This document shows, piece by piece, positions 1 through 64,000 of a stretch of DNA of 64,000 bases (position 1 is its first letter; the number at the start of each line of letters is the position of its first letter). The notes below the pieces were generated by a model, which was given only the letters and a program-made list of their open reading frames with translations, was not told the DNA's origin and did no database searches. Both the position numbers and the translations under genes were made by a program. Source of the stretch: Marchantia polymorpha subsp. ruderalis (Eukaryota; Streptophyta; Marchantiopsida; Marchantiales; Marchantiaceae); contig AP031353.1 of NCBI GenBank assembly GCA_037833965.1, positions 5,830,501-5,894,500 of the forward strand. Reading direction: 5' to 3'.

Positions 1-1930
1 GCAAACTCATTGTGAGTAGAAATGTTTTATACAATAAATTCATATCATTAATTGAGGAGGAGAAAATGAAGACGTCATTATTGACAAGAACAAACTCTTG
101 CACATGACATTGTTGAGGAGAAGATTGATATTGACACCACTGATGAAGGAATTCAAGGAGAAATTTCACATACTATGGAACAAAAGGAGCTAATTGTTGA
201 CAAGCCACAATTAGAACCAACACAAATTGATCAAGACGGCAATTGCGGAGTGTAGCTAAACGTTAAGCTCTGGCTAGATATGACATTTGGTTTGACTCTT
301 CAGTCATTGATGATATTGAAGCTGATGCCGAGGATTCAAGTGATGTGTTGATCACTAAAGATGTAGATCCATCTTTTTTTTCCAAAGCTATAATCTCTAG
401 TGAGAAGCAACATGGAATGAAGCGATGCAAAAGGAGATGAAGTCACTTCATGCTAATAACACTTGGAAACTTGTTGAGTGCCCCAAGGTAAGAGAGTGGT
501 AGATTGTAAGTGGATCTTCAGGAAGAAAGATGATACCACAAATGCAAATGAAAAAGTTTTCAAGGTTAGGTTGGCAGCCAAAGAATTCACACAACGGAAA
601 GGTGGGATTACAATGAAATTATTGCACCAATAGCAAAAATTCTACGATATGTTTGCTTTGTGTTCTTGTATCTATATGATCTAATGTTTGATGAGATGAA
701 TGTTGTCACAAAATTTTTCCATGAACTATTCCATGAGAATATATTCATGCGGCAACTGCAAGATTTTGTCATGAAAGAAAAAGAAGGCATGATATGTAGA
801 ATGTTTAATTTGTTATACGGTTTGAAGCAAAATTCTAGATAGTGAACTAAATGCTTAAACAACTTCATGCACTCACAAGAATTCTTACGGAGTGTATATG
901 ATCCTTGTGTTTACTTGAAGAAAGTTTTTGATGCGGCATTTAGACTTATCATTCTTGTTTTGTTGATTGCATGCTTATCGAAGCTCTTAAAAGATATGAT
1001 GTTAATAAGTTGAAGGCTGAGTTGAGTGCAACTTTTAGCATGGATCTAATTTAAATCAAGAAGATTCTTAGCATGGAAGTATTAAGGGAAATGAAAGCAA
1101 GGAAACTTTGATTATCTCAACAGAATTATGCAGAGAAGATGCTTGTCATGTTCAACATGGCAGAAGCTAAACATGTGAATGCTCCATTGAGTGCTCAATT
1201 TTTACTTTCACCACAATGTCCAACAGATGCGGTCCAAAAAGGCTTGATTTTTTCAACCCTTATGAGAGTGCACTGGATAGTCTCATGTATTTGATGCTAT
1301 GCATACGACTGGATATAGCATTTGTTGTAGTTAAGATAAGTACATACATATTAAATCTAGTCAAGGTGCATTGGAAAGTGGTGAAGTGGATACTAAGATA
1401 TCTTAAGTATTCAACACGACATGGCTTATTGTTTGATGCCAAAACAATGAATGCCAAGTTACTTTTAGGATATTCGGATGTTGATAATGAAGAAGACTTG
1501 GACAAGAGGAAATCAACGACTGGATATGTTTCACTCTTACATGTGGCTACATTAGTAAAAGATCAATTCTTTACAAGTGCATCTCTTTGTCATCTATAAA
1601 TTCTGAATATGTTGTAGCATGGGAGATAATGAAGGAAGCAATCTGGTTGAACAAGCTTATCATTGAGATGAGATAACCGCAGTAGTATATTAATCTTCAT
1701 TGTGATAGTCAGAGTGTACTTCATCTTGCTGAAAATCAGGTGATTGATATTAGGATGAAGCATATTGACATTATGTACCATTTTATCAGACAGTATGTGT
1801 ATGACAATGCGTTTAAGCTCATGAAGATTGATGGAGAGCTTAATACTGCTAAAGGTTTTATCAAAGTGATTCTTTTAATAAGTTTTCAAGACACTATGCA
1901 ACTTTCAAGATTTGAATCATTGAGTTAAAT
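1..1930 (+). pseudogene. Copia-1 pol fragment (RT to RNase H), decayed
   Basis: This is the 3' half of a Ty1-copia polyprotein gene, which would copy retroelement RNA into DNA; it is dead here. The frame is broken by many stops and shifts. Readable pieces in order are: a linker and RT start with VDCKWIFRKKD near 500; an RT core at about 607-842 with DEMNVVTKFF and LLYGLKQNSR; ESALDSLMYLM at 1265-1300, the conserved block before RNase H; RNase H with DKRKSTTGYVSLL near 1500; and the C-terminal HCDSQSVLHLAENQV with KHIDIMYHFIRQYV near 1700-1790. The same blocks in the same order occur in Copia-2 (13680-15650), so the two belong to one family. The left part is cut by the window edge. What is seen is the motif order; the family assignment is established knowledge. 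Confidence 0.85.
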
Positions 1931-2017
1931 TACATGATAGTAAATATGTATAAAGTTTCTCTCTAACGTGATATCAGCTATGGCTTGGTTTGAGTTAACC
2001 TTTGTTCATAGGGGGAA

Positions 2018-2397
2018 AATTATGATTCCGTTATATCTTCTAGGACTTCATGATAAAACTACATATGAATTATAAAAATTGTCACCTTCAAGACTTGCAT
2101 TTAAGGGAAAGTTTATAAGGTTAATTCGTGTTTTGTTAATTGTAGTTAAGTCTGGCCTATGGTAAGGATTTGAGATACTCAATCCTAAGATGAGCATGTT
2201 TCAATTTAGTCTCACAAGTACACCCGCGGGAAGAGATAATGCACCTGAAAAGTTGAGCTATGAAAATATGTTGTAACATTCTCGCTTTGGTGAAGCTTTT
2301 ATCTCGGCCGTAAACGTAGCCTCATGTGGAAGTGAAACATGTACATAGTTGTGTGATTCTAGTGATTCTTGTACAATTATGTAGATACACAATTAAC
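2018..2397 (+). repeat. Copia-1 3' LTR with polypurine tract
   Basis: The tract ATAGGGGGAAAA at about 2009-2020 lies just after the end of the polyprotein and is a plausible polypurine tract for plus-strand priming. The next ~380 bp align by eye with the Copia-2 5' LTR: both contain AGATACTCAATCC, then TTTAGTCTCACA, then an AGAGATAATG block, then TTCTCGCTTT with GAAGCTTT, then CCTCATGTGGA(A/G)GTGAA. The exact ends are estimates because no matching 5' LTR lies in the window. Confidence 0.6.
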
Positions 2398-5300
2398 AGT
2401 TGAAACAAATGAACCAAAGTGTCAATTTGCAATTGCTACACAATGATACAAGCAAACAAAAACAAAATGATATGAAATGATGACAAGATTTTGCTAAAAT
2501 TAAATCAAGGTGTTGGTGAAGTGCTTTTACAAAGTTGCATAAAACAAATGCTAGGAAAAATTTCAAATTGTATAAAATAATTGTAATGGAATGATCAAAT
2601 TTAACAATAAAATACAAATGATTCAAGTATTGAAAAAATATGGCTACAATGTGCTTCAAAACATCAATAAAAATTTCAAATTTAATATTGATAATTTATC
2701 TTATATATTTATAGATAAAACTATTCATATATATTTATAAAGTAAAGAAGATATTATAAAATATGAAAAAATCAAATATTTATCCTAAAATTCATCTCAA
2801 ATCATTTTTATTACATGATTTTTAAAATGCTATTTAAGGTAATAAATGTGGAGTAATAGACATACTACTGGTACTTGAACGTAGTGTTTTAAAAGCAAAA
2901 ATTTGGATGACAAACTTAATGCAAAAATTTTGAATGACAAATTTACTTTTAAAATTGATAATACTTCTTGTAAGGCTCAAGTAAAAGACAAAAAATATCA
3001 TTCAAAGGATCTTTGTATGAAATATTTTGATAGGGTTTGTAATTATCTATGATATGAAGAGTACATGGCTATTACAATATTAAACTGTAAAATTTTTTGC
3101 TTTGATCTTGAAGAATTATTCTAGGAAAAAATTTGTGTTGTATTTTTTTTAAAATTTTCAATATATAAAAATTTCAATGTGAAAAAAATTACTATTTTAT
3201 GAAACAAAAAAAACAATAAATCTTGTGTAAGATTTTGAGGAACTTGCAGATAAAATAAGGAAAAAAAGAAGAAGGGTGAGCTCCGCAATTATAAAATACT
3301 TTTGAAATTTTTTTCTTTAAATGATACAAAAATTTGAGAGAGTGAGGAGTAATTGAAGACTTTGACATATAATCTCATTGAAGGATTACTTTGTAATGAG
3401 ATGAAAGAAAAATAACCTTATTGAAAAAAATGTTGAGAAAAGAAGTTGATAATTAGAACACAACTTAGGAAACACAAAAAAAAACTGAAATATCACTTTT
3501 GAATGCGATAGGCATTGTAATTTACTCCGCAGAAACAAACCATGCAAGATGATACAATGGTCAAAGAGTCAAAGAAAGTCTCGTCATTAAATTTTAAAAT
3601 TCACGCCATTTGAATTGTCATTAGATTAGAACAAAATTGAAAATATGATAATTTTAGCTTCCTGTTTAGAGAAATAGTTTCAAAGGTTGTAAGTAACAAA
3701 TCCGCCAATACAGACTTATTTATCCACATTGATTAGTCAAAGCGTAGGTTTGCAATATAAGCTAAAAAAACATTATAAAGAAACTTACTTCATTTCAAGA
3801 TCAATGTAGGGCAATTACTAAAAAATAAAATGTAGGAAGAAGCTTAAGAGGGTATGAATATTAGTCACTAAGAGTAGATTAATTGCAAAAATTCTTTGCA
3901 GTTTTGTTATTTTGTTGTAAGTATTTTCATTTTCAGAAAAAATGTTCTAGCTTTTAACGACATGATGAACAAATGAACAATGCATTGATGAGGCCTCAAA
4001 CAAAGAATAAGGTAGTAACATCTAGTAATACAATTACTTATTGATGCAGTTTTGAAAAGACATAGAGTTATACAAGGTCAAAGAAACATATTTGTCCATG
4101 CAATAAAGCAAACAAGATTTGCAAGGGTTCTTTTTACATGAAGTATCAGCCAAATTGAATTATGTAACTTAGTAATGTTAATTAGCCAAAAGTGTCAAGA
4201 AAAAAGTTGGAAATTATTGATTTTTCATTTACTCCTTATAAGCTGAATTCAAAATAATATATGATAATGAAAATCTATGGTTTGATGATTTTTCATTGAC
4301 TTCTTACAAGCCAAATTCAAATTAATATATGATAATGAAAATCTACGTATCAATATAAGAGTTAACCAACTTATTGCTTCACAAAAACAAAGTTGAGAGA
4401 AGATTTGAGCTCCACGAACATAAGAAAATAAGCACACAAGTATAAAACACGTAAAAAAAATGTAAGAATTGAGACTATGGATGCTGTTATGTTAGAGTTA
4501 TGTAAATATGATTGAAAGATTGAAAGATAGACATGACATTTGAAATATATTGATAGATGAAAAATCCGCGATGAATGCAATGTACAAATTAGTTGTTTTC
4601 AAAGTCTGGATGAAACTAACTAGATATTCTAATAGAATTGTTGATATGGCCAAAAAGTTGTTTGCAGTATCACTTGGTGTAGTAGACAAGTTTGTGGTGA
4701 AAATGAAAAATTTTGTTATACGTCCAAGTATAATAGCAATTCACGAGAATAAAAAATCAACATTGGAATCTAGACCAAATACAGATATATAGTGGAGACA
4801 CCATGGGAACAACTCTGATGTAATGTTTGAGGATAACAAGCAAGTTCTTGATCTCTTAGTAATCACAATTGACAACCAACCAATCAATTCCTCACCAATT
4901 AGCACCCCAAACAATAACCTATCAGTCAATTTTGAATTTCAACCTAATTATCTTCTTTTTAACTCATGTCAAGGCGACAATAACCTCTACAACCTATATA
5001 GTTACTCTGTTTGAAGTCTTAACAAATACCATTTTTTAAATTAGAGCTAACTAGAACTAAACTATAGTAAAGAACATGACATAGTAAAATATTTGTCAAT
5101 TTCATTAAAATTGCTAGTGAATTCTACTTATGTTTTTAATGCAAAATCAAGCATAAATGACTGCCATCTTGTTTTGTCAAATACTCAAAGTTGTTAGCTC
5201 GTACAGTTAGAGTAAAAAAATCTTTTTTTCGCTCATTTACTTCCTAAGAGTAAACCTAAAACTTCAAAAACCTAGGATTCACTTCAACTTCTTGAATACC

Positions 5301-5479
5301 TTCCAAATTATGTTTAAATAAACTTGATTGATAACAACACAACACGATTGCTAGATAACACCTAGGCTTTTCAACAACGTGCAGTCTATCTACTCGCGTC
5401 CAATACTCAATCGTTGAGGATTTTTCCTTATTGTTTAAACTGAAAGCACCTACATTACACATACTAGCTGGTCGCATAC
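2398..5479. other. AT-rich region without a recognisable gene
   Basis: About 3 kb of A+T-rich sequence between the Copia-1 LTR and the Copia-2 LTR. I see no intact coding frame. A short open frame at 4550-4792 with a following frame to 5014 (containing MAKKLFAVSLGVVDKFV) faintly recalls the helix-turn-helix part of PIF/Harbinger transposases, but the similarity is too weak to call. A local tandem duplication at 4220-4348 is listed separately. Confidence 0.5.
4220..4348. repeat. Tandem duplication, two ~60-bp units
   Basis: Two adjacent units at about 4220-4279 and 4289-4348 share the order TTTTTCATT, then TATATGATAATGAAAATCTA, with scattered substitutions. It is a simple local duplication in AT-rich DNA; no function is suggested. 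Confidence 0.75.
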
Positions 5480-5875
5480 TACTTGTGACTAAATTAATCT
5501 AGCTAAAACAACATTCATCAATTGTTTCCATCTTGATCCATGGTGATCGTCCATGATGCGTCCTCTATGTAAGGTTAATCCGCGTTTTGTTAACAATAAT
5601 TAGTCTACTCCTAATAAAGCTTAATTTCTAATCAAAATCTAGGATACTCAATCCGAATACAAGCACAATCTATTTTAGTCTCACACTTACACCGCTGTGG
5701 AGAGATAATGAAAAGCTGGTTATGAAAGCCTGATGTACTTTCTCGCTTTAATGAAGCTTTTTATCTTGGCTGTGTACGTAACCTCATGTGGAGGTGAACC
5801 ACGTATATTGATGTGAGATTCTTGTGGAGAGTTATATGTATGAGCTTATTTGAAGAGAAGAGTTAAAATCCAACA
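5480..5875 (+). repeat. Copia-2 5' LTR
   Basis: The segment ends in CAACA, two bases before a tRNA primer site, as expected for the end of a 5' LTR. From about 5560 to 5760 it aligns with the Copia-2 3' LTR at 15749-16038: both share GTTAATC, GGATACTCAATCC or its variant, AAGCACAAT, TAGTCTCACA or CAGTCTCACA, GAGAGATA, GATGTAC and TTCTCGCTTTA(A/G)TGAAGCTTT. It is also related to the Copia-1 LTR. The left end near 5480 is inferred from the length of the 3' copy and is uncertain. Confidence 0.65.
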
Positions 5876-5877
5876 AT

Positions 5878-5889
5878 TGGTATCAGAGC
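5878..5889 (+). promoter_or_regulatory. Copia-2 primer-binding site (tRNA-iMet)
   Basis: TGGTATCAGAGC is the usual plant Copia primer-binding site, complementary to the 3' end of initiator methionine tRNA. It sits two bases after the LTR terminus and primes minus-strand DNA synthesis in active elements. This short exact match fixes the orientation and 5' boundary of Copia-2. Confidence 0.9.
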
Positions 5890-6990
5890 TCGGTTTTTAT
5901 TGTTGAGACATCTCATCATACAATTGTTGACCCAGCTAGTATCATCTTTTGAATGCGAAGAAGAGCGATAGCGGACCAGATTGAAGTTTACATATATGTA
6001 ATCATGTTCGAGATAGTGTGGATTTCAGAATTATGGCTGCTTGGAGAAAAGTATGTTTGTTTTCCGGTTGGAATCTTTTTTTCATCAATTTTTGTTATAC
6101 GTAGCACAACAAGATATTTGTTTTGCACTTTTTGATTTATATTTCAAACGACAAGGAAAAACATGTCTTGCGAGAAGTGATTGGTGAACTGTCACTCCTC
6201 AAATTTCTAAATCTACAAAAGCAAGTTGTATTCGTTGTCTCACTCTGTTTTTTTTTTTAAAACAACGCATTATAGATAACAAGAAAAATTAGGATTTGGA
6301 CCATCGCTGGAAATTGGGGTTTTGGCCTATCTAGGAGGTTTGCATACCTTGCTTTAGGTTGCTAGCAAAGTAAATCCAAAGTAAATCTTGTTAGTTAACG
6401 TTAGCTTTTCAAACTATTTATTTTACTAAGGAAGTACATCCGCAACCTATACTCCAAGAAGTACACATGTTATCATCACGATATTGTGAAAAGGTGTGAA
6501 AAGATTCCTCTGAAAGATGCTTTTTCTAGAGAGTTGTTTTTGCTTTGGAAACTGATAGACATAAGCTCAGACAAAACTTTTTGGGCTTTAAATTTTGCTA
6601 GATGATACATAGCATAGTTGAAAACATTACAAATTTATTTTTCTAAAAATCGTTCAGCCGTTAATTTTTTATGCCAAAGATTCTTTTTGAGGAACAATTT
6701 TTAAAATTTTTTTTACTCCACTTTGGATCAAAAATCTCTTCACTCGACAATTTTTTTGACAAATCGTCTTCATATCGTAGTGCAGTACCTTCTAGACTAC
6801 GCTATGATGCATTTCAATTTTCATTTTATAAAACTTTATTTTTTGATCATTTTTGGCTAAGTGCTAGGAGTAACAAGTTTTTTGCCAACTCATTGAGGAA
6901 TGAGCTAGTTGAGTGATCTTGAAAGCAACTCAAGTGCATCAGTAAGACATTACTAGACATTAGCTTAATTTTCAGGAGGAAAAGCGACCG

Positions 6991-7592
6991 ATGTCGATGA
7001 AGAAGCTTGAAGGTTCACGGTTTGAGGTGGAAAAATTTGATGGACAAAATGACTATGTCTAATGGCAGCGACAAGTCATTAGTGTACTTGGTGCCATGGA
7101 TTTGAGCAAAATGCTTAAGCCACAACCTAATGATGTAGATGATAATTACCGGAATGACATCCAATATCACCTGGCGAGCATTGTGATATTCTATCCCAAG
7201 ATAAATGTCTTCAAGCAAATGACGATGACGCCAACGGTTCCAAATTTGTTTGCAACATTGCGAGAGAAATACCACAAAAAGGAGGTTTAAATTGCTTGTA
7301 CATACTTTTGAAGCTTATTAACTTCAAGTTGGCGGAAGATACTAAAATCCAAGACTATGTAGATGACTTCAATAATTTGTTTGTGGATCTTGAAAACCTT
7401 GAAGAAGATTTTACTAATGAACGAGATGCAATTTAGTTGCTAAGTTTTGTGCCTATCTCTTATTAGTCCTTGTCACGAGTGCCTTGCTTCACCATGACAG
7501 GCAAATCATCACTCTCAATGAAGTTGTAATTGCTTTATTGAGCTATTCATTCTGGGAATGACTTCTGGGAATGACTTCTAGGAATCCCTTCT
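6991..7592 (+). pseudogene. Copia-2 gag, N-terminal part, broken
   Basis: This encodes the capsid-like Gag start of a Ty1-copia element. The chosen ATG at 6991 opens MSMKKLEGSRFEVEKFDG, followed by a WQRQV block after an in-frame stop at about 7060; FxxxKFDGxN...WQ is typical of plant Copia Gag (DUF4219/UBN2 type). Further on, 7300-7530 reads LAEDTKIQDYVDDFNNLF and a degenerate LLSFVPxSY block, again typical of UBN2. The frame carries several stops and ends in a 13-bp tandem repeat at the insert junction. Gag resumes at 12232 with the region just before the zinc knuckle, so the insert splits one ancestral gene. The leader between primer site and gag (5890-6990) is unusually long and shows no recognisable coding. 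Confidence 0.8.
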
Positions 7593-7601
7593 GGGAATGA
7601 C
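7550..7601. repeat. Four 13-bp tandem repeats at insert junction
   Basis: Four units of TTCTGGGAATGAC (the third reads TTCTAGGAATCCC) run at 7550-7562, 7563-7575, 7576-7588 and 7589-7601. The last unit runs directly into the inverted copy A, whose first bases GGGAATGAC are also the second part of the unit. The array therefore sits exactly on a rearrangement breakpoint. Confidence 0.85.
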
Positions 7602-10600
7602 TAGTGCTTGAGAATTCAAACTCGTCAATAGAATGTTAAGTTGTGACACTGGATCTTTTCTCAATCGAGTTTCTCGGTTCGGATTCCTGTATTCTCTGCG
7701 CGTTTTGTGAGTTGAGTGTGTTGTTCACCGCGTGTGAGTGACTTCAGTTTGACGAAAGTACCGCATCCGAAGTAGGAAGTCCAACCCGGATGCTCTGCAC
7801 TAGCAGTCAGAGTTAACAATTCGGAGTTGGGGAACACAACCTGCAGATCCTCTTAGTGTACTCTTGAGAAACTTTCCCCCTAAACCTTAAGTGGAGGTCT
7901 TAACCGACCTCTGAGTTGTGTTTTTATAATTTCAGGTGTGTGTTGGGGTGAACTACGCTGCACTGTGTGTCCTCCGAGTGACCTCCGAGTTGAGCACTTG
8001 TAGTATTTCTGGGAGTGACAGTCGCCTGAGAATTCAAACTCTTCAATAGTCTGTTAAAACGTGACATTTAGTACTCTGTGTGTTGCCTGTGTCCCTGTGG
8101 GTTCGACCTTTTTACTGCTATACTGCAGTTTTAGCCTTTGATAGGTTATTACACTCTTGTCGCGCATTTAGATGTCAAGCTCGCAACTCTTTCTGCAACC
8201 TTCGCAGTTACTTCCTCACATTCTCTCTTCATCTCTTCGGTTGTCTTCATTGCTGCCGCTTGCTTAATGTGAGTACTATTCCTGATCAACTCTACATAGA
8301 ATCCTGCCTCCTTTGAGATTGCGTACTTCCCTCTCTTCCTATCTAAGTACTTCAACAAGGGAACATTGCTATTCTGTAGGAAGTCCAGAAATGCAACTAC
8401 CAACTCTTGCGGCTCTTCCTCCAAAGATCTCATCTCTACTTCGGGTCCTACCACTCCCTCAGTTGCTTGAGGCGAGGGAATCTTGGAGGATTTCACCACC
8501 GTCCCATCAATTTGCGCTACCACCTAATCCAATATCTCTTCGCTCGGAGTAAGCTCCTTTGCATACTCTTCGCTCGTCTTCGGTTCTAGCATATCTTCCT
8601 TCTCTGAAATCTCATTCCTCTCCGAAGATGGCTGCCTCCTCCCCAAAGACAGAAGATCTTGACTTGTCGTCGCCGTACTCTCCTCTGAAGGTTTCACTTC
8701 TTCCTCTTTCGGATCCTCACTCTGCACTTCTGAAGGTCTTGCTCCTTTAGTTAAGAGTAGTTCTCCATGCGTTAAGAGTTCCATCCCTCGATAGAAATGC
8801 ACCAAGAAGGTTGTCATGTGAATGATCGAAACTCCCTTCGATCTATTACTAACGTTGATTCAAACCAAGTCGTACAAGATCTTCGCCCAGTGAATTGCTT
8901 TTCCCCTCAACGCGCGTTCGATAAATCCTACTTGCCATGCTGTGACATGTGTTGTTCGTTGCGGCCGTAAGATGGATATCACTGCTGTCGCTACCGCACG
9001 TCTTTTCGGGTCGCAATACTCCACTGTTCGCCATCTGTTTGTGCTTTATTGCCGGTTTTGGAAGAGTGGCGCTAAGGTAAACTCTTCGGCTTGCGTCAAC
9101 TTCACACTCTCCTTCTCTAATGTATAATCACCGTCCTTGCCCGTGCATGGACTTAAGATGCGGGTCCAATGTTTGAGCGTCCAAAGCATCGAATTGTTTG
9201 GAGGTCAGTGCTCTTGAGCCGATTCTTGTCCATAATTTCCTGGCATATTGTTGCCGATACACAATTCTAGTCCCATAGCAGAAAATCCAGGCGCGTCGCG
9301 ATAAACTCTTGTCGATACTTCCGTAATTTGACCTCATGCACCCTGAGTGAAACCAACTTCGGCACAGCGAGTTTCTTAGGCTGCGTCAAGTCTCCTACCG
9401 TGTATGCCTCGATGCTTTCGATTGCAAATCTCTCTCTCACACAATGTCGACGCGAAGTGCCCGCTTCGTGCTCTTAACCTTGACGCCCTAACGCTCTTCA
9501 CACGCACGCGAATTGACACTTGCAGTGCGAGAAGTTCTTGTCCGGCCTCTGGCAAATTCAAATTGTGACAAGTCATCTTTGCCGAAGGCCCAACTATTTC
9601 ATTGCCAAAAATGTTTGCGCCAAAGATCCGAAGGTCTTCGGCCGAAGGCAGATTTCATCTTCGTACTACTGGTTACCTAATCTTCATTATATCTCCTAAC
9701 TTCTACAACTATAAAATTATATGTATATAATCTACAGCCGATACGTTTCAAATTTACTTTTTTATGCAAAAATTAAAAAAAATGTGCACCACAAAGCTTC
9801 ACTAAAGCGAGAATGTACATCACGCCTTCATAGCCAATTTATCCACTATCTCTCCAATGTTGTGTACATGTGAGACTGAAACAATATTGTGCTTGTTCTC
9901 AAATTAAGTATTCCAGACTCTGATTAGAATCCAAGCCTAACTGGGTTTAAACTAACTATGATTAACAAGATGAGAATGAAGTTTACAAACTCCTCCTCAA
10001 CTCAAATCTTAGAGGAGACCGTTTTTATGATCCATATATACTTTCAGCGAAAAGTTTTAAAAAGTAAAATTAACCTTTAGCTTTTCCCCTATGAACAAGG
10101 ATTTACTTCAATTAAATTGTAATTGACAACATGTTAGAGAAAAACTAGATACATAGAAATTATCATGTAATTTAAATCAATGCTGCAAAATCTGCAAAGT
10201 TGCACGGTGTTTTGAAAACTTATCGGAAGGAATCACCTTGGTAAAGCCATCAGCCGGATTAAGCTTTCCATCAATCTTGATGAGTTTAAGCGCGTTCACA
10301 GACAACATGCATGATAAAGTGATATCCGATGTCAATGTGCTTCACCCTACTATTTATCACCTGATTTTCAGCAATATGAAGCGCACTTTGACTATCACAA
10401 TGAAGATTGACATCACGCTAAGGCAATCTCATATGAGTGATAAGCTTGTTCAACCAGATTGATTTCTTTGTTGCCTCCGCTGCTACAACACATTCAACTT
10501 CCATAGATAACAAAGAGATGCATTTTTTAAGAATAGATCTCCAACTAATGCAACCATATGTAAGAGTAAAAACATATATTATTGTTGATTTCTTCTTGTC

Positions 10601-10660
10601 CAAGTCTTCTCATGATCAACATCCACGTAATCCAAAATTGACCTGGCTTTCATTGCTTTG
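7593..10660 (-). repeat. Inverted copy A of 15169-18236
   Basis: This 3,068-bp block is the reverse complement of 15169-18236, with equal length and only scattered differences by eye. Position x here corresponds to 25829-x. It carries, on the minus strand, the Copia-2 3' end (RNase H, polypurine tract at about 10081-10092, partial LTR), then the coiled-coil ORF element, then the L unit and part of the F 3' flank. It forms the left part of the 4.6-kb insert that interrupts Copia-2 gag. Its right edge (CATTGCTTTG at 10660) abuts copy B with no sequence between them. Confidence 0.92.
8149..9576 (-). pseudogene. Coiled-coil ORF element, copy A
   Basis: This is the same broken gene as 16253-17680 on the other strand, within inverted copy A. 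Readable frames run from 9576 down to 8149: the basic N-terminal segment, the ARKLWTRIGSRALT block, a frame with KTCGSDSSDIHLT overlapping the conserved module in another frame, the acidic linker (8524-8817) and the YLDRKRGKYA segment (8149-8523). One residue differs visibly from the source (MHGQGR against MRGQGR). The reading ends at a TAA that belongs to the adjoining L unit, which terminates at 8153. It is not expected to be functional. Confidence 0.6.
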
Positions 10661-12231
10661 GTAGTCTAGTTAGATACTGAGCAGTTTGGTCTTACACCTT
10701 CGAGTGATTGTTCTTGTTTGTACTCCTTCAAGATTTTTCCCCCTTGAATGCCAAAGTGAAGTTTTGTTACTTCGAGTAAACCTTGGTTGTCAATTCAGGT
10801 TGTACGCTGCTTGAGGCGCCTTCGGGGAATGACTAGTGCTTGAGAATTCAAACTCGTCAATAGAATGTTAAGTTGTGACACTTGATCTTTTCTCAATCGA
10901 GTTTCTCAGTTTGGATTCCTGTATTCTCTGCGCGTTTTGTGAGTTGAGTGTGTTGTTCACCGCGTGTGAGTGACTTCGGTTTGACGAAAGTACCGCATCC
11001 GAAGTAGGAAGTCCAACCCGGATGCTCTGCACTAGCAGTCAGAGTTAACAATTCGGAGTTGGGGAACACAACCTGCAGATCCTCTTAGTGTACTCTTGAG
11101 AAACTTTCCCCCTAAACCTTAAGTGGAGGTCTTAACCGACCTCTGAGTTGTGTTTTTATAATTTCAGGTGTGTGTTGGAGTGAACTACGCTGCACTGTGT
11201 GTCCTCCGAGTGACCTCCGAGTTGAGCACTTGTAGTATTTCTGGGAGTGACAGTCGCCTGAGAATTCAAACTCTTCAATAGTCTGTTAAAACGTGACATT
11301 TAGTACTCTGTGTGTTGCCTGTGTCCCTGTGGGTTCGACCTTTTTGCTGCTATACTGCAGTTTTAGCCTTTGATAGGTTATTACACTCTTGTCGCGCATT
11401 TAGATGTCAAGCTCGCAACTCTTTCTGCAACCTTCGCAGTTACTTCCTCACATTCTCTCTTCATCTCTTCGGTTGTCTTCATTGCCGCCGCTTGCTTAAT
11501 GTGAGTACTATTCCTGATCAACTCTACATAGAATCCTGCCTCCTTTGAGATTGCGTACTTCCCTCTCTTCCTATCTAAGTACTTCAACAAGGGAACATTG
11601 CTATTCTGTAGGAAGTCCAGAAATGCAACTACCAACTCTTGCGGCTCTTCCTCCAAAGATCTCATCTCTACTTCGGGTCCTACCACTCCCTCAGTTGCTT
11701 GAGGCGAGGGAATCTTGGAGGATTTCACCACCGTCCCATCAATTTGCGCTACCACCTAATCCAATATCTCTTCGCTCGGAGTAAGCTCCTTTGCATACTC
11801 TTCGCTCGTCTTCGGTTCTAGCATATCTTCCTTCTCTGAAATCTCATTCCTCTCCGAAGATGGCTGCCTCCTCCCCAAAGACAGAAGATCTTGACTTGTC
11901 GTCGCCGTACTCTCCTCTGAAGGTTTCACTTCTTCCTCTTTCGGATCCTCACTCTGCACTTCTGAAGGTCTTGCTCCTTTAGTTAAGAGTAGTTCTCCAT
12001 GCGTTAAGAGTTCCATCCCTCGATAGAAATGCACCAAGAAGGTTGTCATGTGAATGATCGAACCTCCCTTCGATCTATTACTAACGTTGATTCAAACCAA
12101 GTCGTACAAGATCTTCGCCTAGTGAATTGCTTTTCCCCTCAACGCGCGTTCGATAAATCCTACTTGCCATGCTGTGACATGTGTTGTTCGTTGCGGCCGT
12201 AAGATGGATATCACTGCTGTCGCTACCGCAC
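10661..12231 (-). repeat. Inverted copy B of 16830-18400
   Basis: This 1,571-bp block is the reverse complement of 16830-18400; position y corresponds to 29061-y. It starts with GTAGTCTAGTTAG, part of the 3' flank of element F, includes a complete L unit (10888-11385), and ends at CGCTACCGCAC inside the coiled-coil ORF. It also overlaps copy A in content (about 1.4 kb), giving what looks like a tandem repeat 3,232 bp apart. Private substitutions separate A, B and the source, for example GTTGGAGTGAAC only in B. Confidence 0.92.
11381..12049 (-). pseudogene. Coiled-coil ORF element, copy B (3' part)
   Basis: This minus-strand remnant in inverted copy B carries the FLVHFYRGMELLT start with the acidic linker (11756-12049) and the YLDRKRGKYA...YVELIRNSTHIK coiled-coil segment (11381-11755). 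The two frames are separated by one stop, exactly as in the source copy. The 5' half of the gene is missing because copy B ends at 12231. Confidence 0.6.
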
Positions 12232-15200
12232 ATAATGGTGTTTTTATATCCATCTTTTGGTCAATCCACCTCATCGTCTACTACCTTGACAGTCTTTTGT
12301 GGTAGGACTCATACTAGGTAGAAAGAAATTGGAAAGGTCAAGATGAAATCTGGATCTATATATAAGTCTAAAGATGATAAGAACATCAAGTCTTGGAAAC
12401 GTGGCAAATATGGTCACATTTGCAAAGATTGTCGTAGTAAGACAACCGGTGAACCCTCGGCAAGCATGGCTGTAACTGAGGATTTCAACTATGCTTTTTA
12501 TTTTTCTTTCCATGTTGAAAAAAATGAATGGATTTTGGATTTAGCTTGCTCTTACCACATTTGTCACGTTAAGGAGTTTTTCAAATCTTACACTCTGTCA
12601 ACCGGTTCAATTTCTATTGGAAGTGATTAGACCTGCAAAAATGTCTGCACTGGATTTGTGAAGATGCAGATGTTTGATATTGGGTGTTTTGTATCTTGAT
12701 CAACGTACGGCACATCCCTTATATATGTAAGAACTTAATCTCACTTGGAAACTAGACTTGAAAGGGCTTAAGTGAAGCACTGACTGTGAAATGTTGAGTG
12801 TGATGTATGGTTCTTACATTGTCATGAGGAGCTCAAGACTGAAAATCTATACATCTTGGAGGATCCAACGATCTTTGGAGAGGCACATGTTACTACTTTC
12901 CGGATTTGATTTCTCATCTGTGGCATAATCGATGTGATCTCATGAATGAAAGGGATTTGATCATTTTACACAAAGAGTTTATTGCCCAAAATAAAGCAAT
13001 GCAAGCTCAAATTTTGTGAGCACTGTGTATTTGGCAAACATACAATAGCTGCATTTGGCGTTGATGCGCATAGCTCAAGGCATATTTTCAATTACATTCA
13101 TTTTGATCTGTAGAAAACTTTTCCTACTCCCTCATACTCTGCAAAGATATATTACGTGATCTTTGTGGATGAATATTTGTGTTGATTTACTTCATGCAAC
13201 AAAAGTTTGAGTTCTTTGAAATTCTCAAAAACTGGAAAATCTTAGTTGAGACCTAGATCATAAAGAAGGAGAGATTTTGCGCACAGATAACATCGGGAAA
13301 TACAACTTAATGGAGTTTCAATTGTATTGCATAAGAGAGTTGATCACTTGCCATCTCTCCACATTGTATATTTTGGAGCAAAATGATATGTTTGAGAAAC
13401 TCAATTGCACACTCTTGGAGCACTCTTGAAGTATGTTGAGTCTTGCTGGTTTACCTCATACGTTTTGGGCTTAAGCTGTGAATCTCGCAACTTACTTGGT
13501 AAACTAAGTAAACCTAATAGCTTTATCAAGTTCAAGACACTGTTTGATTTGTGGTACAAACGGTTAGATGATCACTCTATGTTGAGAGTTTTTGGTTGTG
13601 ATGCTTATGCTCTTACTTCAAGGAATAATAAGACTAAGCTTGAGCCTAAAGCCAAGATCAAGGTTGTGGGATGTCAATGCTTGCAAACTCATTATCAATA
13701 AAGATTTTTCAATCAATGAATCCAAATTATTGAATGAGGAGGAGAAAGTGCAGACTTCCGTTACTAACAATAACAAGACTTTTGACCTTGACACCGTTGA
13801 GGAACAAATTGTTATTGACATCACTAATGATGGATCATAAGGAAAGATTTCACTTTTTGTAGAACAAGAGAACTTTATTGCTAATGAGCCAGCACCAGAA
13901 TCATTATCATCATATATTGAATAAGCGGAATCTTCATCAAGGCAACATTCACAAAGTGCGGCTGAACGTTAAGCTTTGACTAGGTATGACACTTGGTTTG
14001 ACTCTTTAGTTATTGATGATATTGAAGCTGCTACTAAGGATTCATGTGACGCCTTAATCACGGAAGATTGGGATTCATCTTCTTTCCATGAAGCTCTAAT
14101 TTTTAGTGAGAAGCAAGAATGAAATGCAGCAATGCAAAAGTAGATGAAATCACTTCTTGCCAACAACACTTGGAAACTCGTTGAGTTGAACCAAGGAGAA
14201 ATAATGGTAGATTGTAAGTGGATTTACAAGAAGAAGAATGGATACATATGAAAAAATTTTCAAGGCTAGATTGGTAGCCAAGGGATTCACACAATGCAAA
14301 GATGGAGATTACAATGAAGTTTTTGCATTAGTATCAAAGTACTAAAAAATATGTGTGATATGTGTACTTGTGATTGTACATGATCTAGCTTTTGATCAGA
14401 TGAATGTTGTCATAGCATTTTTTTATTCAATACTTGATGTAGTGATATTCATGAGGCAACTCCAAGATCTTCTCATGAAAGAAAAGGAAGGCATGGTATA
14501 CAAGTTGTTTAAATCTTTACATCTTTACATCTTTACATTTTTAAAGTAAAGTCCTAAACAATGAGATAAACGCTTCAACAACTTCATGTACTCACAAGGT
14601 TTCATAATGAGTACATATGATCCTTGTGTTTACTTGAAGAAGGTTTTTGATGCGACATTTTAGCTCATCATTCTTGTCTTGTATGTTGATGACATGCTTA
14701 TTGCTGCTCAAGAAGATTTGATGTTGATGAGTAGAAGTCTAAGTTGAGTTCAACCTTCAACGTGAAGAATCTAGTTCTTTTCAAACAAATTCTTGATTTG
14801 AAGGTATTTTGGTATTAGAAAGCAGTAAAGCTTTGATTATCTCTATAGAAGTATGCATAGAAGTTGCTTGCCAAGTTCAGCAGAGCGGAAGCTAAACCTG
14901 TGAATACTTCATTGGCTACTCATTTTTTATTTTTAGTAGCTCAATGTACTACAGATGCGGATGAGAAAAGCTTAATGTCTTCTATTTTCTATGAAAGTGC
15001 AGTAGATAGTCTCATGTATTTGATGGTGTGCACATGATCGGATGTAGCTTTTGTTGTAGGTAAGGTGAGCAGGTACATGTCAAATCTAGACAAGATGCAT
15101 TGAAAAGAAGTGAAGTGTATACTTAGATAATTTAAGAATTCTATAAAACATGCCTTATTGTTTGATGTCAAAGCAATGAAAGCCAGGTCAATTTTGGATT

Positions 15201-15651
15201 ACGTGGATGTTGATCATGAGAAGACTTGGACAAGAAGAAATCAACAATAATATATGTTTTTACTCTTACATATGGTTGCATTAGTTGGAGATCTATTCTT
15301 AAAAAATGCATCTCTTTGTTATCTATGGAAGTTGAATGTGTTGTAGCAGCGGAGGCAACAAAGAAATCAATCTGGTTGAACAAGCTTATCACTCATATGA
15401 GATTGCCTTAGCGTGATGTCAATCTTCATTGTGATAGTCAAAGTGCGCTTCATATTGCTGAAAATCAGGTGATAAATAGTAGGGTGAAGCACATTGACAT
15501 CGGATATCACTTTATCATGCATGTTGTCTGTGAACGCGCTTAAACTCATCAAGATTGATGGAAAGCTTAATCCGGCTGATGGCTTTACCAAGGTGATTCC
15601 TTCCGATAAGTTTTCAAAACACCGTGCAACTTTGCAGATTTTGCAGCATTG
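12232..15651 (+). pseudogene. Copia-2 gag-pol: zinc knuckle, PR, IN, RT, RNase H
   Basis: This is the remainder of the Copia-2 polyprotein with domains in canonical Ty1-copia order but many stops and frameshifts. The Gag zinc knuckle near 12392-12432 reads WKRGKYGHICKDC, with the first Cys of CX2CX4HX4C lost. The protease block WILDLACSYHIC at about 12529 has Leu where DS(A/G)C is usual. The integrase zinc region starts with LWHNRCDLMNE at 12919 and continues KLKFCEHCVFGKH, then NYIHFDL near 13100. The linker spans 13700-14200. RT has VDCKWIYKKKN near 14205 and YVDDMLI at 14681-14701. RNase H reads DKKKSTIIYVFTLTYGCISW at 15229. The C-terminus has CDSQSALHIAENQV and a degenerate NPADGFTK. The order IN before RT separates Copia from Gypsy. 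Confidence 0.88.
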
Positions 15652-15736
15652 ATTTAAATTACATGATAATTTCTATGTATCTAGTTTTTCTCTAACATGT
15701 TGTCAATTACAATTTAATTGAAGTAAATCCTTGTTC

Positions 15737-16038
15737 ATAGGGGAAAAGCTAAAGGTTAATTTTACTTTTTAAAACTTTTCGCTGAAAGTATATATGGATC
15801 ATAAAAACGGTCTCCTCTAAGATTTGAGTTGAGGAGGAGTTTGTAAACTTCATTCTCATCTTGTTAATCATAGTTAGTTTAAACCTAGTTAGGCTTGGAT
15901 TCTAATCAGAGTCTGGAATACTTAATTTGAGAACAAGCACAATATTGTTTCAGTCTCACATGTACACAACATTGGAGAGATAGTGGATAAATTGGCTATG
16001 AAGGCGTGATGTACATTCTCGCTTTAGTGAAGCTTTGT
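15737..16038 (+). repeat. Copia-2 polypurine tract and truncated 3' LTR
   Basis: ATAGGGGAAAAG at 15737-15748 is the polypurine tract, 86 bp after the polyprotein end. The following ~290 bp align with the 5' LTR until GAAGCTTTGTGG near 16038, where similarity stops. The 5' LTR continues another ~115 bp (to 5875) in its own copy, so this LTR lacks its 3' third. An unrelated AT-rich stretch with TTCGGCCGAAG motifs (16041-16250) leads to the next element. Confidence 0.7.
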
Positions 16039-16252
16039 GGTGCACATTTTTTTTAATTTTTGCATAAAAAAGTAAATTTGAAACGTATCGGCTGTAGATT
16101 ATATACATATAATTTTATAGTTGTAGAAGTTAGGAGATATAATGAAGATTAGGTAACCAGTAGTACGAAGATGAAATCTGCCTTCGGCCGAAGACCTTCG
16201 GATCTTTGGCGCAAACATTTTTGGCAATGAAATAGTTGGGCCTTCGGCAAAG

Positions 16253-17680
16253 ATGACTTGTCACAATTTGAATTTGCCAGAGGCCGGACAAGAACTTCTC
16301 GCACTGCAAGTGTCAATTCGCGTGCGTGTGAAGAGCGTTAGGGCGTCAAGGTTAAGAGCACGAAGCGGGCACTTCGCGTCGACATTGTGTGAGAGAGAGA
16401 TTTGCAATCGAAAGCATCGAGGCATACACGGTAGGAGACTTGACGCAGCCTAAGAAACTCGCTGTGCCGAAGTTGGTTTCACTCAGGGTGCATGAGGTCA
16501 AATTACGGAAGTATCGACAAGAGTTTATCGCGACGCGCCTGGATTTTCTGCTATGGGACTAGAATTGTGTATCGGCAACAATATGCCAGGAAATTATGGA
16601 CAAGAATCGGCTCAAGAGCACTGACCTCCAAACAATTCGATGCTTTGGACGCTCAAACATTGGACCCGCATCTTAAGTCCATGCGCGGGCAAGGACGGTG
16701 ATTATACATTAGAGAAGGAGAGTGTGAAGTTGACGCAAGCCGAAGAGTTTACCTTAGTGCCACTCTTCCAAAACCGGCAATAAAGCACAAACGGATGGCG
16801 AACAGTGGAGTATTGCGACCCGAAGAGACGTGCGGTAGCGACAGCAGTGATATCCATCTTACGGCCGCAACGAACAACACATGTCACAGCATGGCAAGTA
16901 GGATTTATCGAACGCGCGTTGAGGGGAAAAGCAATTCATTGGGCGAAGATCTTGTAAGACTTGGTTTGAATCAACGTTAGTAATAGATCGAAGGGAGGTT
17001 CGATCATTCACATGACAACCTTCTTGGTGCATTTCTATCGAGGGATGGAACTCTTAACGCATGGAGAACTACTCTTAACTAAAGGAGCAAGACCTTCAGA
17101 AGTGCAGAGTGAGGATCCGAAAGAGGAAGAAGTGAAACCTTCAGAGGAGAGTACGGCGACGACAAGTCAAGATCTTCTGTCTTTGGGGAGGAGGCAGCCA
17201 TCTTCGGAGAGGAATGAGATTTCAGAGAAGGAAGATATGCTAGAACCGAAGACGAGCGAAGAGTATGCAAAGGAGCTTACTCCGAGCGAAGAGATATTGG
17301 ATTAGGTGGTAGCGCAAATTGATGGGACGATGGTGAAATCCTCCAAGATTCCCTCGCCTCAAGCAACTGAGGGAGTGGTAGGACCCGAAGTAGAGATGAG
17401 ATCTTTGGAGGAAGAGCCGCAAGAGTTGGTAGTTGCATTTCTGGACTTCCTACAGAATAGCAATGTTCCCTTGTTGAAGTACTTAGATAGGAAGAGAGGG
17501 AAGTACGCAATCTCAAAGGAGGCAGGATTCTATGTAGAGTTGATCAGGAATAGTACTCACATTAAGCAAGCGGCGGCAATGAAGACAACCGAAGAGATGA
17601 AGAGAGAATGTGAGGAAGTAACTGCGAAGGTTGCAGAAAGAGTTGCGAGCTTGACATCTAAATGCGCGACAAGAGTGTAA
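16253..17680 (+). pseudogene. Coiled-coil ORF element C, frame-broken and truncated
   Basis: Function unknown. Pieces in order across several frames: a basic N-terminal segment (16253-16453); ARKLWTRIGSRALT (16492-16701); a conserved module at about 16690-16980, readable as KESVKLTQAEEFTL, then PQRTTHVTAWQVGFIERAL and IHWAKIL; FLVHFYRGMELLT opening an acidic linker (17012-17305); and a predicted coiled coil (17306-17680) with LLKYLDRKRGKYA and YVELIRNSTHIK. Elements F, D and E have the same module order, so this is a dispersed family. The coding sequence is cut after LTSKCATR by the minus-strand L unit, whose terminal TGTAATAAC supplies the TAA stop. I recall such proteins from Marchantia predictions, but this was not searched. 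No RT, integrase or protease motif is present, suggesting a non-autonomous element. Confidence 0.65.
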
Positions 17681-18173
17681 TAACCTATCAAAGGCTAAAA
17701 CTGCAGTATAGCAGCAAAAAGGTCGAACCCACAGGGACACAGGCAACACACAGAGTACTAAATGTCACGTTTTAACAGACTATTGAAGAGTTTGAATTCT
17801 CAGGCGACTGTCACTCCCAGAAATACTACAAGTGCTCAACTCGGAGGTCACTCGGAGGACACACAGTGCAGCGTAGTTCACCCCAACACACACCTGAAAT
17901 TATAAAAACACAACTCAGAGGTCGGTTAAGACCTCCACTTAAGGTTTAGGGGGAAAGTTTCTCAAGAGTACACTAAGAGGATCTGCAGGTTGTGTTCCCC
18001 AACTCCGAATTGTTAACTCTGACTGCTAGTGCAGAGCATCCGGGTTGGACTTCCTACTTCGGATGCGGTACTTTCGTCAAACCGAAGTCACTCACACGGG
18101 GTGAACAACACACTCAACTCACAAAACGCGCAGAGAATACAGGAATCCAAACTGAGAAACTCGATTGAGAAAA
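17676..18173 (-). repeat. L unit (3' terminal repeat), copy in C
   Basis: This is a ~0.5-kb unit with a sharp end: on this plus strand it begins TGTAATAAC immediately after truncated coding sequence. On its own strand (minus) it reads TCTCTGCGCG, a CCCCCT(A/T) motif, TTTCAGGTGTG, TGAGAATTCAAACTC, ACGTGACA, then ends TTACA. The same ordered blocks occur downstream of D (to 23192) and E (to 52921). TG...CA termini and the GTGACA-plus-TTxGTACTC block are LTR-like, so it may be the LTR of the coiled-coil element family. Here it lies antisense to the ORF it cuts. Confidence 0.6.
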
Positions 18174-18625
18174 GATCAAGTGTCACAACTTAACATTCTA
18201 TTGACGAGTTTGAATTCTCAAGCACTAGTCATTCCCCGAAGGCGCCTCAAGCAGCGTACAACCTGAATTGACAACCAAGGTTTACTCGAAGTAACAAAAC
18301 TTCACTTTGGCATTCAAGGGGGAAAAATCTTGAAGGAGTACAAACAAGAACAATCACTCGAAGGTGTAAGACCAAACTGCTCAGTATCTAACTAGACTAC
18401 GCTAGCTTAGAGCATTCGGCCGAAGGCCTTCAGCTACAAAATGCAATAACTTCGTCAAGCTGTAGCTCGTCTTGCGCGGTGACAGAACTAAGGACACAAA
18501 CGCGCAGAGAAAATGAGTTCCTGAACTACACTTCCAAAATTGGGAAATCCTCAAGGCAAGACGCCTTGAACTACTTTATACAATCTAAAATCCTAACTAA
18601 CTAACACTCCACTCTACGCTACAAG
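18174..18625 (-). repeat. 3' flank / partial L unit of element F
   Basis: Read on the minus strand from 18625, this has TATAAAGTAGTTCAAGG, a 7-bp stem-loop (18551-18569), TTCTCTGCGCGTTTG, CACCGCGCAAGACG, TTTTTCCCCCTTGAATG, TGAGAATTCAAACTC and GTGACACTTGATC. The order matches the L units of D and E, but it stops at GTGACACTTGAT and jumps straight into the start region of the next L unit at about 18173. It is a diverged L copy missing its last ~110 bp. Confidence 0.6.
18551..18569 (-). other. Conserved 3' stem-loop, F copy
   Basis: TCAAGGC and GCCTTGA form a 7-bp perfect stem with a 5-nt loop. The equivalent positions in D (22655-22672) and E (52409-52426) also form a stem; the outer pair is C-G in D, T-A here and T-G in E. 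See the finding on covariation. Confidence 0.6.
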
Positions 18626-20893
18626 TCATCTACTATGCCTCTTGTGCGAAGGCCGACCGCACACTGACTCCCTACGTGACCAGTCTTCGGCCCTACTGCG
18701 CAGTCCCAGCCGCCGCAACACCGCGGTCACCTCTGCCTCAAGGTTTGCAATTGCGTCTCGCGACCTCGCCAGGAAGGAATCTAACCGCTTTTCTACTTGC
18801 CGTTGACTCCGACTGTCACCCGACATCAAGTCCGCCGCACGAATCTCTAATTCGCGCAAGGTAACTCTCTTCCGTGCTGCCAACTCCCAAAGAGTGTAAC
18901 CTCTCAGACACTGGTTCACTCGCGCGACTAACTCCTCTCGCGTGCGATCAGTCGCGCGCCGGTTGTCGCCTTCAAACTCCACTTACTGTAGCTCCACATC
19001 CGCACGCTGCACTCTCAATTTGTCGCACTGCGATGCAAGCGACGCAATAACTTCTCATCTGCCTTGCGTGCGATCTGACACTGCTCCAGCAACTGTGTCT
19101 GCTGCACGAGCTCCTCTGCCAAGGTACTATTCTGAATTCGCTCCGAATAGAGCTCCGCCTCGATCTGTGCGCGTTGCTTCACAAATTCGCGCTGAGCTTC
19201 GGCTGCTGCGTCATCGCGCAGCTACAGTACTGCCTTCTGCAGTTTCCGCGAGAGTGTAAGATGTCCGTGCAGGGCATCATTCTTCTTCGCCAAATCTCTG
19301 TACTTGTGGTCTAGGGAAATCAGCTCGGAATTTGTCGCTACTTTGATTCGCATCCGATTCCTCACCAATTCAACGTAGGATCCCCGATGGCGGAGAATAA
19401 GCATACTTCGCCGCCTTGCAATCAAGGTACCGCAATAGCTATACCACCTGTTCGCACAGCACTCCTGTCGGCGTATCCTGCACCGACTGCACTTCCTAAC
19501 CCTCCGAATTCGACTTGTCCTCTGAGTCGAGGATCTTTGTCGCCACAGAAATCCTTGGCGATTCCCTGGAACTAGGTCGCATGGCTTCTTCTGCCGCGAC
19601 CGCCACTCCACTCCCTGCCAAGATCTCCAAGGGACATCTGGCTTCCGGCAGGCCCGCTTCTCTTGCCCGATCTGCTATCGCTGAAGGCGCTTGTGCCGAA
19701 GGCACACGTGTCTCCTCCTTCCGGCCTTCGTCCTTGGCCGATTCCTCAAGTTGGGTCTGCGCGGAAAGCTTCTGACCCGAAGTCCTCTAAGACGAAGGCT
19801 CCTCCCTAAACTTCTCCTGTGCCCAAGGCTCTGGACCCGAAGTCGAGTCGACGAAAGGTACTTGCCTAGAGGTGAAGCATCTGTCCCTCGCTGGCACACT
19901 GGTAGGTGCCGCATGCCGTCTTCCTTAGCCTGAAGGCCTTCTTGCCTCCTCCGAAGGCGTCCGTGCCTTCGGTGCAGGGAGGTCCGCTGTACTCCCGCTA
20001 ACTCGTGCACTCGCATCCTCCCCCGAGGATGATGAGTTCTGTCTCTCCGCGGCTCGTCCGTGTTTTGCGCTGCTTGCCGGCAGAACAAGCTTGCGAGCTT
20101 TCTGCTTCGGCCGACTAGAGGGCTCGTGAACCGCCCGACTTCGAGCGGGAGCAGCAGACACTTCTCGCTGACTTTGCTCCGCATCTTTCTCCCATTTCAG
20201 CTTCCGCGGAATTCGTACTGCTCGGGGTTCTTCTTCTGCTCGTGGTCGAGTTGGTGGTGTGCATGCGGGCGTCTCGTCTGTGTCTGTGTCGACCTCGACA
20301 TCCTTCACGTACCTGCCCAGATTGCTGCGTGACAGCAAGGGAAACTGAACTCGCTACATTGATGTCAAGCACCCCATCAACCGATAGAAATTAATCAAGA
20401 ATGGGAAGAGGTGATTGATCAATCCCTTCTCCTCCTGCGCGTGCTGTCGCGTTGCCTTCCATAGAATCCAAGCCCAATGGATCGGAGCTCCAGACAACGC
20501 CAGCTCCACAAACCCCACTTTCCAAGAAGTCATGTAGGTGGTCCGGTGCGGTTGCAAAATTTGGAGGAGTGCTACCGCGACATTCCTCCGCAAGCGATCC
20601 TTGTAGTCACGGGTCTTGTACCCGTTCTTGCTGGACTTGCTATTCTTGAAAAGGGCACCGAATGAAATCTCTTCTTCCTTCGTGACCTGCACACTCTCGC
20701 ATTCGAAAAGAAGGTGGCCTTCTTCTCCCGCGCACCTTCCCAACACTTCTTTCCAGTCGCTGACCTGCCATCTTTCCGGATGTGATGGTAATCCGCGCGG
20801 AGGTTGGTTCCTCTCCCGCAGCCACTCGCGTACCATCTCCGGACACACCCAATTCCATCCCAATAGGAGGAAATCGAGCTTAACCACACACAT
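18626..20893 (-). pseudogene. Coiled-coil ORF element F, frame-broken
   Basis: This minus-strand member of the same family preserves the N-terminal module best. From 20893 it reads MVREWLRERN, WKEVLGRCAGEEGHLLFE, SVQVTKEEEISFGALFKNSK, RRNVAVALLQILQPHRTTYM, WKVGFVELALSGAPIHWAW and FLINFYRLMGCLT. A long low-complexity basic/acidic linker with Arg, Ser and Pro follows (about 20340-19500), then a degraded YLDCKAAKYA coiled coil near 19430, and a C-terminal module RVNQCLRGYTLWELAARKRV with FLARSRDAIANLEAEVTAVL (18982-18626). Several stops and frame changes interrupt it. G+C content is clearly higher than in flanking DNA. Tail-to-tail with C and head-to-head with D. Role unknown; conservation of this module in F, C and E suggests it was once under selection. 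Confidence 0.65.
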
Positions 20894-20896
20894 CGG

Positions 20897-22626
20897 GTTG
20901 ATTCAGGAAGAGTACAACTGTTATTTGTCTCTGTTCTTGATCAACTTCTATAGGGGTATGGGACTATTGACTCCTGAAGAGATTGAAGTCTTTCCATCAC
21001 GAGCAGTACCACGGGAAGGAGAAGAAGTGATGTTGGCTAACGAGGTCAACTCGGACCTTGAGGGCGATCCGCGGTACTCACTCCATTAAAGAAGAAAGCG
21101 GTCTCGAGGCCGGCAAGACTCACAGCCGAGGAAGAAACAAAGAATCGATGAGGCCGCTGTAGCAGAGGACCGGTTACGACGTGTGGCTCCCATTGAGATG
21201 CGGGACAGGTCAAAAATGAAGGCCATGAGGTTGATTCAGGAAGACGATAGTAGCACGGAGAGTAGGAGGGCTGCGTCAAGAGGTCATCATGTGAACGAAG
21301 TAGGGCCAGCGATGATGGCAGCCAGAGGGAAGGAGAAATCGGTGAGGGAGAAGCCCCGAGTTATAGAAGAACGGTCAACGCCTGTTAAGCCACAACGGGC
21401 TTCAAAGAAAGACAATGGGAAGGCGGTCTTGATTGAGGAAGTTCTCTTGAGGCAGAATGAGGTTCCTTCGGAGGGCATCCGAATGAAGGTTCCTCGGGAA
21501 CGGGCCTTTGAGGTACTGACGATGTCATAAGATACTAAAGATGACCATGTGGCATGAGAGGAAGTTGCGGCGAAGGCCGTAGAAGACGTAGCAGCAGCCG
21601 AGAGTGGTCCGCATAAGGTAGTTTCACCCCGGACCTCCAGTGATACCGTCATACTAGAGACGGGTGAGGAATCCTCAGCGGAAGAGACATAGTCGCCAGT
21701 CCTTGATGCCGCCGACATGTTGAGTGTGCAGGTACTTCTATTGCTCCAATACCTCGACCGGAAGCGGGAGAAGTATGCAGACGGCTGCATCAATGAGTCC
21801 TACGTGGAGATAGTGCGTAACCGGACACGGACCAAGGTATTGGTGGCGGCTGAGGTCGCCGCAAAGGAACGTAAGAGTCAGCCAACAGAAGCAAGCTACC
21901 AAGCACTTCGGAAGAGGCTAGTTGAGGAAGTTGAGAAGCGAATACAATCGGAGCAAGTCGGCGAGGGTCTACGAGAGGACGTGGAGAGAGCCAACTGCGC
22001 AAGTGTGGACCTCTTGAGCAAGCCGGAGGCATGTAGGACCGCGTACGACGCCGAGTCATTGAAGGTGGATAAGTTGTCAATTGCCGCGAAGAAGAAGGAG
22101 CAAGAGTACCAAATCGAGTTGGCGGTGAGGGCAAAGAAGCTAATCGAGTACGAATCTGCGCAGATCTCGGACCTAGAGCTGATCGAGAAGCTAGAGGCGC
22201 AGTGCGGCGAACTAAGGACGCAACGGTTGCAAGCTGAGGAGAAGTTATGCGAGGTGGAAGCAAAATTGACGGAGGCCGAGTGGAAGAATCGGGAGTTATA
22301 AGAGGAGACTCGTCATGTCTTAATTGCGAGAGTGGAGCGGTGTTTGCGCGGGTATGTTTTGTGGCAGATCAAATCACAACGGACTTCGGTTACGCGAGAT
22401 TGAGCATCGTATAGCCGAGTTGATAGCGCGAAGCGGACGGAGTCATCGCAAGTTATCCAAGAAGCTCGAATTGTATCTTGCGAGATCGCGGGACGCGGTA
22501 GCGAATCAAGAGTTAGAATTAGTAGGCGTTTTGAGAAGATTAGATTTAGAGCGGAGGTTAGAGGCAGCGGCAACTGCCGACTCCGCAAGAGTAGGACCTG
22601 TTTGGTGCTCGCATCGCAGCGGGTGA
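20897..22626 (+). pseudogene. Coiled-coil ORF element D, 5'-truncated
   Basis: Starts inside the family module: FLINFYRGMGLLTPEEIE opens a linker frame (to 21089), a basic linker follows (21183-21530), then a long uninterrupted coiled-coil frame 21717-22301 of about 190 residues with LLLLQYLDRKREKYA, SYVEIVRNRTRTK, heptad-rich KRLVEEVEKR and the run SDLELIEKLEAQCGELR. After one stop comes the C-terminal module with CLRGYVLWQI (22324 on) and a shifted frame equivalent to FLARSRDAVANLE. The N-terminal half (WxxVLxRCAG to IHWAW) is absent because the element begins abruptly next to F at about 20893. The coiled-coil frame is the longest clean frame of the family here. Function unknown; probably inactive. 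Confidence 0.65.
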
Positions 22627-22654
22627 CAGTTTTGGTAGTTAGGAATAAAGTAGT

Positions 22655-22672
22655 CCAAGGCATTGGCCTTGG
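22655..22672 (+). other. Conserved 3' stem-loop, D copy
   Basis: CCAAGGC and GCCTTGG form a 7-bp perfect stem with loop ATTG, 10 bases after an AATAAA. E has the same loop and F a different one. Its place just after AATAAA suggests a role at the transcript 3' end (inference). Confidence 0.6.
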
Positions 22673-22968
22673 GGGTCTTTTTTCAATTTATTTTCTCAAT
22701 TTGGAACTCTGTATTCTCTGCGCGTTTTGTGAGTTGAGTGTGTTGATCACCGCGTGAGAGGTACTTTGGTTTGTCGAACATACCACATCCGAAGTAGGAG
22801 CTCCAATTCGAATGTTCTGAAATAGTGATTAGCTAGTGACAGGATTTAAGCAAATTCGCAATTGGCCGCTGCCTGCAGGTCTTCTGAGTGTACTACTTGG
22901 GAAGTTTCCCCCCTTGAATCTCAAGTTGAGGTTGCGATCAACCTCTGAGTGTTGCAATTACTTGTTTC

Positions 22969-22970
<2 letters not shown>

Positions 22971-23009
<39 letters not shown>

Positions 23010-23016
23010 CGCGCGC
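22971..23016. repeat. (GT)15(GC)8 microsatellite
   Basis: This is a 46-bp perfect alternating purine-pyrimidine tract. It sits where the other L units have only GGTGTGTGTTGG or GGAGTGATGTG, so it expanded within this copy. Such tracts can adopt Z-DNA (established knowledge). Confidence 0.95.
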
Positions 23017-23192
23017 GAGTGAACTCCGAGTCGAACACCTGCAGTACTTTTGGGAGTGATAGTAGCTTGAGAATTCAAATTCCTCAATAGACGGTTAAGA
23101 ACGTGACAATTGGTACTCATTGTGTTGTTTCTGTCCTCGTGGGATCAGATCTTTACCAATATGTTCCATTTTGGTATTTATATGTCATTACA

Positions 23193-24745
23193 ACATTGCA
23201 ACGACTAGATCTCGATAAAGTTTTAACGCAAGGAGATTAATCGATAGATAGACAATGATTGCTCATATTTTAATTGTAATAGCAATTCACGAAAATTGAC
23301 ATAAACATCCAAATGAAAGATAGATAGATTTAATCTAACAAATGAAATTTTATTACTTAGTCAAACCAATCAATATTAACATGTACTCCAAAAAAAATCA
23401 TTAAAATCTAAATTTTGATTGAAGATAAAAAAAATAATGCTTACTCATAAGTTCTAGAAATATTTCAAATATTTTGCCATGTATATACTTGATAAATAGA
23501 CTTAGTTCATAACTAGCTTAACTTAGTCATGACTAAACTAATCACGGTCAACTTATTGATTAAAGTTAACTTTAACACATACATATGTATCTTACACATA
23601 ATCTATTCCATCCAACTAATAAAATAAATAAATGACCAAGTAATGTATTTTAGCTTGACTTTTAACTCTAAATCAAGTTAGAGTTGTTTTGACTTAATTA
23701 GAAGTCAAAATACATTTTTCATTCTCATTGATGGAGGTTTTTGGACTAATGAAAAATCTGTTGACATGTTTTTCAAGATTTTGTGTACTTTTGATAACCT
23801 ATTTGGAGCATTTAGAAAGAGATGTAATAGACTTGAGCTAAGCGTGATCTTTAAAATAAAGTACTTTAGAAAAGTAGAGATCATTTTATGAGATTTCAAA
23901 ATTAGAGAATGAAGTTAGCACCTAGTTGTGAATTTTGAGTAATTTCAAAGAGTGTTGTGAAAACTGGAAACATCACATACTACTATATCACTCATAGAAG
24001 TTGTATGTTGATATTCACAATGCTTTATTTTATGCTCTCAACTTTGATTTAGAATTATTATCACTTTGAGCTGCAAGATTTTCCAATTTTATATCCAAGG
24101 ATACTACATCATGCTTCTTTGCTTCTCATGTTGTTTCTCTGCATCAATAATCTCTTGCAAAGATCTATGTTTGTGGCAACTAGATTCAATCTCACTGTGC
24201 ATAGTTCCTGTTTCAAAATATAAATAATCTTTTTTCTAAATCTTACTCTATTTTATCATGTATAATTTGCTCAAAAATGCTATCATTTGCTTTGCTGAAT
24301 CATTTTAGAGCACATGATAGCTTAAGAGATTTCTCAATAAAATAAAATATAGAAGGTTATCCTTCATGATTATATTCTCTTTCTCATCTAGTCAAATGAC
24401 ATATAAATTCCTGATTATTCTAAGCCAAATCTGATTTGTTTACTTTGTGATTGAGTGCTAAAGCTTTAGTTGCAACTCATGGAGTTTCATTTTTTGCTTT
24501 TTTGCATGATTCTTGGCAAACATCACATCATGTCATCACCAAGCATTTCTTTCTTATTCTTTGTTCTTAAAATTTCACAAAATTACAATTAATTGTCTTA
24601 ATAAACGGATGAATTCTTTTTCTAAGAGTTTTGCATTCACCTGGCATAATCATCATTCCTCGGCATGACTTGGCTTTCACACTTTTCCTCAACACTTCAT
24701 CCTTGCATAGTATTTTGCTATACAGTCAATGAGTTCATTGGCAAG
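23193..24745. other. AT-rich spacer, nothing recognised
   Basis: About 1.5 kb of A+T-rich sequence between the D L unit and the MULE relic. I found no coding motif, RNA gene or clear repeat. Confidence 0.5.
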
Positions 24746-26766
24746 AATATTGATAGGTTACATCCCCCTTACTGCGTACACACCCCCCCCCCCCTCCGCG
24801 CGACGAAAAACAAAAAAATGCGACACTTTGCAACTAGCAGCGAACTCATGGGCTTATTTTTGCGCTAGATCCTTTGCGTGCACATTTTTCCAGAGGAACT
24901 TAACTGTCTTGCGCTGACCCATGTGCTTGCACAGGATTGTGCGTCAGTGTCACAAGCTCAAAAGCACTTGAATCACTGCGTGTTGAGTTGTTGGCTTTGA
25001 TGCGCTTCCTCAGAGATTCTTTTAGATGTCCATGCCCTTGTTTAATGTGAATTGGATCTTGCACAAGTTCTAAAGGTTGTTTTTGTGAAAGCCAAACAAA
25101 TGTGGCGTGTAGGATTCGCTACTAGTGCGGTGAAAGCTGATCATGGCAACCTTGAATTTGCTGGAACGTCTCCAAAAGCTACAATAATGGTTTGTTCTCA
25201 ATGCCCTCCACATCCAACAGTATCAACAGCTGAATCTCATATGGCTTGTCAAGCCACCAATCAACAAAAAAGTTCGCCATTGAGACCCTTTTCGTTGATG
25301 CTAAAATGTCACAGATACGATTAGCACACGGTAGGCCCATTATTTTGATAAACACATTGGCACATTGAATAGCAATGTTTTCAAATTGTCATGCCTTCTG
25401 CAGTTGATCCTCGACAAGCTTTACTGCATGGTGTGAGACTTTCCGGCATAGATCTTCCCAAATATCAGTATATTGTGAGACCAGCGTATTTGCACGATCA
25501 TAGGCAATTTGAAGCCAGATCACAGTCTCCTGTTGAGAGACTGACAACATGATAGATATCGGTAAGATCGTCAGACGAATCAGTGATTCATGTTTTCAAG
25601 GCGTCGTGCTTGCCCTCGGCGTGGAAAGTGACAATGTTATCATATGACAATGATCTTTTGTTCAGGCAAGAATAAACAGCTCCTTGTGAGGAAGCCAGGT
25701 TGCGTAAATGTTATTGCATGCCTGTTGTTAATGCTTGGCGAGCATAGTTGTCCAATTGGCGTTGAACGACTCGATATCAGCTGATTCACACAATTGGAAA
25801 AACTCAAGCTCAAATTTCTCCGATTCCTCCAACCCTAAATACTTTTGGCATCTAGCAAGCACATTCTTCTGGATGTGCCAGACACAGAAGATTATGAACA
25901 CCCGGAAATGTTACGCGAATGGCCAACATTAACGCCAATTTGCGATCCGTCACAATGACCCCGTGACGTTGTTCCCCTGCAAAAATGCCGGCAAATTGCT
26001 CCAGCGTCCAGATGTAATCGGCTTTGACCTCGGATGAAAGAAAGAAAATGGCAACAGAATACAATTCGTTGGTAGATGACATGCCGACAATGTGAAATAT
26101 TGGCATTTTGAACCTGTTTGACTTGTATGTGCAATATATGTGCATCATATGCGAAAACTCATTGGCAAACTTGACACATTGATGTGAAGCAAAGAAGAGG
26201 CGCGTTACGTGGCCTCCGTTGTTCCGATCATGGGCATGACAAATATTCTTTGTGTGGAGCTCATCAAGGAGCATTTTGATGGGAGTTTTTCCGGCCAATA
26301 CTTCATTATGAATTGTTGCTTTGGCTTTGTAAAAGTCTCGTGAAATGAGGACGCAGGAAGAATCGTTTTGGCAGATGGAAGCCAAAATCACTTTTGGTGA
26401 TGCCTCTGCTTTTGACAATGTGTGGATGCTTGCCTTCTGAAGGGCGTTCAGCTTTTGAGCAGTTGGATAGGCGGAAAGGTTGCCAACAACGTTGTGATTC
26501 TTGTGCTCCCCTTGCACAACAGAAACACGCCATTCGTAGAGCACATCGACGGCTGGCGCTATTACTTCACAACATTGTAGTGTCACTGAGAATGGACAAC
26601 CAGAGATTCTGGAAGAGCACTTGCGCTTGCAATTGTCATCTGTGAGGTCCTTGCGCTTGTTCTTGTACTCGTCATCGTGTGCACATGCAAGCAAGACTTT
26701 GCGTGTATTGCCGGTCTTGCTCTTCTTAGAGCGAGCGCGGGTGGGGGTGTGTACCTATCAATTCTC
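24746..26766 (-). mobile_element. Mutator-like element relic with candidate inverted termini
   Basis: The transposase pseudogene is flanked by an imperfect inverted repeat: the left side has TTGATAGGT followed by ACATCCCCC (24750-24768), and the right side read in reverse has TTGATAGGTACACACCCCC (about 26744-26762). A second GTACACACCCCC run at 24776 suggests a duplicated left end. I found no matching 9-11-bp target duplication, so the termini are tentative. The 12-C run at the left end is a possible assembly trouble spot. Confidence 0.5.
25040..26760 (-). pseudogene. MULE/FAR1-type transposase pseudogene
   Basis: This encoded a Mutator-like transposase, which cuts and inserts DNA in the nucleus. 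Reading on minus from 26760: a basic start with SKKSKTGNTRK; a Cys-rich segment with RKCSSRISGCPFSV, like the FAR1-type DNA-binding domain; a MULE catalytic core with NEFSHMMHIYCTYKSN, FHIVGMSSTNELYSVAIFF and VIVTDRKLALM. The frame is open from 26694 to about 25890. It then needs a one-base shift to continue as WHIQKNVLARCQKYLG and ADIESFNANWTTMLAKH, and later shifts give a SWIM-like GLPCANRICDIL near 25320. The HIxKNxxAxCxKxF block after the core is diagnostic of MULE transposases. Full-length relatives are usually 600-800 residues, so most of the gene is present but dead. Confidence 0.82.
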
Positions 26767-28630
26767 TAGTTAATCGTTAATATCTCTCCCACCTTAAGCA
26801 TTCTAGACCATTATGATTTTATGAATTTTAAGTATCTCGTTTGAATAAAATTTTAATATTAATCTTAATTTGCAATAATAGAATAAAATACAGTTTGACT
26901 TTTTGAATTTTGATAGCAAGTGATTTTCAATACATATTTTCTAGTAGATTTATCAGTATTTGGAAAAAATAATTAATCATCTCCCTTCTTCTTTATCATA
27001 AAGATGTATCTCATAAACTAAGACTTCTAAGAAAATATTCACAAATAAATCAATTGTACACATAATGTAAATTCAATTGAAAAATTTGTTGTATATCTAG
27101 ATCAGTTGTGGTCAAGTCATATCTTTGACAATTTTACAATATTTGAAATTATCCAAGATCAGTCTGTATGGAATTCATATTATTTTATACCAATAATATT
27201 TAAATTGTTTAATAAAATCGCTGATGAGGTCTTTCTGCAAAGACAGACAACTTTCCAAGCAGGGAAAACGGTTTTTTCTACAAACTGCTTCCAAGAACTA
27301 AAACTGTTAGCACCAACAGAAGAGATCTTATTCTTTGCATCTCAAAAGGGCAGTTACAGCGTTTTAATACCAGTTATCCTCCTCCGCTCTATCCAAGGAA
27401 AGAAATTAATATTCTAAAGTATAATAAGTGGAAGTTACCATAAATTGCCGTCCTAGTATCTAATACACTACCTCCAACAATTACTTGCAAATGCTCGAGG
27501 CTATACACAGTTTCAGAGTACAGACTCGAGCTATGAAATCTAAGGAGAGCGTAAGCAAATAGCGCAAGGACTCAGATTCCTGAAATGAAAATTTGAAGCC
27601 GTCACCGATTGCAGGTTTGTTTCACCCAATAAAACCGATAAAAAACGGTTGTATGCAGGACCTCTGCCATCCATCACATGCAACGAACAACCACCGTCGT
27701 TAAAACTTCTTCAACATTATTCAATTAGTGTAGCCTTCTCGCATGCAGTAGAACGTGATTGCAGGTGATTGCAAACTTTGCTCAGAATCACAACAAAATA
27801 ATACAAGGGTAAAATATCACGAAGATTGTCTAGAATTGAAGTTCAAGAGTTTTGTTTTACCGGTACTGCAGTAGATACGTGTTAGTTCCACATATGCCCG
27901 TGGCAGTAGTGAAAACACCCTAATCATGAAGGAATAGAAAGTATACAGTGTTCCACAATCACGTTCATTATTCTCGATCTATACTATTAAACTGAGAATG
28001 GAATGAAATTAACCCTATCCAACTTGATGAGTTTTTCCACTATTGTTTTTGAACCCAATCTTCAACGAGATGCTATTCTTTTGCTACTCTCCTATCTTAC
28101 CGAGCCTTGCAAAATTATTCTCGAATACTTACTGCTTGTAAGCTCCATAAGAATTTGCATTAGCAGGTAGAAATTGAAAGTTTACTGGTGGAGGTGCTGT
28201 ACGCAAAGATCCCTTATGTTAACGTAAAATATATCACCATATTCTAGAAGGGGTTAATAATACAGCTACAGTAATGGTTGCTCAGCATCTCCAGAGGCTC
28301 TAAAGTCGTTACATCTTTATGATCCACCCTTTCCATAGATTGAAGTGAAGCTACTCTAGTGTCTTCAAGCGGTTTCGAGGTCATTTCCTGTAGTAGCAAA
28401 GGCGTTCATCGAATGAAAGGTAAACTCGATGAGCAGTTTGTGGTGAGAACTGTCGGTTCAATTTGGCTCCTCAGTGGATGCTCACAACAATAGCTTCATT
28501 GGTCGATATACGCCAGAAGCTAACAACCTGCTTATTCTTCACGAAGAGGTATGATATGATGAATGATGTTAGAACTTTCATGTTCATTCTCCTTATTACA
28601 AAAATATGCAAACACAAATGAACATGAAGA

Positions 28631-28698
28631 CTTGCCTCCTCTTGGGAGCAGCGCTCTTGGGAGGAAGAGCAACGAACGATTGAGAAAGAGGAGGCAAG
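28631..28698. other. Nested fold-back sequence
   Basis: CTTGCCTCCTCTT (28631-28643) and AAGAGGAGGCAAG (28686-28698) form a 13-bp perfect outer stem. An inner GCTCTT/AAGAGC stem with loop GGGAGG lies inside it. It is too short for a standard plant pre-miRNA stem, but its order is striking in non-coding DNA. Confidence 0.6.
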
Positions 28699-31600
28699 TA
28701 TGGAAACCTTCCTACCCTGCTAATTTTGGGTTGTAGTAGTTGTGATTCTTCACTCAATAGAGACATGAATGACGTTTCTCAACTATTTCTTTCACTGATG
28801 GGATCAGTTAAGGAAGATCTTGTCTATCCTGATCACAACGAGTTAAGTGATAGTCCGTGCACATTTATCGCCACACAACATATAAAGCTTTCACATCAAA
28901 CCTCACATAGACTATAATACATCTCCATATTGTATCACTGTGACATCAGATATATTTCACACCTCAATGGGTGACAGCGATCCTCCAATTACTAGTGTAA
29001 CCATTAATGATTAGTGGTTTTTCTCATAAGCCACATTAGTATATCTTAAACTGAATTATATAAAGACTAAAGAGACTTGAATAAAGGTTCAATCTTTACT
29101 CCATGGAACTTAGGATCTTAAAAGGGGCATATGGTTTGTATGTTAACGAATGTAATATTGAATGTCTATCATGGTATGTCCGCAAACAACTAACTAGTGG
29201 TGCCATGACATAAGTTGTGACATGTTACATGACTCATGATTACTTGTTCCAATTTATTTAGAAATAATATGTATGCATGCATACACAGTCCTGAGTTTAT
29301 GTTTGTACAGTTTTGGGGAAGAACAAATGAATAACTGAGGTTGCATGAAAGTGAGGAGACTGAAGTTTTGAATACATTCCTAAAGGTGTTTAGATCCTCG
29401 CCAATTAACAGTTCGTTGGTGAGGATCAAATAATGCATGCTTCACTCCATAAAGTGATTGATGAAGACCTAAGAAGATTTTACAGAAATTTTTATTGCAA
29501 GAACTAGGGCAGTGTTATTTGGAACACTGCCTATCAAAACAATTCTTCCACTCGTCGCACATAGAAATGACAATGACATGCTCCACTACGTTATTCTCAT
29601 CATGAGACGTTATTTGAATTACCCGTTCTTTGTTAGCAATAGAGAGGAAATATCAAATGATTTTTTACTTCGTCAGCGTTTACAAACATATCCCACTTTG
29701 TCCTTTGAACGTATGAATACCCTTCATGAAGATACTAAAAGCAATTTACTCCCATCCTTTCTGTTATTTACCTTCTCACAATTGTTAAAACTCCATCTTA
29801 TTGTAATTCAGGAACAAAGAGATGAAGGCTCTGAGTTTCAGACTCGTCAAATAAACTAGCAATAAATCAGAATCCTCGTAAAATTTTCATGGCTTCAAGT
29901 GCTTTTCAGAATTTTCTATGTGGTACATATCATCCAAATGAAATCATTAATATGGGACAAAACGGTTTTCATGAAGTCTAATAGCTGTAATGTATAGTCA
30001 TCACAAAACATATGCCAAGTGGCTTTTCAGTCACAGGTGCTTGGATGTTGATATAGTATCCTGAATTATCAGCTTTGTTTATGTAGCTGCCTACAAGTTC
30101 TGTTTTTAACTAATTATGGTTTTGATTTACTTTTGAAAACGGGAGACTTGAAATTACATGTTATAAACTAACACCAACGCACGGTTATACTCCCGTAAAC
30201 AGTCAGTGCGACGGGTGGAGTGATTGCAACTCTAGCGAAAGGGAATATTTCAAATTATATGGAGGTAGACCCATGCGTAGGACGACAACGATCTATGGCC
30301 AGATATCCATGATTGCAGCAGGTCGCTACATTGTTGTTGTCTGATGAACATTACTGACTTGTATGACAATGCCAGTGAGTGGATATAGGAGTCAAGCTAC
30401 CAACTTCCCTCATTATTAAACAGCTCAATCCTTCTGTTTAGCTCAACTACCTAAAAGAGCTAAGATTTGACAGCAGAAGAACTGAAAACTTACAAGTGCA
30501 GCATGTCATTCAGCTATCGACTGATCTCATGCTCTTACACTACCTCTGAAAGAATATTTGAAGTCTGCAGTTGGGGCTTGGAGATACACCACAGTCTGAA
30601 TCCCTGGAGCTCGCTTTTAGATGTGCCACCTTTGCTGCATTACCCAGCGATTGGATATAGAACCTCGAGTTTGAAGGAACTGGACAGAGCAGAAGAGCAC
30701 ACAATCACGAGTCAGGGCAACTGACTCAACGACTGAAAAGTTGGATTCAGGTGGTCCATCACGACCAGTATAAAATTTGCTCAATCTGGACACTGAATCA
30801 AATCTCCCCAGCCCTACCTATCTCTTTCCATTGAAACTCCTCGGGCTCATTCTTCAATAATTACCATGATTGATGCAAATTTACATCTTCCCCTCCCTTC
30901 AACATTCTCCTCTGATTGATGAGCATGTTTTTTAAGGAATCTGAAGTGGACTGTAATGAGCTTTACCGTTGACTAGCATCTGGATTCTGGATGGCCATTG
31001 CAATCCCTCTGTGTTGGATATATTGCAATTCTTGCCTCTAAGCATTTCGAAATTTGGAAATGCAGTGAAATCAATAAGAGAAGCTTAAATATTGCACTTA
31101 AGCTGTTAATCATCTTTCTTCGAAGAATTTGATAAAGCTACTCATTGTTAAAATCTTTCTGAAGGCGAACTTTGCATCTATTGTACTTTCAAATTCGTTT
31201 GATTTCTTCAAGATACATCTAGTATTTGTTGTAAATATATAGAAGAAACGCATGACATACTTCAGACTCCTTCATTCAGTTTGTCATTCAATTTTAAAAA
31301 AATGAATTAGCTCGAACGCTGTTAAGCAAAGATACTGGGTTGATTTTTAAATGATGAATCCTTGTAACTATCCATTCTCAGAGATCCCTGAACCGAAAAC
31401 TTTTCTGTTTCGAAAACTTGTCACGAACCAGACCATAACGAAATCTGCTCAAATGAGAAATCATACTCTCTTGCAGAAACACGGAACTGTATAATCACGT
31501 CCTATCCACAATCACCCCCCGTAATACATGGCCTAATTCCGCTATTATAAGACAGTACGTAGAAGTACTGGAAGTGAAAATTGAAGAACGATGTTTACAC

Positions 31601-31812
31601 TTTATTGAACCCCATATCATCCTTCGTTGAGCATTGTGCTGTTGGCGTCCAAGTTAAAATTCTCCCAAGCGTTCTCCGATCAAACACTTTGAGCTGGATC
31701 TTTGTACTCCAAACATTCAGAAGTTCAGTCCTCGAGTGTGGAAAAACGATAAACCACATTCTAGATCGCCTACAGGTGTCTACGCATGACCACACTGAAC
31801 AAGGTGTAAAGG

Positions 31813-31845
31813 GAACCGTTTATGCTTTAAAGCAATAAACGGTTC
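31813..31845. other. Near-perfect palindrome
   Basis: GAACCGTTTATGCTTT is followed directly by AAAGCA, one extra A and ATAAACGGTTC, giving 16-bp arms with a single bulged base and no loop. It could be a cruciform or small transposon terminus. No neighbouring gene explains it. Confidence 0.7.
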
Positions 31846-34230
31846 GATCGTTGAAGCGTTTCGCCTTTCTCCATTATGAGAGTGATTCCATTTTTACTTG
31901 CCGCTCAAATCAAATCTGCTTTATTGCTGATTTTTACGACCGATGCTGCAGAACTGTCAAGATGAAATGAACCTCGCAAGCTGCATTCATTTCTTTGCAG
32001 TTCCTAGTACTGCAAATTGCTTAAATTGGCAAGTACCTACCTAGGATACTTGCTCTCGACACTGTCTGGACATACTGCTACCAATAGCAAATGAACCTGC
32101 TGTTAGGATTGCCTTAAAAGGAGATTTTAAGTCCAAACTTCAAGGATGCAAAGCTTTTAAATCAACGAGGTTGACTACTGTGACTCAGTCGTACCAAAGT
32201 AACTGGTACGGAAGTGAGTGTGGAGCTCTCCCCAGGACTGGTCTTCTTTTCTGAGGGCGTTGGAGTCTTTGCAAAGCTCACCATTTGTGGTAGATCTTGA
32301 AAGTATCGTGCGGTAGGGGTTTTCAACTCGTGTATCCACTATACCTCTCAAAATCACTGCCAGTTGCTTCATGTTGGATGCCTTCAGATATAATCCCTTC
32401 ACTGTTCTTTGAATTTCACTGATTTCAAGTGTGCTCGATGAACATAAACTGTGTGTGTGTGTCATTCTAGTTGTGTCTTACAAAATTGAAACTAGCTCAA
32501 ATGAGAGCAATGAAGAAAAACCCAAGGCTGCTTCAAACTAATTATTTCATGGCGTGGGTTCGACTGACAAGTTTATGAAGAGTGTGTCAGAGACCGAGAG
32601 ATTGTAACACCTGAAATGCCGATGTTAAACTTCCTCGACAACAATGAAGTAAACTCGCTCATCGGCTTTCGATTCACATTCCTCGTCATCCTCTCGGGAG
32701 TTTGATCCAAATTCAAGGGTTTAAATTTTGAATCTTCGTGTATTTTCAGCTCGTTTTTTACGTTCACCGTTGTGAAACAGTCTCGAAATAGAGATAATCG
32801 AACGGTCAAACAAATTTTGGCCTCCCGGTTACGAATATAGATCATTGCAACATGCAGTTGCTTCTCAAAGAGTATATGTAGTGAAGAGATCATTTTTTTT
32901 CTCCGAGGTATGATTAAATTTCTCCTTTTTTCCCATTTGCAGATGAATTGTAACTTATCAATTATTCTTCAATTTGTTTCTTGTTGATATTCAAGCTTTA
33001 TTTTTATTTTCTTCATTTTCTTCATCACTATTAACAAGTATAGTTTTTTCTCAATTATTTATGCGTGTTTAATATGTACTTTATTTTTAGATTCTATCTT
33101 TTCCCACTTCTCTCCCTTTTCCTATTCTATAATTTTTTTTACCAAAGTAATATTACAAACGATAATATTTTCTTCGTTTGCATGCTGGATAAACTGTTCA
33201 AGAAATTGGTTTGACCACGGAGATTTTCTCAATACATCTTTACGACCTCCTCTTTAGAAGCGGTGACGAAGAAAATGTACCCTCTCCTTTGGAATGTACA
33301 GCGTACAGCAATCCGAAGTGAACACTAGTCCTGCACAACGGTGCATGAATTTTGAGGCATAGACAGTCGTGCATACAACCGTTACATATTTTTGAGGATG
33401 AAGGTAGTATAATGACTCATGTGTTTCAATTCATAAGTTCAATTTCGAAAGATTTACAGTTGGCCTACACTTCTATCCAACGACAATTGCTGTATGAGCT
33501 AATGCCCAACCTGCATTCGTTGTATTCAGCTCATAGCCAACCTAAGGTCACATCAAGCGGACGTACAAGGCCAGTCGGTAGGAAAAGCCTGAGTTCTACA
33601 ATTGAGTACTATGACGTCGTTCCTCTCATCTTCAAAGTACGCGCCTGTGAAAAGAGATGCACTCCCCGCTTAAAGCCAGATTTGATCGAGATACAGCCGT
33701 TTGGGAGCGGTAACGCTGAGAAAGGTCGTTACAAGTGCATGTAACAAAGACCTGCAGCTGCATACCAAGCGGCTCGTGACTACGGAAAGTTAATTCACTG
33801 AGAGTACTCAGATTGTACGACCACCGGGAAACCGCTGTACCTGTGACAATGGCAATCTTCGCATCGCCTTCGTTTCCTATCCACATGGGACAATTGGTCA
33901 CTCCTCTTCAGACTTGCCATCTGCATTCAGGTATGCAACACAGATCTGTGCAGGTGACACTACATCAGGGCAGAAGTCCAAAAAGAAAACACTCGTACTT
34001 CTACCATTTCCAAGGAATTAAATCAAAGCGCACACCTCGATTTGTGGTAGTAGTGTCAGGTGCAAGCCTTGCGCTCATGCGGTTTACTGACCGAGTTCTA
34101 CAAACCTTCCAAATGCACGAATTTCAGTGCTATATTACGAAGTTAATCTCATGATGTTGGTACAATGAGAGACGCCTCCAGTCTCCAATCGTTGGTGTGA
34201 GATGGAAATCTCAAGAAACTTTACATAAAA

Positions 34231-34338
34231 GGCGGCAGTCGAAGAGAGAGGGTACAGCCCGTGTGTCGACTGATGTCATGCGCACAAGGGAGAGCCACAA
34301 GTGACAAGGGGCTGTACTCTCTCTCTTCTGCTGCCATC
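34231..34338 (-). ncRNA. MIR529: MIR529 hairpin 1 (miR529, UACAGCCC form)
   Basis: Read on the minus strand, the 5' arm at 34329-34309 is a 21-nt sequence that begins AGAAGAGAGAGAG and ends ACAGCCC with U at position 14, matching miR529 as known from grasses and mosses. The 3' arm (34258-34238) begins GCUGUACCCUCUCUC, matching the known miR529-3p. The arms 34234-34260 and 34309-34335 pair over 27 nt with only three non-Watson-Crick positions, across a 48-nt loop, as expected for a plant pre-miRNA. miR529, related to miR156, guides AGO1 cleavage of SBP-box (SPL) transcripts that control developmental and reproductive phase change. Hairpin 2 lies 90 nt upstream on the same strand. The SPL target itself is not in the window. 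Confidence 0.9.
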
Positions 34339-34422
34339 ATTCATGTGCGTACGCGATGAACTATTCTGCTGTCTATCGTCACAGATCAAGCAGCTGCTGG
34401 AACCGAGCAGAAGATCACGGAT

Positions 34423-34512
34423 GCCGGCAGTGGAAGAGAGAGGGCACAGCCAAGCAGGACCAGTCAGTGGTCGTGAACACAGGGCTGTGCTCTCTCTCTT
34501 CTTCTTCCACCA
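34423..34512 (-). ncRNA. MIR529: MIR529 hairpin 2 (miR529, CACAGCCC form)
   Basis: On the minus strand the 5' arm at 34502-34482 is a 21-mer beginning AGAAGAGAGAGAG and ending ACAGCCC, identical to hairpin 1 except for C at position 14. The 3' arm (34450-34430) begins GCUGUGCCCUCUCUC: the star strand carries the compensating change (UGUG for UGUA), so pairing is kept. The loop is about 30 nt. Flanking bases (GAATGGTGGAAGAAG here, GAATGATGGCAGCAG in hairpin 1) show the two hairpins arose by tandem duplication. This hairpin is first in the direction of transcription. The compensating change between arms is strong evidence for a selected hairpin, not chance GA/CT repeat sequence. Confidence 0.9.
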
Positions 34513-35056
34513 TTCGTAAATATGTCTTCGGGTCGTTGCAGTCGATGGGGTGTAACAGACATGCATCAGCCGTGGTAATTGAGATCGCAGTAGCAACACG
34601 GGCAACCTGATCGTTCTGCGTGATCAAATCGCTGCGTGGTGCAATGATGGTGCAACTGTAAAACGACAAGACTACAATGGGATGAATCAGATACAGCAGC
34701 GGAAGAGCCTCAATGACGGGAGAGTAGCGGCAGGATGACCAGGTCGACGGGGACAATTCGTGGATGAGAAAGATGAGGTGAGGTGAGGTGAGACTACTTT
34801 TAAGCTCGGGAGGGAGCTTGAGCATGAGAAGGATGAGTGAAGAAGATAGATGGGGAGCTGAGGGAGCTGGCAAGTACACCACCTCAGATGAAACGACAGG
34901 CATCGCTATTACGTCAACCAGAGATGACTGCTGACTGCAGAGACGCTTGGTATCATCATCCTCTCGAAATGTGCGAGCAGACGTAGGGAGGGAGGGACCA
35001 CACTATCAGATTGAAGACGCAGATTGAGTCGGTATGGTATGGGGAGCGAGAGTGGA

Positions 35057-35063
35057 TTTTATA
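35057..35063 (-). promoter_or_regulatory. TATA box of putative pri-MIR529 promoter
   Basis: TATAAAA on the minus strand in a G+C-rich context (CTGCCTATAAAATCCACTC), about 555 bp upstream of hairpin 2. A transcription start about 30 bp downstream, near 35030, is predicted. Orientation and distance suit a plant pri-miRNA gene. No transcript evidence is available here. Confidence 0.5.
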
Positions 35064-35199
35064 GGCAGGACGAGCGCTTAACAGAAGAATAGAGCAACCG
35101 AGAAGTGGGCGTGCGGGGCCGTCCCTTGCGGCGGCGTGTGTGCCATATTGCAGCAAACGCCAGCTCTCGCTTCTGCACTCCATATATCTCTCTGCTCCG

Positions 35200-36310
35200 A
35201 GCTCAGCTGCTTCCCGATCATCCCTCCCATTTGCCCGGCACTGGCACAGTATTCACATAAATCGTGATGATGATCACCCTCGTGTTATCTCCGTCTCTTT
35301 CCTTCCAACTTCCCTTCCTTCCATCATCCCTCCCTACCCTTCATCTCTTTCACATCTGCATATTTCCTTCCATTTCCTAAGCTCCTCTCTCTAACACACC
35401 ATCACAGTCAGTCAGTCCGTCTCTCTCTCTCTCTCTCTCCCTCTCTCTCTCTCTCCCCCTCCCTCGCTCGGTCGCTCCCTCTCTTCTCGCACGAGTCTTC
35501 CTCTTTCACCCTCTTTTCGTCTTTAAGATCTTATCATTTCTCCTGTGCTTGGAAAGAGGAGTTGAGGAGGAGGCAGGCAGCAGGCTGGGCGGGGCGGGGC
35601 TGAGCAGTCAGACCAGTACTTCCTTTTTTCCTTCCTTCTGAGAGTCAGTAGTAATCGGAGGAGTACCGGAGTGCTGCTGCAACCGTAGCTTCACTCCAGC
35701 CAGCAGCCCTCCCCCGAGGGCTCAGGGAAGGCGAGACCCGGCCCAGAACCCAACCCGAACAGACAGACAGACAGACTAGACTTACTTCTTCTCTGAGTCT
35801 CTTCCTTCGTTCTGTTCTGCTCTGTTCGGGGGCCTGGCTTGGGGGGCTGGGCTGGGCTGGAGCCCTGGACCGACTGGCGTTTTTTTCTAGTCTGGGGGGC
35901 TGGGCTGGGCTGGGCTGCTGCCTCTGCTCGAGTGGGCATGGCTGTCACGTCGAGAAGGACGGCCAGGCTGCTCTCGAGCGAGTGATAGAGAGATACTTTG
36001 ACGCGATAGCGAAGGAAGAAAAAGAGGTAGTTTAGGAAGCGAGTCATGCAATATAGGCCGACAGCCATAATCTCTCGCTTCCTCGAGCTTTCATGCACCT
36101 GCCTGGATTAACTCTACAAATACTGCCCTTCACATTAATAAAATATTTCCTAAATTCTCTCCCCTTTCTCTGTCGGGCTCCCCCCTTCTCTCACTCTCTC
36201 GCTCTCACTCTCGTCTCTCTTTTTCTGAGTCTGGGAGGAGTGATGATGAGCTGGGCGTGCCCAGATCCGAGGTGAGGTAAGGTAAGGTAAGGTGAGGTGA
36301 GCTCCTATCT
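35200..36310. promoter_or_regulatory. CT/GA-rich and G-rich upstream region
   Basis: Upstream of the TATA box on the minus strand lies about 1.1 kb of biased sequence: long CT runs at 35418-35462 (GA on the transcribed strand, the type bound by plant BPC/GAGA factors), G-rich tandem motifs at 35838-35914 and GGTGAGGTAAGGTAAGGT repeats at 36270-36300. It looks like a promoter or pyrimidine-rich 5' UTR. It could serve the minus-strand miRNA gene, a plus-strand transcript, or both. ORFs through it are low-complexity Pro/Ser/Arg translations and I do not accept them as genes. Confidence 0.45.
35841..35914 (+). other. Two G-quadruplex-forming motifs
   Basis: GGGGGGCTGGGCTGGGCTGG at 35841-35860, and at 35894-35914 a run of six G followed by three CTGGG units. 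The second fits the G3+N1-7 rule four times. They lie about 0.8 kb upstream of the predicted pri-MIR529 start, on the opposite strand. Confidence 0.7.
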
Positions 36311-38300
36311 ACTCTACACTCACTTCTACTAACCCGCTCAGTCTCGCTGACTTGACGACGTAAGACGGTCGACATGTGATCGCCTCAGAAGAGCCCCAGG
36401 GCCCCCAGAAACTTCAATGCGAGTAATACGAATTTTTACTTTCGTCCGGAAAGAAGGAATGACAGGAAAGAAAAGGAAAGGAAAGAAAAGGAAAGGATGA
36501 AGGGAAGGGAAGGGGAGGGGGTCAAAGTCCATGGATGGGATGCGATGCATGATATGGCGAAAATGGAACGGCATGGCATGGAGGCCGGAATATAACGGGT
36601 CGGCCGAGCAACGGGAGGAGACAGAGAGGTGCGGGCAGCTGGCCAGCGCAGACTCTGGACGAGCTCAGAATAGCGGTTTGTTTTCACTTAAATTTAGGTC
36701 TGGACGTAAATCCGCGAAAGGCGGCACAGAAGTGAAAAGCAGAAGTTCTAAATTTGACAACCCACTGAACTTTGCTATCTTCATTGACTTCGCTAATTGA
36801 TTGTTTTATTTATTTTTGGTTTCTTCCGAGGTGTTCGTGATTTTCACTTCTTGCGCCTCCCGGCTTTAATTAGTTGCCTCCCCGTATAATTAGGGGTATA
36901 ATAGGCTCGGTCGCTTGGTTGAGTTGGTGGCATGTGTCGAAGACGGCAGCTACAGCTGCTGCAGGGAAAAATTAGACCTCCGTCTGGTGGATAAAGTCAA
37001 GCCCGCTCGGTGGTTCACGGTAGCTTGCCCCTCGCTCCCACGAGATTTGGTAAGCCATGTGGCCGCATTAGAGCCAATTAATCAGACTCTGATTAATTGG
37101 CTCGACGAGATCCACCCAGACGTACCCTCCTAAGACAGCATTCCATGCAGTGATTCCACTGGTCTCGACTGCTGCTCGGGTTACCTTGTGCGTCTTTGAC
37201 TGAAGGGGAGGGAAGGGAAGCAGGCAGCCAAAGAGCCACAGCCGCAGAGTCGCACATCCATCACATGCAGGGTCAAGGTGTACTGCCTCGCAAGACAAGC
37301 TACTCTACGCACGCCCAAACACATACACTTTGGAGACAGCAGCCATCGTCCTATCATGAGCGAGACAAGCTTGGAAAAGCAAAGCGGTATGTTGCACTGC
37401 TCGCGTGAGAGCTTTTTAGCGCATGAACCGTGCACTGTAGGCCATGCGCTTTGGTGGACGGTGCAAGCAACTTCGATGTCGTGCCACCGGAGGACGAGGC
37501 GGAGCGAAGGTATCTGGACTCTACAGAATATTTAACGAGCAGCAGCATATCTAACCGTATATATTAATGGAACATTCTCAGCGAATCTACACAGTAATTT
37601 CAAGCCCTCTGTCCGGCCTGAGCCCGAGTGAGGGATTGGTTTGTTTCCAGTTGGCCAGGGGCGAGGGTCGTATTTTATGCATTCTTCCCACAGTTCTCAT
37701 CATTAGTCTTATAAAGGTAGGCTAAACCAATGCTGCAGTGCGAAACTTTCTCGCTCTCTCGCTTTCTCATTGATGTGTGCGTCCCTGCAGCTTCTTCTGG
37801 TTCTCAATGTGGCCTCCTGGCCATTTGCCTGCCTGCCTCGAACCAGTACAGTCCTGGAGTAGTTTGGATGCTCTCTGCGGGTCCAGGACATGGTGGTATA
37901 TACTAAGCGGTACTCGTGTACGGTACGAGGTGAAGATTTCCCTCCACATCACCTCCTCCGATCTACTGTGTGCAAACAGTTACTTTCGACCCTGTGTTCT
38001 CGCCTCATATTTTGCCCACGACTGCCTGCACTACACGACAGTATACACCTTGAAAACATTATTCTGCCAACAGTTGTCGGATGTCCTTCCCAAGTTGCCG
38101 ACGACTCAATCCTCCCTCCCATCCCTTGCCAATCCTCCCTCAGGAGTTCCCGCAAGATGGACAATATATTCTCACATTCATCCTCGGGCTCTGCCATTCC
38201 ATTTGATCCGTTGCCGCTTCCATTCCCTCCCCCTCCCTTCCTCCACATTTATTAAAATATTTGCATGAAACCTTGCCCATTGTCACTCCTGCCTGCTTCA
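36311..38300. other. Mixed-composition spacer, no gene recognised
   Basis: About 2 kb with short frames on both strands, none with a recognisable domain. It holds purine-rich AGGAAAGGAAAG repeats near 36470-36520 and a 33-bp palindrome at 37071. Confidence 0.4.
37071..37103. other. 33-bp perfect palindrome
   Basis: GAGCCAATTAATCAGA, one C, then its exact reverse complement TCTGATTAATTGGCTC. The 16-bp arms are perfect. The AATTAATC cores resemble homeodomain-type sites (inference), but a young fold-back duplication is equally possible. Confidence 0.85.
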
Positions 38301-41300
38301 CACACTATTAACGTTCAAACTACTCGTACCGTATTCTAGAGACGGATCGATCATCACATCGCTGTAACCTGTCATTCTTAGTTCAGCAACCACTCACGAA
38401 GTTGTACTTCATTCCTAGACTTCATAATGGTTTCTCCTAGGACAAACGGCATGTTGTGTCGATCTGACTTGATCACCTTCATGCACAAGTGGCTCGGAGA
38501 ATGAGGATTTAGACTGCTACGAAGAGACTACTGTAGTGGAATCATAATAAACTTTCTGAAGAGATTGCTCTCATAAATAGATTTCGCTTTGTACTTCTCG
38601 TTATGGCATGTGCATCACTCCAAAACTCTCACGTTTATTTCCTTGCACAATTAAACAAATCGATTAAAAAACGTGGTCAGCAACTAGGCTTATCATTTTT
38701 GCGGCCTAATCACATAGAATTTTCTCTTCTCGAATCTTTGTTTAAGAATGGACGTAGAACAAATATATAGATCTGGATTATTTACATTCCTTTTCTTTTT
38801 CATTTTGTGTTCTGTTGCGCCTGTGTACTTTTGGGGTTGCTTTTTTGTCGATTATTTTCCTTTTGCATGTATACTCGATCAATGCTCCAACCTTTTTTGT
38901 CCTTTTAGATTTTACTGTAAATGGATCATGGTATATAAATAACTGGTTTCAAAAGAGAAGAAGACTTGCGCTTAGAATAGCTTAGTGTCTGTGGCAATAT
39001 TCATATCTTTAATGGCTACTTTTTCTCAAGATTATCACCCTTTGAAATTCAGTTAAGAGGTAGACAGTACAAGAAAGCCACATGCCGAGAATCCGACCCC
39101 ACTAAGGGCCTGCAAACAGGAAATGTACTCTTCTCTACACCTTTTATCCCAATCAGGCCAAGCTACAGCATTCTACTTGTGTCCGGCTTTGCGGCCAACG
39201 GTACTATTATCCTCCCTCAGTTATAAAAATTCTGGTCACTGAATCTAAATTTCCTACGGACTTTAGTGCGGAGACCATTCATTTATATTTTAAAAAATTC
39301 ATACATATATGATGGCATTTTACATTTGTAATAAGATGGAACGCTTACAACGATGTTTCTTTCACAAATGAAAGAGAGAACCAGTTGAACGGCATTAGAG
39401 TAGTGATTCCAGAACAAATGATGTAGAAATTCGAGAGAACCCGAGATCTAATTAATATCCAGTAATCTAAAATTAATTATAAAATTTACAGACATTATCA
39501 TTTTTCCAAATAAATTTCTTCATAAACGCAATCCATCAAATATCTCTTGAAATTGGTATTATTCCTTAAAAATTCAAATTTTAAAACTAAACTCATTTTT
39601 TGTATAAATTCTAGTTAGTTTGACTTTGATTACTAGACCAGTTAGATGCCGTTAGATGAGACGGCTGAAAGATCTTCTGGACAAAATCAGACATTTAAAT
39701 AAAATAACCTCAGGATTTTAATTACGTAGTCTGAATGAATTCATCTGTTCACTTCTTCTGTCTATTTTATAATCAAAGTCAATAGAAATGTCCAAATATA
39801 TGATGATAGCAATAAAATTTATCAAACCTACATTTTAGATAAAAAGAAATTTGTCTCATATGCCTCATAACTTGAACTTCTTTAAGCCTTTAGATTTGCA
39901 TTTTTCTGATTTCTTACAATAATTCAGCACAGATAATTACATATGGATGCACAGAAAATATCTTTAAACTTGAAATCTTATACTTTTCTATCTTCTGTAT
40001 TAAATAATCATCATACAAACACACACAAAAACATTTATTTAGATATATAGATTTTTTTTTCACCAGACTTATAAATTTGCTAAATGAAGATTTTTTTCAT
40101 ATATCAAAATTAATTTTAAAGTGCACACGATTCTATTGAAAATAAAGATTAAAAGATTCAATTTTAACTTTAATGTTCAAAATCAATAGCCATAGCCATT
40201 TATTCCATTTTATATTATTGATATTACATTAAAAAATCTCTTCTCCTCATAAATTTTTTAATTGGAAATAATATTTGATGATTCAAAACATAACAAATCT
40301 TATTCGACAGCAAAAAAGTGAATGAAAATAAAATGAATGACATAGAAGTAACAAATCTTACTTCTATGTCATTCATTTTTTACCTTTTTTATTCATGATA
40401 CCCTTATGTACTGTAAAATTTAGTTTGCATAAAAGAATATTTGCTAACAAACGTGCATTTTAAAGACAAATTAAAAAGTTACTGCATATGATCATTAAAT
40501 ATCTAGTCGAAGTTTATATTTTTCAACTTTGATGTTTGACAATAATACAGTACACCGATCATAGTTCATTTCTGTTTGCAATTGATTTTTTCTCTGATAT
40601 TATTGCATTTATTTTTTTATGTGAACGTACAATTTTAATTTATATTTCAAGTTGAAGCAAGTAAAAATTTATGACTAAAATTTATTTTTTGATAGATTCA
40701 ATATCAATATATATTAAATTATAAAGTTTTAAAATATGAATATCGATATAAAAAATTTAATATTTTGGTTATTATTACATTTTTTTATTCATCAAACTCC
40801 TTTTGACCTTTTGGATTTCATATGTCTAGCAATTGGATACAAGTTCATATATTTATAATCATAGTTAAAATTTTTGAAAGCATAAATTGCATCAATGATG
40901 AATTCTAGTTGTGTGAAATCATCTTCTTCTGGAATTACATATTCTAAAAACAAGAACTACAAGCTTTAACTAAAATCTAAACAATGTTCAACTTGGGTTT
41001 TGGCTTGTACTTGAATATATTGTCTAGCATAAACTCCAACAAACTAGGAAAATCCTATACCTATACCAACTAAGTTTAAGCTAATCAAACTCTAGTTCAG
41101 ACTTGAGTTTGACTAACAATATGTCTCTTAACTCATATCACGACGGCAATAATCTTCATAATCCATAATATTACTATAAAAAAAGTTATGCAAGAAAACT
41201 TAGCACATGACTTCTTTTTAAACTTAGACTAATTTGAATTAAGTTCTAGCCAAACAAGCTATGTAAAAATATAGAGAGAAAACTATAATTGTTTTGTAAA

Positions 41301-41339
41301 CTCTTCTTCTTGTGCTCCTCATGCAAAATCTACATAATA
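38301..41339. other. AT-rich intergenic region
   Basis: Increasingly AT-rich, with no coding motif that I recognise. A perfect 22-bp-stem hairpin at 40330-40379 is the only clear structure. Confidence 0.5.
40330..40379. other. Perfect 22-bp-stem hairpin
   Basis: The left arm 40330-40351 (AAAATGAATGACATAGAAGT plus AA) and the right arm 40358-40379 are exact reverse complements around loop CAAATC. The loop and edge ACAAATCTTA also occur at about 40298, so a template switch during replication probably made the right arm. Confidence 0.85.
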
Positions 41340-44300
41340 GTGCAATGTATAATAAAATTCTTCAAAAGAATAACTTTCTTGGATGCATTAAATGAACTTA
41401 ACGTCAATCTTGATAAGCTCAAATTCTTTATCACAAATTTCATTTCTTATTGAATATTATCTCACATGTTTTTGTTATTGTTTATTTTTCAATTTGCAAC
41501 AAGATGTAACTCACTATAAATATCACAATGAAGATTGACAAACTCATATTTTAATCCCATCTTAGTGATTAGCTTATTCAACTTAATAATTTTCTTGCTT
41601 CTTCTATTGCCGCCACATCTTCATCCTCTATTGTGAACTCAATTATGCATTTTTTTTAAGTAGATCTACTAACAATGCATCAATCATCAAATGTTAACAG
41701 ATTTATTTTTACAGATCAAAGTAGTAGATTTTATTTTATTAATCTTATCCATAGTCAACATCAACATGATCCAACAAGGATATGTCATTATCAAATATAT
41801 TATCAAACAACACACCATAATACTTAAACCTCCTTGTATATCTAAAAATGCAAAATTTTATTTTTAATGCAACTTTTCTAGATTTGACATGAACATGCTC
41901 ATCTTGCACATAGTTACAACATGTGAGGTTTTGTGAATAGTATCAAATACACAACTTTATCATAAAAAATTGATAACAGTTTTTTTCAATGCCATTGATT
42001 AAACATTAAGCTTCGAAGAGTTTGAAGTGTGCTTCCAAAGTAATCCTACTCCTTTTAAGTCTGCAATGAAGAACATCTGAAGCATGCATTGAACGTACTT
42101 GACTTGAAGCATCCATAGACTTCTTTTCTCCAATCCCTATTAACACAAATATTTTTGAACTCATTCAATATCTACATCATAAATACATAAGAAATCTTGC
42201 ATTTGTCAAAGTTGATTTGAATTTTTTTTCCAAATGAACATGTCATTCACATAGATTTCATTAATCACATGTTTTATATATACACATGAATCATGAGATA
42301 TTTGCTTAATGGGATCCCATCAAAACGTAAATTGCTTGATGGAACCCATCAAGTTTCAATTTACCTGATGGGACCTCATCAACGGTGTGTCGTCGATGAG
42401 TTCTAATAAATGTTCTAGTATGAATATGTTCTAATTCGTGTTTTTGCGATGGCTTCAACGGCCTACCACTGGAGTTTAACAAAACTGAATATCGCCCGCA
42501 AGATTTTCCGACCCAACCGAATTTACCAAAGCTTCTAGACATTAAGGTTTGCACTCGCGTTCCAAATTCAATCTGCACATGCACATTGAATTGAAGAAAT
42601 CCCTTTTGGATCTAGAAACAGTGATAAACAGATCTGAGAGACAGTGCAATGCCACGGTCAGTACACCTTCCACCTCTAGTAATTGTGAATTCTTTTGTGA
42701 GTAGAAATCACTGGAGAATAAATTTGAAACAATCAAATTTCTACTCCAACAGATCTATAGCACCAGACTACCACAATGAAGATTTTTGCACACATGAATT
42801 GATGCGGACGAATTCATCGTTGAAACAACGGTGTGTTGTTAATAAGACGATTTGACGGTGGACGTGGACCGTTCCGTGGGGTCCCATCAGGTAAATTGAA
42901 ACTTGATGGGGTCCATCAAGCAATTTACGTTTTGATGGAGTTCGATCAAGCAAATCTCTCCATGAATCATACATATTTGAAAATTCTTGTACTTCCATGA
43001 ATTCATCGAATCTTGCAGTTGGTTATCAATCAAATGGCTTTAAACAATATAGTATTTTTATCAATCTATAAATCTATCTCTTTTGAGCTCTCTCAAAGCC
43101 AACTATTTTTTGCATGTAAATTCTTTATATTTAAGAGACATAATAAATTATTGTAACCACATCCATCTGATTGAAAACTATACTAAATATTGCTACTAGT
43201 GCACATCAAAATTAAATTATTGCATATTTTGCTACACTTGAAAAAAAATTGTTGTAGTTCACAACTTTTTTTAGTGTAAAACCTATAACCATCAACCATA
43301 CTTTGAAGATTTTTCTTTTATTGTATGTCTGAATGTACTTTGACTTATACATTCATTTGCTGAAAATCAAAATTTGATTTCTTCCAAGCTTCACTAGCTT
43401 TTTGATTTTATTATATGTTATCATCCATCGTATTTCACGCTCCTTGGTAATATTTTACTCAAACCTATTGACATAGGTTTGAGTTTTTTTATGAAAAAAA
43501 TCATTTTTTTTAATATCAATGCAATATGATCATCATCCTCAATATCAAAATCATGATTTTTGAAAATGGATGAATTAGTCCATACTTCAAACCTCATATG
43601 AGCTACAATAATCCGATTTCATGATAAACTAATAGACAATATTTTTTGATCTCTATTATCGGATGCATAATTTTGAGTTTTATCAACAATAATCCATCTA
43701 TAAATTTTTGCTCTTCAAAATTTGTTTGTTTATAGTTTTTGAATTTGTTTCATTTTACTTGAATGTGTTTCATTTGTAGTGAAGTTTCTTCTTGTGTTGC
43801 ATCATTAATTACGTAATGATCCATCTTTACTTCAACAATATTACTTAGTGAAAATTTGTTCTTGTTAGTACAAGAAGCTTGCAAAATTTCCACTTTTTCA
43901 ATAAACATAATTCATAAAAAGAAACATATGTACTTACAATAACTTAATTAACTTACTTTCATAGCCTATAACTCTTCACATTAATAGCATATACCAAAAA
44001 ACTATACTTCTTTATATTAAAAATTTCACACCAATTTCATAATGTTTTGGTTAGGTATGAAAAAAAAAGCCCTATAATGAAAGAATTGAAATGATTATAA
44101 TCAACCATTTTTTTTTTATGATTGTTCAAAGTGTGTCAACAATTTGATCGCATTAGAAATATATATCAAATATATTATGGCATCTATAGCTTTAGTACAA
44201 AATTTACATGATACACAAGATTGTCTAAACATTATGCACAACTTTTCCAACATTGTTTGCTTTACTTTCTAAAAATACTGTTGTGTTCTCGAATGTAAAT

Positions 44301-44900
44301 AGTGGTGAAATGAAAAGTAATTCCCTACTCTTTGCACTGATTTTGATAATCCTTAGAATATCCTCACTATTAATCTTGTACATAAATCTCACTTTTTACC
44401 TAGTCTGAGTCTAATTTGATCTTTCCAAGTTTTAGATCATCATATATTTGTGTGAAACTATAAATTCAGACATACCTTAAACAATCATCAATAAAAAATA
44501 CATATTGTAGCTTCTTGTAGAATGAAATTTTTGGAGAGAGTTTTCACATTTCAATGTGTACATACTCAAGTAGCTCCTTGGACTTTATGAGTATAACACC
44601 AAAGGTTTGTCTATAATGCTTGTACATAACACAATCTTCATAAATTTTTAATTTCATTTTACCAATATTAGTTTACAAAAATCTATCAAAAAATGTCAAA
44701 TTACTAATATTCATGTGTCGTACTCTAGAATGTTATACATGCACCATATGAGTTCAAGATGTAATAAAATAGACTTCAACATATATATTAATGCCCTGTA
44801 GCATGTTTAGATTGTTGTGTTTGGAATATCTTAACATAGTGTTATCACATTTGCTCACCTTGAACACTTACTTTCTTGAACTTCATTCAAAGTGAATATG
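41340..44900 (-). pseudogene. Copia-3 pol, heavily decayed
   Basis: A minus-strand relative of Copia-1/2 recognised by residual DNA and protein similarity. At 41500-41760 ATCACAATGAAGATTGAC, then GTGATTAGCTTATTCAAC, then a TGCATTTTTTTTAAGTAGATCT block parallel the RNase H region of copy A at 10390-10560. Near 42230-42262 the minus strand reads YVNDMFIWKK, an RT YVDDMLI remnant. At 44470-44660 it reads EDCVMYKHYRQTFG, ELLEYVHIEM and YVFFIDDCLR, i.e. integrase CEHCVxGK, LELVHSDL and FIDDxSR. The order IN-RT-RNase H on minus is consistent. Stops are dense, so this is much older than Copia-2. A MITE is inserted at 42295-42960. Both ends are uncertain. Confidence 0.65.
42295..42960. mobile_element. 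Mutator-like MITE, 666 bp, 10-bp TSD
   Basis: Direct repeats CATGAATCAT flank the element at 42285-42294 and 42961-42970. The ends are inverted repeats of about 80 bp: left GAGATATTTGCTTAATGGG, right (reversed) GAGAGATTTGCTTGATCG, both followed by CATCAAAACGTAAATTGC, CTTGATGG, CCCATCAAGTTTCAATTT and ACCTGATGGG. A 10-bp duplication, long termini and a GAGA start are characteristic of Mutator-like non-autonomous elements. It carries no transposase; internal frames are not coding. It sits inside decayed Copia-3, so it is younger than that element. Confidence 0.88.
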
Positions 44901-46439
44901 TGATAACTTATAGATAACCCCGATAAAATCTTCATCAATTGTGAATAAATTTTGATAGGCAAAAAAATTTGACATTAATGTTGCATTTACGTCCATTGAA
45001 GAAATACTTTTCATTTTATAAATCTAAATGAAGCAATTAATGTCTACAACTTGAGTTGACAATTACATTGATAAATATTTGATATGATCATATATAATAA
45101 ACTACTATCAGAAAATAGGTTTAAAAATTCAAAAAACTTTGATTGCAAAAATAAATAAATTTATGTACAAATTTTTATTAAGTTATAGATGAAACACATT
45201 TATGATTTATTATCTTTTGAGGTTCCGAATTGCAATAAATGACCCATCAACATTGAGAATGATAAAAAGTATACATCAACATTAAAAAAAAATATTACAT
45301 ACTACATCATATTACATACCACGGAATGCATATAATATACATATGTTATCACTGTTGTGATTATGACTCTTTTCAAAGCTTCATAATATTTTTCAATTGC
45401 ACAAGTACAAATTTGTTTATACTTTTAATAAATATATTTTTTAATTTGATTAACTTTTAGACTATAATTTGAAGCTTCAAATGTACACAAATTTATCAGC
45501 TTTTTCATTATATATCAAAAATATAAAAATACATAAATATTTTTCATAGAGATATAAAATATTATCAACTTAATCTTAGCATGGACAAATATATTCATTC
45601 ATAAATTCTTGAATCATGTTATTAAAAACGAGAGATAAAATAGCTGCAGATTATCATAAAATCTAACTTACCATGCATTGAAAAATACCATTATAAATGA
45701 ATTCAATATATTACTCATTCATTAATTTTCACTAAATCAATCGAAGGATGTTTTTCAAGCAAAGGAGAAAATTTTTAATCAATTCAAATCAAATGATAAA
45801 CTATATTGTAATGATACAGCAATCCAATCTAACATTGTTCCTTTGATTTTAGTTATGTATATTTTTACAACTTCAGTTCAAATTTTTCATTACACTATTA
45901 TATGTTTAGAATGAACATTACTCTCATAGTTAATAGTTGCTATATATTCAAATAAATCAGCTTAGATTTCACTAGCATGTTATTTACAAAGTCTAGATTA
46001 TATTGTTGATCATGTTAACACTTTTAAAAAAACTAAATATAGTTGAAGACAAGTAAGTCAATTTTCAGATTCTTTGCACATAAGTTTATTCGGCATAATT
46101 ATAATAAACTAAATCTTGAACATGAAAATTATATTTTCATGTTCAATGAAAATCTTATTTCAGGTGTCAATGATACAAAACAATAAATACTTGAGATAGT
46201 TATGAAATAATTTTAAATGCTTAATTCATTTCTTAGAATGTCAATTTGATAAACAAATTTCTATCTTGAATCTATTTAATCTTTCTCAACCGAATTTTGT
46301 AAAATTTAAATTGTGAAATAATTTGTGATTATTATTGCAAGGATATTTTTTATCATAATTGTGGTAGTGCAGTTTTTTTGTTTTTTCAAAAATAGAGTAG
46401 TTAGGACAGAAATCCATGTAGTTTTTAATTTTTGAGGTA
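44901..46439. other. AT-rich spacer
   Basis: No recognisable gene. Possibly upstream (gag/LTR) remains of Copia-3, but I could not align LTR blocks with confidence. Confidence 0.4.
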
Positions 46440-47396
46440 GAAGTAATTAGATTAGAAGAGAATAAGCCTTTTTACTATAGATGCTAAGTAGGAATATGAA
46501 GCCCGAAGGATCTTCAGTAGAAGCGATCGGCCTTCGAAGGTTGATGAGGTCCTAATGCGAAGGAACTGATCGGGAAGACTCAAGTAGCGGAAGGATGTAC
46601 GAAGAACTAGCTTTTCCAAATACCTAGGAAGGTATTCGGACAGGGGTATTTGGTAATCGGAGATGAGGACCTCGGAGTTTCCACGGGAATCCAAGCGGCG
46701 AAGGATCCCCATGGAAGTAAAAGATACCGCCGCACGGGAAAGAAATTTGAATGGCGGCACCTTCAATTCGCACGAGTTGGGCAGAACGTTGCGACGGCGG
46801 GGTACACCCGAGGGAAAGCGAGTTTAATTCCCACATTCCACGAACACATTATCGCAATTGACGAGAGATGGGGGTGCGAAAGCTCAAGCGAGAAGGAGCA
46901 GCTATGGCGCGTTCAATCCGATTGACCGCTCTTAGAGTTCTCGAAGCCGGATCGAGAGCTTATCGTTGTAACTTGATCCTCGTGAAGATGAACTTCTTGC
47001 TCTAGAGCGGAAATTGGGCGAGCGCAGCGATAGTGCAAGAGTGGGACAACGGTGGCCTACCGAAGCCATCGGGCTATCGAGTAAATCACGAGACTTGGCA
47101 AATTGGGTATTGGAAAAAAGTCTTGAGACGTTGCGCAGGAGACGAAGGCAACCTTACCTTTGACAATGAGAGTGTCAAGGTAACACGAGAGGAGTAAAAA
47201 TCCTACGCAGCTTTGTTTAAGCACCAACGCACCAGCAAAAATGGATACCAGATCATTTGGTATCACGATCGGTTCAGAAGAAATGTGGCGATGGCGTTAA
47301 TGTAGATTCTTTGACTTGCTCGGGCCACTTATATGATGACTTGGCAGGTTGGATTTGTGGAACGGGCACTTAGAGGATATCGTATTCACTAGGCGC
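46440..47396 (+). pseudogene. Coiled-coil ORF element E, N-terminal part
   Basis: A sharp jump in G+C at about 46440 starts the family element. Across shifted frames it reads ALRVLEAGSRAYRC (about 46925-46965), then YWKKVLRRCAGDEGNLTF, SVKVTREE, a stop, SKNGYQIIW, RRNVAMALM, TYMMTWQVGFVERALRGYRIH (47108-47390). These correspond to F's WKEVLGRCAGEEGHLLF, SVQVTKEEE, KNGYK, RRNVAVALL and TYMTSWKVGFVELAL. The reading breaks at 47391 inside IHWA because a Gypsy element is inserted; it resumes at 50609 with the continuation RIFW-like. Function unknown. Confidence 0.65.
47392..47396. repeat. Left target-site duplication GGCGC
   Basis: Identical to 50604-50608 at the other end of the Gypsy element; 5 bp is the usual duplication length for Ty3-gypsy insertion. 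Confidence 0.8.
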
Positions 47397-47742
47397 TTTA
47401 ACTAGCTTTAGTTCGTTAGAACTAAAGTAGAGATTACTCTAAATATTGATATAGATACTTTAGTGTGCACTAGTCATAGCTGCCACGTTAGCGATCCGCG
47501 CGCTTGATAGGTACAGAGTGGATGTGTTAGTTGACAGTGCCACGTCAGCAATTCGTGTGCTTGTAGGTAAGGATTGAGTGTGTTAGTTGGGAGCGCCACG
47601 CCACAAGGAGATAAGATCTTATCTCCTTGTACTTGTTGGTGAGAGCTATATAAGGGAGAGGAGAATCATTGTAGGTATCTCTCATCTTCAGAGTTTACGT
47701 TTCTATTTTCGAGTGAGTTTCTCTTTATACCTTAGTGTTACA
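47397..47742 (+). repeat. Gypsy 5' LTR (346 bp)
   Basis: Begins TTTAAC (one change from TGTAAC) and ends GTTACA, the inverted LTR termini. It contains a hairpin (47406-47427), two ~57-bp tandem units each with (C/G)TGCCACGT and GTGTTAGTTG, a perfect 28-bp palindrome (47603-47630), and a TATA box TATATAA near 47648. The last ~103 bp match the 3' LTR fragment. Confidence 0.85.
47603..47630. other. 28-bp perfect palindrome in Gypsy LTR
   Basis: ACAAGGAGATAAGA followed by its exact reverse complement, directly upstream of the LTR TATA box. The absent 5' part of the 3' LTR prevents checking its conservation within the element. Confidence 0.85.
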
Positions 47743-47743
47743 A

Positions 47744-47755
47744 TGATATCAAATC
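47744..47755 (+). promoter_or_regulatory. Gypsy primer-binding site, degenerate tRNA-iMet
   Basis: TGATATCAAATC begins one base after the LTR and matches TGGTATCAGAGC at 9 of 12 positions. Two of the three differences are G-to-A, consistent with decay by cytosine deamination on the other strand. Confidence 0.65.
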
Positions 47756-48356
47756 AACCTCGCTTTTTTCTTGAGTGTGGATTACCCCTTATGGAATAGC
47801 AAGTGAGTCATGATGGAGTGCAGATTTGAGAGTGTATAAAGGCTGGCAGAGGTCATTCATCTGCATGTAGAGAGAGGTGAAAGGGAAAAATTGTGGTTTT
47901 GCAGATATGAACGGTATTGACAGGAATCCAGTACCGCACTGGCCAATTCCTAACCTATTCGATATTCACCTTCGTTGCATGGAGAAACATCATTTTTGGA
48001 TCTACCTTGTGGCTTGTTGGGGTGCAGATTTTATGACTAGAGTGATGAAGTCGAGAGTGCCACTGATTCTTCCAATAGTTACCAATGGAAAGACTTTGGA
48101 TTGTACTATATACATTCTATACTGAATATTTCATGGATTTGAATCGCGAATCACCTGTCTCGGTTCAATTTAGCACTTATGTAGAGATTAGAACAGTATA
48201 TCGACAGAAGAGTATATGAAGAGATTTTCTTGTGAGGAATTATGGAGAGGAGTACTATAGAGCTGTGATAGAATCACCTGCACCTTGTGTGACTCATTTG
48301 TTGAGAGGTTACATAGTGATTTTATTCACTTTGTATTAGAGGGAGTGTGAGAAAGC
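47756..48356 (+). other. Gypsy leader region
   Basis: About 600 bp between primer site and gag. A short frame at 47877-48125 has no recognisable domain; I treat it as untranslated leader or decayed sequence. Confidence 0.4.
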
Positions 48357-50400
48357 ATGGGGACATCAATCGATGTGGGTGAGGATCTCAATGCAATCAT
48401 GGCGGAGATGAAGGAGTTGAGAAAAGCAATAGTAGATGGTCATACCAAGTAGCAATTTATGGAAGATAAAATCTTTACATTGGATAGTGAGAAAGTAGAG
48501 AGAGAGAGTTGGAGAGATGGAAGTTGAACCTCAAGTTCAAGCTTCCCAAGTTCAGCGAGAACCAACTCCTATTGATGCAGTAGAGGCAAATAGGAGACGT
48601 CTTCAAGAGATTGAAGATCAAGCAAATCTTTTGCTTCGAATGGAAAAATTCTGTAACGTGGAAGCTTACAAAGAGAGTAGAGCAATGGGAGTGTTAGAAG
48701 TATGGATTATGAGAATGAATATTTATTTATCTCATTTTTATGTTTCTGATTATATTGCATGAATGTTCATGAAATTTTATCTTATGGATAAGGCTCTCAC
48801 ATGGTACACAACATGGGAGAGAATGCTTTCAAAATGGGGTGCTACCATTTCGTGGAATGGAATGCATGAAGTACTTCTGCAACATTTTCAAGCGGTGGAT
48901 TCTCTTCAAACTGCAAGGATGAAGTTGTGGGATCTAAAGCAGAAAGGAGGTATTCATGAGTACATTGAAGAATTTTGTGATCTTCAAGTATTTATCATGA
49001 ATATGAGTGGAGCAGAAGCCTTGGACGTGTTCAAACGAGGCTTGAAGGATCGAATTCGAAAGGAGGTGATAGTAAGCAATCCATCTACTGTGAATGAAGC
49101 AATCGCAATTGCTCAACAAATTTCGGGTGCTTTTGGTGTCACACACGGTGAACCAGTAAGCAATTTTTGAAATCTATCTGGTCCAATACCGATGGAGTTG
49201 GGAAACCTTCGACGTAGAGAAGGTTTTGCACCAATCAGAGGACCACCACCAAGATTTGGAGGTGAGATTCGGCAACCAAGAGTTCTAAATTTGCAAGAAG
49301 GTTGTGTAAATAACGGAATGGTTCAAAGAGGAGCTAGAGTTCGTGACAATCGTCAATGCTATGCATGTGCACAAATGGGTCACATTGCCAAGTTTTGTCG
49401 AATTCGGCCGACAGTCCAAGGAAGACGGCCCATGCAGCGACGACCGTTCAACAACATGGAGGGGATAGAGTATGAAGAGGTGGAGGAAGAAGTTTTGGGA
49501 AACGAAGATCACCAGTAAACTTGCCTCGCGGCCTTAGTGGTTCTACAAAGCGAAGAAAAGGCGAGGTTGGAAGAAGGCAATGGTTGGAAGCTCATGGAAG
49601 GAGTAAGAAGCAAGCTCAACTCATTGTCACTGATGGTTTGATAGAAGCACACAAGGTGAGAGTTTTAATTGATCCTGGAGCAACTGAGAATATTCTATCA
49701 ATGAGTGTTGCCATGAAGTTAGGATTGATGTTGATGAAGGACGTAAGTGGTGAACATCGGTGGGAACATGTCACCTTGGATCTTGTATGTGAGTTACCAA
49801 GGACTTTGTTATGACATGATTCAATGGTGGTTTTTGTGGAAAAATTGAGCAAGATGATTTACATCAGGCCAACCACAAAAACAGTAACGGCTCCATAACT
49901 AGCTCAATTGTATCTAGATGCAGTTTTTGTGAATCATGGCTTAAGCAAAGTGTTAATCACGGATATATGTACTCACTTCACTAGTTTATTTTGGAAAACT
50001 TTGTTTAGTTTTTTCAAAACAAAACAAGCAATGTCAACGGCCTATCACCCTCAAACTGATGTACAAACGGAGAGGGCAAATAGAACCATAGAGGATATGC
50101 TACGAGCATTCACATTAGAAGATCAAGAAGAGTGGAACAACCTTTTGCCACTTGTGGAATTTGCATATAACAATTCTGTTAATGCATCCACAAAAGTATC
50201 TCCATTTTTTCTTATGTATGGAGCTCATCCTATAACTCCTTCAAGTTTGATGAGACTTCCCAAAGGAGACGAGTTTTTGATCAAAGTTGCATCAGTCAAC
50301 GAATTTGTGGAGCATATTCACCGAGGACTACATCAAGCCAAGGAGAAGTTGGTGATAGCTCAAAATTGGCAAAAGTAGCATGCTGATGTTCATTGTAGAG
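48357..50400 (+). pseudogene. Gypsy gag-pol with RT/RNase H deleted
   Basis: Ty3-gypsy polyprotein gene, inactive. ATG at 48357 opens a frame with early stops. Gag (retrotransposon gag domain) runs 48517-49170 and shows FYLMDKALTWYTTWERM and WDLKQKGGIHEYIEEFCDL. A zinc knuckle CYACAQMGHIAKFC (intact CX2CX4HX4C) lies near 49357-49398. An aspartic protease block reads LIDPGATENILSMSVAMKLG (about 49665-49725), with DPG in place of D(S/T)G. After about 49743 the sequence continues directly as integrase: HRWEHVTLDLVCELPRT, then HGLSKVLITD, FTSLFWKTLF and YHPQTDVQTERANRTIEDML (49908-50378). RT and RNase H, about 1.5 kb in a complete element, are missing. The order with IN after PR/RT identifies Gypsy rather than Copia. 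Confidence 0.88.
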
Positions 50401-50472
50401 AAGTGGTTTTTGAGGTTGGAGATAATGTTTGGTTATCTACAACGAATTTGTCTCTTGTATGAACACCAAAGT

Positions 50473-50501
50473 AGTTATGGAGCCGTTACTGTTTTTGTGG
50501 T
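50473..50501 (-). repeat. Inverted 29-bp filler copied from 49872-49900
   Basis: AGTTATGGAGCCGTTACTG and the following TTTTTGTGGT are the exact reverse complement of 49872-49900 in the integrase region. It lies exactly where the truncated 3' LTR begins (50501), so it is junction filler. Confidence 0.85.
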
Positions 50502-50603
50502 GAAAGCTATATAAGGGAGAGGAGAACCATTGTTGTTATCTCTCATCTTGAGAGTTTACGTTTTTATCTTCGAGTGAGCTTCTCTCCAAACCTTAGTGTT
50601 ACA
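50501..50603 (+). repeat. Gypsy 3' LTR fragment
   Basis: TGAAAGCTATATAAGGGAGA to GTTACA matches the last 103 bp of the 5' LTR (47640-47742) with a few substitutions. The first ~240 bp of the 3' LTR are gone. Confidence 0.88.
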
Positions 50604-50608
50604 GGCGC
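50604..50608. repeat. Right target-site duplication GGCGC
   Basis: Matches 47392-47396. Removing one copy and the Gypsy element restores continuity of the element E reading through the IHWA motif. Confidence 0.8.
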
Positions 50609-52377
50609 GCATCTTCTGGACTGCTACTTGGCAACACATTGGGCTAGTTCCAGGAGGATCAGCGAATTACTTGTCCCCGTTGTTGATTATTTCTATAGGG
50701 GTATGGGGTTGTTAACAGTTGAAGAGAGGCGAGAATTCCCGATGGAAACTCATGCGCAGGAAGGAGAGGCGGTTTATGAGTGCTAACGGGACAATACGGA
50801 TCCAGCGAACGAGCAGATTAGCTCGCATCCGCAGAGAATAGAACGATCCATGGGTAGACAGTAATCACAACCACGGAAGAGAAGGAGTACTCAAGAGGTC
50901 GCTATGTTTAAAAATCGTGTATGTCGGACAGCTCCCATCAAGTTGAGATCACCCAATTTTTGGGCTAGGTCGAAGATGAAAGCAAGGCGATTGATACTAG
51001 AAGCAAACAGCAGTTGGAAAGTAGGGCTTCTGCGTCGCAAGGGCGTTTCACTCTAGAAGCAGAGTTGAATATGGTGAGAGAGAAGTAAGCACTGGTGGAA
51101 AAGTACCTTCGGACTTCTGCGGTTAGCTCTACGGCCGTAATGTCAAGCCGGGCTACGAGGAAAGAGAAAAGTAAAGCTATCATGACAAAGGAAGTACCTC
51201 CGGTACGAGATAAGGTTTCTTCAGCGGATATTAGGATGAAGGCCCCTTTGGAGAGGCCAGTTGAAGTGTTGGCAGTATCATCAGACACTAAGGAAGACTC
51301 TATGGCCGTGGAGAAAGTTGCTGAGAGGGTTGTAGAAGATGTAGTATGAGAAGCGTTTGCACCAAAGAAGGTGGTGTCACCACGGACGTCCACCGGGACA
51401 GTCACATTGGAGCCGGGCAAAGATCTTTCGGCGGAAGAGACATAGTTGCAAGTACTAAGTGCCGTTGACGTTCTGTGTGGGTTGGTGCTTCCGCTTCTAC
51501 AGTATCTCAACCCCAAGCGTGGAAAGTATGCAGAAACTACCACCAACGAATCTTACGTGGAGCTAGTGCGTAATAGGATGCAGGCAAAGGTGGCAGCGAC
51601 TTCCGTAGCTGCAGCAAAGGAACGGCAGACCCAGGAGACAGAGGCGAAGTATGAGGTACTTCGGAAAAGATTGGTCGAGGAAGTCGAAAAGTGGAGGTAT
51701 TCGGAAAAGACATGTGAAGGTTTTCGTGAGGATATTGAGAATGTCAAGTGTGTGACAGTAGATCTCCGGAGGCTGGAGGCATCTCGGATCGCCTATAACG
51801 CCAAATCGCGAAGGTTTGATGAATTGACGGTAGCATCGGAGAAGAAGGAACATGAGCATGCAGCAGAGCTGGCAGAGAAGATGAAAGATCAGGCAGAGTG
51901 TGAAGCAGCTAGGATCTCGGACTTGGAATTGATAGAAAAGCTGGAGTCTCAATGCAGTGAGTTGAGATCTCAACGGACGCAAGCCGAGGAGCAGTTATGT
52001 GATATAGAGATGAGATTGTCGCAGGCAAAGAGAAGAACCGACAGCTAGCAGAGCAGACGAATGACGCCTTGACTGTGAGGGTGAACCAGTGTCTGCGAGG
52101 GTTTTTATTATGGCACGTCGAGACGCATAAATGGTTGCAGTTACGAGATCTTGAGCGCCGTGCGACTACAATGATAGCGAGTAGTGTTAGTGGGCAGCGC
52201 CGGTTAGCCCAGAAGTTAAAAGCATTTCTTACAAGTTTGCGCGACGTGGTGTTGAACTTGGAGTTGGAACTAGCGGCTGTTTTGCAAAGGTTAGGTTTAG
52301 ATTGGAATTTGGACGAGAAAGCAACCGTCGACTCCGCGGATGTAGGACCTATTTGGAGCTCGCATCAGAGCGAGTGA
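50609..52377 (+). pseudogene. Coiled-coil ORF element E, C-terminal part
   Basis: Continues E after the Gypsy insertion: an RIFW-like start, then a frame with FYRGMGLLTVEERREFP (about 50690-50740) that opens the linker; a Ser/Lys-rich linker (51095-51349); a long coiled-coil frame 51446-52048 (about 200 residues) with LLQYLNPKRGKYA, SYVELVRNRMQAK, KRLVEEVEKWR and SDLELIEKLESQCSELRSQR; then the C-terminal module at 52069-52377 with VRVNQCLRGFLLWHVETHK and FLTSLRDVVLNLELELAAVL ending at a TGA/TAG cluster. The order equals D and F. Frames are cleaner than in C. Function unknown; heptads suggest oligomerisation. Confidence 0.65.
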
Positions 52378-52384
52378 TAGCTCA

Positions 52385-52921
52385 GAGTTAGTTAGGAATA
52401 AAAGAGTTTCAAGGCATTGGCCTTGGGAGAGTATTCTCAAATTTAGTTTTTTCAGTTTTGAAGTATGCATTCTCCGCGCGTCTTTGTGGTGAGTATTTAA
52501 TCATTGTGCGAGAGGTACTTTGGTTTGTCGAAGATACCACATCTGAGGTAGTAGCCCAATTCGAATGTTCTGAGTAGTAATTGGCTAGGTCAGGATTTAA
52601 GCAATTTTGTAATTGGTAACTACGTGCAGATCTTGAGTGTACTCTTTGGGAATTTTCACCCCTGAATACTAAGACAAGGTCGCGATCGACCTCTGTGATA
52701 CTACATTTGAGAATTTCAGGAGTGATGTGTGTATTACCTTGCATTGTGTGTTCTTTGAGTTGAACATCTGCAGTACTTCTGGGAGTGACAGTAGCCTGAG
52801 AATTCAAACACTTCAATAGACTATTAAATACGTGACACTTGATACTCTTTGTGTTGTTTCTGTACTCCTGGTATCGGATTTTTACCATTATGCTCCATTT
52901 TGATATTACTCTGTCATTACA
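52385..52921 (+). repeat. L unit of element E
   Basis: Same orientation as E. Ordered blocks are GGAATAAAAGAG, the stem-loop at 52409, TTCTCCGCGCGTC, TTTCAGGAGTGATGTG, CTGAGAATTCAAACAC, ACGTGACACTTGATACTC, TTTTTACCATTATGCTCC and the terminal TGTCATTACA at 52921. The same terminal decamer ends the D copy. Confidence 0.65.
52409..52426 (+). other. Conserved 3' stem-loop, E copy
   Basis: TCAAGGC/GCCTTGG: six Watson-Crick pairs plus one T-G pair, loop ATTG, 8 bases after AATAAA-like AATAAAA. Confidence 0.55.
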
Positions 52922-55900
52922 ATAATGCATCACATGCTGAATTTTGGATCACAATTGAAAAAAAAAAGATTTTGATGAATAAAATTCCATAATTTTTTAT
53001 TTTAAATTTATGCTTGAAGAAATTGAAAATTGATAATAAAAGTTAAATTTTTATTTAATTTTAATAAAATGTAAAACATAGGCAAAGTCAGTGCAAAGCA
53101 CTAAATTGATTGATTTGAAAAATTATTTTGAAATTATTAAAATTGAACTGGTGACGTGAAGATTTTGAGTTAGCTCAAAAAAATTATTTTTTAACTCAAT
53201 AATTCATTTTTAAACCTAAATTTTAAATTAATCATGCAAAGTTCAACCCTAAATATAAATATTTTAGAGTGTTATAGACTAAAGTATCTACATGTGACAA
53301 ATCATTTTACAATCGTTTTTAAATTTGATCTACAAAAAATTTTTGAAACTTCAATTGGATAAATAGAGAAGTAAAAAAGATTGAAAAAATATTTATATAA
53401 CCTTTTTTACTATCAAATTTATACGATTAGATTGAAAAATTGTATTAAGATATAGCATTACTTACTTTATGAAAATTGCATATGAATTTGATCTATTATG
53501 AAAAAAAATTTTAAAAAAATTTTCATTTATTATAAAGATTATGATTTTTAATGTCAAATACTTATTTATTTAAAATTTAAAACTGAATAAATTTTAAATA
53601 CTAGAAAAGTTCTTGTGATAATTTTCTTATACAACAACTTGAATTTCAATTTTTCAGTTTAATTCACTGAAATCTTGATTTGAGAGGTTGTGGAAGTAAA
53701 GAACTGTTGACTATAATGAATAAAAGGTATGACATTTCATTATTTATTTTAAATAAGCCTTAAATATTCTGCAGTTTTTTGAAATAAGCCAATTTTTTTG
53801 ATTTTTTGTTCTTATATAAAAATTTTGATTGATATTTTCATAAAAAAAATATGATATAATAAAAAATATGATAGAATATGATACGTCAATTTTTTAATGT
53901 TTGAAGTTAAATTGAATTTTTATGCAGATCAAGTTTATGTGATTTAAAAAATTTTGAAATTTTAAACTTACATTGATTATTGTTGCTATTCTAAGCTATA
54001 TATGAATATTTAAAATTACTAATTTTTATTAAAATTTTGCAATGTTTTGATTGCAAATTTTACTTTTAATGTTTTATCATCATGCTTAGTGATTCAAGAT
54101 AAAAAAAATTAATAGAAAATAAAAATAAAAAATGGCATATTTTAAATTTATTGCAGATGAAACTAAAAATTATTAAAAAAAACTAGAAAAAATTTGGTAT
54201 TAATTCAAATAATTCATTTATGATGAAACATACAATATAACATGACACATCTTATTTTTTGGATATTAATAGAAAAAGTATGTAATGAAACAGATGTATC
54301 AGATGAACTATGTGCACATAAAAGCATAAGATTTGGTTGGAAACTAATAAACATACACATATAATTAAAAAAACACATTTTGGGAACAGAAAATTGGTAA
54401 AATTTGTTGCAACTGATAATTCAAAATGTTGATGTTATGCAATTTTATCTAATAAAATTTCACAATGCCAAGTTAAAGTCACAATTAATATACGTCATTG
54501 CACAAAAAAACATTACAATATACATCATCTTCTGGTCTCTTGAGATGAACATGGTGATTTGAGCCAAGAAAGTTAAATTTAAATGACAACAATCAAATTA
54601 CTAAACCTTAATAGGGTTCTTATGGGCTTTGATATGTTTATTAGTCTACAAATGATTGAAGTTTCTTGATTAAAAAAAAGTTACATATCATTCACACTTA
54701 TTATTGCTTCAGACAATATGTGTATGTGGCATATTTTTTATCTTGCAATGTATCATAAATCAAATCTTGTTGAAGCATTTGTTACATACATTCATAAATT
54801 GAAGACTATTCTTTGATTAGCATTGATTTTATCAAATGTATGCATGTGCCAAAATAAAAAATTCAAATTAAACAAAAATAGTTATATTTTAATATATTTA
54901 AGTTATGATAGTATATTTTAATATTTTCTCTTATATAAGAAAAAATAACTTAAAATATTTTTTTTCTTATTTTAAGTTCAATAATCTATATACGCATTTA
55001 TGCATTGATTGAGTGCTTTGAAATTCAAAAGAATCACTCCATCAAAACTTCATTAAAATGATAAAGAAAAATGAGTTAATAACTCAATTGCAATGTGATT
55101 TGTAATTGTGTAAAAGTTCAACATAATTTAATACAATGTAGCAAATTTCATATTTATTAAAAAAAACAATATATTTTTTAATAAACTTTTTTGTCAAGAC
55201 ATAAACTTGAAGTTAAATTGAAACACAAAAATCTATCTTTGCTCAAGATTATAATTTAAAAAAAATTATTGAAAACAAAAATTGTAAATAATTTAATATT
55301 AGATATAGAATGAAAAATCTAATTTGTCTTATGTTAAATGCAAGTGATAAAATATAAATTTCAAATACTATCTTTTGCAATTATATAAAAATAAATATAT
55401 AACTTAAATATAATTTCATCTTTAAGTTGAATATATTAATGTTGTTCTTAATTTTGAGTTACTTTGCATCAAATATCTTAAACCAAACATCAAGTTGCAA
55501 CAACAAATGACAATATGAAATCATATATACAAAAAATATACATTTAAATTCACTTTGCAAAGCTTATGAAAAGTTTGATATAATTTGAAAATTTATAATT
55601 GCAAAGATTACAATTTTGATAGCAAGAAAAAAAACTTTTCAACCACAAAAGTTGGAATGGATTTCAAATAAATTTATCATGTATTATCATAAATATCAAC
55701 ATATAAATTTACCGTGTGTTGCTATTAAGTTAGAATATTTGCAATAATATTGAAATTTCAAACCAGATAAAATTAATTTCTTTAGAGAAATATTTTCAAA
55801 ATAAATATCGAAAATATATATGATATTTTTCCTCCTATAAACAATTTCAACTGCTTGATTTTAAATTGAAACTGAAAATATATGAAATTAAATTATCAAT

Positions 55901-58900
55901 CGCAAAACAAAAAAATTATTATTCATGTGCTATATTTTAATAAAAAAGTTTGAAATTAAAATATTGATGAATATTTAAGTGATTTTATTGAGAATTGTTT
56001 TATCACATAAATTTGAAATTGTCAAATCTAAAATACAAATAAATATCATTAAATTTTTGATTTTGTTGAATTTTTATATGGATTGTGTGAATTGCATAAA
56101 AAACAATAAAATAATATATTTTAATATTATTAAAATTTTAATTGTAAACAAGCTAAAATTTTTAAGAGCTTCCGTTATTTTTGTATTATTTTTATAAATT
56201 CATTTTTTCAATCAATACGCATTTTCCGAAAAAATGTATTCTCTTTTTTATTAAAATTAACTTTTTTGATAATCTTAATTTTTATTTCTCATTATGAAAA
56301 TTTTGAAAACATGTTTCTTTATTTAAATTATTATTTTTTGAAGAAAAATTTCACATTGTTGGTAGTTTGCTATAATTTATATACACATTTTTTCTTACGT
56401 TAAATACATATAAAATCTGTGAGATCCTAAATGCAAGACAAAAATATATACGAATTGAATTTTCGTTCTTTTTTTACAATTAAAAGCTTTTGTAGAAATA
56501 TTTCTTTTTTTTATAAACATATCAAAATAATAGATGATTGTAAAAAATTTTGATTATGCCAATAAAATTTAAATTGATTAAATATATTATATATATTGAT
56601 TTTATAGATATTGCATCAACAATTTTAAAAATAACATGTGATATAGAATATTCAAATATTGTTTGTTTGTTAATTCAAATTGCTTCACGTTGTTCCAACT
56701 TAGGTTTTTTTTCTCATCAAATTTCAATCTTTTGAAGAAGTATCATAGTCAAATCAATGAAATCAAAAAGCCTTTGCTTTTTTATAACTTATATCATAAA
56801 ATTTGGGATGAATCAATATCACCTTTGACAAATAGGCATGTGGTCTTTTTTTTTGCTTTAAGACTGTAAAATCAAGTTAATTGGAATAATTGGTTGTAAT
56901 TAAATAGCACAACTAACCTATATATATATATATATATATATATATGATAAAAATTTTTTAAATCCATGGATTTTTTTGTGATGACTTATTCCGATTATTT
57001 TTACAAGCAATTTTACGTCATACAGATATTTTATTTGATCTTCAAGTATGATTGTCCGGCGTTGTTAATGTTGGAAATTACATTAGATTTTAGTTTAATT
57101 CATAATTTTAAAAAATATGTAAGTGCATCAAACTCAAAGAATTAACCTGAAATATGCATATTCACAAGTTGATACTAAATTTGCATTTTTCATCATTATT
57201 AGCTATGTCAACAAAACACATTGGACTTTTCAAAAAACACTTAAAATGTCATTTAATTTTTTTGCAATCTCATCTATACATTAATACTCTAATTAGTTTC
57301 ACAAACTAGGATGAAAGTAATTTGAATTAAGTCAAAATTTTAGCTAAGTACTTATAATCTTTCCCTTAATTTATGCCTTGAAGACCATATAGTCCTTTTG
57401 CAAAAAATTCAAAAACTAATTATAACATAGATCTTTAAACTAATCATAGTCAAAATCGTAGTCAAAAAAATTATAGAGTATTTATATATATATAATACAA
57501 ATTACATTCTTATATATGTATGCTTCTCATGTAGATGTCGCAAAGTAGCGCCTTAAACTTTTCAATAAAACAATTTTCATCAATGCATGCTAGATCTGAT
57601 ATGTACATGTTAACCTTGAGCATAGCTAGATCATTATTAAATCTTGTGCATACTATCACATACATGAGACTTTTCACCGCTTAGTCATATGAAATTCATA
57701 ATTTATTTTTCAATTACATGAATTGGAAATCAAGTTGCAAAAAATTTGAGTTGAGTTGCACAAAAAATTCATTCTCAATGAATGTTAAAATTATTAAACA
57801 AATGTTGAAAACACTTGTCTTGACTTAATTGTTTTATGGAAATCCAATGAATAACCATATTCCATATCTTGTTGGATAGACCCAAATTCATCATCTTACA
57901 TTCATACTTCAAATGATTTTTGTATTTGTTGATGTTGCATTTGTTAATTGTTTTTCAAAATAAGCATTTCACTCATGTTAAATATACAACAATGAAATTA
58001 AAGATATTATTCATTATATTTTTACGTCTATACATGAATAACTTATGATTTGTAAAAATTGTTATGTATTCATTTACATATGATAGGAGTTTTTTTTCAA
58101 TCCACATAAGAATTTCAAGAATCTATACCCTTTTTTTTATTAAACATTGCAAAAAACTCACATACTAGTCAAATTGTAACATATTTTGATTTATCTCAGA
58201 AAATTTTATTGTTGTACATATTTTACAAAACTGTCAAACTTCTAGGCAACAACTTAATTTGGAATTTTTTTCCTAGTTATCTCCTTGATTATGCTTCAGC
58301 TTGTATATCATTCTTTGAAGCAGATTTAATTCAGGCTTATGTACAGAATTTTGAGCTTTACTTTAATGACAAAGTTGTTATACTTCCAAGATCAACTCAC
58401 TATAGTTAGCATCTTCAATCTCAATATCACAGTCTTTACAAATGGATGAATAAATACATATTCATATCCTTGTATGAGCTCTATTTACGTAATTTGATCA
58501 TTTACTTATAATCATTTCTTGTTGATTTTTATCACTTTTTGAAGTTAATTAAGATTCACCAACAATAACTTGCGCTTTCAATTTTTGTTCTTCATACATT
58601 CGTTCCATCAAAATGTTTACTTTTGTCACATCTTTAAATCTCCAAAGTTCAATTTTATCTTGAACAACATTTAGTACTGAAGAATTGTTCTTGTCACTAT
58701 GTACAGGAAGTATGAAATACTAATTAGCTTGAACCAAGTTTCTTGAGCTAACTATTTTGTCATTTATCGATCAAAAGAGCTTATTCTAGCTCTTAGTGTC
58801 GCATATGATTTTCAAAAATCATATGTGAATAAAGACTGAAGTGTTTATATCAACATAGATCAAAGCCATGAATCATGTATTTTCTTTTGTCTACTATGCA

Positions 58901-61600
58901 TGTGCAATTTTTCTATGTGAGTATCTTTCTGCTGCATTTGATGTTTAATGTTGTGGCTGCTTTAAGGTATTATTATAGAACTTGAATCAACAAGAGCATG
59001 AGCAAACTTTCATATTCTATTATGTTTCTTAAGCTTAATCATGCATTTTATCTTCTTTGATCATACTAATCTTTTTTACCACAAATATGAAATATCATGT
59101 TGTTATAATTTATATTTTTTCATATTTACTATTTACATATGATGATGTTATTTTTTTATGCAAAAAAAAATCATCTAATATTATGTTGATTTTTAAAAAT
59201 GTAAAAAAATATTGCCATTAGAAATCATTGTAATTTGTATATCATGTGAGTATGAAAATTCATTGTGCAATGAAAAAACATACATGACTGTCACATTAAA
59301 CATCACAATATACATAGATTAATACATGAACACAAGTGTCTTATAGTTAATCTATCCAATCTCAAAATTGTGCATCAAGACATGAGGATAATCAATATCC
59401 CATAAACCATCAGATTACAGAAAAGCTAATCCGTCTTTTTTGCATCACCAGTATGAGAATCCTGCACTAGCTATTTTCCATTATAGCCGAAATCTGTAAG
59501 TCTCAACTTGTAAAACTAAAACCTTTTGAGCTCTAATTCAAACTCAAATACCTGAGCCCTACAGTTGCTAACAACATTATTAGCCTTGACGGCTCATCTA
59601 ATGCAAATGGAGTCAATTTCACAATCGACTCTAACTATTTAGTTTGATCCTACACTAAGCAAACTACAACATAAATTGTGGCATATTGTATAGAAAGGTG
59701 GTTGAGATGTGCTGCAATGAATGAGGGTTAAAATAAATCTAAACTTGTTCTAAATGGAGCAAGTTATAAATATGATAACAGATGTGACGATTATCAGTCT
59801 TATACTTAATAAAATCTGTAAAGTGCTGTATATATATAACATATGTAAATGCAGCAATCGACGATTCTAATTATGTATGTAAACACAACGACATTTTGTT
59901 GTGTTAATTTAAGTTACATGTATCACTATATGCATACTTTGACATGTTCATGAGGGTTTGCAAGAAACTATCATATCATACTAAGGTACGAAGTGTATTA
60001 ATATTGTTAACATATTGTGTAGAATTTTTTTGGGTTATATTTTTTTTGGTAAAAGAGATTATGTTGCATTTCTGGTTGCAGCTAAAAAATTTACTTTGAT
60101 GTGAAAAGGCTCAGAAAGTAATTCATATCTAATGTTGAATTCGATCAATATATTTTTTTCTAAATTTAATATTATTAAATCAAATCAAAAATAGAAAATT
60201 TTTTTTAATAGTGAATACTATTTGCATGTCTAAAAATTACTTTGAAAATTTCAAGATATCAGTACATGATAATGATGTAAAAATAATCATATTTATTTTA
60301 TATCAAAAAAGGACTGAAAAATTTTTCACCTATTTCTGTTATTATTTTAATTTATTTCATTTGAATTTTTTCTTTTGATTGATTTTCACATGACAAATTT
60401 CCCAAATATTTCTCTAAAGTACATATCGTCTGACAGTAGGCAATTTTATTTGATAAAATTATATGTTGTTAGTGCTAATATAACTGACGTTAAGAATTTT
60501 TTAAATCATCGATTGTTGAAAATATCGCAAACAATATTTCGAAATTCAGCCATATTATAAATCGAATAAAATCTAATGCACATCATCTTACATTAATTAT
60601 TTTGAAGAATGACTTGATTGAAAAAATCAGTATACTTGAAAATAAAACATTTTGTTTCAGAATTCCAAGTAACATTCATATTTCAATATTATATCACATA
60701 TATTTTAGGTCAAATTCTTAAGATATGATATGAAATAAATGACACATCGTCTTACTTGTTGATAAAAGAAACGAATAGGTGCGCGTAGCGCAATTATCGG
60801 GCTGTACTATCACCCCAATATGGTACACAAAGTAACATTTAATAAAAAAGGCTGTCCAGTCACTCCCGAGAGTAGAGTAAATATAAAGAAAACGTGAAAT
60901 TTCTTGAATGTAATAACTTTAAGTAAGTTGAAATGAAAATATTTTTTTGACAAATATGTAATCCCTGTAATGTGATTTATGAATCTTTTCTTTAGAATAG
61001 TAAATAAGTAGTAATTTCATAGACTATATTTTCCATTCCGTTTTTTAAATGACTTTCGTGATTTTTTTCATAATAGCTTTAATTATCTTACACATAGGCC
61101 AACATGGCGTGGAAATCATTAGCTTTTGCAATGCTCATATATCTTTGAGATTTTTAAGACACTGACGAACTTCACATACATTTCACATTTCTAGTACTAT
61201 TCTTAAATAATTAGTCATTCCAGTTTTTTATAATTGACCTATTTTAGTCAAATTTGAACTAGCTTTCAACAAAGCTTGTTATAAATTAACAAATCTTGTT
61301 GCTATTCCTTAAAATGTATACATTTCTACTTTATTCTATTGATGAAATAGAATTGGAAGATCGAAACTAAAATTTCACTGAGATTATCTTCGACACAATA
61401 AAAAAATTTCTAAGTTTCAAATATCCTCAGAAAGACAACTTTTTTTGGACTTTTCTAATATGAGATTTTATCAAGCGCACTGTGATCCTTTGGATAGTAA
61501 CAGTGGGACTGATCTGTTGAAATTACTCTAGATGCTACAACGAATCATTCTTTACGGTACACTCCAAATGCTTAGTGTTAAGCTATGAATGATTTTCTTC
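52922..61600. other. Very AT-rich region, no gene recognised
   Basis: About 8.7 kb of strongly A+T-rich DNA with homopolymer runs. Frames at 55979-56197, 56550-56869 and 58209-58409 are Ile/Lys/Asn/Phe-rich translations of AT-rich sequence, not credible genes. Around 58480-58720 there are loose similarities to the linker region of Copia-3 (43540-43870), such as CAACAATAA...TTTTTG(C/T)TCTTCA and TTGTTCTTGT, so part may be an older minus-strand Copia. No tRNA or structured RNA seen. Confidence 0.45.
56919..56945. repeat. (TA)13 microsatellite
   Basis: A pure TA run of 27 bp in AT-rich DNA. Confidence 0.95.
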
Positions 61601-61689
61601 CACACAGATATTGGAATTAAACGCAAGCCAAGGCTTTTATTTCATATGGTGTACAATAATTCGTATAGAGCAATGTAAATCCAGGGAAA

Positions 61690-62276
61690 TTAGTAGAAAA
61701 CTAGAGTTACCATGATTTGCTTACGACGTTTATACACAAAACCAGCATTCTCATTTGCGGTCTGTGGGTAGTAAATAACTGAATAACGAGAGACAAACAG
61801 AATTGGATAATCATTTCTGCATTGCGTCGATGGATAATCTGTGACACGGGAGAGAATCTACATACTTGGTTATTCGCAGCTCGATCTACTCCTTCATCTC
61901 TTCGAAGTAGTTTGAGGTCTCCAACTATGAACATGGACAGTGCTTCATAATAATCCTGCCATGCTCGTTCTTGCCGGAATATATCGTGAACTTCAGGAGA
62001 TTTGTCCTGAAAAACTCTATATTCAAATAGTGACAGATTGGATGTAAATTTGACAACAGTAATTCAGATTGAAAATAGGATTTACAATGGGACTGGCTTC
62101 TTACGACGCTTGACGTCGGAAGCGGCTTAATTAACTAGAGTTATTTTGTCAATCAATTTGAAAACAGATACTGTCCAAAGAAAACTTCCTGCTTCCACGC
62201 CCCGAAATATAGTTCGGTAAGGTTTTTCTCCGGCATTCTCCGTTCTAGGCGATAGCGTGTAAGTTTTCTTGATAGA
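61690..62276 (-). CDS. Candidate spliced gene, last three exons, unknown product
   Basis: Not recognised. Three minus-strand exons fit together in phase: 62276-62173 (after ...TTCTTCAG; contains ELYFGAWKQEVFFG), 62016-61866 (after ...AATATAG; contains VFQDKSPEVHDIFRQERAWQ and DYYEALSMFIVGDLKLLRRD), and 61761-61690 (after ...ACCCACAG; TANENAGFVYKRRKQIM, then stop TAA). Introns of 156 and 104 bp begin GTATCT and GTATGT and end AG. The phases (2 then 0) are consistent and the joined frame is open with a balanced, charged composition. AATAAA lies about 50 bp after the stop (near 61640). The short basic KRRKQ near the C-terminus could be a nuclear signal. Upstream exons are unresolved; 62703-62607 could join in phase. 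This is a by-eye gene model without transcript support, and chance open frames remain possible. Confidence 0.4.
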
Positions 62277-64000
62277 CTGAAGAAATCACAGTTATCGGAA
62301 ACAATTTTGAAACTTAAGAGAAAGACCAAATGTAAGAATCATCCACATAGAAAGTTCAACACATACATAAGCATACATGTTACGACAAGATGAGAGTAGA
62401 GACAAGTGCAGTAAAACTAACATGACACTGCATAACTGTTCAGTGACCTACGAACCTCCATACGTTGTCTTTCGTCAAGTACCGATAAGAACAGAAATAA
62501 AACATACTGAAATCTTGAGTTCATACGACGACAGCCACTACATGAGTCGAGTCATGACATTGAAGTCTGCCACTGAAGTCTAACTTAGAAACATTCTTAG
62601 ACATACATGGCCGGTTTTACAACGAAGCCTGATCCATTGAGTTTCTTCAGATCTTTCGATGTGTTCACATTGCCATCTGACCCTGGACCAGCAGGACCTC
62701 GGCCTATGAGTTACGAATGGCCAAGATACAGCAAGAGACGTACACAAACCATACGCGGTAAAATATGTTCGGTCTGTAGCACAAACGGAAAAAATTTTAA
62801 CCAGGAGACATCCAATGTCGACTAATCTTGACATTGTGAGCTACTAGCCCCGTCTAGCGAATGCCCCTTCCATCCTAACAACTTGGAAATATTAGGAAAC
62901 TTCATGTCTGCCTTTCGCATGGACTTCTAACCTCGGGAATTATATAGCACGTGTAATACTAAATATAGAATGCCCTGACCACTAAAAGGAATGAGGCATA
63001 CAGAGCACTTCTTTCAACCCTTGGATGTCAGACTAGTTTCATCTCGTATCACGTCTTGGTGACGACCTACAAGAACTTCAACTGGATCAACTGGGCCATC
63101 TCAATAAGTCATGATTAAGCAACGGACTACTATCTATAACTAACTATAAAGAGCAGTTTCACTAGTTGCTTTACATCAACAGAGGTTTAGATCAGATTTC
63201 CCCTCAAAGAACAAATAGAGAAGTAAATAAGGCCTGGATTTACTTCTTCATTGTAATCATCGCAACCTCCAATCCAGATTGGCACGGAAAAAGCTACGAT
63301 TGCATACATATGATACTTCCTGTGTTGGATCGACAGCGTGACGCCATCACAAGCCCCGAATAGAAGGGAATAGCTGAACTAAATACATCTGGCAAATCTC
63401 GAGAAAAGCCTACTCCGCAAGTTCAAATAATGAATTTGTATGGCTAACTACGATGCAAACGTCGATAGTGCCTTTGAGGTGCAAAATAATAACCAAATAT
63501 TATCCAGCCTGAGTTCTAAAATATCACATCATACCTTTCCCACGTGCTATGATAAACGATTGCTCCGCCTTTTATCTCACTACAATGGTCTGACAAAATG
63601 TGAGGCGAAGATCGTGGATGTGTCATGAATCATGAAAGATCAGGTGTCCGTTGATGTTTCAATGAGAAGCCAAGGTATCTATCCATGGATTCATGGATAG
63701 ATTCATGGTAAAGTCTAATTTTCATTCAAGATATAAATGAAAACCACCGAGAACAAAAGAAGAGGTCAACAATAAGGATATGGCGATTTGAGGGCTAGCT
63801 TACATGATTTAAACTAGGTTAGAACTATGAGCAACGATGAGGTTTGTGGAACGACTGTTTACAAGTGGATAGAACCAGCTTAACCGAAATAGAAATATAA
63901 TCCTGTAACAGTTGGTGTGGGCTGACTTGGAGCTGGTATAACAGATATGAAATACTGTCAATTTTCAACACGCTACACCAATGACTCCCACCGAACTAAG
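62277..64000. other. Gene-like composition, unresolved exons
   Basis: Composition is balanced compared with the AT-rich block to the left. Possible minus-strand exons that read well are 62703-62607, about 63105-63020 (VDPVEVLVGRHQDVIRDETS) and about 63390-63268 (SIQHRKYHMYAIVAFSVPIW). I could not connect them with consistent phases. Plus-strand frames 62377-62583, 62607-62825 and 63166-63363 overlap them and are equally undecided. A small hairpin CTATCCATG/CATGGATAG is at 63679-63700. Confidence 0.3.

Follow-up and report, generated by a model that had tools for sequence, protein, structure and literature searches.

In Marchantia polymorpha, miR529c and its target MpSPL2 are known as a brake on the reproductive transition (PMC9516144, PMC10841014, PMC10721683): both miR529c null mutants and plants with a miRNA-resistant MpSPL2 turn reproductive without far-red light (PMC10721683, PMC9516144). 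Three members of the family, miR529a-c, have been reported in this species (PMC9516144), MpMIR529c being Mapoly0006s0020, and small-RNA counts have been given for a/b and for c by PMC10841014, which writes 'a/b' as one entity and calls MIR529a/b functionally unexamined. The published target carries a miR156/529 site, and the available text of these accounts contains no mention of hairpins lying side by side (PMC9516144, PMC10841014, PMC6174852, PMC10721683). Such an arrangement is described for the moss Physcomitrium patens, in which three tandem MIR529 pairs are found among seven genes, each pair less than 100 nt apart (PMC4409300, 'data not shown'). In rice, tandem precursors of the sister family that targets SPL genes are known as well, MIR156b/c and MIR156h/j (PMC4409300). 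M. polymorpha itself has a polycistronic locus, Mpo-MIR390/Mpo-MIR11676, with two hairpins in one transcript; it is the one polycistronic locus in a list of 24 hairpins in which, as far as it is available, MIR529 is not seen (PMC9291395). In the liverwort Pellia, no polycistronic miRNA locus was found (PMC4368373).

Here, we analysed a stretch of 64,000 nucleotides of M. polymorpha subsp. ruderalis (the window; contig AP031353.1, positions 5,830,501 to 5,894,500), and we describe two adjacent MIR529 hairpins, A and B, together with a third one, C, beyond its end. Published sequences of M. polymorpha agree with the genome: a 24-nt MpPRR promoter primer of Tak-1 is found in it without mismatch and yields an amplicon of 2975 bp (2974 bp published), and 20 nt of the MpTOC guide are likewise identical (PMC10673691), in keeping with the liverwort-like genome of the first-pass annotation. 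The three hairpins thus equal the reported members miR529a/b/c in number, in the same species, and their SPL2-type target resembles the published one. The moss pairs, as they are described, are alike in arrangement, except that the pair studied here belongs to a liverwort. The rice precursors are miR156 in an angiosperm, whereas the present pair is miR529; and Mpo-MIR390/Mpo-MIR11676 joins unrelated miRNAs, whereas A and B are two copies of one family. The first-pass annotation had suggested that a polycistronic MIR529 arrangement in a liverwort-like genome may not have been described. In view of the moss tandem pairs (PMC4409300) and of miR529a-c in M. polymorpha (PMC9516144, PMC10841014) this was overstated, and the microRNAs of A and B are not new, since miR529a-c have already been reported from small-RNA reads of this species. 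No description of a side-by-side MIR529 layout in a liverwort was found in searches of the open-licence PubMed Central literature, and the paired layout seems to be little noted in liverworts. Where the precursors lie can nevertheless probably be gathered from tables of the primary Marchantia miRNA papers.

Positions of the MIR529 hairpins and associated features (window coordinates unless marked C4)
Feature	Position	Strand	Remarks
MIR529 hairpin A with lower stem	34405..34530	(-)	first in the direction of transcription; fold and Rfam RF00908
Mature miR529 of hairpin A, AGAAGAGAGAGAGCACAGCCC	34482..34502	(-)	5' arm; read from the window
Predicted star strand (miR529-3p) of hairpin A	34430..34450	(-)	from 2-nt 3' overhang geometry
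Spacer between the hairpins as cut here	34351..34404	(-)	54 nt; no TATA box
MIR529 hairpin B with lower stem	34215..34350	(-)	second in the direction of transcription; fold and Rfam RF00908
Mature miR529 of hairpin B, AGAAGAGAGAGAGUACAGCCC	34309..34329	(-)	5' arm; read from the window
Predicted star strand (miR529-3p) of hairpin B	34238..34258	(-)	from 2-nt 3' overhang geometry
Candidate TATA box, TATAAAA	35057..35063	(-)	about 0.55 kb upstream of mature A
MIR529 hairpin C	C4:5898680-5898765; window-equivalent about 68180-68262	(-)	outside the window; same strand as the pair

The two hairpins have the geometry of microRNA precursors. Their mature sequences differ by a single base at position 14, and in the folds each duplex, drawn with 2-nt 3' overhangs, leaves two positions per strand unpaired. 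The span from mature to star strand is 73 nt in A and 92 nt in B, well within a foldback length of less than 300 nt, and below the duplex a further 18 (A) or 14 (B) bases of the 5' side are paired; this long lower stem would suit base-to-loop cutting. Both folds are far more stable than expected from composition: hairpin A (126 nt) has a minimum free energy of -57.3 kcal/mol (shuffle mean -34.3, z -6.2) and hairpin B (136 nt) one of -62.1 kcal/mol (shuffle mean -35.3, z -7.1), and in neither case was any of 1000 dinucleotide shuffles as good. For the whole 341-nt stretch z is -5.6 and none of 100 shuffles was as good. It counts against this reading that the antisense strand is the more stable one in folding for A, B and C alike. 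The first-pass annotation had proposed tandem MIR529 fold-backs on the minus strand and named their folding as a check; both lie at the place and on the strand it gave, the folding bears them out, and the star strands that it had placed by position were reproduced exactly from the folds. Its spacing of 90 nt is only approximate: the mature sequences are 173 nt apart, the star of A lies 100 nt from the mature sequence of B, and 66 nt separate the two Rfam matches. Closely spaced and on the same strand, A and B are placed as the hairpins of a polycistronic MIR gene would be.

The family assignment rests on several observations. Rfam searches were judged by E-value, since a scan of the whole window at gathering level matched no family. 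At E ≤0.1, all eight matches in the window fall inside A or B; the best four belong to RF00908 (MIR529) and the remainder to the sister families MIR156 and MIR535. Among 4227 Rfam families, RF00908 ranks first for each hairpin and matches it end to end, B at 34223-34346 (-) (56.3 bits, whole-window E 1.3e-10) and A at 34413-34519 (-) (47.8 bits, whole-window E 4.3e-8), both scores being below the gathering score of 75. The antisense strands of A and B reach 46.4 bits each (E 1.1e-7 for the whole window), so that the antisense of A scores nearly as high as the sense strand. When the whole genome was searched with RF00908, the three matches at E ≤0.1 (B minus, A minus and A plus) all fell in the pair, 42 of 31,661 first-look candidates having been scored; the MIR156 model gave a single match, hairpin A with an E-value of 0.017 (59 of 15,630 candidates scored). 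Lack of a UGAC start tells miR529 from miR156 (UGAC/CGAC rule; PMC8541648), and the sequences found here begin with AGAAG. Mature A is identical over all 21 nucleotides to a sequenced fern miRNA, pmi-miR529_v1, and the 21-mer of hairpin C is identical to pmi-miR529_v3 from the same source (PMC5426797); the first 20 letters of mature B are printed in other plant miRNA papers. Both hairpins carry the 21-nt miR529 on the 5' arm, as expected of a plant MIR529, with A equal to the fern miR529 and B departing from it at position 14. The MIR529 identity claimed initially is thus upheld by the mature sequence, the hairpin geometry and a matching SPL target, with RF00908 the best Rfam model though below its gathering score: A and B are real, correctly located and named, and ordinary in kind.

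The 20-mer pattern AGAAGAGAGAGAGYACAGCC, with Y at position 14, occurs three times in the 241,466,482 bases (9 contigs) of the genome, once each in A, B and C, and the reversed pattern does not occur. In hairpin C it lies on the 5' arm at C4:5898743-5898762 (-), 33.7 kb from A; A and C have the identical 20-mer, from which B differs, and are distinguished from each other by the final base of the 21-mer (C or U). Hairpin C folds with -55.2 kcal/mol (z -3.3, one of 1000 shuffles as good) and matches RF00908 with 32.4 bits, below the gathering score (E 5.6e-6 in a search of 241 bases); it is absent from the whole-genome search with this model at E ≤0.1, in which, as mentioned, only a part of the candidates was scored. 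With up to two mismatches, the 19-base miR529 core is found at 49 places in the genome as compared to 25 for the reversed control, and of the 30 examined as loci, six are the two arms each of A, B and C. A second apparent tandem pair, two GA-rich near-core matches separated by 300 bp (L008 and L032; C4:5300225 and C4:5300525), was rejected because it does not fold. A and B are therefore two members of a three-hairpin MIR529 family that lies within 34 kb of one chromosome.

A search of the genome with the SBP model resulted in eight exon matches (150 of 165 candidates scored) that make up four SBP/SPL loci, and four is also the number of SPL genes given for M. polymorpha (PMC10721683). One of them, at C2:10260624-10261655 (-), has a miR529 site at C2:10258758-10258778 (-). 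In our own ungapped scoring scheme (mismatch 1, G:U pair 0.5, both doubled at positions 2-13) this site scores 3 for A and C and 3.5 for B, mature B having one more G:U pair with it than mature A; pairing is perfect over miRNA positions 2-16, and mismatches are present only at positions 17, 18 and 21. The site is located downstream of the SBP exons and is read in frame as RALSLLS in an open frame of 308 amino acids, thus containing the ALSLLS stretch that marks targets of this family. A protein search with the SPL2-type exon gave three distant hits, the best at 51% identity. In 8-kb stretches around the other three SBP loci, the best ungapped score on either strand was 8.0 or worse. A neighbouring SBP locus is found 17 kb from the one that bears the target site, and this fits the consecutive gene numbers of MpSPL2 (Mapoly0014s0223) and MpSPL1 (Mapoly0014s0224) (PMC6174852). 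Very probably, the miRNAs of A and B hold in check a single SPL gene that sets off sexual reproduction.

Comparison of the hairpins with each other bears on the age of the duplication and on whether both copies are functional. The similarity of A and B is confined to the arms (39 nt at 85% and 27 nt at 93%), and their loops are of unequal length and cannot be aligned. In an alignment of A, B and C, 33 pairs form a shared stem with 90.9% of the 99 cells being standard pairs, and five of the 33 pairs are changed on both sides. Shuffles gave a mean of 1.9 such double changes (3 of 500 reached five), and slid partners gave none or one; the test leans towards the structure and does not go further because only three sequences are involved and the structure was derived from the same three. 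One of the compensated changes, C-G to U-A, is inside the duplex at mature position 14, the base that separates B from A and C. This pattern is consistent with an old duplication whose stem has been maintained by selection. It also bears on the idea that one hairpin is a decaying duplicate, transcribed and yielding little or no functional miRNA. Decay of tandem duplicates is frequent, B pairs slightly less well with the SPL site owing to its extra G:U pair, and the abundances of miR529a/b and miR529c differ in published libraries (PMC10841014); even so, we regard decay as unlikely, since both hairpins have retained both arms although the loops can no longer be aligned, both duplexes keep the same two unpaired positions per strand, and the change at position 14 is matched on the opposite arm. 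Far less probable still, and in our view hardly credible, is that the hairpins are an inverted repeat, a transposon derivative or a chance GA/CT fold that would give rise to siRNAs rather than miRNAs. There are transposon genes nearby and the region abounds in GA/CT tracts; against this stand the family match to RF00908, the compensated stem changes and the finding that the 451-nt stretch around the pair matches only itself in the genome (in a search that skips simple repeats). Likewise, 24 of the 30 near-core loci that were folded (of 49) gave no compact hairpin, the other six being the arms of A, B and C; among the 24, L015 and L031 pair 17 and 18 bases in branched folds with partners 150-200 nt away.

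How the two hairpins are transcribed is judged from promoter words in the DNA. From 36000 down to 34350 the minus strand has no TATAWAW word other than the candidate TATA box; the spacer between the hairpins contains none, and neither do the 1500 nt upstream of hairpin C. With one TATA box ahead of the pair and no other in the spacer, a putative bicistronic transcript is favoured. The argument is weak because a word of this kind turns up at least once in about 14% of base-shuffled versions of 34530-35600 and because C has none upstream. A bacterial-type promoter scan and a tRNA scan gave nothing of use. Two real MIR529 genes that are transcribed separately from starts of their own would be in line with hairpin C, which at its distance shows that a single MIR529 hairpin can stand alone, and with the low share of polycistronic transcription units in M. 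polymorpha (1 of 23 of known structure; PMC9291395). We think this rather improbable, given the short distance between the hairpins as cut here, the position of the only TATA box ahead of both, and the report that about one quarter of the miRNAs of the moss P. patens are polycistronic (PMC9291395, PMC4368373). The explanation that we hold to be strongly favoured is that A and B are a genuine MIR529 tandem pair of M. polymorpha, most likely made as one transcript, that represses an SPL2-type mRNA. In this bicistronic model, RNA polymerase II would start about 30 nt past the TATA box, and a single minus-strand transcript would run through both hairpins. A Dicer-like enzyme would then release two nearly identical 21-nt miR529 molecules from the 5' arms, presumably cutting from base to loop and with both hairpins contributing equally. 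Both miRNAs are predicted to bind the SPL2-type mRNA at its ALSLLS-coding site and to cause its cleavage, and the thallus would thereby stay vegetative.

Further features of the window were noted. A long GA/CT tract at 35420-35488 precedes the candidate TATA box by about 0.4 kb. Direct copies lie at 7587-8999 and 10819-12231 (99.3% identical), and the element recurs in inverted orientation at 15169-18400 (99.4-99.6%). This has the look of a recent element of LTR type, lacking recognised genes, and of a second insertion; three open reading frames of this element had no Pfam match. On the first-pass statement that the pair is the only clearly functional unit here, the Pfam comparison bears in part: it covered 16 of the 49 stop-to-stop frames of at least 110 amino acids in the window, as unspliced frames only. 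Pieces of a Ty3-type retrotransposon are found at 48763-50378 (+): gag is present, and matches to a zinc knuckle and an aspartyl protease fall below the curated cut-off; the frame at 49899-50378, which we take to be integrase-like from its appearance, had no Pfam match. A MULE transposase domain (E 3.1e-17) is encoded in an open frame at 25852-26754 (-). The open frames at 21693-22301 and 51446-52048 (+), each about 200 amino acids long, are related to one another, have a coiled-coil look and share an ESYVE.VRNR stretch, and no Pfam match above cut-off was obtained for them.

The miR529-SPL2 module sets the timing of the switch from vegetative to sexual growth in Marchantia, and the useful part of our analysis is the layout of a pair plus a single hairpin, which bears on the naming of MIR529c and on its mutants. 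It is tempting to speculate that the paired layout goes back to the common ancestor of mosses and liverworts and acts as one dosage unit, and that MpMIR529c is hairpin B of the bicistron, a doubtful proposal for which we see a small chance. We infer the equation of hairpin B with miR529c solely from two facts, that 'a/b' is written as one entity and that A and C have the same 20-mer and B does not. If the proposal is true, a joint transcript that yields a miR529a/b as well may be disturbed in the published Mpmir529c mutants, which would explain why losing one locus suffices for reproduction despite abundant a and b. Set beside the moss pairs, A and B would let one ask whether a microRNA bicistron has persisted since the divergence of mosses and liverworts. 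If two of the three MIR529 hairpins indeed share a transcript, a mutant in a single hairpin would have to be read with its neighbour in mind, and MIR529a/b would become testable jointly with c.
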